Positions 1 through 64,000 of a stretch of DNA of 64,000 bases are shown in pieces (position 1 is the first letter of the stretch; the number at the start of each line of letters is the position of its first letter). Both the position numbers and the translations under genes were made by a program. Source of the stretch: Argopecten irradians (lineage: Eukaryota > Mollusca > Bivalvia > Pectinida > Pectinidae); assembly GCF_041381155.1 (NCBI RefSeq), contig NC_091141.1, positions 27,835,828 to 27,899,827 on the forward strand. The letters run 5' to 3'. The notes under the pieces were generated by a model, which was given only the letters and a program-made list of their open reading frames with translations, did not search any database and had not been told where the DNA came from.

Positions 1-3000
1 CTTAATGTTACTTTATCATAAATACAACACTTAAAATTGTTTAATCCAGCTGACAATGAAATATTGAAGTTTATCTGCTTCTGTTCATACAGACGGATAG
101 GATTTCATTTTAAAACACTATAGCTAGTTAATATTACATGCAGTGTACAAGTTCAGCAGAGTCGTTTGTATTCCTTTTCCTGGAACAGTACATCTCTATT
201 CCTTTTCCTGGAACAGTACATCTCTCCTCCAGTAACAGCTTTTCCTGATAGTGTTACACACTTGTACAGTAATTAGTTACCAGAGAAGCTCACATAGCCA
301 TAATTATCTTTGTTCTGCAAATTAACATTTCTTCTTTGACAATTTGAACACTACCATAGTTCTAGAATCACTAGTTATCCATGGTTAAAGTTGTATGGTA
401 TGTGACTTGTTGTATTTTTGGCATAACAAAAGTATTTAGAATGTTCTACATATTTTCTCTGCCTCTCAAAGTTTTAAACTTTCTATATTTACCGGCTTTT
501 GTAAAGTTCCTATTCGCAAAGTTATTAAACAATCGAAATAAAATATTGATTTTTAACGTGTACATGTTTAAAATAGTTCGGAAGTATCCGAACTGTTCTG
601 ATCTGTACAGGTATTGCCGATATTGACCACTTGATATAGCTTCGGAGGTTCTGATCTACATTTTGTATATGGGTATCGCCGATGTTGGTCAAGTGATGCA
701 ACTCGGTTTTCCGATATTACCCCAAAGTTTGAAACATGGCGTTGACTGTGGCAGTTCTTTCAAAACGTGTGATATTTCATTAAACATTTACCGCTATGTT
801 AATAGTATATTGGTGATTTCATGGATCTGAACCATCATATATAAGCATTCATATTCACACATTGTATGTTTTATGAGAGTTTGTGACACGAATTACAACT
901 TTAAGATAAAAGAAATATGTTTTGTATTTTTTAGTCGCTCAGAAATCCAAACCAATTTCTTATTCATAATATAATATCATGTGTCCAACCTACCAGTAAT
1001 GTGTAAACAGTCAATTCCCTTGCAGGAATCCATTTCCAGATATCTATTATATTTAATCATGTATTATAACTATACAATAGCATCTCCCCTTAACGTGAAT
1101 TTGGAAGTCAAAATAAAGTTGTAATATACTCTAATTTTGATTAAAGGTCTTGAAATAACAACAAAGAAGTTCTACTCTTACAAATACAAAACTTCCAATT
1201 ATAATACAAAATTCTAGATATGATCATGATAAGAATCGAGTGAAGACCTTATAAAATATAATGTAGTCTTACAAGTCTGCCCTATGCTCATTACTCTAAT
1301 CATTTAAATACCAGTTATTGTATGTATGTAATTAGTTTTTTTATGTAATATCTTTAAGCATTTTTATCTAGATTAAGAACAGTACTAACACATGAATAAC
1401 AACTTCCTGTTTTCTCTGCCAATCCTAAAACAATACAAGTCTATAATATTACACAAACTAACCACCTCTGATGACCACGTAAGTCTATATGTTGTTATTT
1501 AGTACTATCAGTCAATGGTTGAAGTACAGGGTCCTTATTTATCAATAAACAATACACAAAATACTTCCTACATTAAGAGGGTTAATCACTGTTAACATAT
1601 TTTACTCCAGTACGTGTCTGTTTATGTATGATTAATATTTGCTATCAAAAATTGGATGTGATTGGGCAGGTTATATGGTTTATCAACAGAGGCTATTTTT
1701 TCATAAAATTTTTGCCTATTTTGTACCCCATCTTTGCTGTTTAGTTCAAATACTTGTTATCCAATCTTATTTTTATTGATGTTTAACAATAACACATGAT
1801 GTTATTCTATCAAACTTGAAATATTGGAGAAGTCATTAATAAATGACATTTAACAACAGTATAACTACACTCAATGTTACATGCTATTCTCCCCTGTACA
1901 CTGAAAGCTTTTATTAAACAGTATAATTTAATTTAATTTTTTATATAAACAGTATACATTCATCAAAGACTTAATTTTGGTATATCATCCTATCATAGTC
2001 TAAATTTCTACCTACACCAGTCAGAGCTTTCATAGCCGCTTTCATAAAATATCATTACTGATTATGAATTCATATTATAATGTATATACTATAATAGTAT
2101 TTCTAGATCTTTAAAGAGAAACAGCTTTATCCTATTAGCTACATACCATAGTGTTCCTACAAAAAGTACCAGTCTTTTTCTACCTTCAAGGTATCATATG
2201 TACCGTATTCTTAACAGGAGAGAAAAAGTACTGTTTTCTTCCTACCATAGATATTCTGCTGTAGGTACCGTATATGTCAAACGGGGCAGAGAAAAGTAAA
2301 ACAACTTGACTGAAGGGAATTTCCCACCATTAAGCTGATCAAAGCTAGTAGGTGATTGACCTGTACATCATGTACAGGTAAAACATGTATAACAATTAAA
2401 CCTTCTTTAACATCCTACTTGATCAGGTGAGTATTCCATCATTTCCTAACGAGATAATCACAGGTATGACATGCATCCCGTTCAGGCATATCCAGAACCT
2501 TTTATTAATGTACCAATCAATCATTTTTGTAGAGAGAGAGAGCTAGGGGGTAATTATTATATCTTATACATAAAAGTTTCTTGAAGTGAAGAGAGCAGAC
2601 TTACAAATCATACATGTTCATTTTTCATGTTAAAGTTCTTTCTTTGCCGTTCCATCCACATGTTTTAATTGAAAAACACAATAAGATAGACCAACTGTCC
2701 TCTGATAGTGAGGAAGACTATGATAATTGTTTGTAGTTCCAGGAGAACGATCTCTTAGAAATATTAAATATTGTTAATTACTTATAATTAATTTTCCTTT
2801 GTTTTCTGAATCTAGATTTCTGATTAGCCACACTTTTTTTGCATACAACTAGGAAAAAATATTTAGAGAATGGCACCAAACCTCGACGTTATCTGGATGT
2901 CAATTAAGCATTGATGTCACAATTTTTTAACTTCATCGGGTTATGAAAGAATTTTTGTTTGCAATCTGTGTGAATCTGCGTAGCAGATTCTCACAAAAGT

Positions 3001-6000
3001 TTGCAAACAAAATTTATTTCATAACTCGATGAAGTTAAAAAATAGTTACATCAATGCTTATATTATAATTAATTTTTCAGACTATTTGATAATATAATAT
3101 ACGTTTAAACGTACGATTCCATTGATTTTCCAATGGATTGTTTTTTATAAATCAATACGCAATGTCGACGACTACCAATTGTGACGTCATGATAACGTCA
3201 GGTTTTCGCACCAATCTCAGAATTTTTTCTTCATAGTATATGAAGAAAAGTGATCTGCCAATCAGAAAGTCGGATATATTATGAAAACAAATAAAATTAA
3301 TTAAAATAGAGACACTGATGTACTCGTATCGATTTGGAAAAAGAATCCCTTGAAAAATCACAAGAATATAGTACATTATAAAATTAAATAAAAGCATGGA
3401 TATCACTATTTTTTAATTTTATTGGGATATGAACAAAATTATTTGCAAACTATTGTGAGAATCCGCTTCGCGGTTTCAATTAGTTTACATACAAATGTTT
3501 TTTCATACCCCGATAAAATTGAAAAAATAGTGATATCCATGCTTTGAAAATACAATTAATTGATATTCTGGCCAGCACCACTGAGTGCACACATACAGGT
3601 CACACCTGCACATTAGCAAAAATGTCAACCTCATTCAATATGGTAACAGACTTACAGCTAAAGCACTGTTTTTTCTATTACATAAAACATATAAAAACAT
3701 TGTTGGCAGATGTAACAGGTCATTAGCATTGATATCGACAAAAGCTGAATTATATTAAAATGAATGATGGCTAGTGTGACCTTTAAATTTTAGCTCATTG
3801 ATTGCTCAAACCATATAACTTCAGGAAGATGTAATGTCCAGACCAACAGCCACTGAAAGTTGGTCAGCTTCCAAGTAAGCTTGGTCAGTTAACGTTATGC
3901 TGGTCAGTTTTGACCATAGGTCACAATAACAGTGGCAAATTGGGAATACGACGATGAGATAAATATATCGGTCATTGGCCTCGAGGCAAACCACCGGCCA
4001 GTTTTTTGTGTGTAGGCGGCATCCTTTGGTTAATTAAATTGATCTAGATTGACAGTATAATGAAAGCTTGTTTCCTACAAGCTAATTCACTTTCTGCTGC
4101 CTGTCTGAAATGTTTTAGATTTTTTAAACAAAGAATTAGGTGCATGCATGAGAGAAACTAGGGAATTTTGTAGAGTGATGTTCATCAAATATGTTGGAAC
4201 AGCATTGTAAAGATTGGTCTACTTCTTTCTATCCTGTTTTGTGAGGCAGACGTAAACACAACAAGCCAGCAATGGTATGCTTTTGGTTCATCCATCAGCT
4301 TATTCCATGCAATACATAAAAAAACATCAGTTCAAACCCTTGTTCTTTTTGCCAGCATTTCATCATATACTGCAAAAACTAAGAACATTTCTGTTTGAAA
4401 TAAAAAGCCTGTAATCAATACCAACAGAACGTATAACACTAGTGTTACAGTAAGCAGCCATTGATCTTCAGCACCAGTTATCAGTCAATACTCCAGTATA
4501 GCTTCACAAATCTCCGTTAAATTCATCACTCAAAATACTCTTATACCGCCAAAGACAGTTTTGTTTACTGAGCACTTTCTTTCTTCTCAGATTTCTTTTC
4601 TCAAGCAATGATTTCTTTTTAAATAATCAGCAATAACTGCTGAATCAATTTCTACAAAGCTTGAAAATGAAATGAATAATTCACAAAGACGTTCTCCCCT
4701 TCACATTTCTACTAGTAAAGAAAACCTAAGTAAATTATTAATACAGCTTTACTGGTGCTACATACACCTTGGAGTGGCCTAACCTCATAAGAAGGCATTG
4801 TGGGTACAGGGGACGACCCTCACACCTATACCGATTACATTTATTGTTCTAAAAGAGGCATTATGGGTACAATCAGGGAACGTCCTTCACATCTAGAGTG
4901 ACGATAACATCGATAACATCTATTGGAATAGGAAGGAATCAAGAGCAAAACCTAGTCCTGGGTCACAACTAAAGAAATATGTACATATGTACATCGATCA
5001 AAATCAAAATAACCCTTTCTCAAAATTGGAATGATTAATATCTTACAAATGAAATGGTACAAGATAGGAATATGAATTTTGTTTACATACTGTTAAAGAA
5101 ACCAAAGCTTGGTATCAAATTTACTGCAACAATTTGTAATATCAGTCCTAAGCTTTTCCTCATTTTTTTTTTGCGGGGGGGGGGGGAATTAAATGGGTAC
5201 GTAAATTTCCATTGAAAATGAAACCCATTTTTGGCCCCAAAAAGCCCCTAGAAAAAGCTTACAATTTATAATACATTTACTGAATCACAGCTGCATGTAC
5301 TACAATCACAGAAAAAAAGGGGGAGACAATATAACTATGGTGAATACAGTGTTAAAGGCTGAAATCATCCACCATCCATACCCTATAGATACACACTAAT
5401 CATCACACAATCAGTACAGAGATATTCCTTGGTGTAATTACCTGGTCCTGTGATACAGCCGAGTCTCCGCGAGCGTTGTTCTCCTGATTGGCAGTGCTCT
5501 TCTCGTTCCTACATGCAGTGTGGTATTCTTTTTTGGCAGCTTGTAACTTGGTGTACTTTTTCTCCCATGGTTTCTGTGCCTGAAAAGAAGACAGAAATTA
5601 TAGATATACAATCAAAGAAATATTAAATATTATCTGTTTGAGTATCAAAGCAAAAAAGCAAACTCCACTAGCAGATTACTTTTAACTTGATAATATATGG
5701 TTATAAACACAGAATGGTTTGCAAGGCATAAATTACCCCTTGAAATAAAATTTGGAATTTGACAAACTGTATCATGAGACTTGATGGAGAATCTACTACT
5801 AAATTTGAACCACTTCATCGTTTTCCTTAAATGATAATTAAAAGTGTAAGTACAACTGGCCATTGGCTTTCTTTTGGAAACCCTATAAAAAATATACTAG
5901 CAAACAGTTGATGTTGACAATCGTGTCAAATGACCACAACTAAAAGTAGCTATAGGGTTAAGTTTGTAACACATCACCAACAAAACAAAACCTTACTTGT

Positions 6001-9000
6001 TAAAAAAATCAAAGGTGACGTACAACAGGAAAGAAAGTCCTTTAATTTCCTGTTTAGAAATAATAATTACTGTATCTAAAATCAAGGCATCCCAGCTCAG
6101 GTTTTTAATAAGCAAATTAGCAAAAAGGTATTTACTCAGATAGACTACTATATAATACTGGTGATAATAGTATCATTTAATCAATCTAAACCAACAATGG
6201 GTTACTATTTATATGTTAATTATCCACACCAGTCACACACAACACTTGACCCCTATATACTTTATAGTATACAGCTTGCTAACATGTAAACGTCTAAGGT
6301 ATAGTAACTGTCAAGGCTTTTCTGGCCTGACTTGTTCCCAACTCAATTAGATTTACATTTTTATATATACAGTATACACATTATCCTTTAACTATATGTC
6401 TCAGTATGTAAGTACTGTGCTATCAAGTGTAATAATAATTACTCAACATGAACTAGCAGGTTAAAACAATAGAAATATATTGTGTCGAAAATACATTTGC
6501 AAATTTATTCATGAAAAAAAAATATTGAGGATGAAAAATAAATAAATATAATACTGGCATATAAAACAATTTCTTGGCATTCGCTTTAAAGTCTGAATTC
6601 ATTTTATTGTGATTGAATTAAATTAAAGATAGATTTATTCATTCCAAAATCTTTGTAGCCAAGAACTGTCGTATTATTCTTATTAGAAGTACAGTCTTTT
6701 ACTTCAAATGAACTGTACTTATTAGAAGTATTTTACTTCAAATGAACTGTACTTATGAGAAGTATTTTGCTTCAAATGAACTGTACTTATGAGAAGTATT
6801 TTGCTTCAAATGAACTGTACTTATTAGAAGTATTTTACTTCAAATGAACTGTACTTATGAGAAGTATTTTACTTCAAATGAACTGTACTTATGAGAAGTA
6901 TTTTGCTTCAAATGAACTGTACTTATGAGAAGTATTTTGCTTCAAATGAACTGTACTTATGAGAAGTATTTTGCTTCAAATGAACTGTACTTATTAGAAG
7001 TATTTTGCTTCAAATGATGAACTGTACTTATGAGAAGTATTTTACTTCAAATGAACTGTACTTATGAGAAGTATTTTACTTCAAATGAACTGTACTTATT
7101 AGAAGTATTTTGCTTCAAATGAACTGTACTTATTAGAAGTATTTTGCTTCAAATGAACTGTACTTATTAGAAGTATTTTACTTCAAATGAACTGTACTTA
7201 TGAGAAGTATTTTACTTCAAATGAACTGTACTTATTAGAAGTATTTTACTTCAAATGAACTGTACTTATTAGAAGTATTTTGCTTCAAATGAACTGTACT
7301 TATTTGAAGTATTTTACTTCAAATGAACTGTACTTATTAGAAGTATTTTGCTTCAAATGAACTAAATCAATCATCCAGTAAACTGAAAAATAGGTGGGGG
7401 TCTTATTTGCAGATATTCCCACTACGTCTGGAATTGTGTCAAAATAGGTGAGGGGTCTTATTTGCGGGAGGGGTCTTATTTGCGGTCAAATACAGTATAT
7501 ATGTTTTGTTTACAGTTAGGATAGCTAGAACAGATATATCTTATATTTACAGCTGGGTTACCTAGATATATGTTTTGTTTACAGCTAATATATAAGTATA
7601 CATTAATTACTTGTCTTTCTGATGTTTGTCAGACCACTCCCACACCATATTGTGTCTGGATTGTGTATTAGGCCAAGAGTGGTCAGTTTACAGTGGTCAG
7701 TGATGTATAACTCTGGACTTCCTTAGCTAACTATCCTGTCACATATGCCCATAATATGTACTAAGTGAATCCACATCTAGCCTAAGGGAGTTACAACCAC
7801 TGGCCCACTTCCTATCAGATTTTCTAGCTATATATATAGGCTCATAGGGAAAATAGCTGATGGTTTTCAAGTTCTTGTTCAAGGAAAAGATAATTGCTAT
7901 AAAGTTGTTTATTTTCTTGCTATGTTTATCATTACCACTCTAGATCTATTATATTGATTATGCCTTGACAGGAAAGTCGTAGGAAATTTCTATTTACAGA
8001 TTATATTGTTATTATGATAACAATATTATCATATTCATAATATCCCACAATGAAACAGGCCAAATATCAGGTATTTGATTAACCCTTAAATAATCCACAA
8101 AAGTATCTTAGTGCTTTCAGCCAAATTGACTGCTGTGACATTGAATAAAGGTCAAGGTCATTCATTTCAACAAACTTTAGATCCCTACATCTCAAGATGC
8201 TATATGTCCAACATCAGGTCTTTTTTGGCCAATAATTAGTATTTGAGGAAAATTTGATCCTGTACTCCTACTGAAATGTTGTCCAAGTACAGTAATTAAA
8301 ATCTGATCACAGGTATATAGTCATGTAGAACATATACAGCTCAGCAGATCAGAAGATGACAAGATGAAAGGTACAGTATATCGTTTTATCACCCATTGAC
8401 ACAATGATTAAACAAAGCCTTGATCAAACATACTAGTGCCACCAGGAACATCACACATGGAATCTAGAGTATGATGTATACTAGTTAATATAACTTCCTG
8501 GGGCTAGAATACTGAGTAGGCAAGTGATGTACTGACTAGTACAATGAACTGTGTAGCACAATGACAACAAATAAAGTGTTACCTACGTACTCTGTAACTG
8601 GAAGTGTCACAACGACAATAAACCAAAAGGAACTGTTTCATTCATCTGAAACATATCACTAAATTTTACTTGGATTCATTTTATTTCAATTGTGACAAAA
8701 ATCCACCACAGATGATCACCTGGTTTCTATTTTAGAGACCGACCTTGACCTTTAAGCATCCTGCACATACATAAATGAATAATTGGAAACATCAATGATA
8801 AAGAGATTCAATCTATACAAAGTTTCACAAATTTCTGATGAATTTGAAATATTTGTAAGACATATCCCAGTCAATAGTATTATCTACAAATCAGTATACT
8901 GTATTCGACCCAATAAAAAAATTGAAAAAAATGAAAATAAGACGAAATTTTTGCAAATCTAGACAGTATTTTGTAGTTTTGGTCTTATTTTTTGCTTGGA

Positions 9001-12000
9001 CAATTAAAATTGAGGCCTCAAAAAGGGGGAGGGCCCTTATAGGGACATGGGCGCTTATTGGGTCGAATACGGTATATGTACATCACAGGACAGGTGTATA
9101 AGGACGTAACTTGACACGGCAATACAGACAGGGTCTTATATTTCATGGTGGGGTAAAAGAATCTAAATCATATCATTTCACAAATTTTAAACAGTATTGT
9201 CTTGAAGGTATTTTATGATTATGTTGTGTACACAGCACTTTTACTTATAGTCAGCATTATTGTAGGCAACTTTGTCACTGTCACCTCGAGGAGAAGACAA
9301 TAAGTGAGCTCTAATAATTCAAATTCCGGTGAGGAGGAAATTTCTTAAGACTTTCCTGTCAAGGCATATTGATCTATTCCAGAACACCCAATTAAATTCA
9401 ATCAAGTAGCTAAGCACTGCGAGAATCTATCCAAGACAACCGCCTTTCATCAAAACCAGTTACGCATCATTTTAATCAATAATCTTTGTCTGTTACAGGT
9501 TAAATTCTCAGTTTAACTTTGTCACAGACTGAACAATAAATTAATGTTCTGTTTTGTATGATGTGTGAAGACTGTCGGAGTTCTTCATATGGACTAATCA
9601 AGGTGTAATATAGTTACATTGTACCTAATTATACGCATATATAATAATAGCATATAGTAAAACCTGCCTTAGTGACCATCTCTGTATAACAAGCACCTGT
9701 CTCATAAGACCAATGTCTTCAGATCCCAAATTTAGCTATTAAGACTATTTTCTTTGTGCTTTATAGACAGACCGTACTGTACATGATCTAGAACTTCATT
9801 CTAGTTCGAAAGCATGGAGAGAATTTTGCATTTGACCATATACTACATACTGAAACTTTTTGTGATTATCTTCATAGATATTTACATTGATGTTGTAACA
9901 TATAAAGATGTTTTCTCATTATACACAAATTACATCTCTCACACATAAATATGAATTTATTCTAAAACATGTCTTTCGCCTTTGGTTGTATAAATCAAAA
10001 CTTGCTTGTAATATATTTCCTCAATTTCCATTGTCTATCTATTATATAATATCTCCAAACTATTAACTCTCACTATATTATATAAACAAGTAACATTAAG
10101 TGAAAGCCACATAACACTATCAGTATATATATATGTGGGAAGTTTTATATTCTACTGCAAATTCAATTTAAACATTACAGCCTCCATGTAACTTACTATA
10201 TGTCAAAATTTATTGTTGGCAAGCCATTTTTCTGGCAGTTAAAATTCTTAAGATTTGTTGAGATGTAGGAGAACTGTGAATGTTTTATAGTATGTAAGCA
10301 CAACTTGGATCATTTATCTATATCTCGAGTAAGTCCCACGGTGGCTATAGCTCATCGTGACTGAAGTGAATGTTTAAAGTTTTTATTGATCACTGTGGTA
10401 AAATTTGTAGTGAGTTATTGTGTGCTGTGTACCAGAAAAACACTCAGGAAAACTAAAAACAGTTAAACAAAGTGTTTATAACTCACTTCACTCTCAGAAC
10501 ATACCTTTTTATATTCTACATAATTAACCCATTTATTTGTTTTATTTCTTAGCAAAGATATTTTGCAAATTGAAGAATAGTCTTCACTTATTGGACAGAA
10601 ATCTGACATTGAACTAAATAAGATCAATTCCCTAGCTAGATAGCTCAAGTGTCTCCATGATTCCGCATTTGTGTAACCAGTGTTCATGTAATTGTATTAC
10701 AGGAACAACCATGCCCGCATATTTCCTTTTGCTTGGCCTCATAATCTAATTCCATCCTCAGTAGCTGAAGCATTATTCAGTCAGTACTGATGTCCATTAA
10801 GTCTCCACATTATATATAGACATGATTAGCTGTCATGATCAATAACTACATCATAGTCCTGAAGTAACCGTTTTATCTACGCTAGTACAAAAACTTAGAA
10901 ACTTTTAGACAATAATATCCACCATGTCACACCATATTTCGTAATATAAAATAAAATACCTGTATGTATATATGCCTTTAACTCTTTCACCCCTAAGTAA
11001 CTTTAGTAGACTCTACCATCCATTGATCTGGATGAGTCCATTATGGCCTACAGTGGTGAAAGGGTTAATGAAAACACATGGATTCTTAATTCATTCAAAA
11101 TGAAATTTGACTTGAACTTGTTTAATTGTTATTTCTAACTTTAGTTTATTGAAAGTGAAAGAGTCACAAAAAGTTTACCAAATGCTTTTCCTAACTTTCG
11201 CCCATCATTCAATTTATTCAAAATAGTTTTCTTATTAATCATAATGCTTGTAAATAAAAATAAATTCTAATAATATCTATACTTTAATCACAAGACATCA
11301 AACATTATTCAAAATGGTGGATGTAAATTGATGAGGAAAACACTAATTGGGAGGTAGGAATTTAATCTAAAGGTCAAGAAAGTGTACCTTTTTGAAGCCG
11401 TCCTCCATTTCTTTTGTTTCCTTGAAATGCATCATAGATTTATGGTAATTGTCTTTCTGCCATTGTTTGATGTCAGTGTAAGCTTTGGACATGAGATTCT
11501 CTCCTACGAGAGTGTGAAGGTTAGCCACACTGTCCGCCTCCTGTAGCAATCCTCGCCATGCACCTTGTGTTGTGGCATACTCGGGACCTATAGAATCACA
11601 AATTGGTCACAGAAACTGTCTTTTTACAACCTCATGTCATACATATTGTTTAAAAACTTGCTTCTGCATCACACAATATTTGTTTTCTTATGACAATTAA
11701 TATTGAATATTGGGACTCTTTTGTAGTGAAAAATTGGAATTCCTGTAATTTTCATAGGTTTTATTAAGTTTCATTTCTTTACTTTAAATGCATGCATAAA
11801 TTAAGATCATTCTAAATATTGAAATTTGTATATGTACTTATGAGTTCAAACAAATTTTTTGTGAAAGGAAAAGGATTGAGAATTGTGAAATAATTTCTTT
11901 TCTGTAAGACAAATCACAATTAATTTGATCATGAATCAAATTGATTATAAAGATGTTTGTCCAGTAACTGATAATATGCCATATCATTGACTATAGTATA

Positions 12001-12242
12001 TTCCAACCACTTTTTCAGTGACTACTTTCGCTACCTTTATCCAGGTATTCATTCCATCTTTTGCTCCATTGTGTTAGCTGTTTGGCGTAGTTTTTTTCTA
12101 TTTCGCTCCTGGATTCTATAAGACTTCTGAGACTGTCACAAAGTTTGTATCCGTTATCAACTCGTTTCACTGACCTCTGGTACTTGCCCACCTCCCAGAA
12201 ACTCTCACTGGTGGGCTGAATAGACTCCTCATAGTTTGTCAT
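1..12242 (-). CDS. PACSIN: PACSIN/syndapin F-BAR protein, N-terminal part (spliced, continues past left edge)
   Basis: Gene-level entry; coding exons are 12242-12035, 11587-11388 and 5579-5442, which join in frame to 182 residues. PACSIN/syndapin proteins bind and curve membranes through an F-BAR domain and recruit dynamin and N-WASP through a C-terminal SH3 domain during endocytosis. The visible part is the start of the F-BAR domain: SFWEVGKYQRSVKRVDNG near the N-terminus, then IEKNYAKQLTQWSKRW, then NWQK/FKETKE-type helices (IKQWQKDNYHKSMMHFKETK), then AQKPWEKKYTKLQAAKKEYH. These match vertebrate PACSIN block by block and in order. The rest of the F-BAR, any NPF motifs and the SH3 domain are not in the window. 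I found no further exon between 1 and 5441. Vertebrate paralogue numbers should not be applied to an invertebrate single-copy gene. Confidence 0.93.
171..226. repeat. 28-bp direct duplication
   Basis: ATTCCTTTTCCTGGAACAGT then ACATCTCT occurs twice in tandem with no mismatch. Confidence 0.95.
2906..3061. mobile_element. Foldback element, about 155 bp
   Basis: A near-complete palindrome: AGCATTGATGTCAC...TTTAACTTCATCGGGTTATGA pairs with the complement ending ACATCAATGCTTA, around a GCGTAGCAGATTC core. Related in plan to the element at 3391-3545, in the left part of the PACSIN gene. Confidence 0.8.
3391..3545. mobile_element. Foldback element, about 155 bp, sister of 2906-3061
   Basis: AAAGCATGGATATCACTATT pairs with the complement ending ATATCCATGCTTT. 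The core is CCGCTTCGCGG. Arms share the TTTAATTTTATTGGG(A)TATGA and TTGCAAAC blocks with the sister copy 330 bp away. Confidence 0.8.
5442..5579 (-). CDS. PACSIN: PACSIN third coding exon
   Basis: 138 bp, 46 codons, phase 0 at both ends, acceptor CTTTTCAG|GCACAG and donor GACCAG|GTAATT. It begins AQKPWEKKYTKLQAAKKEYH and ends SAVSQDQ, matching the AQKPWAKKL...AAKKAHH segment of vertebrate PACSIN. It is too short for a plain ORF search and was found through splice sites and homology. The next exon, expected to start near an LKKLQ-type motif, is not visible to the left. Confidence 0.93.
6681..7363. repeat. 34-bp minisatellite, about 20 units, PACSIN intron
   Basis: Unit GAACTGTACTTATKAGAAGT followed by ATTTTRCTTCAAAT. 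Two dimorphic sites (TATTAG or TATGAG; TTTAC or TTTGC) vary independently along the array, which is useful for tracing duplications. One unit near 7013 has an extra TGA. Confidence 0.95.
8895..9075. mobile_element. Small inverted-repeat element (TATTCGACCCAATAA ends)
   Basis: Left TACTGTATTCGACCCAATAA and right TTATTGGGTCGAATACGGTA are inverted copies about 140 bp apart, with an A-rich left half and a GGGGGAGGGCCCTTATAGGG right half. It sits in the long PACSIN intron. Confidence 0.75.
10979..11068. mobile_element. 90-bp inverted-repeat element (TTAACCCTTTCACC type)
   Basis: TTTAACTCTTTCACCCCTA and the complement of TAGTGGTGAAAGGGTTAAT-like sequence form the ends, with GATCTGGATGAGTCC in the middle. 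Such TTAACyCTTTCACC termini are typical of small MITEs. Confidence 0.65.
11388..11587 (-). CDS. PACSIN: PACSIN second coding exon
   Basis: 200 bp: two bases complete the split glycine codon, then 66 codons ending FKK. Acceptor is TTCTATAG|GTCCCG and donor is AAAAAG|GTACAC. It encodes PEYATTQGAWRG through MEDGFKK, which aligns with the GPQYGTVEKAW...EDGFRK section of vertebrate PACSIN F-BAR domains. The upstream intron is short (447 bp); the downstream intron is 5.8 kb and phase 0. Confidence 0.93.
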
Positions 12243-12321
12243 GGTGACCACTTATAGTCAATATTTCAAAACCTTGTTGCTGATTTTACAGGTTCTCAAC
12301 TTAAATTACCACATTGAAAGT
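12035..12321 (-). CDS. PACSIN: PACSIN first coding exon with 79 nt of 5' UTR
   Basis: Coding from ATG at 12242-12240 (context GTCACCATGA, a good Kozak match) to 12035, 69 codons plus one base (phase 1). A GTG codon lies three codons upstream in frame but is not a plausible start. The 3' end is AAAG|GTAGCG. A strong acceptor (TTATTTTTCAG|ACTTTC) at 12322 puts the exon start at 12321, so 79 nt of 5' UTR are spliced onto an upstream non-coding exon. Confidence 0.9.
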
Positions 12322-13034
12322 CTGAAAAATAAATAACTTTAAAATGAAGCATTTTGAAATTTTTGATTTTCCAAAATTGACTGTTCAAAGAACTAGATAG
12401 TGCCCTAATTTCTAAAAACAAAAAGTGCTAAACCTAGTTAACTTCCTTATATAGCTATATATAGGTCAGAAAAGTTAAACATTTCACATATAGCACCTCA
12501 TGGCACTAAAAGAAATAACAAACACTAAATACATCTGACAAGTAATTAATTGATGATTATCAATTACCTTATATTATCAGTTCAATATAAAATCTGTTAA
12601 TTGTCAATATTGTTTCCGATACTATATGTTGGAACAATGGCTGTAAAACTGTCATAATATGTAATACCGTGATAATAGCCCAGGAGTCAACTTAGATACA
12701 AGTAATAATCTCATCCATAAACCAAAGTCGACTTGGAATTGGGGCCACAGATCTAGATATGGATCAAAAGGTGCATGTTATAAAACTGGTATCAATCAAA
12801 TGATATGATCACCAAATATATACCAGTATAAATATGCATATGCATGCTCAGGGTTTTCACTAGTACCCCATGGGCGAGTCTCAGTTGTACAAATATGGTA
12901 TATACATGCTTATTTGTATATTTATATACATTGCGATCCAGGAATTCAAATAATCTAATTGACAATTTCCACAATGATCATGACATGTCAGCATATACAT
13001 CGAACAGACTATCACTTTGTCATTTAATGTCTGT

Positions 13035-13145
13035 TTTTGGGAGTGTGGATATGGCGCAGAGGTAAAAGGTGCAGTTATGTTTGGCTAGGCGATTGGGTGC
13101 CGTAGATCGCGAGTTCGTGGCCGGATAGGGCACAAGTAATAATCA
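13035..13145 (+). mobile_element. Possible tRNA-derived SINE head
   Basis: An A-box-like TGGCGCAGAGG (13052-13062) and a B-box-like GAGTTCGTGGCC (13109-13120) are spaced as in tRNA-type pol III promoters. GC content is well above the flanks. No clear tail. It is not a functional tRNA: no complete cloverleaf or anticodon arm can be drawn with confidence. Confidence 0.45.
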
Positions 13146-13822
13146 ATTGATTATCACACTTTGTTAAATTGTAATTCTTTGATACATGTATTTGTATGTA
13201 TACTAAAATCTGGAAATCAATTTTGATTGATCCTGCAAAGTGGGGATATATGCAAATTCTAATTATGTCTTCTACTTATAGTTAATTTGCTTTACAAACA
13301 AATTTCATTTAAAACACCTTTCACATTGAGTCCTAGTGATTCCCATTATTTTGTTTTATGTATCCATATATGTATATATTAATTGTTCTGCTTCAGAGAC
13401 AAAAAACAATATTATATGGGAAAAACCTGCACTTAGAACTTTTTTAATACAAATATATAACATAAAATTCTGGCATGAAAATATTTCATTGAAGAACAGA
13501 TGAAGATTTTACAAGGGTTATGATGATAGTGTAATTAAACAGGACTGATAGAAGATTTATAACATTATAAACTACAAGTATATAATATATATATATATAT
13601 ATATGACTATTGTAGCCTAGCTAACTGTATACTGTTGAAGGTGAACCGGTAAGCAAACAAGTCTGTGAGTCTCAGCAAACACTGTAAATCTATGTTAACA
13701 ATATTGTACAGGGAATTACAGAAATTAAATCCTGTTCAAAGTTTAAAGTAGAAGTTTCATCTTGTTTATCGTACATTTGGATCAGAATCAATGGCCGGAT
13801 ATAGTAATCAGGAAGGACTGCA

Positions 13823-13886
13823 TGCACTATCACAGTTATCAATAGATTGTCTATCAAAGTTATCACAGTTATCAATAGATTGTCTT
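13823..13886. repeat. 34-bp direct duplication
   Basis: TATCACAGTTATCAATAGAT then TGTCT occurs twice at about 13829 and 13861. Confidence 0.85.
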
Positions 13887-15134
13887 CCCTGATCTTCCTG
13901 CATGGTTATAATTACCATGACCACTGAATTAAAATAAGATAAACACATTATCTAAAAATATGGAATATTTGGGCTCAAGGGAAACTTTAAACTGAACTCA
14001 GTCTTTAAAAATGAAAAACACTATTTTCACCAGATTGATATAGCTCTAAGCTGCTATCAAATTTTACATTATGATGTAAAACATATGGAGATGTTATCAG
14101 GTACTTCAAGCTACAGATGCTTTGGATAAGACTCTGTGACGATTTTGGTACCTGATGCAAATACATTTCTGTGATTTGTGTTAGAAAACTCCCAAGACAT
14201 ATCAACTTTCAAATGGAAATGTTACAGGACTGTTGCAGCAGGACAGAAGAAGAATCGACGGGACAAGATTTGATATGCCACACCCCATCCCCCCCCCTTC
14301 ATTTTGCAGACAAGGAAAACATGAGTACATGACTTTATGTAGAGAGCTTGAGATGATTATTGTAGGTAAAGATAGAATATCATCTGTTTACATAAACATA
14401 AGGAGAAGACATGGTCATGAAGTATATGTCACAGTGACTCTCAAATTAAAATTAATACTGCATTTCAGATTTATAAACAGAAGTTGACATTCCTTAATAA
14501 ACTGATTAAAACTGCACTTGTTTCCTTGATATCCACAGATAAAACTGCTGATGTACATAAAGAATATACACTGAACAAAGCACTTGTTGTATCTTGTCAA
14601 CTGAAACATTTCAAGTAGAAAGGAGTGTGTACATTTTTACAGCTTTATCTCCTGACTTGCTGATACTGTAAGGGTAGCTGTGATATTATCCCAGCCAATC
14701 ATACAATAGTTATCTAATGACTAGTATACCAAGAATCCAGTAGCTTCCAGGAGTGGCTTTCACTATTCATATTATATAATAATCCAGACAAAATATATTA
14801 CACTTTTTCACTTAAAATAATCAGCAGAGTTAGCATTGATGGGTGTTTCATAAATGAGGTCCTTCTCAAAACAAATGGGGTCCTAGCTCTTATTGGAATG
14901 GACTTTCAAAAAAAAGGTGGGGGGGGGGGGGTCCTTTTAATTTTCTATATATGCTTAAAAAGGATATGGGGACGGAGAAACACAACCCTTGATAACTTAA
15001 GTTTTTACTTTCATCATTTAATCAAGAGAGACCAAATTATATAATTCTACTGTATGTAGCAAAGCTATATAGTAGATCAAACTGAGATAATATATACTTA
15101 GTTGACTGATTGAATTAAACATTATTCTTTATTC

Positions 15135-15405
15135 TAATGCACTTCTATGCCCTTGGCTCTTTCTGCCACGGCCACACCAAAGTCAAATCAAGTGGCAATG
15201 GTTCCTGTCACTTTGTCGAGCTCATATATGCACTATAAAAAACATCACTATACAAGAAGACACAACATAAATATACTGCAGTCTCCCAAAACACGCACCT
15301 CGCACAACATACACGCAACACACCGCATGCATGGGAGGCCGTCCTTACATGACCATAGCTGTTAATAGGACGTTAATTAATCAAAACAAACAAACAAACA
15401 AACTA
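15135..15405 (+). mobile_element. SINE or LINE 3' end with CAAA tail
   Basis: A block with CTTTCTGCCACGGCCACACC, then CACACCGCATGCATGGGAGG, then CATAGCTGTTAATAGGACGT and a (CAAA)n tail at about 15385-15401. The ...GCTGTTAATAGGACGTTAA(CAAA)n ending is a common retroposon 3' end in bivalve DNA as I recall it. The short open frame over it is not a gene. Confidence 0.65.
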
Positions 15406-17007
15406 AACTATATTATATAGGTTCAAACAGCTAGGTCATTCCAACAGTTCTTTCCCTAGTCTGTGTACAATGTAGTAAATATGTTGTACAAATGTCTGTA
15501 TGTTTTTATTTGGGAGGTTGTGTTACATTTGTGTTGTCTCCCTATAAATATAATAAAAGAAATTGGATCTTTCCATTCTTATGAGCTATCTCACTAAAGC
15601 TGAAGCATACATGTGTCCAAAACACTTACACATGCACTCAAGACCAAAAGTGAGCTGCCATAGTCAAGGGATCGTGACACACGTCAGGAAAAAGAGAGAA
15701 AAGATAACATTTCCTTAGTGAGCAACGTACTGTAAGTAAAGTTATGTACAGAAGCTAAATTCATTTTAATTGGTAATTTGTCACATGGCGTTATAGTGAT
15801 AATGATACTCTGTGTGGTAATTAAGACAATAATCAGAAAGATAATGCTAAGCAAGTAAGTTTTAATTGGTACTCTATAAAATCAGTTAAATTATTTTACA
15901 TTTACATTTTAAACATTAATTTGAAGGCATTTAAGTTAAGATATACATACCTTTTTAAAATTCAATGGGTACTAATTTTTCTTTTTAACCAATTAAAATA
16001 TTTTTTTTTACATTATATAATTATATATAATGATATGAACTTAACAGAAATGTGTGTAACATTCAGTTAGAAACTGCAATTTGTCATGTAGTAGAATGTA
16101 AACAAACAAATGACATGGGGCCTGAAGGTAAAATCATTTAGATTAATATCAACTACACTAGTCCATTGATCACTAGGTCATGACCTTTGAAAGATCTACT
16201 TTCTATAGGTAAGTTATCCATGGTATGATATAGTAAGTTCACTGAACCGTGATATAGGTTTACTTTCAATAGTTTTCTAGACAAAAAAATACAAAAGAAC
16301 TGACCCAATACAAGCAGAGCAAGACAAATACTTAACCTGGTTAATAGGATGGTAATTTACTGGTAAGTAACAGTAAACCTATCCTCCACCCTTGTAATAG
16401 GGCGTAGGCCTTCATTTATAATACCTGCTGCCAACTTTCCCCACAAAATACTGAAGTCCATATTGAAGACTAGCAGTGACTAATGGTAGGCGAACAGATT
16501 ACGTTGACTAGAATACAGTAGTTAATATGTCTATTTGTAATAATTTTATTGGTAATAATCTATGAGGGCCCTGGAGTCACAGGTAAGTGACCCACGTTCG
16601 CCCGTACACACCCTACGGACCAAAAAAGACAGGTGTGCTAATCTTCACACCTGTCAAACATCCCGACCAGGTCATACACTTGTCAACACCATACAGGAAC
16701 TACTTTCAGTAAAACACGTGTCGGAATAGAAAATAAAACGATCTCGTCTGAATTTATGAGATAAAAATGACACATTAGGGATACATCCACAAATGAAGTT
16801 GGAAGTTGGCGTTCTTTAGATTCCAGGTTGAATACACTTGGACGGAGAATCACTGGACCGTCAACGAAAACAAGTTTTCCGTTGGTTTACTTATCTGGCA
16901 CACGTTAAAATGGGCTGCACGGTCCTTTTAATCCGTTTTTGGTCCGCTTTATTATTAAAATCCGAGAGAAAGTGCTTGGAATAAGAAAACAGCCCCGGTT
17001 TACTTAC

Positions 17008-17172
17008 CAAAGTTACTCCACTAGGACTTTCCACTATCTTCCGGAGATTCCAAAATGGCTGATCTGGAAGGGGTGTGGCTATAAGTCTGTCAAGTTGCAA
17101 CGAGCGATTTGATTGGATGATAAAATTATCACGTTTAGGCCACGCAAAACACATTTTGTAGCTGAGTTTCAT
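17008..17172 (-). promoter_or_regulatory. Probable PACSIN promoter and non-coding first exon
   Basis: On the minus strand a consensus donor (ACTTTG|GTAAGTAAAC) closes at 17008 with no coding start upstream, as expected for a 5' UTR exon feeding the 12321 acceptor. Just upstream are an ETS-type CCGGAAG (about 17037-17048), a YY1-like AAAATGGC (about 17051-17059, opposite strand) and a CCAAT box (about 17110-17116). Local GC is higher than the surroundings. The start site is not fixed. It could belong to another minus-strand transcript, but PACSIN is the nearest gene in the right orientation. Confidence 0.5.
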
Positions 17173-17549
17173 TCATATTGAAAGCAAAACAAGTAGACTA
17201 ACTAATGGATGATAAAGTTATGTAAAAGTTATCGTATCTAGAAACAAGTCTTCTTTTTATTCTTCATTTGTGTAGAATAAATATTTCATGAGAATAAAAA
17301 AAATAAAACAGTAATTTGTAAACATAGAAACATGACCCTGATGAGTTTTGCCACAAACAGGATTTATTAGGATTACAAGAAACACTCTAACAAATACATA
17401 TGAAAAGTTTACATACTAGTAAATCAATTTAACTCGCATGCTCTCGACACACCACCAAAAAGGGAAATAACTCTTACAATTGATCTTACACACATACCAA
17501 ATTATAGTTCTAATATATAGTTGCTTTAATTTATACTGTACAGTTTTCA

Positions 17550-17836
17550 TTGCATCAGGAAATATATATCGATGGCCTAACATAGCACAGAAAATCTTGC
17601 ATTTGTTTTGTTGTTTTTATTTCGCTGATTTACTGTCTGGAGCATATGTGATAGACGACTACAAATTATTTATAATACACAGTGATAGGGACGACAGCAC
17701 GAAACAAAAAGTAAGATTTCATATATTTTTATTAAATTGTTCATAAGGTGATGATAACTGCTGTATTAGCATCGAACAAATAGCTTTTGTGAGTCTACAA
17801 TATTGTCAATATATCGTTTTAGATTCCCCTTTTAAA
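17550..17836 (-). mobile_element. TTAA MITE, heavily eroded copy
   Basis: Landmarks in the opposite orientation to the neighbour at 17837: TATCGATGGCCTAACATAGC, AATCTTGCAT, then AATTGTTCATAAGGTGATGATAA and GTGAGTCTACAATATTGTCAAT. The outer termini are gone. It forms a second inverted pair, like the one at 22.3-23.1 kb. Confidence 0.5.
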
Positions 17837-18252
17837 CTTAGACCAACTACCTTTCCGAAACGGCTTTTAAGGTGATTTTTCATAATGGTTATGTAGAACG
17901 AGATTGATAAAATGTTGTAGAGTCGCTTACGTTATTAACTTACCGTTAACACTACACGTATCAGCACATTCTGAACAATTTGATAAGAATAAATAAAATG
18001 TAAATTTTCATAACGCGGGGTTGTCTTATGTTTCCAGTCGTCGTCCTAAATACTGTGCGGTAGTTGGCTATCAATGCGCCAGACGGCAAAACAGCGAAAT
18101 GTTATCATAAATTACGCAGGAAATCTTGCATATATAACGTTTGGTGTTGTAACCTCATCTTTGGCCATCGGTATATATTTTCTGATATTACATATTTTAA
18201 TGTTTTTAAGAAAACTTTATATTTTGCTACAGAAAGGTTGTGGGCACTTTAA
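17837..18252 (+). mobile_element. TTAA MITE, diverged copy
   Basis: Diverged member: it begins at ACCAACTACCTTTCCGAAACGG (about 17841), contains TAACGCGGGGTTGTCTTATG and GCGCCAGACGGCAAAACAGC, and ends at GAAAGGTTGTGGGCAC before TTTAAAA. The open frames over 18064-18394 fall mostly inside it and are not genes. Confidence 0.75.
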
Positions 18253-19199
18253 AAGCCCTTTTTTTCCAAAAATGAAATCAAAGTCAGAACGAATATACGT
18301 ACTTATATTAGATGTACGCAAATGTAGTGAAAACCAGAGATTTAGAGTGATGGACATTGTACAAGTGAGAACAGCTTCCGTGTGTCACCGTTAAATAGTT
18401 TTTACAATGGTACCGACTGTGTTGTCTTTCTTTTTTCTCTTCTTTGTACATGTCAAATATGTTTCATGAATTTGAAAATACACTTTAAAAACTGACCGGG
18501 CTCCATGAAGTACATGAGATGATTACTATATACATATCTGTATTAAGGTGACACACTTTATGTCTATATCACGAATGAAAATGTAATTTATTTATTTTTT
18601 AGGGAAAATATTTTACTTTTAGCATACCTGTTATACCCATTTATCTATAATGGTGCGGGACAATGGATAGTGTAGATATTCTATTCTATTAAAATATACA
18701 TTTTCTACTTTTACCTAGTTTCCACGATAGTTGAAAGATTATTACAAGGAAGGAGATTTTTGTTCTTGTGTGTGTGTCTGGCATGCATGGGAGATATGTG
18801 ACAAAGTTAATCATGTAAATTAATGTTGTTTTCCCATGGGTAACTAAGTATATAAATAGGCTGAGAAAGTCCTTCCAGGCTGCTGTTGGGTGATAGTATA
18901 GTCTAGATAGTATAGTCATCATCATTGTATGACAGTTTTTATCACAGGGATTTCAGAGTCAGGACGATCCCCGGTGACCACGTACTAGATTAATATGTAG
19001 AGCAAGTATGACTCTCACACTATATCACTTCAATTTGAGACTTAATTCACATAACAGCCCATGGAATTGTACGCTCAAGCGTCCTTTCGGCTTCAGCAAG
19101 CATCGTGATTTTGTTGGCGTGAACTTCGTCCTTACCACAGACGGTCTAGACATGGATGGATATAACGTCAGTGATAGTAACCCCTGAGTAACGCTAATA

Positions 19200-21268
19200 G
19201 GGTGGTAGAGTTAAACTTCATTCATTGTCTCCACTAGATATGTGTCTTGTTTTGGTACTTGTTTGTGACTCTATGTTCCCCTCCGAGAGGGGAAAGGATG
19301 AAAGACTCGAGAGGACGTCCAACGGATTTTGACTGGAATGGATGTAGAGATCAAGTGCCACTGTGAGAAAGTCTGAAAAAATCTTCGGATCCACCAGTCG
19401 AAAGCGAAGTGCCAAACTAAGGAGAAACGGCAGCAGCGCACAGATATACCATCTGGTGAGACGCAGGAGGTTCCCAGCCAGGATTTACACCAAAGTGCTG
19501 AGGACCTCTCCGCTACTGTGTCGTCACAGCGAGACACCGCGAGTTCAATTGAGAGAGAAGATGGTCGAGGGACTAGAGCAGATGGACCTACAGTCGAAAG
19601 GAGGAGAAAGGTGATGTGGCCTCGAATAAGGGACAAGAACATGGAAACGACTAGACGAGGACTTGGATACCATGCTGGAGACAACACTGCAAGGTGGAGT
19701 GGAGAGAAAAATAAAGTCCTTGACAACAATTGTGTACACATTGGGATGTGAAAGATTTGTCACAGAGAAGCAGAAAAGGCAAGGTAATACTCACCAACCG
19801 AACAGAAAGGATTACTAGTTCAGCAAACTTAGACGGGAGCTGATCGAGATGTTTAAGGAATCGGTTCAGAAGGTCGATCAACATGGAGAGGATCGGTTCG
19901 CAACAGGTGTGAGACGACCTCAGGAAAATGAAATGAAATGAAATACCTTCGGAACGCTGAGAACACCAGGAAAAAGAGGCGAGAGGCAGCAAGGAAGAGG
20001 GCTGCATTTGTAGGAAACAAATTCTCGTCGGTACTTCATGGGGGAGTGAGATCGGGGAAGCTAGGGGCCAATAGAGAAAAGATTGAAGAACACCTGGACG
20101 AGAATCACTCTGATGCAAATAGGAACTTACCGCTAGGAGAGTGTTCCAGAATCCCCTTTTCTGAAGAACCATTAATTCCACATGATACGAAGAAGCCAAC
20201 ATTGAAGGAGATCACAGAAGCGGTCAGGAAGGCACGGACGGCAACAGCACCAGGACCTAGCGGCATACCATACAAGGTCTACAAGATGTGTCCAAAATTC
20301 CTGAAACGGCTGTGGAGGCTTTTAAAGTCATATGGAGGAAAGTCAAGATACCGGATAGTTGGCAAAAAGCCGAGGGAATATTTGTTCCGAAAGAGAAGGA
20401 TTCTAAGAACATCACACAATTCAGGACGATTTCTTTACTCAGTGTGGAGGGGAAGATCTTCTTTGCCATACTCGCCAGACGGATGACAACGTATATGACG
20501 GCAAATGAATACATTGGTTCATCTGTGCAGAAAGGAGGGATTACAGGATTCCCGGGGTGTGTTGAAGACACGAGTGCCATCACCCAGCTCATCAGGGAAG
20601 CTAAGATCAAGCACGGAGACCTCACTGTCATCTGGCTGGACCTCGCCAATGCCTATAGATCAATACCACACCAATTGATTCATGAGGCGTTGTAGCACTA
20701 CCACATCCCGGACCACGTCAAGGGGATAATCAGGAGCTATTTCAGCAACATCAAGCTCCTATTTACAGTGGGATATATGACCACAGCGTGGCAGGCGTTG
20801 GAGAAGGGGATCGTCACTGGCTGCACCATTTCGGTGCCACGTCCGGACCACGTCAAGGGGATAATCAGGAGCTATTTCAGCAACATCAAGCTCCTATTTA
20901 CAGTGGGATATATGACCACAGCGTGGCAGGCGTTGGAGAAGGGGATCGTCACTGGCTGCACCATTTCGGTGCCACGTCCCGGACCACGTCAAGGGGATAA
21001 TCAGGAGCTATTTCAGCAACATCAAGCTCCTATTTACAGTGGGATATATGACCACAGCGTGGCAGGCGTTGGAGAAGGGGATCGTCACTGGCTGCACCAT
21101 TTCGGTGATCCTGTTCGTGATGGGGATGAACCTGATTTTCAAGACAGCAGACAGAGAAAGCAGAGGCCCGACAACGTCATCGGGAATTCGACTACCACCA
21201 ACAGAGGCTTCATGGATGATCTGTCAGTGACCATTAAGCAAATGTCCTGTTTTGGTTTTCAAGAGTGA
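19200..21268 (+). mobile_element. Degraded non-LTR retrotransposon (LINE) with reverse transcriptase remnants
   Basis: Reverse transcriptase of a LINE-type element, broken by frameshifts and stops. In order: a basic region ending near 20170; APGPSGIPYKVYKMCPKFLK (about 20250-20310); KAEGIFVPKEKDSKNITQFR and SVQKGGITGFPGC after a frameshift near 20325; motif A as WLDLANAYRSIPH (about 20634-20672) with the catalytic Asp; a TAG at 20693; GYMTTAWQALEKGIVTGCTI; and motif C as GFMDDLSVT (about 21208-21234), with FMDD in place of YADD. The last two are in different frames. The endonuclease was not identified and the clade is not assigned. The copy cannot encode a working enzyme. Confidence 0.88.
20703..21107 (+). 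repeat. 135-bp triplication inside the LINE reverse transcriptase
   Basis: Three direct copies of about 135 bp begin near 20711, 20846 and 20982 (spacings 135 and 136). Each encodes the DHVKGIIRSYFSNIKLLFTV and GYMTTAWQALEK segment. Copy two lacks one C in its CCCGGACC, which shifts the frame. The copies are otherwise nearly identical, so the triplication is recent relative to the element's decay. Confidence 0.95.
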
Positions 21269-21600
21269 CCCCCATAATATCATATTACAGACCCCATCCG
21301 TTGTGAAGTTTGACCCCCACAATGCACAGACTCAACCCATTTTCAATTTTGACCCTCATCCGTTTAGAAATGTGACCTAATAAACAGACTCTTTCTGTTT
21401 TCAAGTATGACCCTAGTAATATACAGACACCTCCCGCTTTCAAGTGTGATCCCCACATTATACAGACTCCTCTCGTTTTCAAGTGTGACCCTAGCATATA
21501 TATACAGAATCCTCCCGTTTTCAAGTGTGACCCAGGGGCCCAGGGCGTATCTGCCCGTACATGTTTGTTTGTTTGTTGTTGTTTTTGTACAATATAAATT
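21269..21600 (+). repeat. LINE 3' tail: degenerate 40-45 bp repeats and GTTT run
   Basis: Six or so loose copies of a unit resembling CAGACTCCTCCCGTTTTCAAGTGTGACCC follow the reverse transcriptase, then a (GTTT)n stretch near 21565-21590. The same unit recurs at 23250-23305 next to a second LINE fragment, so it travels with the element. Confidence 0.7.
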
Positions 21601-21773
21601 ATTATGTTAGTTTTCGTTCCCTCTGATGTTAGTTAGAATCTATATTACATATAACATTAGTTCATTATAAACATTAATGGGACCTTCATACAATACGACA
21701 GTCTTATGTTTAATGACAGATTTAATCAACGTAAAATAGAAGTGAAATTGAATTCTTAGGTTATATATGTATA

Positions 21774-21898
21774 CATCACAGGGACCTGGCACGAAAATTT
21801 TTAACCAATAATATACATATATATTATAGTATCATACTATAATATATATATATGTATATTGTTAGTTTAAAAATCGTGCCAGGTCCCTGTGGTATACA
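21774..21898. mobile_element. Foldback element, about 125 bp
   Basis: CACAGGGACCTGGCACGAAAA pairs with TTTTTAAAAATCGTGCC...CCCTGTG across a TA-rich centre (about 21809-21859). Near-perfect arms suggest a young insertion beside the LINE. Confidence 0.85.
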
Positions 21899-22294
21899 TT
21901 CAAATACCGGTTGAGAAACAACAACAAGGGATGCAACTCTTACATGACTTTTTACACCAAAATGTCTATGGTACGAGCGAGGAAGCTACGTTTCAGATAC
22001 AGTACCGCATGATATTATTCAGGCTATTTATTAGAATAAAAATTCATGTCTTTGACTTTACTGTTGTAATTGACAAAAAATAATTTTAGGATTCTGTTAT
22101 ATACACGTGTATATGAAAAAACCGATTAATGCATGTGTAAAAATCGAATTATGCAAATGTGAAAATACAATTTTACACATGCAAAAACAGTCACGATTTT
22201 AACATACGCATAATTCGATTTTTGGAAGTGTGTGTGCGAGGACAATATCGATATTTTTAGATGTACCCATGACGTCTATGAACTATTGACTTAA

Positions 22295-22696
22295 AGGCCC
22301 ATTACCTTTCCGGAGCAAAATATAAGGTTTTTAAAATAGGAATGTAAAACGAGATCAATAATTTTGTAGAGTCGCAGGATTTATTAACTATACGTTTACT
22401 AGCACACTTATCATCACCTTCAGAGCTGTTTAATTAGAATAAATAAAATGTTAATTTTCATAACGCGGGTCGTTTTATGTTTCCCGCCGTCGTCCTAAAT
22501 GCCGCGCGGTAGTTGATTATCACTGCGCTAGACGGCAAAACAGCGAAATGAATCTCCACTGTTATCGTACATTAGACAGGGAATCTTGCATATGTTTGGT
22601 GTTGTAACCTCATCTTAAGCCATCGATATATATTTTCTTTTGTTATTAATGTTTTTAAGAAACCTATAAATTTTGCTCCGGAAAGGTAGTGGGCCT
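22295..22696 (+). mobile_element. TTAA-flanked MITE, copy 1
   Basis: 402 bp with terminal inverted repeats AGGCCCAxTACCTTTCCGGAGC and TTAA on both sides (22291-22294 and 22697-22700). The interior holds the family's landmarks: TAACGCGGGTCGTTTTATGTTTCC, a CGCGCGGTAGTTGAT stretch and GACGGCAAAACAGCGAAATG. No coding capacity. TTAA target sites suggest mobilisation by a piggyBac-type transposase (inference). Confidence 0.88.
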
Positions 22697-22704
22697 TTAA
22701 GTTT

Positions 22705-23105
22705 TAGCCTCTAATTACCTTTCCGGAGCAAAATATAAGGTTTCTTAAAAAACATTAATAACATCAGAAAATGCATGCCGATGACCTAAAATAAGGTTAC
22801 GAGACCAAACATATGCAAGATTTCCTGCGTAATATATGAAAACAGCGGAGAATCATTCGCTGTTTTGCCGTCTGGCGCAGTGAAAGTCAACTACTGCGCG
22901 GTATTTACGACGACGGCGGGAAACATAAGACGACCCGCGTTATGAAAATAAACATTTTATTTATTTTAATCAAATCGTTCAGAAGGTGATGATAAATGTA
23001 GTATTAATGGTAAGTTAATAAGTTTTAAGACTCTACAAAATTATCGATCTTGTTTTACATTCCCATTTTAAAAATTAAAAGCCGTTTCGGAAAGGTAGTG
23101 GGCCT
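22705..23105 (-). mobile_element. TTAA-flanked MITE, copy 2, inverted next to copy 1
   Basis: Same family in the opposite orientation, starting only a few bases after copy 1. The right terminus (GGAAAGGTAGTGGGCCT then TTAA at 23106-23109) is intact and the left is eroded. The two copies together form an imperfect 800-bp palindrome. Confidence 0.85.
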
Positions 23106-23249
23106 TTAATTTGAAATGTATATATACCATACATGGCAGTACAATATGAAGAATTGCTAAAAAGTATCAAAATTAAAAAAGAGAACCCATTCCGAATGGG
23201 TGTTGAATTGGAAAGTAATTAGCTAGAATGCGTATATCGCAAAACATTC

Positions 23250-23460
23250 CAGACACCTCCCGTTTTCAAGTGTGACCCCTACAACATACATATTTCTCCC
23301 GCTTTCTCGTCGGTACTTCATGGGGGAGAGAGATTGGGGAAGCTAGGGGCCAATAGAGAAGAGATTGAAGAACACCTGGAGGAGGAGACGCACTCTGATG
23401 CAAATAGGAACTCACCGCTAGGAGAGTGTTCCAGAATCCCTTTTTCTGAAGAACCAAAAA
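23250..23460 (+). mobile_element. Second fragment of the same LINE
   Basis: 23306-23457 is about 95% identical by eye to 20025-20167 of the larger element. It is preceded by two copies of that element's 3' tail unit and followed by a hairpin. The tail-then-coding order shows a rearranged or tandem insertion. Confidence 0.85.
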
Positions 23461-23560
23461 ACATGACAAGAAGGATAGCTCTACATATCGTTGGTGACGG
23501 GCGTGCCAAACTAGAATCACGGCCGTCACCAACGATATAGAGTTATCCTTCTTGTCATGT
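23461..23560. repeat. 100-nt hairpin, 38-bp stem
   Basis: 23461-23500 and 23523-23560 are inverted copies (ACATGACAAGAAGGATA... and its complement) with one mismatch and a 2-nt bulge, around a 22-nt loop. It joins directly to the LINE fragment. Confidence 0.85.
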
Positions 23561-23639
23561 AACAGAACATTATCCGATATTGCTTGACCATAGATAGTTG
23601 TCCGTCGAATCAAAGCTTCCCAGAAACACATGCAAGGGC

Positions 23640-26168
23640 TCAGCTAGGAACTACACATGCATGAATTCAGCTTTCGTCAAAGATTTATAAGATTAAAAAT
23701 TTATATAATTCATAGTTTATATAGCGTTATATCAAACTATTCCTTACACAGTTTACATGCGATTTATATGATATTCATGTATCAATATTAATAATAAGTT
23801 ATGAAAATGTGTGCTATTTCCAATGAAAAAACGAAGATTCTTTCTTAAGCAAAAATATCAAATACATTGTAACAATAATAATACTATCAAACTTTATTTA
23901 GAACAGCATCATTTACATGAATACAGACAATGTAATATTTCAGACAATGTTTTTTTAAAACTACAAATAAAAATCAGCAGTAGGCTATATGAAATTTGTT
24001 AATAATTTAAAACAGTCTTTGTTTTTTCAGCAATACTGTTCATGTATAACAAGATTTAGCTTCACAAATACATAAGAAAGTTCCTCGGGTAGTTCGACAT
24101 CAGAAAACTTAACATTATAAAATATATTACAATACTTCTTAACTGTTTTCACTCTCACTCATCCAACCATTTGTTCTAGTACTCCTCTAAAAAGGAATTT
24201 CGAATCGGATAAACAAATACTGTAATCTGAATATTTTAGTGGTGGTAATGATGTTTTAACGTTTTCCGCGCCCCACGCAAGTTTACGTTTAACATGGTTC
24301 TAATTGTCGTTAGTAGTGACAATTTACCAGTGTGTTGACCTGTTCAAAATAATTTCTACGCAAAAATTTGAATCTGTCAAAATGGATAGGTTCATAATAT
24401 CTCTTTCAAACTACTTATATCACTATTGGACTAGAATTGCTAGATCGCTCCTGGTTGAATTCACACTGTACTTTTCAAGGGAGAGAGGTGGGGGGAGGTG
24501 GAAAGAGAGAGAGAGATCGGTTTTCAGCTGTATGTAGTCAAATACAGTATAATTATTAAATGCAAAAATAATTTGTCATTGTTTCGTATATTGTATAGTA
24601 AAATATCTAGGTTGAACAAATAAGACAATATTTAGGTTAAACACAAGAAATAAAACAAAATATCGATAAGCACACATGTACCAGAGATAATATAACAATA
24701 TATCTAGATGGTAAAAATGAGAAATAAGAAAATATTGATGTTTTACACACGAGAAAGTGACTTCGCCATCTTTCAGCAAGGATCTTTAATTACTGTATCA
24801 TTACCAATATGACCCAAATCTGAGCTGAGAAAAAAGGTAGCAAACGAGACAAAGATTGTATAATAAATTAGGGTCAAAATTGTACACAATAAACAAAAAC
24901 AAAGAGGCTAAGGACCGAACCTTTTGCAAAAAATGATAAATTAATAAAATCACGTCAATTGTAACAATGCGTTAAAATATGATAGCCTATAATAATATGG
25001 CGGTATGGTTTTTGAAAGCATTAATGTTCGTGTAGCAAAAACTTCATCGGTCGTACAAATGTATACATGTAATAAAAAATAGAACTGTAGACATATGATA
25101 GGTAAAATACTAGTTTACGTTATTTTATAAGGACAGTAACTTTGATTCTTCATTAGAGTATCTAACTAGAATCCAAAACACACACAATGTGAATGTTTCT
25201 ATACTACCAAATGCATACCAATAACACAGTAGGTAGAATCAAGGATTTATAAGTATATACGTCCTTGGTAGAATACTCATTGTCCTAGTACATATTCAGT
25301 ATGAAAGTACTAAAGGCACATATGTTCATCAAACTGTTGTATAAAATATAACACTTTAATTGCACAATCTAAATCCACCGGAACAAACGGACGAAATAAA
25401 ACAGGTTACTGACACATCACTATAATGATAAACAAATGATTTACATACGAATCTATCTACATTGCTTGTAAAATCGTTCTAAATTCGTCAAAAAAAAAAC
25501 AACATACCGACTAACATGATTGAACTTTCACTAAGTTGAATTAACTTGTGTCCAATCTCTATTGATTATGACAATAAAATATCTTTAAAATCAAGTGATT
25601 AGACTAGTCACGGACAGAGAGAAGATAGCCTACAACAGACTTTTCATAAATACATACATCGATCACAATTCAAATAAATACAAAGTACATTGACCGCTGC
25701 ACTAATGCAACAAAACCAGGTATATACATTTTAAATATACACTACATCTGAAAAATTGGGCACCATTTACTACAAAATACAAAAATAAACAATAAAATTA
25801 ATCTTTGGAATCTCTGCTTCTTATTTCATTCTAAGGGGAGATAATCTAATCATGTTGACTGTCTATAAGCAAGACAGCAAATTTCTTTAAAACATTACTT
25901 TGTATAAATACAGAATACTTCATACGGACTATAAAATGATCTTTCATTACCTATAAAATGCACGTGATCAATATTTAGGTGTAATACGAAGAGATGCGAT
26001 AAAGGCGGCAGTGTATTTAAAGGACATGTATACAAATTAACAAACTATTCATAAATATATCAAGTAATATCAATTTTACTGCCAAAAGAGCACTAAGGAA
26101 TATCAAATATAATGAGATGTATATATCATTGGAGGACATCATTAATAACAAATATTTATAAGCGTAAA
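23640..26168 (-). other. Probable 3' UTR of the DRAM2-like gene
   Basis: This stretch follows the stop codon, is AT-rich, and lacks tandem repeats or convincing ORFs on either strand. A minus-strand AATAAA lies near 23893, which would give a 3' UTR of about 2.3 kb. The end point is inferred, not seen. Confidence 0.3.
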
Positions 26169-26273
26169 TTACGTGTTGGGGTCATCATTTGCCGGGGTAT
26201 TAATTACATCTTCTCCATTAATGGAAGTCTTGCCAAAATCGTCAAGTGGTACAACCACTTCACCGTTTTCAAA
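26169..26273 (-). CDS. DRAM2: DRAM2-like exon 8 (C-terminal tail and stop)
   Basis: Acceptor GATTTATTTCAG|TTTGAA; 34 codons then TAA at 26171-26169. The tail FENGEVVVPLDDFGKTSING and on to DDPNT is acidic and hydrophilic, as expected of a cytosolic C-terminus. It has no recognisable DRAM2 C-terminal homology, so the assignment rests on phase, strand and splice sites. Confidence 0.65.
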   Translation of the reverse strand, partial: FENGEVVVPLDDFGKTSINGEDVINTPANDDPNT

Positions 26274-29200
26274 CTGAAATAAATCAATAAAAAAGTGAAG
26301 GTATTATTCATTAGAGTGGTGTCCTTTGTGTATTTGATACAGGATATACAGTTAAACCATAATCAGTATCTTATAGACATACATAATTTTTCTGTGGTCG
26401 ATACACCCATGTATTGGCCGAAATGAAAATGCTACACTTGTTTTATTATTTTTCTGGATTTTTTACATTTTGAAATGAGTGTGAAACTAAATAAGCATCG
26501 CATTGTAAATTCTGCTTCGTGATGAGTTACAATCTTATGATTTTGTAACAAGTATAATTTAAAAACAACATATGAAAACAGTATCAATTGATGCACTTCA
26601 CGCATTTAATACACGCACCCGGTGCATGCGTGTTTGTAAACGACACAGTTAATTAAATGTATAGTTTGTTCTCCTTTGAAATAATTCAATTCGACGTCAA
26701 ACATATATTAACAAATTCAGATTGACATTAAGATACATTCTCTTATGCTTAATACTCCATTAAACTGTAGTCATCATTATCTTTGTTAGAAACCGAAACA
26801 ATCAACGTCGTCTGTCACATTTGTGGTTACGCTTCAAACTCAGGTCATCATATACAATTATAGCATTTTGATGAGGTCGATGCATGGTTTTATTGACCAC
26901 AGAAAAATTGTCGACCGAGGACGTAGTCCGAGGTTGATAATTGTATTTGGTCAATAAAAACATCCATCGACCGAATTCAAAATGCTACAATTATTTTCTT
27001 ATTTGAATTGTTTTTTCTTTACAAGCAATAAATAAGAAGACATGTACAACAATCTAGTGTATACATCTTCATTTGTATTTCATGATATATTACCAGAAAT
27101 TGAACAGTAAATATCAAAATGATCATATAGTATACAAAAGCATCTTTAAAGAAACAATACTTGAAATCATATCACTTTACAAGTCGATTTCTAACTAGTA
27201 ATCATGACCTGTGGTAAATATTTGGGAGTAGCATAGTTGTTGACGTTTTAATGATCAGAAATAAAATGAATAAATATTGAAGGGTAAGTAAATCTCCCCA
27301 TTAACATCACGGAAATGAAATGAAGCTAAATTTGCCACAAATTGAAACATGGGACGAACCAATCGTAATTATGACATGCCCAAATATCGCACGAGGACAC
27401 AGCTGATGAACGACAATAAAAATTCAAAATTCAAAACGCATGTTTTTGGAAAACCCTATACTTACGTGAGAGGGGTTGAAGTCTATACTTACATGAAAGG
27501 GGTTGAAGTCTATACTTACATGAGAGGGGTTGAAGTCTATACATACATGAGAGGGGTTGAAGTCTATACTTACATGAGAGGGTTTGAAGTCTTTACTTAC
27601 ATGAAGAGGGGTTGAAATCCATACTTACATGAAGAGGGGTTGAAGTCCATACTTACATGAAGAGGGGTTGAAGTCTATACTTACATGAGAGGGGTTGAAG
27701 TCTATACTTACGTGAGAGGGGTTGAAGTCTATACTTACGTGAGAGGGGTTGAAGTCTATACTTACGTGAGAGGGGTTGAAGTCTATACTTACATGAGAGG
27801 GGTTGAAGTCTATACTTACGTGAGAGGGGTTGAAGTCTATACTTACGTGAGAGGGGTTGAAGTCTATACTTACATGAGAGGGGTTGAAGTCTATACTTAC
27901 GTGAGAGGGGTTGAAATCTATACTTACGTGAGAGGGGTTAAAGTCTATACTTACATGAGAGGGGTTGAAATCTATACTTACGTGAGATGGGTTGAAATCT
28001 ATACTTACGTGAGAGGGGTTGAAGTCTTTACTTACATGAGAGGGGTTGAAGTCTATACAAGTTTAAATGAGAGGGGTTGAAATCTATACCTACATGAGAG
28101 GGGTTGAAGTCTATATTGATGTGAGTGTGAGAGAACATTCGGAATCCAGGAATGAAAGTGAGTAGGAAGAGAGTTACTGAGAAAGTGAGAAGCCACTCGG
28201 AGATCGTAGATACCAAGAATACCGTCCGGAGGGTGTCCTATAAATGTAAAACATACCTTTAAATGTGATATTTAGTGTAGTTGCCGTAAAATGACTAGAT
28301 CTCTATTATCTTGACAAACAAATTGTTGGTTTTAAAACTATCCAAATTTCAAGAACATAATGTGCTGCCCTTTGGTAAAGCGTCACATATGCTGCACGGT
28401 TAAAGTTCAAAGGGAAGGTTATAGGATCTCATATCTCTTGCATAATGTCCCATTTGAATCTTTACTTTTAATTTACTTGATCATTTAGACGAGGTTTTTA
28501 CAGATTTTTGGAAGTATCTAGGACAACAACAGAACTCTTGTAGTTTGTGAATTGCTTATATTATCGCCTTACACGGGTATGATCATATTCTTACCCATTT
28601 CGTGCCTAGTCCGGCATCTCTACCCGAGTTGTATTTATACTTCGAAACGGCGACTTGTTGTGAGTGAAGGAAATGTTAACATTAATGTAAACGAAATTCA
28701 ATCATCTGATTTCTTAGATCATCAACTGTTATATCAAGAATTATTTTATTATTGATTGACATGGCTACTTCCACTCAACCAATTTATCAAAAAATATACA
28801 GATTCGTTCTTATGCTTGACACATTTTATCAATTCAAGGTTTATATTTCGTATTAGTAAAGCGAAATGAGGACGACGTACTGAAACACCTAAAAGAAGTT
28901 TTGACAACAAAATGTTTCCAAACTTGACTTAGCAATATAAGGATACATGTGACGAATAGAAGTGATGACAGAATACTGCTGATAGTCTGGCAAATCTTGG
29001 TGATCCGGAAGTGACGACTTCTGTGCTCTCTGATGACGTCAAACTGTTCTATCTTAAAGGTAATTGCGGTCTGTAGCCACGCATAGAACATGGCACATCC
29101 AAAGCACATGAACGCACCGAGATAGTGAGGAGGCTTCATCGTATCTACCTGTAGATTAAAACACGTGATTGGCCAACTTACAAAAGAGCAACATTATTAT

Positions 29201-32200
29201 AGATGGACCTTTAGAAATAACATATAATTGGCTGATCTACAGAGCTAACAACTTTTGATTGGCAGACCCACGGAATAATGGCATTTACATTGTTCGCATT
29301 TAAATATAAAGTTTTATGGTGAAAAAATATATGTGTTATTTTTGGTCTGAGTGAAACTATCGGTTTCATTAGATATAAATTGTGTAATAACCAATCACAA
29401 TAAAGTACAAATATCATTTTGGCAGGATTTCTTTTGTAAATATCAAACCAAAATTATAATATTATGTCATCTTTCCATATTTTCAGGTGCATTTGATTAA
29501 TTAAAGTGGGCTAAAAAGGTATCGCGGCCGATTGAAACACACTTACTGCTAGTATATGTAGGCTTAGGCTAAGCCTAAGAAGCCTAGGATTGAGAAGTAA
29601 AAATGTAATAAATAGAATATTAATTGTTTCTTGATGAATACCAGTAATAGTTCATCTCGTGAGGTGGAAAATTTATATATTTTTCACTGGTGTAAATGAT
29701 ATAGACTTTTCACCTCACTCGATGAAATATACTGTTGTTCATCAATAACAAGGAATATCCTTAAAGTTATATGTGCCGTAACTGGCCGAAAATTTTGACA
29801 TGTTATTTTTTCTTCAATTATCTATTTAAAACCATAAGTTTTAATGAATAAAGCTGTGAAAATCATTCAAATGGACAGACAAACAAATATAATGCCTTAT
29901 AAACGTTAGTTGGAACAAATAGGTTATGCACTGTGAAACTCTTGTTTTTTATGCCATATACACGTTTAGATGGAGACATACCTTCAGAAATCACATTACT
30001 AATAATACTGTAAAAATGTGCAATGAAATTGTGGACAACAATATGGCTTCATTGTCTGACCGTATGAACTCATTTCACTACACTGAAGATGTTAATAATG
30101 ATTTTTGGCAGTACTGCCAAATATCATTTTCAGCTCTCTTTTGTACTTTTAAAACTAAAACCTATACATTGAATGTATTGTAATTTTCAAAATGTTGGTA
30201 ACTTTTGGAGTTGAATAACATATCAAAAGCTCTTCTTGATTCGTGACTATGAAAAATACGGCACATATAACTTAAAGTGTGTTAAAGTAATTGTAAATGA
30301 TTAGTAGACATACAGAATACAGAGTGATTGGTCGACCTATAACATAACGGCATGTGATTGGTCAACTTATAAAATAACAATATACGATTGGTTGACTTAC
30401 AAAATACATGTAATAACAAATGATCGATCGAACTGGGTGGTCGATTAATAAAATATCTTAAAAGATAATGTATACTTGTGTGAAAATGACAGTGTTAAGA
30501 AATCACAAAACTAGTCTGCAATATCACATCCAAAAAGCTAAATAGCTATTGTTCATACGCGATATTGTGAACAAATGTAAACTTATAAAGTTCGTTCGTA
30601 GTCCCCACATATAATGTTCAAGTCCTTTTTGCATCTATCTAACCAGATCCTGAAATCAACAACTATCATGTATTTACCTGGAAACAGGCGACGAACAGCA
30701 AACCTAGTCCGGACAGCATTCCCAGACTCAGACCTACTTTATTAATTATCGTCCATCTTTTCAGATTAAACGATTCCACAGGATGGTGGTGTATTAACAA
30801 CTTTTTGATGAACAGATATTGCATCTCAGCGTTAGCGGCCACTGTCAATAAAGAAAAGCAAATAAAGTTGTAAATATGGATTTCACTTAGTCTCTTGTGG
30901 TAACTGTAATAAATTTTGGGACAATCAAAATTGAAGTACTGGAGACTAATGGAACGACGTTAATAACTTAAAGATGCTCCACAGCTGACAAATGGTTATT
31001 TTTCTCTATCTAAAATGAGAGCAGACGATTTAGTATTTTTATTCAGTTACAAAAGTTACTCACTTGACACCATTAGCACCACTGAAAAGTTTGAGCTTCT
31101 GATTTTACATCAAGATAAAAATATCAAAAAATGATTAATTCCATCCCGAATAAAAATCCGTGGCACCATGTCATATATGGAATGCAGTACTGATTGCGCG
31201 TACACCGAAAACAAAATAAATTATTTTAAACTACTTTTTGTGTTAATTAGACATATATATACACAATTACACACCAAATCTTGTTCAAATGATGGGTATC
31301 TGTCGGCGGTGGAACATCTTTAATAAGTAATTTAGCATTTTCATTATCAATTTTCGTCTGGGTTATTGAAGTAACTACAACACTACAAATCTACATGAGT
31401 TTAATGTCTCGATCGTGTGTCCTAGTTATCTATGTCATACAATATATGGTTTGCTTTACTTACGAAACACTGCTCCGATTGCTATGGTAATGGTGAAAAT
31501 GCCCTGTTCTGGTGGTTCCACTGCAGTATAGCTATAATAACAAAATGTGTGTTTAATGTCCTTGGATAGAGGTATTTGGTGGTAATGATACAATCTTACT
31601 TAATTGTTTTATTTTACTTTCAGGTTTACATACTTGACGATATAAACAAAGTAAGTTATCTGATCGTATTATCGGAATTTTTTGTATTGTTTCATCCTCA
31701 CTGCTTCTTATAAATTTGAAGGCTTGTGATATATCTAATTTCAGTGTTAAAACATATAAATTCAAATCCCATCGTGTAAAATAGATACACGCATGATTAT
31801 CATATTTTGCTTTTGCTTTAGTTCTTTTTTCACATTGTTATTTGTCATCAGTATCAGTGTTGCTTCTGTAGTCATCACACGTCTTATATACATATGTAGC
31901 TAATTACCATACTGACTGACATATTGTCCTCTGTCACCTTGTGCTTCTACATGTCATATTAATAATGAAAACGTTTGCACTGTTCCCCTGATGCGTGCTT
32001 TGCATTTGGAAGAAATAAAAACTTGTAAACTTGTGTGTACAATAAAATGAACCGGTTTTCATTTCTGTTATTTTTTATCAGATATTAGATAACTTCCAAA
32101 AAACAGAATGATTATAAAGTCAACCTACCTTATATACGGGAAGTCTGGAAATGTGTGGTTATTTGCTACTGCAATTCCGTATCTGTTAAACAAAATAAAG

Positions 32201-34151
32201 TTAATTCAAAGCCATATCGTCATTAAAGGCCCACTACCTTTCCGGAGCAAAATTTAAAGGTTTCTAAAAATCATAGATCACATAAGAAAATATATGTCGA
32301 TGGCCTAAGATGAGGTTACGACATGAAGCTTATGCAAGATATCCTGCGTAATAATTTATATGGTAACAGTTGGGTTTCATTTCACTGTTTTTCCTTCTGG
32401 CGCAGTGATAATCAACTACCGCGCGGCATTTAGGACGACGGCGGGAAACATAAGACGACCCGCGTTATGAAAATTAACATTTTATTTATTTAAATTAAAT
32501 TGTTCAGAAGGTGATGATAAGTGTAGAATTACCGGTAAGTTGATAACTTTTGCGACTCTACAAAATTATCAATCTCGTTTTACATTTCCATTTTAAAAAT
32601 TAAAAGCCGTTTCGGAAAGGTAGTGGGCCTTTATTGCACGAAATGGTGTTTTTTTTTGTTTTTGTTTTTTTTTTGTTTTTTTTTTTTAAATTTTTGTTAA
32701 TAAATAGATATTAACAATGTATAATGGTGTATTTCAAAATGATTTACAAATCTCAGTTTTCAATCATGTTAAAATCGAATTTGTTCTATTTGTCTTGAGT
32801 CAAATTATCCACACTTATGACCTACATCTTTTCCTTACTTTATTAACAAAAAATGGCATTTGTTGATATCGCAGAAATGGTGAAAATGAAGCATATTGGA
32901 AATCGCAATTGAGGCAGTTGCCAAAACTGAAGATGCTGTTCTGAAAATAGCAGCAAGCTTACTTGAAATAGGAAATCAGACAAGGTGTACTATACCTATG
33001 GTTTCTTTAGTCATTGGAGATTCTGATCTAACCCCAGTTTGATCTATTTCTGTTTGAAAAGTGTCAATGTGACCTAATTATATATGTTTGTCGTTGTGAC
33101 TTATATAGATGTAGCTAGATGTATGGCTGGTGTCACCGTGACCTTGTTCTGTATGGCGGGTGTCACCGTGCCCTAGTTCTGTATGGCGGGTGTAACCGTG
33201 ACCTAGTTCTGTATGGCGAGTGTCACTGTGACCTACTTCTGTATGAAATATTTCGCTGTGACCTAGTTCTGAATGGAAGATTTCGTTGTGACCTACTTCT
33301 GTATGGAAAATTTCTCTGTGACCTTGTTCTGTTTGGCGGATGTTGCTTTGGTCAGTATGGTTTGTGTCGCTGTGACCTAGTTTCGTATAGAGGGTGTCGC
33401 TATGACCTATTTCTGTATGAACGGTGTTGTTGTGAACTAGTTTTGTACAACGGGTATCGTTATGACCCAGTTCTGTATGGCCTAGTTATGTATGGAGCAT
33501 GTCGAAGGTCTGTACAGGTTTCGCTGTGACCTATTTCTGTATTGAGGATGTCGTCGTGACCTATATCTGTATTGAAGTATCGTTAGGACCTTGCTCTGTA
33601 GGACAGTTGTCGTTGTGACTTGGTTCAGTTTGGATGGTGTTGCTGTGACTTTGTGCAGTATGGTTTGTGTCGCTGTAACCTAGTTTCGTATAGAGTGTGT
33701 CACTATGGCCTATTTCTGTATGACATGTGTTTTTATGACCTAGTTCTGTATGTCGAGTGTAGCTGTAACCTAGTTCTGTATGGCGAGTGTCGCTGTTACC
33801 TAATTCTGTATTGAGGATATCGCTGTGACCTATATCTGAATGGCATGAGTCGTTATGACCTATTTTGGAATGGCGGGGTATTGCTGTGACCTAGTTCTGT
33901 ATTGAGAGTCTCATTGTGACCTAGTTACTGATAGGTCGTACAATACAAATAGATATGTAACGTACACTTATCACGTTTATGCAATTTCCTAGAACGGATA
34001 TACACGGGTATTACTAGTATTACCAAGTGCCATGTACAGGTGCTAGCTACAATACTTACGTCACAAAACACCAGGACATGATCCAGGTGAACGTGAGAAT
34101 TGGGAGTAGCCACATACATCCTCCCAGACACTTGGCAGCCACGAGCAGCAT
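26169..34151 (-). CDS. DRAM2: DRAM2/TMEM150-family six-transmembrane protein (complete, 8 coding exons)
   Basis: Coding exons: 34151-34060, 32182-32129, 31531-31464, 30841-30678, 29148-28881, 28653-28595, 28237-28094, 26273-26169 (stop). All phases agree and give 317 residues. The family (Frag1/DRAM/Sfk1) comprises six-pass proteins of lysosome or plasma membrane; DRAM members promote autophagy. Key matches are NKVGLSLGMLSGLGLLFVACFQ, like the NKAGLVLG...VANFQ block of DRAM2; PHYLGAFMCFG, like the HVSGA helix; and STISEWLLTFSVTLFLLTF, like the AEW...FLTY last helix. Six hydrophobic segments are visible. It is longer than human DRAM2 (266), partly because of a 9-residue repeat-derived segment and a 34-residue acidic tail. 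The DRAM versus TMEM150 subfamily assignment is less certain than the family. Confidence 0.87.
26853..26995. mobile_element. Foldback element, about 140 bp
   Basis: ACAATTATAGCATTTTGATG...GGTCGATGCATGGTTTTATTGACCA pairs with the mirror block ending AAAATGCTACAATTATTT. The centre CGAGGACGTAGTCCGAGG is itself a palindrome. It lies in the last DRAM2-like intron. A half-sized relative (GGTCGATACACCCATG...AAAATGCTACA) is at about 26395-26440. Confidence 0.75.
27465..28120 (-). repeat. 27-bp minisatellite carrying a 5' splice site in each unit
   Basis: On the minus strand the unit reads GTAAGTATAGACTTCAACCC then CTCTCAC, so each junction is CTCAC|GTAAGTATAG, close to the consensus donor. About two dozen units; most are 27 bp, three near 27600-27680 are 28 bp, and one near 28055 is irregular (31 bp, no donor). 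It starts inside the end of DRAM2-like exon 7 and fills the start of the following intron. Open frames across it on the plus strand are repeat artefacts. Confidence 0.95.
28094..28237 (-). CDS. DRAM2: DRAM2-like exon 7 (TM6; 3' end made of minisatellite)
   Basis: 144 bp, phase 0 on both sides, acceptor TTTATAG|GACACC. It encodes DTLRTVFLVSTISEWLLTFS and on to FIPGFRMFSHTH, then INIDFNPSH. The last nine codons match one 27-bp unit of the array that follows directly (unit translation VSIDFNPSH). The donor used here is CTCAT|GTAGGT at 28093, the only one in the array that keeps frame with the last exon as read. Confidence 0.8.
28595..28653 (-). CDS. DRAM2: DRAM2-like exon 6 (small loop exon)
   Basis: 59 bp, acceptor CACAACAAG|TCGCC and donor AAATGG|GTAAGA. 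It encodes AVSKYKYNSGRDAGLGTKW, the loop before the last helix; human DRAM2 has HSGNFGTDLEQKLHW at the same place. Found by homology and phase; the acceptor has a modest pyrimidine tract, so its exact left end is the least certain boundary of the gene. Confidence 0.65.
28881..29148 (-). CDS. DRAM2: DRAM2-like exon 5 (TM4 and TM5)
   Basis: Acceptor TCTACAG|GTAGAT; phase 0 start VDTMKPPHYLGAFMCFGCAM. TM4 spans about YLGAFMCFGCAMFYAWLQTA; TM5 spans about SSILSSLLFVTCILILLS. I place the donor at TTTCA|GTACGT because only this matches the phase of the next exon; reading on would meet a stop 16 codons later. Donor choice is an inference. Confidence 0.8.
29626..29752. mobile_element. Foldback element, about 125 bp
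   Basis: TTGATGAATACCAGTAATAG...TCGTGAGGTG pairs with CACCTCACTCGATGAAATATACTGTTGTTCATCAA. It lies in the DRAM2-like intron between exons 5 and 4. Confidence 0.75.
30678..30841 (-). CDS. DRAM2: DRAM2-like exon 4 (TM2 end and TM3)
   Basis: 164 bp between ATTGACAG|TGGCCG and TTCCAG|GTAAAT. It finishes TM2, has a basic loop (IKKLLIHHHP...LKRW), then NKVGLSLGMLSGLGLLFVAC as TM3 ending in the family FQ. This is the best-conserved block of the protein. Confidence 0.9.
31464..31531 (-). CDS. DRAM2: DRAM2-like exon 3
   Basis: 68 bp between TTATTATAG|CTATAC and GTTTC|GTAAGT. It encodes YTAVEPPEQGIFTITIAIGAVF, the end of the first loop and start of the second membrane helix. The PPEQGIF stretch corresponds to the APEKCLF/PAEQG-type loop of DRAM and TMEM150 proteins. 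Confidence 0.82.
32129..32182 (-). CDS. DRAM2: DRAM2-like exon 2
   Basis: 54 bp between TTTAACAG|ATACGG and ATAAG|GTAGGT. It encodes (T)YGIAVANNHTFPDFPYI(S), the first extracytoplasmic loop, with an NHT N-glycosylation sequon. The PYIS motif matches the corresponding loop of human DRAM2 (LPYISDTG), which supports the assignment. Confidence 0.82.
32227..32630 (-). mobile_element. TTAA-flanked MITE, copy in DRAM2-like intron 1
   Basis: 404 bp, termini AGGCCCACTACCTTTCCG and its complement, flanked by TTAA (32223-32226) and TTAT (32631-32634, one change). It lies 45 bp from the exon 2 acceptor and is probably removed with the intron. Confidence 0.88.
33080..33930. repeat. Degenerate 30-bp minisatellite, about 28 units, DRAM2-like intron 1
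   Basis: Unit near GTGTCGCTGTGACCTAGTTC then TGTATGGCG. Units differ by 10-30%, so the array is old. The 136-codon open frame over it (YGGCHRDLVL-type repeats) is an artefact of the 30-bp period. Confidence 0.93.
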
Positions 34152-34195
34152 GGTACACACGTCAGCCGGCCTTGTCCTTTCTCCTCTGTAATATT
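34060..34195 (-). CDS. DRAM2: DRAM2-like exon 1 (start codon and TM1)
   Basis: Acceptor TTATTTCCAG at 34196 and donor GTGAC|GTAAGTATT. ATG at 34151-34149 starts MLLVAAKCLGGCMWLLPILT; the first 44 bases of the exon are 5' UTR. The segment through WIMSWCFV is the first membrane helix. Because an acceptor precedes the exon, at least one upstream non-coding exon exists. One candidate donor on this strand is AAAG|GTATGTAATG near 37332, not otherwise supported. Confidence 0.82.
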
Positions 34196-34734
34196 CTGGA
34201 AATAAATAAGTGTGTATAACAATGCTGGTACAGACTTTACCAAATCATGCGCTACCGTTAAGTAGTTTGACATTTTATATGATACACGATACGTATTTCT
34301 GGTATTTCAAACATAACATATATACATTATTTTATGCGGCATAATATAAAGACCAAATATTGTTTCTACCTTACTGTAACAACACCATCATCAGACTCCA
34401 TCTGCCGTCTTTATCGTAACTCATAGGTATTGTAAATAACAAAGTAAACATACAAAACTATAATACATAAACACAGAAATCGAACTACGGAAACAGTAAC
34501 ACTTATGTTGGAGGTATTGCTGTATTTAGAACTACATGGGAAGCTGACTTAATGTGACAAATAGGAATAAGTGAGGCTCTAGCTGAAACAATAGATATGT
34601 GATGACAGGTGGTATAATGTTTATTTTGTTAATCTCCTGTTGTTATCGCTCCACCAGAGACGCTCGTGTCTGTCTACACGAGGCGTCAACTTTAGCGGAT
34701 ATCGTGTTATGTTCGCGATTTCAATTAAAAACAA

Positions 34735-34940
34735 CAATTTTCAATTTTAACGGTTTTAAATTTTTGCGGTCTGACTTTCGGTATAGATAACTTTTTATCA
34801 TAATTCAACCATTTCTTAATATTTTGCGAAACAAATTTTCGTGATTACAGATTTTCAATTTTTGCGGTCTGCCTTTCGGTGTAGATAACTTTTTATCATA
34901 ATTTAACCATTTCTCAATATTTTGCGAATCAAATTTTCGA
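34735..34940. repeat. About 107-bp direct duplication
   Basis: Two copies of TTTCAATTTT...TTTTTGCGGTCTGxCTTTCGGT, TAGATAACTTTTTATCATAA and ATTTTGCGAAxCAAATTTTC, about 107 bp apart and about 93% alike by eye. Confidence 0.85.
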
Positions 34941-35469
34941 ATTCGCGAACTTACTGACTATACGTTATAACAAAATATGCTAGTAGGATCACCCTGCTGA
35001 AGAGTACTGCTGGACAAAAACAAGAATCCCAACCATTGGTATTACAGAACCTTGGCGCCAACCCTACAGCGATCCATGTCCAAGGAAAGCAGAGGAAACA
35101 TTCGTCCTTCGTTTGATGGACACAGTCAATAAAACATTCAATATGCTCATGTTAAGTTTGGATTTGTACCAAAATGGAAATGCCGCGAGGGATCAAGTGC
35201 ATCCAGTTTGAGAAGGACCTACATCTTGAATCTAATAAAAACGTCGTTTGAACTTTCAGAAAGATTCCTTCATTGAGGAATAGTGGGACCAGTAATGGAC
35301 AAAAAATACAGACAGCAAACACTTCAATACTAAAATAGAACTTTAACTTATCACCAAAATGTTACCTACATGGCATTAATAGTAATTACCGAGGTAATTA
35401 AATTCATTGTCAATATTTGAATGACATCCACTATATGTTCAATTTTCATTATTTCTCAGAATTCCACCA

Positions 35470-35570
35470 TTTCTAAAAAAAAAAAAAACCAAAAACTTTG
35501 TTTTATCTGTATTGACTGTTAAAAAAAAAAAACCAGTAACTTTGTTTTATCTGTATTGACTGTTAAATCA
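35470..35570. repeat. About 51-bp duplication with poly-A
   Basis: AAAAAAAAAAAACCAxxAACTTTG then TTTTATCTGTATTGACTGTT occurs twice. Origin unclear. Confidence 0.85.
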
Positions 35571-38500
35571 CACTTTTTAGTGTACGTGGCTAATGAATTT
35601 AACATATCTTGTATTTGTTTGGTGTTGTGACCTCATTCGAGGCAAATCAGAATAAGTTTTCTATGGTATTGTAATTTTTAAGGAACTTAAATTTTTTAAT
35701 CAACACCCTCTAGGATATTGATATCCGTGATGGACAATTAAATAATTACTTAAATGATGACATTAAAGTTATGTATAGCGATTACGTAACGGTTCATGGA
35801 ACAAAATCGATACGTCACAAGATCTGTGAAGTGTATGTAGATTGATATGTACAACAGGTGTTGGATCCTGATTACTTCCTTCCGTAGATATATACCTTCT
35901 GTATTATATCTGTACTAATTGGTACCAGCACCACCATCTCACAGCGGTACATAGATAATGTCAACACATCCTAAAACATGTGTGTACCTAACATCTGGTG
36001 AAAGCTACCGGATTAATTGCTCTAGGTATCCACATGTAACTGGCTGCTGTGAGAACGACCTTGACATCATGATCATAGACTCTCCAACAAATATTTAGGT
36101 GAGACCGTAATGCATGTAGCCCTGAAGTATATACTCGGATGAAACTCATCGGAAACGATCAAAATCTTCACTTCCTAAATCATTTAACCATTTTTAAGCA
36201 TTCTTCTCCTTCATTACACCCAGTGACGCGGGGATGTGGTCGATTTGTCTGTTGTCAGTATGATGTTTCATCTACATCCTTGATATTCCAGGGTTTACAA
36301 TCACTTCCCTTATCATATCCACATGGACAGTGATAGTAACCACTGGAATATCGGCGATCCTAGATATACCTATAATCGTCACACAATGGAAACATCAAAT
36401 TTAGCTGCTAGAATAATTAAACATTCCGTCAATTGTAATATCTGATATAAGAGATTATCAACTATTAAAAACTAATGGTTAAACCAACTCGGTGACTACA
36501 CGGGACTAAGATTCACCCTGCATGCCTGTCAGACGCTGACACGATAAGAGGAAACAGAGAGATGTTAATCTGTTGACATTAACATGCAGCTAACGGCCTG
36601 TGTAGGACATGCTTAGTTAGAGACAAATTACGGCGAATGATGATAAATATGGACTGGACATCAGCATACTGGATTAAAGTAAATTGGCCATGGCCAGTTA
36701 ATGTATCTGTGAAGGACTCGTGTGGTATAACTTATCAAACCTACAAAAAAGAAACATTCATTTCTCATGTATATCCATGTGTATAAAACGACGGAAACTA
36801 AAAGTGTTATATATCTTCCTTTAGTAGAAAAAAAACTTCATCACGCTTGTCACCGGACTCGAACTTTTACAGTAAACATTTGTATAAGAATTTTTCCCAG
36901 ATGAGTAGATAGATTATCTCCCCCTAAATTGAAACTGATCAGTGCTGATGGCGAGTCCACTTGTTTCGTTAAAAATATTTCTGTAGATCTACATGCATAC
37001 TTCAAGTTTGGAACTCTGTTGAATTTCTCAAATGTTCTCATTTTGGGATTTGGCGATCACTGGATACTAACCGTGTATTCTGTTTATCCTACATGACGAA
37101 CCAATTTCCAGTTATTTACTTGGTTCGGCTCGAGGCGATTTGATGCGGATGAAAAGATTCATTCATTTAACCGAATGAGAGTGTACTCCTTTCTACTACC
37201 GTGGGGAATATATAAGCGCATTTGCAAACAGTACCAATAATTCTATTCAGTGTGTAATATCACTGAAACAATTTCAAAAATACTAAAAAAAACAATAGTT
37301 ACTCATCAAAGAAATAGTCTACATTACATACCTTTGCTATAAGCCAAGAAAAAGCCGACACCACCGTGCGAGATTTTCGATACCGTAAAAATGATGTCAT
37401 TCCGGTGAATGTGATGTCAATTTTTAGCGGGACTGAATGACGTTTCATTCACCGAAATGTTCAAGTTCTGGGTCAAGTTATAAAAAGTTCCGTGAAATAT
37501 GAAACAAATTCACGTGATCGTATTGACGGATAAAGCATTTCGTATTGACGGATAAAGCACAAGTTTATCCGGCAGCAGTTATCGGTCAGTATGTGGGACA
37601 CTTGCAGGATAAAAGGTTATGTTAGACCCAATATTTGTTTCCGTATTAGGTCACTTACAAACTGTGTAACTAATATATGTACCCGAGCTGGAGTCAAGTA
37701 ACACGAATCTAACAGATAGTCCCATGGAAGTTGGTTATTGCCTTTTTATAATTAAAGTGATCTTTAGCATTGCACTAATTGACCTCGGTGGACTCGCAGC
37801 AATACAACTACATTTGTACTCCAACATTTCTTTCGGAAGCGGTGCTAGTACAGGCTTGATGTATATAAATCCAAATATCAATGCAGGTTTAGGCTAAATT
37901 GTCATTTTTAGTAATATATATCCACCACGATGTATAGTACATGTCATCCATAAACAATAAAGGGGTTCCGATCACTTAACACAAATAATATCAGAAAGGG
38001 CTTTTACTTCCGATTACAAACGATTACGCCATCAAAACCGAGATAATTTCTAATATACTACGAAATGTCAACGTTATATCGAAACCGATATAAACCTTTT
38101 ACCAGCAACCAACACCAAGTTTATTACTGATATAAGCCTCCCACAAGCTAATACTGGTCTGCCATGTTGTCTTGGAACTTGCTAATCCTGGCGTATATTC
38201 TTATCAACATGGAGATTAATACTATTAATAAACAGCCTGTTCCCATATCAAAGACTCCAATACTTCAGTGCTTAAATATACACGTGTATAAGTCAAACAG
38301 AGGTATAATATGGAGCCGCACAGGTTACGGGCATGGAAACTATCAAACTATCTAGTGTGTCATTTACCAATATACATGTAAATCATCAAATTAATCTTGT
38401 GCATCCAAGAGTCTAATTAACCGAAACGAAAATGAATATTGTAAGAATTTGGTCATCAGTGTCAAATTGAGAAAGGTCAAGCACATTATCTAAACGAACA

Positions 38501-41139
38501 GTAACAATCGACGCGAAATGTCACGCGAGGTATCGAACGAATGACCAACGAACAATCAAACGCTTTCAAAAATATCTTCGGCGTACATCACACAAATTAA
38601 ATACAAACTACAACATCTTCAGCAACTACAGAAACCTGGACCGGACAGACTGCCACAGTTATAAACCCCAGTTAGTAACGAGATTGAGCTGAATTGATAG
38701 TGACAGAGAAGTGTCTGTAACAAGGTCGTGTTGGCCGAGTTCATTCTAACACTCGTCCAGTGCGTCAAGATAACAAGTCCTCAGGCAAAATTTCTGGATT
38801 TCCCGCCAGTAAAAGCTATTTCCTACGACTGATATAAGGTACATATTATGAAAAATCCCATACTTTATCACTAAGACTTGATCGATATTTATGGAGATTG
38901 TGAATATTTTATTGCACATCGGGCCTCGTGTTGCGCTCGAAGGATTATGTTAATTGAACAAAGGAACTACACACGTGACCAAGACAAGCATCACCTAAAC
39001 TGACATATATATACATGTGTAAGTAAAATATAAATATGATCCTTATCGCCTTGTGTATTTATTTCTGGCGTATACATAGTATAAATACTGTACCACGTGT
39101 GTACAACCCTGGTTAGACCACTTATAATTAACGATAATATCAATGGTTATTACATACACCAAGCCTGTGTACGAGAACAGTGGTATTGAAATAAATCTGA
39201 TAATAACCGGGTTATCACAGAGTTCAACATTTCAAACAAAGGTCAATTATATATTCCTGTAAGACAAGATACGTTTAATTATTTCACACACATCATCTAC
39301 GTGTATATATATGTACTAAAGTAAGGTCCCGGGGGAAACCGCTCGTTGACATTAATACATCACCAGGATATATACTGTCGTATGATTTTATCTGCGAGAC
39401 CCACTTACCATACAGATACTTCAGAAAGTAACCGAAATCCGTTATCAACGTTCCGTCTATATATCGGTACCATCCTCTACGAGTCATACATACTAGTGTA
39501 AACAGGCCTCGTGATAAGCTAACTACCTCCACAATTTATAGGAAGCTTTCGGTCACTACACTACATTACTATTTACACATATAGAAAAAAAAACACGTGC
39601 TCGAAACTGTAATCTAACGGTACTTTATAATGCACACACAATATCACTTCCGCACGCAATTCCAAACCATACTTTGATGTAAACAAATGAAGCCTTGTAT
39701 GACTGAGGTGGTAAATCAGTAGTGTTGCCGTCATAAAAGGTGAGTGTCACAAATGGCGTTATCTATTCCCCTAACAGCAAGCACAGCTGACTCACCTGTA
39801 TCACACCTGTAGAAAATGTCCACGAAGCGTCCACTCTTGAGGCGCACGGCAGTATTGTAAAGTATCACAGTCTGAAGCGCACGAGAGTATTTTTAAATGT
39901 CACTGGTATTGTGAAATGTCCGAGTTGATGTATGACCGGGAATTCCTCCGTTAGAAATGGAAAGTTACATTTTATATTTGCGTCATTCTATTTATAAACA
40001 ACAATAACGGTACTACGTGAGAAAACATCTTTACAGTCGAAGGACACTTTTACTGTCCATCTACACAACCAACACATGTACGTGTATCTATACACATACG
40101 GAATCTACCGTTGAGAGACTGCACCTTATAAAGCATCGTCATCTTCATATCGTATACATCTGGTGTACACAACAAACATTCCAGTTACTCAAGCGAAGCA
40201 CACAATGCGTCCGTTCCATACAACACACGTGAAGGGTCTTTTGGCATTATACACACGCTTTCATCTATGACTCGCATCAAATACATGAATATAAAGTTAT
40301 TTACATGAAACGAATAAGAAAAATAAAATGATTTCGTCAAAAAAGAAATTCCCAACGAGCGTTTCCGCGAATATCTCAAACGGAGCAATTCATATCAGGA
40401 TATTAGCGGGGTCAAGCGTTGCCATCGATACCTCTCCTTATTATCCCATCACAGTGCACGGCGGTGTCATGAGGAATTAACGATATCATTCGGAAACCCC
40501 ATCTGGAACTTCTATTTCACCGAAATTCTACAAAAACAGTAGGCATGTGGCCCTAGTCGATAAATGGCCGAGTAGTTTAGTATAATCAAACAGCCCATCT
40601 GCTGCCTATCACTCTCCGGGATCAACCGCCACACGACGGGTTATTATAAAATACTCGTATGGATGTTAGAGGCCTATCGTGTTAAAGGTTATGGAGTGCT
40701 CCAGAAAATATTTTCTTGCCATTCAGATGAGAATTGATATCAGTACATTATCAAGCAAGAATTGTTACAGATTGCTTAACATGCAAATAAAAATGGGCTC
40801 ATTAGGGTTAAGTCCTATTAACACGGCTGACCGTTGAGCTAGGCTATCCGTTTTGGGAGGCTGCGGTATAGGCCTATTCGTGCTGAGTTTCTTTGTGGTA
40901 GTCTTCCCATTTTATAGTATACTTATCTAAATGAAGCATGCCGTCAAAGATAACACTCATTTATGTTGACCACGGGCAAAGTGGAGCTTGTCCTGGTGTC
41001 CATTGATCATATATATCAAAAGGCATAATCTCATGGCTAAGTTCGAATCTGCCATTTTGTGAAATAGACCTACCGTAAATAGTATAGGTATATATGTATG
41101 TGTGTAAATTGTAACAAAACCAATGGTCCGAGTCGAGAC

Positions 41140-42185
41140 ATGGATTAATTAATAAGTTTGTATGTGAACTTGGATTAATGAATGTGTGAACGTGGATTGA
41201 TGAGTGTGAACGTGGATTAATGAGTGTGTGAACGTGGATTGGCAATGAGTGTTACGGTGAACGTGGGATTGTGAGTGTGTGAACTTGGGTTAATGGGTGT
41301 GTGAACGTGGGTTAATGAGTGTGTGAACGTGGATTGAAGAGTATGTGAACGTGGATTGATCGAAAGTGTGTGAACGTGGGATTGTGAGTGTGTGAACTTG
41401 GGTTAATGAGTATGTGAACGTGGCTTAATGAGTATGTGAACGTGGATTGAAGAGTGTGTGAACGTGGATTGATCGAAAGTGTGTGAACGTGGGATTGTGA
41501 GTGTGTGAACTTGGGTTAATGAGTATGTGAACGTGGGTTAATGAGTGTATGAACGTGGATTGATGAGTGTGTGAACTTGTGTGAACGTGGAAGGGTGAGT
41601 GTGTGAACGTGGATGGTTGAGTGTGTGAACGTGGGTTAATGAGTATATGAACGTGGATGGGTGAGTGTGTGAACGTGGATTGATGAGTGTTGAACGTGGA
41701 TGGTTGAGTGTGTGAACGTGGATGGTTGAGTGTGTGAACGTGGATTGAAGAGTGTGGACGTGGGTTAATGAGTGTATGAACGTGGATGGTTGAGTGTGTG
41801 AACGTGGATTGATGAATGTTGAACGTGGATGGGTGAGTGTGTGAACGTGGATTGAAGAGTGTGGACGTGGGTTAATGAGTGTATGAACGTGGATGGGTGA
41901 GTGTGTGAACGTTGATTGATGAATGTTGAACGTGGATGGTTGAGTGTGTGAACGTGGATGGTTGAGTGTGTGAACGTGGATTGAAGAGTGTGGACGTGGG
42001 TTAATGAGTGTATGAACGTGGATGGGTGAGTGTGTGAACGTGGATTGGTGAGTGTGTGAACGTGGATGGGTGATTGTGTGAACGTGGATTGAAGAGTGTG
42101 GACGTGGATTTATGTTTGTGCATATATATGGATTACTGAATTTGTGGATTGAAGATTGTGCACTTGGATTGATGAGTCTGGACGT
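41140..42185. repeat. 22-bp minisatellite, about 45 units
   Basis: Unit near GAGTGTGTGAACGTGGATTG with AT/AA, with many 20- to 24-bp variants (GGATGGTT, GGGTTAAT, GAAGAGTGTGGACGTG). Blocks of several variants repeat as larger units, for example about 41745-41790, 41850-41900 and 41975-42020. Intergenic; the region on either side has no gene that I can support. Confidence 0.93.
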
Positions 42186-42889
42186 TAAGACTGAAGGTAC
42201 AGAGACACCACTGATATAGAGATTTGCTCCTTTTTATATACAACTTTATTTCTACAATTAGCCTCTTTATTTCCGTTTATATGTAACTACTGTATACGAT
42301 GCGTGCTTCTGGTGTTAACACAACCCAATATTTACGAAGGCACGCGTCAGCGCGTGTATGAACTAATATAAAATACAGTCTGACTTGAATTCGAATGAAT
42401 TAATCTGAGAGATCGTGACTTGGTGCACTGGCGCACAGTGACGGACCAGTAAATGTGTATTTAGGCATATCATTGATGATCGCTGATTGTTTTAGACGTC
42501 TCTATGCACACAGCGCTACAGTAGGTCGATGTTTTTATGCGATACATACTGGTACCCAGGTAAGGTTTTGTTTCCTAGTCTGGAAACAACTCGACAGGAA
42601 CATTTCACATGTACTTCTATTCTCTCTTTATTGCCAGAATTACACAAACGTCACACCTTCTATACAAAATAATACCATATACTCAATAGTTTGCCCGATA
42701 TACTCTGACAATAACACCTGATGACAGATACACCAGATATCTATCTGTCATAATGCCTGGTGTCAGGGCCAGAATCTCGGGCTACTAATAGTACTTGTAA
42801 TTTTAATAAAAACAAAAAACATAGCCAATGGCTGGCAAGCACCATCGCACTCCAACTTACATGTACACGTAGGCCTATAGTACCCCAGT

Positions 42890-43530
42890 CAATGGGGACA
42901 ACCTACGTCACCGGAAGTGATATCGGGCACACAAAAACAATGAAAAAACGCCCGCTTCAAGATGAAAATCGGCTGAAATTATGACATAAAAGCAATGCAT
43001 CTTCTAAACCTATCGTGCGTCAAAGACAGTGTATTGTTAGAGATTCTATGGAGCTATTAAATATTGTCAAACTAGCTCAGATAATGCAAACACCTCGACA
43101 CAATATTTTTCGAGTGCAGGGATATCGGTCACATTTTATTCAATAAAACGTTAAAAGTTGTAAATAAATAAATTTTGCTGTCACAAAACCGTCCCGTTTA
43201 CTAATATGTAATATCTGACTGTTGAAAGAAAATATTTCATTCATTATATCTGCTTGTGGAGAAACATAGACGGTTCTTAATTAGAAATTATGAAAGTGAT
43301 ATCGGTCACACTTAGAACTTTAGGGGTAACGGTCACATCCAAAGTTGCGAAAACTGAATATTACAGCATTGTACATGTAGTCGTTATTTACGCATTCATC
43401 CAACTCCAATGGATACCCCGTCAAAATACTTTTATTGAATTGATCTTTTTAACCCACCATCAGCAAATGGTTGGCGAGCTATAAAAATAGCCTCCCACCA
43501 TGGCTCGTCATCCGTCCGTCTTTTATTTCT
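42890..43530 (+). repeat. Left terminal inverted repeat of the 2.98-kb element
   Basis: Pairs with 45230-45868. A block of about 60 bp near 43365-43415 is present only in this arm. GATATCGGTCACA-like motifs occur at about 42919, 43121 and 43299, and GTAACGGTCACATCC at about 43327. Confidence 0.88.
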
Positions 43531-44796
43531 GTTATTTCCCTGGAAATACTGGAAGGGTTTCATTAGATCCAGTTATGTATAATATGTTTCGGAATCAATC
43601 CGAAATCGATTTATTTCGATACCGTTACATGTATTTGCCAGAGAGTATTAAGGATCTTTTTCAAATTTCATGTTTAGAAAGTCATCTTTCTTGATTCTGA
43701 TAGATGGACTTGTTGCTGTTTATCAAATTAAACATGTGAGCTTCATACTTAATGAACCTTTCTGGAATTTTATAAGTACTACATGTATCGCTCTCTTTAC
43801 TCTTGTTGTGCATAATGCACCAATTGGAAAACGCGGTAGTCGACAACTTGAAGTTCGTTACCATGTAGACATACAATTATCAAATATCTTGTTCGATATA
43901 GACATTTTGATAATCAATTTTTAACATAGGATTGTATTTATTAATGCTCATTTTTTGAGACAGATAAGATTACAAAATAATGAATATTTGGTTATCTTGA
44001 GATTATTTGACTACCACGGTGCTTTATAGCATTCATATACATATATTTACTTTTTCACTGCAACCCTAATATGTATACTTACCAAGCGCATTTGACATTC
44101 AGGGATGCATGATCTGCTATCCGCTTAATTTTATGTGATGTCATAAGTTTTGTGCCATCGATCAAAGAAAATGGCTGTTTCGTCCTTGACGATATTGATT
44201 TTTTTTCTTTATAGATACAAATATCTTGGGATGTTATCATATAAGTGTTATCAAACGAAAATATATTCATTAAATTGCATTCAGTTGACAATTAGGGGAG
44301 TATGAATGCCAACTGGACATCTGTTAATTCAACATGAAGCGCTAAAGATATTGGACCAACATGCTAAATTGACCGATTTGTAAATCCAATGGTAAACGTC
44401 ACGATATCTCTTGGCCCTCTTGCATGTTTTCAACTGATTTGCTTTTATAACTTGTTTTGCATATGATCATTTGTGCTATTGTTGTTAAGTTATATTCTAA
44501 GTACCTCTTCAATCATTATTGTGTGGAGAAATTATAAGTGAACTGACATGTAGAACTGTACTAACGCTATCAGCTAAAAACCCTCAGTGATCCTGTGTAT
44601 CATGTATTCACGTATTTCTGTAGCTTATAGATCAGTGTGCTTTTCCTTTTGTTTACATCGGCTGCCTTTACATCTTTAAGTTTTATGTATTTTCTTGTAT
44701 ATTGTCACTGCGAAGTTTTTAAATTATAATTACTTTAACACAGTAACGTACTTCAAAAAAGTACAATGGTACTCCATGGAGATGTAATTTGTCTGC

Positions 44797-45216
44797 TTGG
44801 TAAGGGTTGCCTCAGTTCTACTTTGCTTCAGCAAACATTCCACGCAAAGACAATGCAAGAACAAGGGGTGTGTGTACAAATACATGTATAGACAAAAACG
44901 AAACAATATACAGTGTACGAATAAGTATTCAGCAAAAATAGTTACGATAATAGTTAATGATGTATCATGTATCTCGGTAGTATTTCCTCTTTACCTGAAT
45001 GATTTTTTAGGGAAAACAACGCTGCAATATTTCAGCAATCTTTACGAAGCGACAAACCATTTCAAAATCTTTGGATGTGACCGTTACCCTGTGAACGACA
45101 TCCTTTTTAAAAACAACAAACCACCAACTAGGTTATACAGGTATGCCACTTTTGTAGCGGATAAAATGAACGATAGCTACTACTTGAAATATAAGGTATT
45201 TTATATCAGTAAATAA
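44797..45216 (+). other. Internal open frame of the 2.98-kb element, unrecognised
   Basis: 139 codons, basic and aromatic (YKYMYRQKRNNIQC, YFSNLYEATNHFKIFGCDRY). No catalytic motif that I can name. It contains a copy of the arm motif (GGATGTGACCGTTACCC near 45074). It may be a decayed remnant of element-encoded protein or chance. Confidence 0.3.
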
Positions 45217-45229
45217 CAGTAAGGTTAAA

Positions 45230-45868
45230 AAAAGACACACATGACATATTTTCGGTGAATAAAATGTGACCAATAGCCACGCTGTGGAAAAAAAGACGGA
45301 CGGATGATGAGCAATAGACGAAAAGCGATTTCAATAGCTCGTTAATCATTTGCTGATAGGGGGTTAAATTCAATAAAAGTATTTTGGCGTCTTATCCACA
45401 GTTTTCGTAACTTTGGATGTGACCGTTACCCCTAAAGTTCTAAGTGTGACCGATATCACTTTCATAATTTCTAATTAAGCACCGTATATGATTCTCCACT
45501 AGCAGATATAATGAATGAAATATTTTCTTCCAACAGTCATATATTACATATTAGTAAACGGGACAGTTTTGTGGCAGCAAAATTTATTTATTTGCAATTT
45601 ATAACGTTTTAGTGAATAAAATGTGACCGATATCCCTGCTGTCTGAAAATATTGTGTCGAGGTGTTTGCATAATCTGAGCTAGTTTGACGATATCTAATA
45701 ATTTCACAGAGTCTCTAACAATACACTGTCTTTGACGCACGATAGGTTAAGAAGATGCATTGCTTTTATGTCATAATTTCAGCCGATTTTCATCTTGAAG
45801 CGGGCGTTTTTTCATTGTTGTTTTTGTGTGCCCGATATCACTTCCGGTGACGTAGGTTGTCCCCATTG
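45230..45868 (-). repeat. Right terminal inverted repeat of the 2.98-kb element
   Basis: Complement of the left arm, with a few substitutions and an extra TGTGACCAATAGCC copy near 45260-45280. Both arms carry the TTGACGCACGATAGG-type block and the AATGAATGAAATATTTTCTT-type block in mirror order. Confidence 0.88.
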
Positions 45869-45873
45869 CCAGT

Positions 45874-47584
45874 GTCACTACTTACGTACGAGAAATATAC
45901 ATATATTCTCTGTTATGGACTGTTACAATATAAAACTACAACTTAAGACTAGAATAGTAATTACAAATCATAAACACTGATTGAATTGTTTATTTATTTT
46001 GTTTATTAAATCTTTAGACAAAAGGAGGAAATGAAGAAATTAATGACAAAATCCGCTGTGTATTTCTGGAGAAACAGTGTATCCAACACTTAACTTTATG
46101 ATTGCGACAAGGCATTGGAAAATTCTTCTTCTTCTTCTTCTTCTTTTCGCTTTCTATTGAAACATTTAGTAATAAAAGTAATATATAAATAAATTTAAAC
46201 CAGCCTTGTAAGGAAATAAGTTCTTTATTACTCGAAAGTCAGGTAAACCTTTACTTATTCGGTAAAAGTAATCAAACTCCACACACCATCAACTGTGAAC
46301 GTTTTCTTTGGTAGGATCCGCACATTCTCGTCGCGCAGTCAGAAGTGTATCTGGAAAACAAATCACGCATTTCCTTAACTATTGCTTAATATATTGTGAA
46401 AACAGGGACGTAGTCAGGATTAAACAATGAGGATGCAATGACTTATAGTTATGTTATTTTCTACCGAATTCGCCGTCCTCCACGAAAAAGGTAAAAAATC
46501 TTATACCTTCCAATGTTATCATATCTTCTGTCTCCAAAATGGTACCCATTTTCTGTCTCCAAAATGGTACCCATTTGTACCCATTTTCTGTCTCCAAAAT
46601 GGTACCCATTTTCAATGACTCATATGAAGCTTTTTGACAGGCGAGTAGCTGAGAGGTGTTGGATGTGTAAACACTTTTTTTGAAGCGAGTGTGGCAAGGG
46701 TGCGAGATAAAAAAAATGTTAGAAGGGGGTCTTTGGGAGTCTCCCTCAGGAAAAAAAATTGAATTTCTATATTTCAAATGATGCCATTTGGTCGCTTTTG
46801 GTAGTTTTTGCGTGTACTACCATTATGCAAAATAGTTAACACTAAATGGGTCATACTGATACATCTGTAGAGTACATTATACATGTATATCATTTTTTTA
46901 ATCTCGTGATGTCATAGGAAATAAGTTTATTTTTAAAATATTATTTCTGGAAGGTACGTTATCTTTGATGCTAAGTGTTCAATGAATGTGCACTTATATT
47001 GACTTGGAAGATATGAAATTTATCCCACTTGTTAGCAAGAAGATCTGTTCGTAATTTAGAAGTAGAAAAGTTCGGATCATCCCCCAATTTAAAAGTAACA
47101 TCTTTATTTTTTACTTTCATATTTTCATGCCACCAGAGAAATTTGTTGACGAAACATATGTGACTACAAAATACATATCCACATATAGACCGAATCATCT
47201 GTCTCTTGAAATAAGCTCCGTTTCTTCTTGTTGTCGTTAATCGATACGCTCATCTCATTTAAAAGAGACAGGCTGGACTTTTTCATTGTAAAACTTAAGG
47301 CAGCTCAGAGGACAAAATCCTGAACCAATCACAAACCAGCAAAAATTTCCTTTGGAGACTTCAGAGTGAGCGACTCCCAACTTCAAAGCCACAGTCAACT
47401 ACAATCTACCGTTATACGGTTCTTTTGGTGTACATCAAAGGACTTAAATAACTATAAAAAAAGTCTAGGGGTGTAGAGATCATATATGATCGGAACCCCT
47501 GGAATATCGAGGATGTACAGGCTCCGGGCCTGTTAACTGTATATAGCATTCATTTACAGAAGTTTTACTGTGCACATACCTGGT
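45874..47584. other. Gap between transposon and PHYHIP-like ORF
   Basis: AT-rich, with a CTT microsatellite at about 46126-46145 and the short repeat at 46.5 kb. Open frames of 75-107 codons on the minus strand overlap the repeat or have low complexity. Nothing else is supported. Confidence 0.4.
46525..46612. repeat. Short tandem repeat (CTGTCTCCAAAATGGTACCC)
   Basis: Three copies of CTGTCTCCAAAATGGTACCC with ATTTT between, one partial. Followed at 46126-46145 upstream by a separate CTT run. Confidence 0.85.
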
Positions 47585-48145
47585 TTATAGCTGATCCCAG
47601 GTACAGCCACTGACCTTGATACAATAGGGGATGTAGATTTCCACCCAGGTTGGTCTCTGGGCAACCTTGTAGAATCCATTGGTCAGTGAAGTGTTCAGTA
47701 TTAACCAGGGGTTGTCGGCGATGTTCACCTTCTGCATAAATTGCAATATTGATTTATTATCTCCCTGTTTTACGAGCATTAACCTGACATAGGTGTTGGT
47801 GCCATTAAGACTATTTATAGGTTTAATTACTCCCAAATATAAGCTGACGTTCTGTATCCCTCCAAGTTGCGCTATGACGTTATCAATAGGGATCCTCACT
47901 CTCTTGTCACCGTACGGGGAAATCGTCGGTAGATTACCGTTATAGAGGGTGGCACAGAACCAAACACCATGAGGTACCTGGTCACGGCCTTGGTCTACCA
48001 GCCACATCCATCCCTGGGGCGGGTTGTGAACCTGTGGCATCAGATATCCCATCTCTTTTATCTTAACCATTATTTCCGATGGCGTCGCGTGGTAAAAATA
48101 TATAGCTGTATCCATGTTTCCAGCATGTACGCTTCCAAATGCCAT
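47585..48145 (-). CDS. 186-residue protein, possible PHYHIP C-terminal-domain relative
   Basis: A single open frame from ATG (context CTGAAATGG) to TAA at 47587-47585. Composition is protein-like: FYHATPSEIMVKIKEMGYLM, GVWFCATLYNGNLPTISPYG, then RVRIPIDNVIAQLG, alternating strands, and NPWLILNT near the end. The FYHAT...GVWFC..LY.G.LP..SPYG..RV.IPI pattern resembles the C-terminal domain of phytanoyl-CoA hydroxylase-interacting proteins as I recall their mollusc relatives. That is memory, not a search. There is no signal peptide or membrane segment. A donor-like AG|GTATGTGC directly follows the stop, so an alternative 3' exon is possible. A decayed copy at 50.74-50.90 kb shows the gene has been duplicated. 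Confidence 0.7.
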   Translation of the reverse strand: MAFGSVHAGNMDTAIYFYHATPSEIMVKIKEMGYLMPQVHNPPQGWMWLVDQGRDQVPHGVWFCATLYNGNLPTISPYGDKRVRIPIDNVIAQLGGIQNVSLYLGVIKPINSLNGTNTYVRLMLVKQGDNKSILQFMQKVNIADNPWLILNTSLTNGFYKVAQRPTWVEIYIPYCIKVSGCTWDQL

Positions 48146-48744
48146 TTCAGTGATTATAGTATGGAATGTTACAAGTTTCGACAGTTACGCCCAGAGATTC
48201 TCGGTTCTCGGAATTTGACGTCTTTAATAAAAACTATATAACATCCTCTTTCTGAAAATACATGTTTATATTTAGACGTCCTTATTTAACTTAAATAACA
48301 TCCTGATTCTTAAAACACGTCTTTCTATTTAGAACGAATATACGTACCCGGCCTACTATACATTTCGGCCGGGTACGAATTGGTGCCTAAGTGTCGTAAT
48401 GGAGCATTGCCTCAGAAATCACTCGGGCATAATTTTCTGTAGGTTTCCAATTAATTGAAGAGTATACATGCAATTATATATTATTTTTGTCCAAACAAAC
48501 ATTACGACTATTCTGAATATCTACTTTACCACTCATAAGGCGTCAAATTCATAATTTATAGATTTGCTTTTGAAAAGGACATCATATTTAGATGTGAAAA
48601 AAATAGTCTCGCTGTGGTTTTGATATTTTATACGGTTCAGTATTATTGCCTATTAGGTAAGTGATATAAAACAAGTACAATAATATGCATACAAAGGTTT
48701 AAATGATAATTTGCATAGTCATTTCTTTGGTCCATTAGCAGTAA

Positions 48745-49725
48745 CAGTGGCGTAGGAAGATGAAACATAATGGGGGCAAAGGTCCTCAATATTTCGTAAC
48801 ACCCCCCCCCCCCTCGCGCCCCGCACCCACAGGAGATACTTAATATACTTTTTTCATATATCTTTACATATAATCCTTGTACACATCTATAGACAGTGGC
48901 GTCGCTAACAGGAATTTAATTAATACGCAAATTAGCGTACGAGTTTGGGGGGTCCAGGGGAAAAAAATACGGTATAGAATGACTGAGATGAGTTTTTACG
49001 ATGCATTTTGATGATTTTGCAAGCGCCGAAGGCGCGAGAATTTGGTGTTTGAGGGGTCCGGAGGTCTTCCCCGGAAAAAAATTGTACGATTTAGAATGTC
49101 TGACAAGAGTTTTATGATGCATTTTGTTGAATTTGCGAGCGACGAAGGCGCGAGATTTTGGTGTTTGGGGGGTTCGGAGGTCTCCCCCGAAAAAAGAAAT
49201 TACGATTTGGAATGGCTGAGATGAGTTTTACAATGTATTTTGATGATTTTAAAGCGTTCTTAACACGGTAATTTTTCGATTTAAAGTTACCTGCATTTAG
49301 AAATGATAATTGTGAGTGTCGTTTCATCATTATGCAACCCAGCGCGATCTGAACATACCGGATTCACACCATCGGCACATTGTTGTGTAACTCAAAATAA
49401 TAATGAATTGCTTGTCTTACTAAGACATATAAACAAATTAAATAAGAAACATTTTTTGAAATGGTATAATCCCTTGATGGACATTTTTAATCTAGTTCGT
49501 GTGTATTGAATTTTCATTATCAAAGGTTTGAACATTACGTGCTTGAACGTTTTAGGAAACGCGCCGCGCAGCGCAAAATTTTCTTAAATGAAGTACAAAA
49601 ATGTGCAGGAGGACCCTTTTTTCTTTCAAATGTGCATTTTTAGAACATTTCACTCGGCGAAAATGGGGGGGGGGGGGCAAAAAGACATGTTTGCCCCCCC
49701 CCCCCCCCCGCTTCCTACGCCCCTG
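48745..49725. mobile_element. 981-bp inverted-repeat element with 5-bp target duplication
   Basis: Ends are CAGTGGCGTAGGAAG and CTTCCTACGCCCCTG, flanked by AGTAA on both sides (48740-48744 and 49726-49730). It has long C and G runs near each end (about 48801-48813, 49663-49677, 49694-49709). The interior contains a tandem of about 130-bp units and has no coding potential. CAGxGGCGTAG termini occur in several DNA-transposon groups, so no superfamily is given. Confidence 0.8.
48965..49255 (+). repeat. About 130-bp tandem repeat inside the 981-bp element
   Basis: Two full copies and a partial third share GGCGCGAGAxTTTGGTGTTTG and a GGTC(T/C)(T/C)CCCC(G)GAAAAAA-type block and a TACGATTTxGAATGxCTGA block. 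Divergence is about 10-15% by eye. Confidence 0.8.
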
Positions 49726-50741
49726 AGTAATAGGCACCAATTGTAGCTCTGTCTAAAGACGACACCATTATCTGTTTAAAAGTCTTTTGAGCTACAATTC
49801 GCCATTCAGGTGACAAGTTCCGCGTGAATGATATGACCGGTAAAATGGATCCACTTGAAATATTCTGATTCTGCAAACACATGTTTATATTTAGACGTCC
49901 TTAATTTGATAATTTTACAAAAATAAGTTTTGGTGAGTGTGTATACAACTACATGTAGTCTAGCTAGAGTGTTCCTCCCTTAATGACGTCATTCGAGCGA
50001 CAAAGCGATCAGCTTGCGATTGCTGTTCAAGACTGTGGGAATATCCTCATCCGCTCATCCAGACATGTGGAGTTGGCCTTCGGACAAGTGAATAAAAGTG
50101 AATATTGACGGCACATGTGTCCGTCGGACGAGTACAAAAATCTGACATCGAATATGACTTTGACTTTATATGTCACATTGATCCCTAATGTGACGAAAAA
50201 ACGATATGTTTTCGCTTTCTGCCTCATTCTTGGAAATTTCCTAATTTCGTTTTCAATGCGCATGTGCGTGTACAACAATGTCAATTATTCTGATATAGTT
50301 AACTTATAATATAGATATATATGTACTCAACCTTTGTCAGGTCACTTGTATTATTCCTTGCATATTTTATATCATGTATGTAATCTTCGAATTGGGGGAA
50401 ATAAAGATAATAATAGTAACCAATGCACTGCCAAGCGGCCTCACACTCCAATACATATATATAATTACGTATCCCAGATTGTACTCTCTTATGATAGGAC
50501 TGTGGATACATATGAAGAGACTGAATCAAACCAGTGGTATAACAGACGGTCACAAAGTGGGACTGTTCGTTAAATACTGGTAAATAATCTCCTATATCGC
50601 ATGTCCTCCGTACACAAGACTTCCATCAATGGTCCTGGTGTTATCAAGTATATCGGAAAATTCCGATGTAAATCATAGACCGTAACAACATATCATTGAA
50701 GTTTTATTTCTGATTTCAAAAGAACGTTAACACGACTATTT

Positions 50742-50900
50742 GATTAGTTACTCCCGAATATAATCTGACGTTGTTTCCCTCCAAGTTGTGCTATGACGTT
50801 ATCATACACTTTACGGGGAAATCGTCGGTAGATCCAAACACCATCAGGTACCTGGTCACGGCCTTGGTTTACCAGCCACATCCATTACTCGGGAGGTTGT
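50742..50900 (-). pseudogene. Decayed fragment of the PHYHIP-like gene
   Basis: Matches the 47819-48025 part of the ORF above in the same orientation: the segments around CTCCAAGTTG.GCTATGACGTTATCA, ACGGGGAAATCGTCGGTAGAT and AGGTACCTGGTCACGGCCTTGG are near identical. Two internal deletions remove the codons between them and break the frame. The fragment sits directly beside the 45-bp satellite. Confidence 0.8.
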
Positions 50901-50939
50901 CATTGTCAACGGATCAATAAATTATCGCTTGTGATTGTA

Positions 50940-53900
50940 ACTTTGTCCGAATGTCAATCTCTTATACTAATTGTCGATCTCATGGACAAGTTATCATGTC
51001 TGAATGTTGATATCGCAGACAAATTATCACATGGGATTGTATGTCTGAATGTTGATCTCACAGACAAATTATCACATGTGATTGTATGTCTGAATGTTGA
51101 TATCACAGACAAAGTATCACATGGGATTGCATGTCTGAATGTTGATCTTACAGACAAATTATCACATGGGATTGTATGTCTGAATGTTGATCTCACAGAC
51201 AAGTTATCACATGGGATTGTATGTCTGAATGTTGATATCACAGACAAAGTATCACATGGGATTGCATGTCTGAATGTTGATCTTACAGACAAATTATCAC
51301 ATGGGATTGTATGTCTGAATGTTGATCTTACAGACAAATTATCACATGGGATTGTATGTCTGAATGTTGATTTCACAGAAAAGTTATCACATGGGATTGT
51401 ATGTCTGAATGTTGATCTCACAGACAAATTATAACATGGGATTGTATGTCTGAATGTTGATCTCACAGACAAATTATCACATGGGATTGTATGTCTGAAT
51501 GTTGATCTTACAGACAAATTATCACATGGGATTGTATGTCTGAATGTTGATCTCACAGACAAAGTTATCACATGGGATTGTATGTCTGAATGTTGATCTT
51601 ACAGACAAATTATCACATGGGATTGTATGTCTGAATGTTGATCTCACAGACAAATTATCACATGGGATTGTATGTCTGAATGTTGATCTTACAGACAAAT
51701 TATCACATGGATTGTATGTCTGAATGTTGATTCACAGAAAATTATCACATGGGATTGTAAATGTTGATCTTCAAGACAAAGTATCACATGGGATTGTATG
51801 CCTGAATGTTGATCTCACAGACAAATTATCACATGGGATTGTATGTCTGAATGTTGATCTCACAGACAAACTATCACATGAAATTGTATTTCTGAATGTT
51901 GATCTTCCAGACAAACTATCACACGGGATTGATTGCCTGAATGTTGATCTCACAGACAAACTATTGCATGGGATTGTATGTCTGAATGTTGACCTCACAG
52001 ACAAACTATCACATGAAATTGTATTTCTGAATGTTGATCTTACAGACAAACTATCACATGGGATTGTATGTCTGAATGTTGATCTCACAGACAAGTTATC
52101 ACATGGGAATTTATATCTGAATGTTGATCTCACAGAAAAGTTATCACATGTGATTGTATGTCTGAATGTTGATCATACAGACAAATTATCACATGGGATT
52201 GTATGTCTGAATGTTGATCTCACAGACAAATTATCACATGGGATTGTATGTCTGAATGTTGATCTCACAGACAAATTATCACATGGGATTGTATGTCTGA
52301 ATGTTGATCTCACAGACAAATTATCACATGGGATTGTATGTCTGAATGTTGATCTTACAGACAAATTATCACATGGGATTGTATGTCTGAATGTTGATCT
52401 TACAGACAAATTATCACATGGGATTGTATGTCTGAATGTTGATCTCACAGACAATTGATCACAATTGATTGTATGTCTGAATGTTGATCTTACAGACAAA
52501 TTATCACATGGGATTGTATGTCTGAATGTTGATCTCACAGACAAATTATCACATGGGATTGTATGTCTGAATGTTGATCTTACAGACAAATTATCACATG
52601 GGATTATATGTCTGAATATTGATCTTACAGACAAAGTATCACATTGGATTGTATGTCTGAATGCTGATCTTACAGACAAATTATCACATGGGATTGTATG
52701 TCTGAATGTTGATCTTACAGACAAATTATCACATGGGATTGTATGTCTGAATGTTGATCTCACAGACAATTATCACATGGGATTGTATGTCTGAATGTTG
52801 ATCTTACAGACAAATTATCACATGCGATTGTATGTCTGAATGTTGATCTCACAGACAAATTATCACATGGGATTGTATGTCTGAATGTTGATCTCACAGA
52901 CAAGTTATCACATGGGAATTTATATCTGAATGTTGATCTCACAGAAAAGTTATCACATGTGATTGTATGTCTGAATGTTGATCATACAGACAAATTATCA
53001 CATGGGATTGTATGTCTGAATGTTGATCTCACAGACAAGTTATCACATGGGAATGTATATCTGAATGTTGATCACACATGACAAAGTTATCACATGGGAT
53101 TGTATGTCTGAATGTTGATATCACAGACAAATTATCACATGGGATTGTATGTCTGAATGTTGATCTTACAGACAAATTATCACATGGGATTGTATGTCTG
53201 AATGTTGATCTTACAGACAAATTATCACATGGGATTGTATGTCTGAATGTTGATCTCACAGACAATTGATCACAATTGATTGTATGTCTGAATGATGATC
53301 TTACAGACAAATTATCACATGGGATTGTATGTCTGAATGTTGCTCTTACAGACAAATTATCACATGGGATTGTATGTCTGAATGTTGATCTTACAGACAA
53401 ATTATCACATGGGATTGTATGTCTGAATGTTGATCTTACAGACAAATTATCACATGGGATTGTATGTCTGAATGCTGATCTTACAGACAAATTATCACAT
53501 GGGATTGTATGTCTGAATGTTGATCTTACAGACAAATTATCACATGGGATTGTATGTCTGAATGTTGATCTCACAGACAATTGATCACAATTGATTGTAT
53601 GTCTGAATGTTGATCTTACAGACAAATTATCACATGGGATTGTATGTCTGAATGTTGATCTTACAGACAAATTATCACATGGGATTGTATGTCTGAATGT
53701 TGATCTTACAGACAAATTATCACATGGGATTGTATGTCTGAATGTTGATCTTACAGACAAATTATCACATGGGATTGTATGTCTGAATGTTGATCTCACA
53801 GACAAATTATCACATGGGATTGTATGTCTGAATGTTGATCTTACAGACAAATTATCACATGGGATTGTATGTCTGAATGTTGATCTCACAGACAAATTAT

Positions 53901-54825
53901 CACATGGGATTGTATGTCTGAATGTTGATCTTACAGACAAATTATCACATGGGATTGTATGTCTGAATGTTGATCTTACAGACAAATTATCACATGGGAT
54001 TGTATGTCTGAATGTTGATCTTACAGACAAATTATCACATGGGATTGTATGTCTGAATGTTGATCTTCCACAGACAAGTTATCACATGGGATTGTATGTC
54101 TGAATGTTGATCTCACAGACAAATTATCACATGGGATTGTATGTCTGAATGTTGATCTTACAGACAAATTATCACATGGGATTGTATGTCTGAATGTTGA
54201 TCTTACAGACAAATTATCACATGGGATTGTATGTCTGAATGTTGATCTTACAGACAAATTATCACATGGGATTGTATGTCTGAATGTTGATCTCACAGAC
54301 AAATTATCACATGGGATTGTATGTCTGAATGTTGATCTTACAGACAAATTATCACATGGGATTGTTATGTCTGAATGTTGATCTACAGACAAATTATCAC
54401 ATGGATGTATGTCAATGTTGATACAGACAAATTATCACATGGGATTGTATGTCTGAATGTTGATCTCACAGACAAATTATCACATGGGATTGTATGTCTG
54501 AATGTTGATCTCACAGACAAGTTATCACATGGGATTGTATGTCTGAATGTTGATCTCACAGACAAGTTATCACATGGGATTGTATGTCTGAATGTTGATC
54601 TCACAGACAAATTATCACATGAAATTGTATGTCTGAATGTTGATCTTACAGACAAGTGATCACCTGTGATTGTATGTCTAAATGTTGATCTCACAGACAA
54701 GTTATCACATGGGATTGTATGTCTGAATGTTGATCTCACAGACAAATTATCACATGGGATTGTATATCTGAATGCTGATCTTACAGACAAACTATCACAT
54801 GGGATTGTATGTCTGAATGTTAATC
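50940..54825. repeat. 45-bp satellite, about 86 units
   Basis: Unit ACAAATTATCACATGGGATT then GTATGTCTGAATGTTGATCT then YACAG. 45 is a multiple of three, and the unit has no stop in one frame on each strand, giving long open frames (HGIVCLNVDLTDKLS repeated on plus, SVRSTFRHTIPCDNL on minus). Higher-order structure is visible: a three-unit motif recurs 135 bp apart near 51100-51250, and a run of rare variants at 52090-52190 recurs at about 52895-52990. No promoter, splice structure or start supports translation. Confidence 0.95.
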
Positions 54826-54999
54826 ATGTGATTTTCTGGAATCCTCCTTTGGTTTACTTGTCGGATTGTTCCGTGTTACGTCATGATTAAATGCTACTGA
54901 TCTTTTTACTCTAAGCATAATCATCAGACGTACCCAGGAGTTTTTACCTTGGTTAGATTTTCATTGACTTCTTTTTTTTTATAAAAGAACCTTTCATAG

Positions 55000-57900
55000 A
55001 AACACATTTCAATATCCATTTTTTATTCATTTCATTTCAGGAAAATGTTTCAAAAATGCAATAGTAATGCATGCATTCCTTTCCAATGAACACAAATTAT
55101 AAAATGTGCAGGAAAGAAAAATTATGGTGAAATATGATGAAATAGTCACAAAAGTATTGACTATCGCAGATAATGGTAGGATATCTATCACACACTCTCT
55201 CTCCCCTAATTACACTGAAAGTTTTATAGTTTGTATACACATCAATTTCACAACTTACCGTGCATTTACAGTATTTTGTATAAAAGATGGCTTCGAATGT
55301 TATGAAAGATGAAATTACGGAACACATTTTTTCACATAACCATCAAATCAGTAAACAACAGTTACACCATATTTTTTCTTATGTTATTTTAATATGGTAT
55401 TTTTTTTTAATCTAAATTTCAATTTACTAACCATCATAAATCAACATTAGATGTGAAAGCTTACTATTAGTATTAGGAATTTATCTGCTAAAATGAATTT
55501 CCTACTTCACAAATCTTTTTTAGCTTCTGATTCTCAGATACCTGTTACCTCTTCTTTGGCACCAGTAGTTAATTGATTAATTGAGGTGCATATACCATGA
55601 ACGATTGAAAACTTTCAAATTCCAAGAAGAGTTGTTTTCTAAGTTTGTTCATCAGTAAAAAATAATATGATAAAAATAATAATATGATATAATTATGACT
55701 AATATGGATGTACAGCACTTTGTTAGTAGTGGTGAATGAACGAGACATTCCCCATCCACACAAGTTATCACAGAGTCCATGTATAAAATATTGTATACAT
55801 TTAAAATAAAAATAAATACTCAATTTACTGATTTACAGAATTAAAATGGACGGAAAACTAATAAACTGAATATCTAAACAAAGAAAAAAACATAGCATGA
55901 TTGAAGTACTCTCCTGGGACTGTAGAAAATGTAAAATTCCTTTAAACACATGAATTGAACTGTATCTTTACCTAATCTTGTGACAAGGAGGCCAGGCACC
56001 ACCATCTGACAACATACCCCATCAAACTATCTACCAGACTCAGATTAAGGATTCAAAAATGAATAAAATTTATTTACAGATTTCATACTTCTATGTAATT
56101 CGCTAAGTAAAGTTTATAAAGAGTACCTCTTAAACTGTATAGAAATAGCTTTAACAAAACCTGTAGTCCTGGGGTTGGCGGATATCTACAGGAACAAGAT
56201 CTTAATCAAAGGAAATAAAAAATCTACACCTCGACATAATATATCAATAAACACTTGATTGTTAATCTATGAAATAAATAGGATGTCTATATACAGGGCT
56301 TGTAGCCATGTGGAATGTTGACTATTTGAGCACTAGAGTCTGGAAATAATACGGCACTCTAAACAACACTAGAGAGAATAAAATACATGAAATGATATGA
56401 ATATTTAGTTCTGTTATAAGACCCACTTGATCTGCTTTTACATTACGCAGTTATCTGCCCTTGTGTGAAGGGATCAATGTAATGAAATTTGTTTCTGAGA
56501 GTAACACATTTCTGAGAAAACAACAGAATGCTAATGTAATAGCAAACCTGCTTCCAAGGGGAGACAACTCTTTAATACTAGTATCTGACCCATAGAACTA
56601 CCCTGAAACACAAACACATTTTTATTTAAAACTACCTTACTTATTTGTGAAATATGCTCTTCAGGTTTGTAAATAACAAAATTGATTAAACTGATTACAA
56701 TTCTTACCATTTCACAATTATTATAGAAACATCATGAACATGTCATGTTTGATGCACATCTAACCTTACAAATGACAAATTACATACAGTAGTACAAATC
56801 ACTGCTGATCTAGATTAATGTTTGAGAGGACTTCATATCACATTGATGATAATAAGACAGGATGAGAGAAAGGTCTGAAAGGAAAAAATAAAATAAATTC
56901 CCCCCTGTGCCAACATACATTTTGTGGATTAATCCCGAGGTTATTTTCATAAGTAATGTAGATCTTATAATGTATACCGAGGTAACACATCAAAAATAAA
57001 CTAAACAAATTAAACCTGATGATAATCACTAAATAATTCCTGTGCAAGAAACGCCACAACTATAAGGTTATAAAAACCACTAAAATATAGAAAAAATTGA
57101 TATATGATACACATCATCATGTTAAATAAATGCTACATGAACTGTTCGGCGGGATAACAGCACAAACAGATATAATGACATAAATTATCAAACCTGTATC
57201 ACTGAACAAGTAGATTCTAAAAGCACAAAACATTACACTCAATATATCTCTTTGACAATGTGTATATTTTCACTCCAGTTGAAGTTTTCACAGAGTAGTC
57301 ATGAATTGCAATATTAAATTCTTTTATCAAAACTTGAAGGGCAATTATATTTAATGAATAAATTATAATTTAATTGTTAGCGTGAATCTTGTCATGTTGT
57401 ATTCCAAGAGTACAAATATTTTATCTCTGAAGTATTAGAAAATATGGATGTTTTAGTAATGGTGTTTGGACTACCCTGAAGAAAAAATCTATCAAAACTC
57501 CAAGGAGAGGCAATTTACATTTTATCATTGTGATCATCCATTACCAATATCACAATGAAATGCCATACATATCTTTGTGGGGTAACATAGCCATCTCTGT
57601 ACTAATTACACACAATAAATGGATGCTTATCTTGTTGGACACAACAGTAACAAAAGTATTCAGAACAATGACAAATACATCAATAACCTAGCTGGCTGCT
57701 CAGCTGTGACAAGTGCTGCCCAAGATCATAAATACACAGTGTGTGGTCATCAATAACAGTAGTACAGGGCTGCTTTACTTTATAAAGTTGGACTGGATGG
57801 AACAAGTCGATCGTTTTTAAATCAATGACAGATATCCCCTGATTTTTTTTACTGTTTTCAGACGAGTCCATAAAGGCCTGTATAAAAATCTGCAGGTCAA

Positions 57901-59318
57901 TCAGGACTTTTATTTAATAACTTTTTAAAACGGTCCAACCAGTCCAACAATATAAACCAAAACGGACCTGTAGTTTTCTCAAAGCAATACATTAACAAAC
58001 AATTATCACAAGAAGCCATAATCGCCGAAGGGAGATAACTCATTACGATTTCAGCATTTTATACACATTCAGCCACATTATTGTAACAAAAAGCATCTAA
58101 TGCTCCAGACATTTCCATTTATACATTCTATTTGTGTGTAAAACAATCTACACAAATATCTTATTTAACAACACCAGCAAATTGTTCTCACAAAATCAAA
58201 TATTCACTCAAGGCAAATTGCTATGATAAACATTATTCAGGCATTTTTCCTTAAAACACTTGATATTGGCAACTTCGTGACAATCAGTATTAAAAGGAAC
58301 AATTAAAAATTGACACAACCATGTACATCTCGATGAATCTTCATATTAATAGATATATAACTGACTGACAAGTCAGAGATCTGTGAAAGTCCAGATAGAG
58401 ACAATTTAATATCATCATCAATAATTGAATCCCACAATTGATGGCTAAAAGTTTATTCATTCATTAATTGTAGATAAATTTGTTCTTTAATAAATGCAAC
58501 GTATTTTCATGTGAGGCCAATCCAAAATGTGCAGATTGAAAATTTGTGAAAATAGATCACTGGCATTCTCAAACACTAAAACGCTAAATGATCTGACAGC
58601 AATTATTGCATCTAGACAGAAGTTAAAGTACATGTATGTTATTATTTTGAAACAGAGAACTTATATCAATATTAATAATCTCCAGTAGTTACTAGACCCA
58701 TCCTTGGCAAACCTAAATTGTGTATGATAAGATAAGGCGACAGTTATATTCACTCCTGGTGTATTGAGAAAGGGACCTGTTAACAGCAGTGTACACCATG
58801 TTACAGGAAGCTGGTGAAGCTCTTATCAATGGAATCAATCCATCATTGATATCATAAGTTTGTATGTACATAACATGTCTGTTTTTTTCCATCTAAAATG
58901 CAGTGACATTGAAATGAAAACCATTAAATGTTATAAGGTGTTATATTAAAGTATTTTTCCACAAAAATGCCAATGAAATTAGAATATTTCCTCGATCTTG
59001 AATCTACTAAAATGCAGCATACTAAAGAAAACTTCAATTTGTATGTATGGTCTCTACTGGTACAAGTAATAGTTTCAATATCTAAAAACCTGACTATTAT
59101 GGAAATCTCTAATAAGGAGGTCGACGAATGGTGCGTTAGTTTGTCAGTTATGTTTGAGATACAGTTTTTGTCAGCAATAACATTAATAACCAGGTTAATG
59201 GTAAATAATCCTGCTTGTTCTGTCAGGGACATTACAAGGTACAAAGTCCTGGTTTGACTGTTGGTCAGACCAGCACATGGAGACAGAAAGACGCGGTATT
59301 CCGGCTGAGGTTATCACA
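55000..59318 (-). other. Probable long 3' UTR of KIF3B, no other gene seen
   Basis: The 4.3 kb after the KIF3B stop codon has no tandem repeats, no transposon ends and no convincing ORF. A minus-strand AATAAA lies at about 55023-55028, just before the satellite begins. A long 3' UTR would explain why this tract is free of repeats, but an intergenic stretch is equally possible. Confidence 0.3.
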
Positions 59319-59385
59319 CTACTTGGGTACAAGTCCTCGTGATGAGGGGAACTCTTTAGAGGCATCTCTCTTCCCTGTTTTAGGT
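59319..59385 (-). CDS. KIF3B: KIF3B terminal coding exon
   Basis: Acceptor TTTCCTCTTGCAG|ACC; 21 codons ([20 protein letters not shown] then K) and TAG at 59321-59319. The (R)PKTGKR segment resembles the basic ends of kinesin-2 tails. An alternative frame is open for longer across this interval but does not fit the phase of the upstream exons. Confidence 0.82.
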
Positions 59386-62300
59386 CTGCAAGAGGAAACA
59401 GTGTTAATTCTCTGATGCAATTCAAATTAGGGCTGAGAGTCACTTTAGATATTTAACATTATCAGAGAATATGTCGAGAATACAGTTATCACAAATCAAA
59501 TAAATTGAAAAATAATTGGTTAGACTTGACATACCTTGCACTTTTCACATTTCTTCTGATCTTAGCTTTACTGCTGAATACAGATGGAGTCCTGAAACAG
59601 TAAAATATCGTGTTGAGTATTGTGTTTCAAATACAAAACAGTAATATATCGCGTTGAGTGTTGTGTTTCAAATACAAAACAGTAGTATATCGTGTTGAGT
59701 GTTGTGTTTCAAATACAAAACAGTAGTATATCGTGTTGAGTATTGTGTTTCAAATACAAAACAGTAGTATATCGTGTTGAGTGTTGTGTTTCAAATACAA
59801 AACAGTAGTATATCGTGTTGAGTGTTGTGTTTCAAATACAAAACAGTAGTATATCGTGTTGAGTGTTGTGTTTCAAATACAAAACAGTAGTATATCGTGT
59901 AGAGTATTGTGTTTCAAATACAAAAACAGTAGTATATCGTGTTGAGTGTTGTGTTTCAAATACAAAACAGTAGCATATCGTGTTGAGTATTGTCTTTCAA
60001 ATACAAAACAGTAATATATTGTATTGAGTATCATGTTCCAAATACAAAACAGTAGTATATCGTGTTGAGTGTTGTGTTTCAAATACAAAACAGTAGTATA
60101 TCGTGTTGAGTATTGTGTTTCAAATACAAAACAGTAGTATATCGTGTTGAGTATTGTGTTTCAAATACAAAACAGTAATATATCGTGTTGAGTGTTGTGT
60201 TTCAAATACAAAATAGTAATATATCGTGTTGAGTATCATGTTTCAAATACAAAACAGTTATATCGCCTTGAGTATCATCAGGTTTCAAATACAAAGCAGT
60301 AATATATCGTGTTGAGTGTTGTGTTTCAAATACACAACCTCAGTGAGTATAACTGTCAATTATCAGAACTTATGGTTACAAACAAGTCTAACATCAGAAG
60401 TGGTCCAAAGAAAAGCTCAATCCTCAGGAACAGCTGATGGGACACCAACATGTAATAGGTACAGTACAGGAATACTTACTGTCCTTCAATTTCAATGTCA
60501 GCCTCATCCTGAAGGGCAGCATCTAGGGCTGCCTGTATCCTGGGGGCCACTTGTGGTCCATCATAATCTCGTGTAGTTCGATTGGGCATATCTAGTTCAA
60601 CCATTAGTATATTTTCACCCTGAAAAAGAATTGGTAACATGGTACAGTATTTCTTGTATCTTTTGGCTAGGAGATCCAAACCACTACACATATATACATG
60701 GTCAGGTTTGGCTAGGAGATCCAATCCACTACACACTACACACATAACATGGTCAGGTTTGGCTAGAAGATCCAATCCACTACACACTACACACATAACA
60801 TGGTCAGGTTTGGCTAGGAGATCCAATCCACTACACACATAACATGGTCAGGTTTGGCTAGGAGATCCAATCCACTACACACATAACATGGTCAGGTTTG
60901 GCTAGAAGATCCAATCCACTACACACTACACACATAACATGGTCAGGTTTGGCTAGGAGATCCAATCCACTACACACTACACACATAACATGGTCAGGTT
61001 TGGCTAGGAGATCCAATCCACTACACACATAACATGGTCAGGTTTGGCTAGGAGATCCAATCCACTACACACTACACACATAACATGGTCAGGTTTGGCT
61101 AGAAGATCCAATCCACTACACACTACACACATAACATGGTCAGGTTTCCAATCCACTACACACATAACATGGTCAGGTTTCCAATCCACTACACACATAA
61201 CATGGTCAGGTTTCCAATCCACTACACACATAACATGGTCAGGTTTCCAATCCACTACACATATAACATGGTCAGGTTTGGCTAGAAGATCCAATCCACT
61301 ACACACTACACACATAACATGGTCAGGTTTGGCTAGGAGATCCAATCCACTACACACTACACACATAACATGGTCAGGTTTGGCTAGGAGATCCAATCCA
61401 CTACACACTACACACATAACATGGTCAGGTTTGGCTAGAAGATCCAATCCACTACACACTACACACATAACATGGTCAGGTTTGGCTAGGAGATCCAAAC
61501 CACTACACACATAACATGGTCAGGTTTGGCTAGGAGATCCAATCCACTACACACTACACACATAACATGGTCAGGTTTGGCTAGGAGATCCAATCCACTA
61601 CACACTACACACATAACATGGTCAGGTTTGGCTAGGAGATCCAATCCACTACACACTACATACTAACATGGTCAGGTTTGGCTAGGAGATCCAATCCACT
61701 ACACACTACACACATAACATGGTCAGGTTTGGCTAGAAGATCCAATCCACTACACACTACATACTAACATGGTCAGGTTTGGCTAGGAGATCCAAACCAC
61801 TACACACTACACATATAACATGGTCAGGTTTGGCCTGGAGTTCTAATCCACTACACACTACACACATAACATGGTCAGGTTTGGCTAGAGATCTAATCCA
61901 ATACACTACACACATAACATGGTCAGGTTTGGCTAGAAGATCCAATCCACTACACACATAACATGGTCAGGTTTTCCAATCCACTACACACTAACACAGG
62001 TTTCCAATCCACTACACACATAACATGGTCAGGTTTGGCTAGAAGATCCAATCCACTACACACTACACACATAACATGGTCAGGTTTCCAATCCACTACA
62101 CATATAACATGGTCAGGTTTGGCTAGAAGATCCAATCCACTACACACTACACACATAACATGGTCAGGTTTGGCTAGGAGATCCAATCCACTACACACTA
62201 CACACATAACATGGTCAGGTTTGGCTAGGAGATCCAATCCACTACACACTACACACATAACATGGTCAGGTTTGGCTAGGAGATCCAATCCACTACACAC

Positions 62301-64000
62301 TACACACATAACATGGTCAGGTTTGGCTAGAAGATCCAATCCACTACACACTACACACATAACATGGTCAGGTTTGGCTAGGAGATCCAATCCACTACAC
62401 ACATACCATGGTCAGGTTTGGCTAGGTTATGCTGAATTTGTTAATGTATGTGATGGAAGGCCACAATCAAAAACAAATGAACTAACATCACAGTCATGGA
62501 ATCCACAATGTTGATGCTCCATCTTACAACATGTACTCTGTTATCTATATCACGAACTGAAGTTGGGTCAGCAAAGACCTAACACAGTCAATTCTAGTGT
62601 ATTAATAATAAGATTCTGTAGTTATTTTTGATATTTCACCTTGAACCTTGGGTTGCCTCCCATGGCTGCTGCTACCCTTGCATATTCAGACACTGGCCGT
62701 CGGTTTCCTAGTGCTGATGTTGGTCGCTTAGCCATGGTTTGGGTGCTATAATCAAAATTCAATTCTAAATCAATCAAAAAGTTTTAATAATTTTTTAATC
62801 AGTACTTACTGTGAAACAGTATTTTATTTCAATATCAAATGGTAATTGTCAAAATTCTATCACTTTAATTGATAACAATTTCACCCACAAAAGAAACTTG
62901 GATGACATAACCAATTAAAAATCTCTCAGCATTTTCTGAAAATTACTAATAACAGAAAAAAGGAAGAGATAGACTAATGACAATGTGTGATTAGTGATGG
63001 CGAAGTTTTGTTTTAATCTCTGAGTAGGGAAAGAATAATCCAGTCATACATTTAGGCTTTCAATCAATATTTTGTGTGCGTATGTTTGTGTGTTGTTTTT
63101 TTTAACCATTTAATTAATTAAAAGAACCTTCATTGATAAGCAATGTTAACTTAGAATCTTAAGTATATCAAAGAATACTCACTTTGTATTGGCTAGAGAT
63201 CTGAGCTTTAACTTGAAATCAACTGTATATCAAAGAAATCTCACTTTTAGTTGGCGAGAGGTCTTAGCTTTAACTTGAAATCAACGGTATATCAAAGAAA
63301 TCTCACTTTTTGTTGGCGAGAAGTTTGAGTTTTAACTTGGAATCAACCGTATATCAAAGAAATCTCACTTTTTGTTGGCGAGAGGTTTGAGTTTCCACAT
63401 GTCCTCATCCTCATCGTACACAGCTCGATTCATCACCTTGGTTTTGTCCTCAACAGGAATAAAGTTCTCTATAATCAGCATCCTGTAAGGAAATACAATA
63501 TTGTCAGGCCTGAACATAATGTTATATATATCAAACTGAATGTTCTTACCTTTTGTGAATTTTACTTTCCATCTTACAGGTGTTTATATTTTGTGTGAAA
63601 GTGTTTATTAACAGGGCATCAGTTGAACCTTGACTTTTAGCAGATTTAGGAGTCAAATCACAATTTCACAGAAATCTGAAGAGTCAAAACATATGACAAT
63701 TACACTTCAAACTCAAGAGTGAAATCTGATTTTTGGGAGTCAAAAACATATTCTCAAGGGTCTGTCTACTGGATGCCCTGATTCAAAATTTTGATAATGT
63801 TAATCATTCTTTAATCATCAATATTAAGAATTGAAAATTGGCACTGGAATTCCTAATAAGTTTATAGTGATATCATTTTTCTTGATTTCAGATGATTTTA
63901 CTTGAGTTTTAGGTCCCTGGTAAGTTCCATCTGAGTTTGCTCTAGTTCCTGTCGCTCCTTAGAATGTTCTTCTTGTAAGTCCATGATCTCAGCCTTTGTT
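59319..64000 (-). CDS. KIF3B: Kinesin-II motor subunit KIF3B, C-terminal part (starts past right edge)
   Basis: Coding exons: 64000(partial)-63902, 63482-63369, 62745-62640, 60619-60480, 59591-59535, 59385-59319 (stop). They join in phase to 193 residues. KIF3B pairs with KIF3A and KAP3 in heterotrimeric kinesin-2, the anterograde motor of intraflagellar transport. The window holds the end of the coiled coil ([20 protein letters not shown]), then [10 protein letters not shown], then the tail with [20 protein letters not shown] and [12 protein letters not shown]. Human KIF3B has [45 protein letters not shown] and AENIMFLELD, so this is KIF3B rather than KIF3A, whose tail reads LIIDNFIP and differs after it. 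The motor domain is outside. Confidence 0.96.
59535..59591 (-). CDS. KIF3B: KIF3B small basic tail exon
   Basis: 57 bp between CTGTTTCAG|GACTCC and GCAAG|GTATGT. Only the frame fixed by the preceding exon is open: (Q)[18 protein letters not shown](R). Basic composition fits the end of the kinesin-2 tail. The acceptor abuts a 41-bp minisatellite. Confidence 0.85.
59592..60336. repeat. 41-bp minisatellite, about 18 units, KIF3B intron
   Basis: Unit GTATATCGTGTTGAGTGTTG then TGTTTCAAATACAAAACAGTA. It ends at the acceptor of the small basic exon, so that acceptor's branch and pyrimidine region is a derivative of the unit. Confidence 0.93.
60480..60619 (-). CDS. KIF3B: KIF3B tail exon ([12 protein letters not shown])
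   Basis: 140 bp between TTCTTTTTCAG|GGTGAA and GGACA|GTAAGT. It encodes [20 protein letters not shown] and an acidic, alanine-rich stretch ending DIEIEG(Q). It lies between two minisatellites, 59.6-60.3 kb and 60.7-62.4 kb, and is itself intact. Confidence 0.93.
60663..62427. repeat. 51/44/33-bp minisatellite in KIF3B intron
   Basis: Full unit of 51 bp (ACATAACATGGTCAGGTTTG then GCTAGRAGATCCAATCCACT then ACACACTACAC). Shorter forms lack a 7-bp CACACTA-type block (44 bp) or also GGCTAGGAGAT (33 bp); four 33-bp units stand together at 61140-61260. Open frames on both strands are repeat artefacts. Confidence 0.95.
62640..62745 (-). CDS. KIF3B: KIF3B tail exon (KRPTSALG)
   Basis: 106 bp between TTATAG|CACCCA and TTCAAG|GTGAAA. 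It encodes [20 protein letters not shown], then [15 protein letters not shown]. The block is strongly conserved in KIF3B tails. The internal ATG inside TQTMAK is not a start. Confidence 0.94.
63162..63398 (-). repeat. 62-bp repeat, four copies of a KIF3B exon end plus donor
   Basis: Minus-strand unit: CTCAAACCTCTCGCCAACAA then AAA|GTGAGATTTCTTTGATATAC then GGTTGATTCCAAGTTAAAA. The first copy is the real exon end and donor (63369); three more donors follow at about 62-bp spacing, all GTGAGA or GTGAGT. Divergence rises away from the exon. Confidence 0.93.
63369..63482 (-). CDS. KIF3B: KIF3B exon with LIIENFIP motif; followed by duplicated donors
   Basis: 114 bp between TTCCTTACAG|GATGCT and AACAAAAA|GTGAGA. 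It encodes [20 protein letters not shown] to LANK, with a split Asn codon into the next exon. The last 24 or so bases and the donor are the first unit of a 62-bp tandem repeat lying directly downstream. Confidence 0.94.
63902..64000 (-). CDS. KIF3B: KIF3B exon, end of coiled coil (partial)
   Basis: Runs off the right edge; 32 complete codons ([20 protein letters not shown] to TRDLKL) plus two bases before CTCAA|GTAAAA. It encodes the charged heptad region just before the conserved LIIENFIP segment. Confidence 0.94.

Follow-up and report, generated by a model that had tools for sequence, protein, structure and literature searches.

A minisatellite that begins inside a coding exon and carries a splice donor in nearly every unit raises the question of how it arose, and of which donor the gene would use. 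Such an array lies in a stretch of 64,000 nucleotides from the bivalve Argopecten irradians (assembly GCF_041381155.1, contig NC_091141.1, positions 27,835,828 to 27,899,827), which is referred to here, in its full length, as the window.

The gene and the array at its penultimate coding exon

By profile match, a gene of the Frag1/DRAM/Sfk1 family lies on the minus strand of the window. The predicted protein, queried without one residue (L54) of the final model, matched Pfam PF10277 (Frag1/DRAM/Sfk1) over positions 46-218 of the 220 in the profile with 76.6 bits against a curated cut-off of 30.3; an initial annotation of this DNA had called the gene DRAM2-like. The predicted seven-exon model (Table 1) is frame-consistent, is open over 834 nt (277 codons and a stop) and uses the donor at 28093. 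The exon that adjoins the array, numbered 7 in the initial annotation, is exon 6 of 7 in the present model and would encode DTLRT...GFRMFSHTHINIDFNPSH; its prediction is based on the gene model, the Frag1 match of the whole protein and paralog exons with phase-0 donors in a comparable position. The predicted last exon, which would supply a tail of 34 residues, is one of nine phase-0 candidates in the window that pass a crude acceptor filter. Intron 1 of this model contains a 30-bp minisatellite (33130-33926).

Table 1. Features of the DRAM-family gene model and of the array, in window coordinates. A slash marks the predicted exon-intron border.
Feature	Position	Strand	Basis or remark
Exon 1 of model	34151-34060	-	Frame-consistent gene model
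Exon 2 of model	31531-31464	-	Frame-consistent gene model
Exon 3 of model	30841-30678	-	Frame-consistent gene model
Exon 4 of model	29148-28947	-	Frame-consistent gene model
Exon 5 of model	28653-28595	-	Frame-consistent gene model
Exon 6 of 7, penultimate coding exon	28237-28094	-	144 nt, phase 0 at start and end
Predicted last coding exon, FENGEVVVPLDDFGKTSINGEDVINTPANDDPNT then stop	26169-26273	-	Model; acceptor AG 26275-26274
Minisatellite	27456-28115	-	Consensus TATAGACTTCAACCCCTCTCA[C/T]GTAAG; TRF, unit split, tallies
Possible decayed earlier unit, 20 exon bases	28116-28135	-	12/20 in register with unit
Likeliest real donor, CAT/GTAGGT	28085-28093, GT at 28093	-	Phase 0; keeps 34-residue tail
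Unit 2, 31 bp	28058-28088	-	Link TTAAACTTG replaces GTAAG; no GT at donor place
22 deeper donor copies	27465-28035	-	21 GTAAGT and one GTATGT (27546)
In-frame TAA inside array	28028-28030	-	Met from any donor 28008 inwards, or on intron retention

On the coding strand the penultimate exon continues directly into the tandem array, as both TRF and a split of the array by pattern bear out. TRF gives a period of 27 and 24.2 copies; the split gives 24 units, 20 of them of exactly 27 bp, three of 28 bp and one of 31 bp, in keeping with the two dozen 27-bp units first described. Each unit joins 22 exon-like bases, the body (TATAGACTTCAACCCCTCTCA[C/T], with variants), to five donor bases, which we call the link, and TATAG stands at both ends of the array. 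At the donor place after the body, 23 of the 24 units have GT and 21 have GTAAG; the body ends in CAT 14 times and in CAC 10 times, and GTAAGTATAG follows in 17 of 24. The form CTCAC followed by GTAAGTATAG, originally ascribed to most units, is true of 10 of the 24, CAT being the commoner ending. A search with the 21-base core of the unit, allowing up to three mismatches, found 23 matches in the window and a mean of 0 in 100 shuffles, which rules out chance similarity as the source of the array. A 139-codon frame that would place a plus-strand gene over the array was dismissed, since it can be put down to a repeat length that is a multiple of three.

The codons INIDFNPSH at the end of the exon are one unit, as the initial annotation had recognised, with ATCAA where most other units carry GTAAG and an otherwise matching sequence. 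The 31-bp unit that it described is likewise present, and its length (27 + 4 bp) shifts the reading frame; at the link position of this unit a noisy sister copy (L010, discussed below) reads GTAAACTTG. All three links nearest the exon (window 28058-28120) are altered, to ATCAA, GTAGG and TTAAACTTG, with the adjoining unit bodies intact, and among the remaining 22 links one (GTATG) differs from GTAAG.

Sister copies, paralogs and the old end of the exon

Relatives were sought in the whole assembly (845.8 Mb, 1508 contigs). The exact unit occurs in at least 20 places at three loci, namely the window (11), scaffold C11 (8) and the unplaced contig C459 (1), and a dispersed repeat family is unsupported as its source, with the exact unit found at these loci only and the counts being lower bounds. 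A query of 411 bases from the intron flank returned at least 41 matches (40 of 81 candidates were scored); the three that span the flank are these loci again, and the other 38, all inside query bases 1-88, resemble a dispersed element. In the viral contigs no relative was found, none of 12 candidate stretches being confirmed.

The C11 locus at 16.52 Mb (L009, 16517000-16524500) aligns with window 23572-29326 at about 92% identity, and the 3' part of the gene together with the region downstream of it is duplicated on this other scaffold; the first three exons had no convincing match in the C11 stretches examined, to 16532500. The arrays on C11 and on C8, the window's own scaffold, share a collinear, gap-free stretch of 571 bp in which 7 positions mismatch. 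TRF counts 21.3 copies on C11 against 24.2 in the window, and the difference is a deletion on C11 that also removed the exon end; the frame of the C11 copy stops because the end of exon 6 was lost together with the first units. The two loci differ by 1.2% in the array (7/573) and by roughly 0.8-5.2% across the remaining non-coding regions that were compared: 18/1138 in the intron right of the array, 74/2497 downstream, and 4/289, 3/357 and 9/173 in the introns between or before exons 4-6. Coding differences number 2/205 in exon 4, 0/59 in exon 5 and 0/66 at the start of exon 6, and the last exon, which the C11 copy also has, differs by one substitution in 105 aligned bases. That the window copy is itself non-functional, and its array an irrelevant repeat, strikes us as improbable. 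The partial duplicate on C11 is broken and the donor after exon 4 (28946) has a poor score on a human donor matrix, as that reading would have it, whereas the window copy has one open frame across seven exons.

Contig C459 (L010, 1-9000) aligns with the C11 locus but is interrupted by numerous small insertions of the sort expected from uncorrected long reads. Against sequence on which the window and C11 are identical, it is equal at 1094 positions and shows 136 insertions, 77 substitutions and 4 deletions; at substitutions between the two it sides with C11 29 times and with the window 11 times, and it has 6.4 kb of further flank in common with C11. It appears to represent the C11 locus in another, uncorrected allele. 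Its single bases carry no weight because of the high error rate, and it was set aside for reading frames as too noisy. Its exon-array border consists of GT, then about 21 more T, then ATTATTCAA ahead of the first TATAG, and the first unit is followed by GTAAG.

A search with the peptide of the exon found 10 places: the window, C11, four paralogs on C8 and four at chance level (on C29, C106, C10 and C7, E 5 to 8), which were dropped. Two of the four paralogs are weak when taken alone (E 0.07 and 0.13) and have the same S-E-W motif and reading frame. A family search gave 25 matches, of which L048, L051, L059, L061 and L066 were inspected; C16 was left out, and the family genes on C7 were left out as too distant for placing the exon end. 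On the window's own scaffold, a cluster of at least three more DRAM-like genes occupies C8:32.80-32.89 Mb.

In three of the four paralogs the exon is open up to a predicted phase-0 donor, the exon ends being read from sequence and not from annotation: ...FKKIKLKSPRIQTKFTNIVSP/GTAAGT at C8:32.88 Mb, ...FRTIDYDGGIVKWKAPVSSSV/GTAAGA at C8:32.81 Mb and ...FRSIVLESPKVKLNFQQLEN/GTAAGT at C8:32.86 Mb. The whole-assembly search for the exact array unit, whose counts are lower bounds, did not find it at these three. Downstream of them lie 3, 4 and 1 candidate short phase-0 last exons by the same crude filter that gives nine in the window. In the fourth paralog, at C8:16.52 Mb, and in a fifth gene, at C8:38.08 Mb (via the family search), the frame reads on into a stop. 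From the F-R/K motif to the predicted donor the three paralogs have 19, 19 and 18 codons, and the window gene has 15, or 6 without INIDFNPSH. In our view the length of the paralog exons favours an old end of the exon close to where it ends today. The residues themselves are less telling: INIDFNPSH scores no better against the paralog tails than 132 of 2000 shuffles, which is not significant, and all 15 tail residues against five paralog tails are equalled by 188 of 2000.

The initial annotation had offered a different history, in which an old donor just after the HTH codons was lost (GTAAGT becoming ATCAAT) and splicing shifted one unit downstream, adding nine residues to the protein. We consider this unlikely. 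The bases ahead of ATCAAT, CTCAC and 20 exon bases in all, are unit-like in register, as the proposal would predict, and FSHTHINIDFNPSH can be aligned at 64% with the array peptide FNPSHVSIDFNPSH, though the second half of FSHTHINIDFNPSH is unit 1 itself. Against it, the paralog exons extend 18-19 codons beyond the F-R/K motif and not six, and it is this comparison of exon length that makes nine added residues appear disfavoured. Moreover, the first unit differs at three bases, all of them in its 5-base link, with the 22-base body unchanged (the C/T at the last base set aside), and the noisy C459 copy has ATTCAA, not GTAAG, ahead of the first TATAG.

The likeness of the exon bases ahead of the array to the unit depends on the length compared. 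In register, matches amount to 7/10, 9/15, 12/20 and 13/27, and as good a match is reached at 149, 123, 41 and 607, respectively, of about 63,370 coding-strand positions outside the array. The corresponding fractions are 0.0024, 0.0019 and 0.0096 for 10, 15 and 27 bases and 41/63,371 (the pre-array position included) for 20 bases, the best of the four lengths tried. Within the same exon only 1 of 103 positions reaches the 20-base value, the pre-array one itself. An older, decayed copy may therefore lie in the exon, with an older history of repetition at the exon end. Such a likeness says nothing on a donor at that place, and an older, shifted junction would fit as well.

Reading frames and the choice of donor

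When the frames are read through the predicted junctions, 28093 is the only donor in the array that would retain the 34-residue tail. A second GT overlaps it at 28089 (TAG/GTATAG), 4 nt away. Joined to the last exon, 28089 and 28035 would both run into TGA two bases into that exon, and the other 21 donors would meet TAA at 28030-28028, 22-565 nt before the junction. The initial annotation had all donors beyond the first run into TGA immediately after the join to the last exon, which is right for 28035 and 28089 and wrong for the 21 others; its corollary that a deeper choice would remove the tail is correct for each of them. It had further seen in the array a reserve of donors, and a working reserve is doubtful because in this allele every deeper donor would shorten the protein. 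A unit of 27 nt is nine codons and its coding frame is free of stops, so that without the four extra bases of unit 2 the donors as far as the first 28-bp unit would all be in phase 0.

Donors were scored with a matrix for human introns, and pairing with U1 was computed in register. On this scale 28093 reaches 2.77, CAC/GTAAGT 4.52, CAT/GTAAGT 5.33 and the GTATGT copy 2.50; the pairing energies are -4.6 kcal/mol for 28093, -5.2 for CAC/GTAAGT, -4.9 for CAT/GTAAGT, -0.5 for the GTATGT copy and -5.6 for 28089. Eight of the 22 deeper copies were scored individually, and the other 14 share one of the 9-mers CAC/GTAAGT and CAT/GTAAGT. The 21 GTAAGT copies thus outscore the first donor by the human-intron matrix, and the deeper donors could win, which counts against the explanation that we favour below. 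A spliced retrocopy with the predicted junction was not found in the same assembly at up to two mismatches.

The strength of the deeper donors also bears on whether the array could be a working set of alternative donors, one that regulates the tail of the DRAM protein or cuts productive splicing by means of the stop within the array. Besides the scores, the consequences of their use would suit such a role, 28035 leading to a stop in the last exon and deeper donors to the TAA within the array. Yet the copies would exist by descent from a founder in any case, and the divergence of the array from that on C11, compared with the range elsewhere in non-coding sequence, reveals no clear constraint. 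We regard regulation by a donor set as having little probability. A more elaborate version would have a ladder of donors tune the output of full-length DRAM, with U1 distributed among 23 unit donors, the single productive one being among the weakest, and with nine in-frame residues once added per unit until the 31-bp unit put an end to this; this seems very improbable.

Origin of the array and comparison with known systems

The explanation that we consider probable is that the array is an intronic minisatellite born at a junction, with 28093 most likely the productive donor and the 22 deeper copies decoys or rarely used. The founder would have been a 27-bp stretch lying across the exon-intron junction, made up of 22 exon-type bases and the first five bases of the intron, which was repeated in tandem, probably through slippage between the short TATAG direct repeats that bound it. 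The outcome would be an intronic minisatellite in a DRAM-family gene, in which the donor of the first copy, at 28093, sets the exon end that keeps the frame, and use of any deeper copy would exchange the 34-residue tail for a short one. On this account the units carry donors because they were copied from a junction and not because donors were selected. Origin by slippage, use of 28093, the exon ends of the paralogs and little or no function of the other copies are all points that we infer from sequence.

Slippage between short repeats is an ordinary start for minisatellites, and TATAG at both ends of the array is weak evidence for it here. The window holds seven arrays of at least 10 copies, a run of T left out, which together make up 9,375 bp (14.6%). 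With minisatellites this common, an array that begins on a junction needs no special cause, and we would expect founders that happen to span a junction not to be rare. The other six arrays lie at 6693-7363, 33130-33926, 41163-42114, 50996-54825, 59595-60338 and 60682-62402. Elsewhere in the window, at 20701-21107, a 135-bp segment is present three times in tandem within a frame recognised by eye as reverse-transcriptase-like. The junction founder does not explain the changed state of the three links nearest the exon.

The locus is a natural case in which a single donor keeps the frame and 22 near-identical competitors lie behind it at almost regular intervals, and it may be useful for studying how the spliceosome selects one of many equal donors. 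A further suggestion from it is that an exon-intron junction can give rise to a minisatellite, with units that appear functional yet are only copies. Given the share of minisatellite sequence in the window, more junction-born cases may be expected.

Overlapping tandem donors of the GTNNGT type are known, and 28093 and 28089, at 4 nt apart, resemble them; the array differs from them in its spacing of 27 bp and its 23 unit donors. The repeat unit of human IFI6 is 12 bp. IFI6 (6-16) is a known case of a minisatellite at the end of an exon with units that act as splice donors (PMC4526556; also cited in PMC2915984, PMC3618361 and PMC2572611); in PMC4526556, two downstream repeat units are described as serving as donors, which gives rise to three mRNA species. 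The array described here likewise adjoins a predicted coding exon, has its first unit inside that exon and bears donor-like sites in its units. The use of these donors is predicted only, whereas use of several donors is reported for IFI6, and gene, organism and unit length (27 bp here) differ, as does the predicted effect of deeper donors, which here would shorten the protein. Tandem duplication of coding sequence can also generate novel introns and splice signals, according to Lehmann et al. 2010 (PMC2891723). In the cases given there, as here, a splice-type signal is copied by tandem duplication, which leaves more than one site to choose from; the new intron in those cases comes from a duplicated proto-splice site, whereas here an existing donor would have been multiplied many times inside its own intron. 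The kind of system is thus already known from human IFI6, and the array of the DRAM-family gene is a new member of it.
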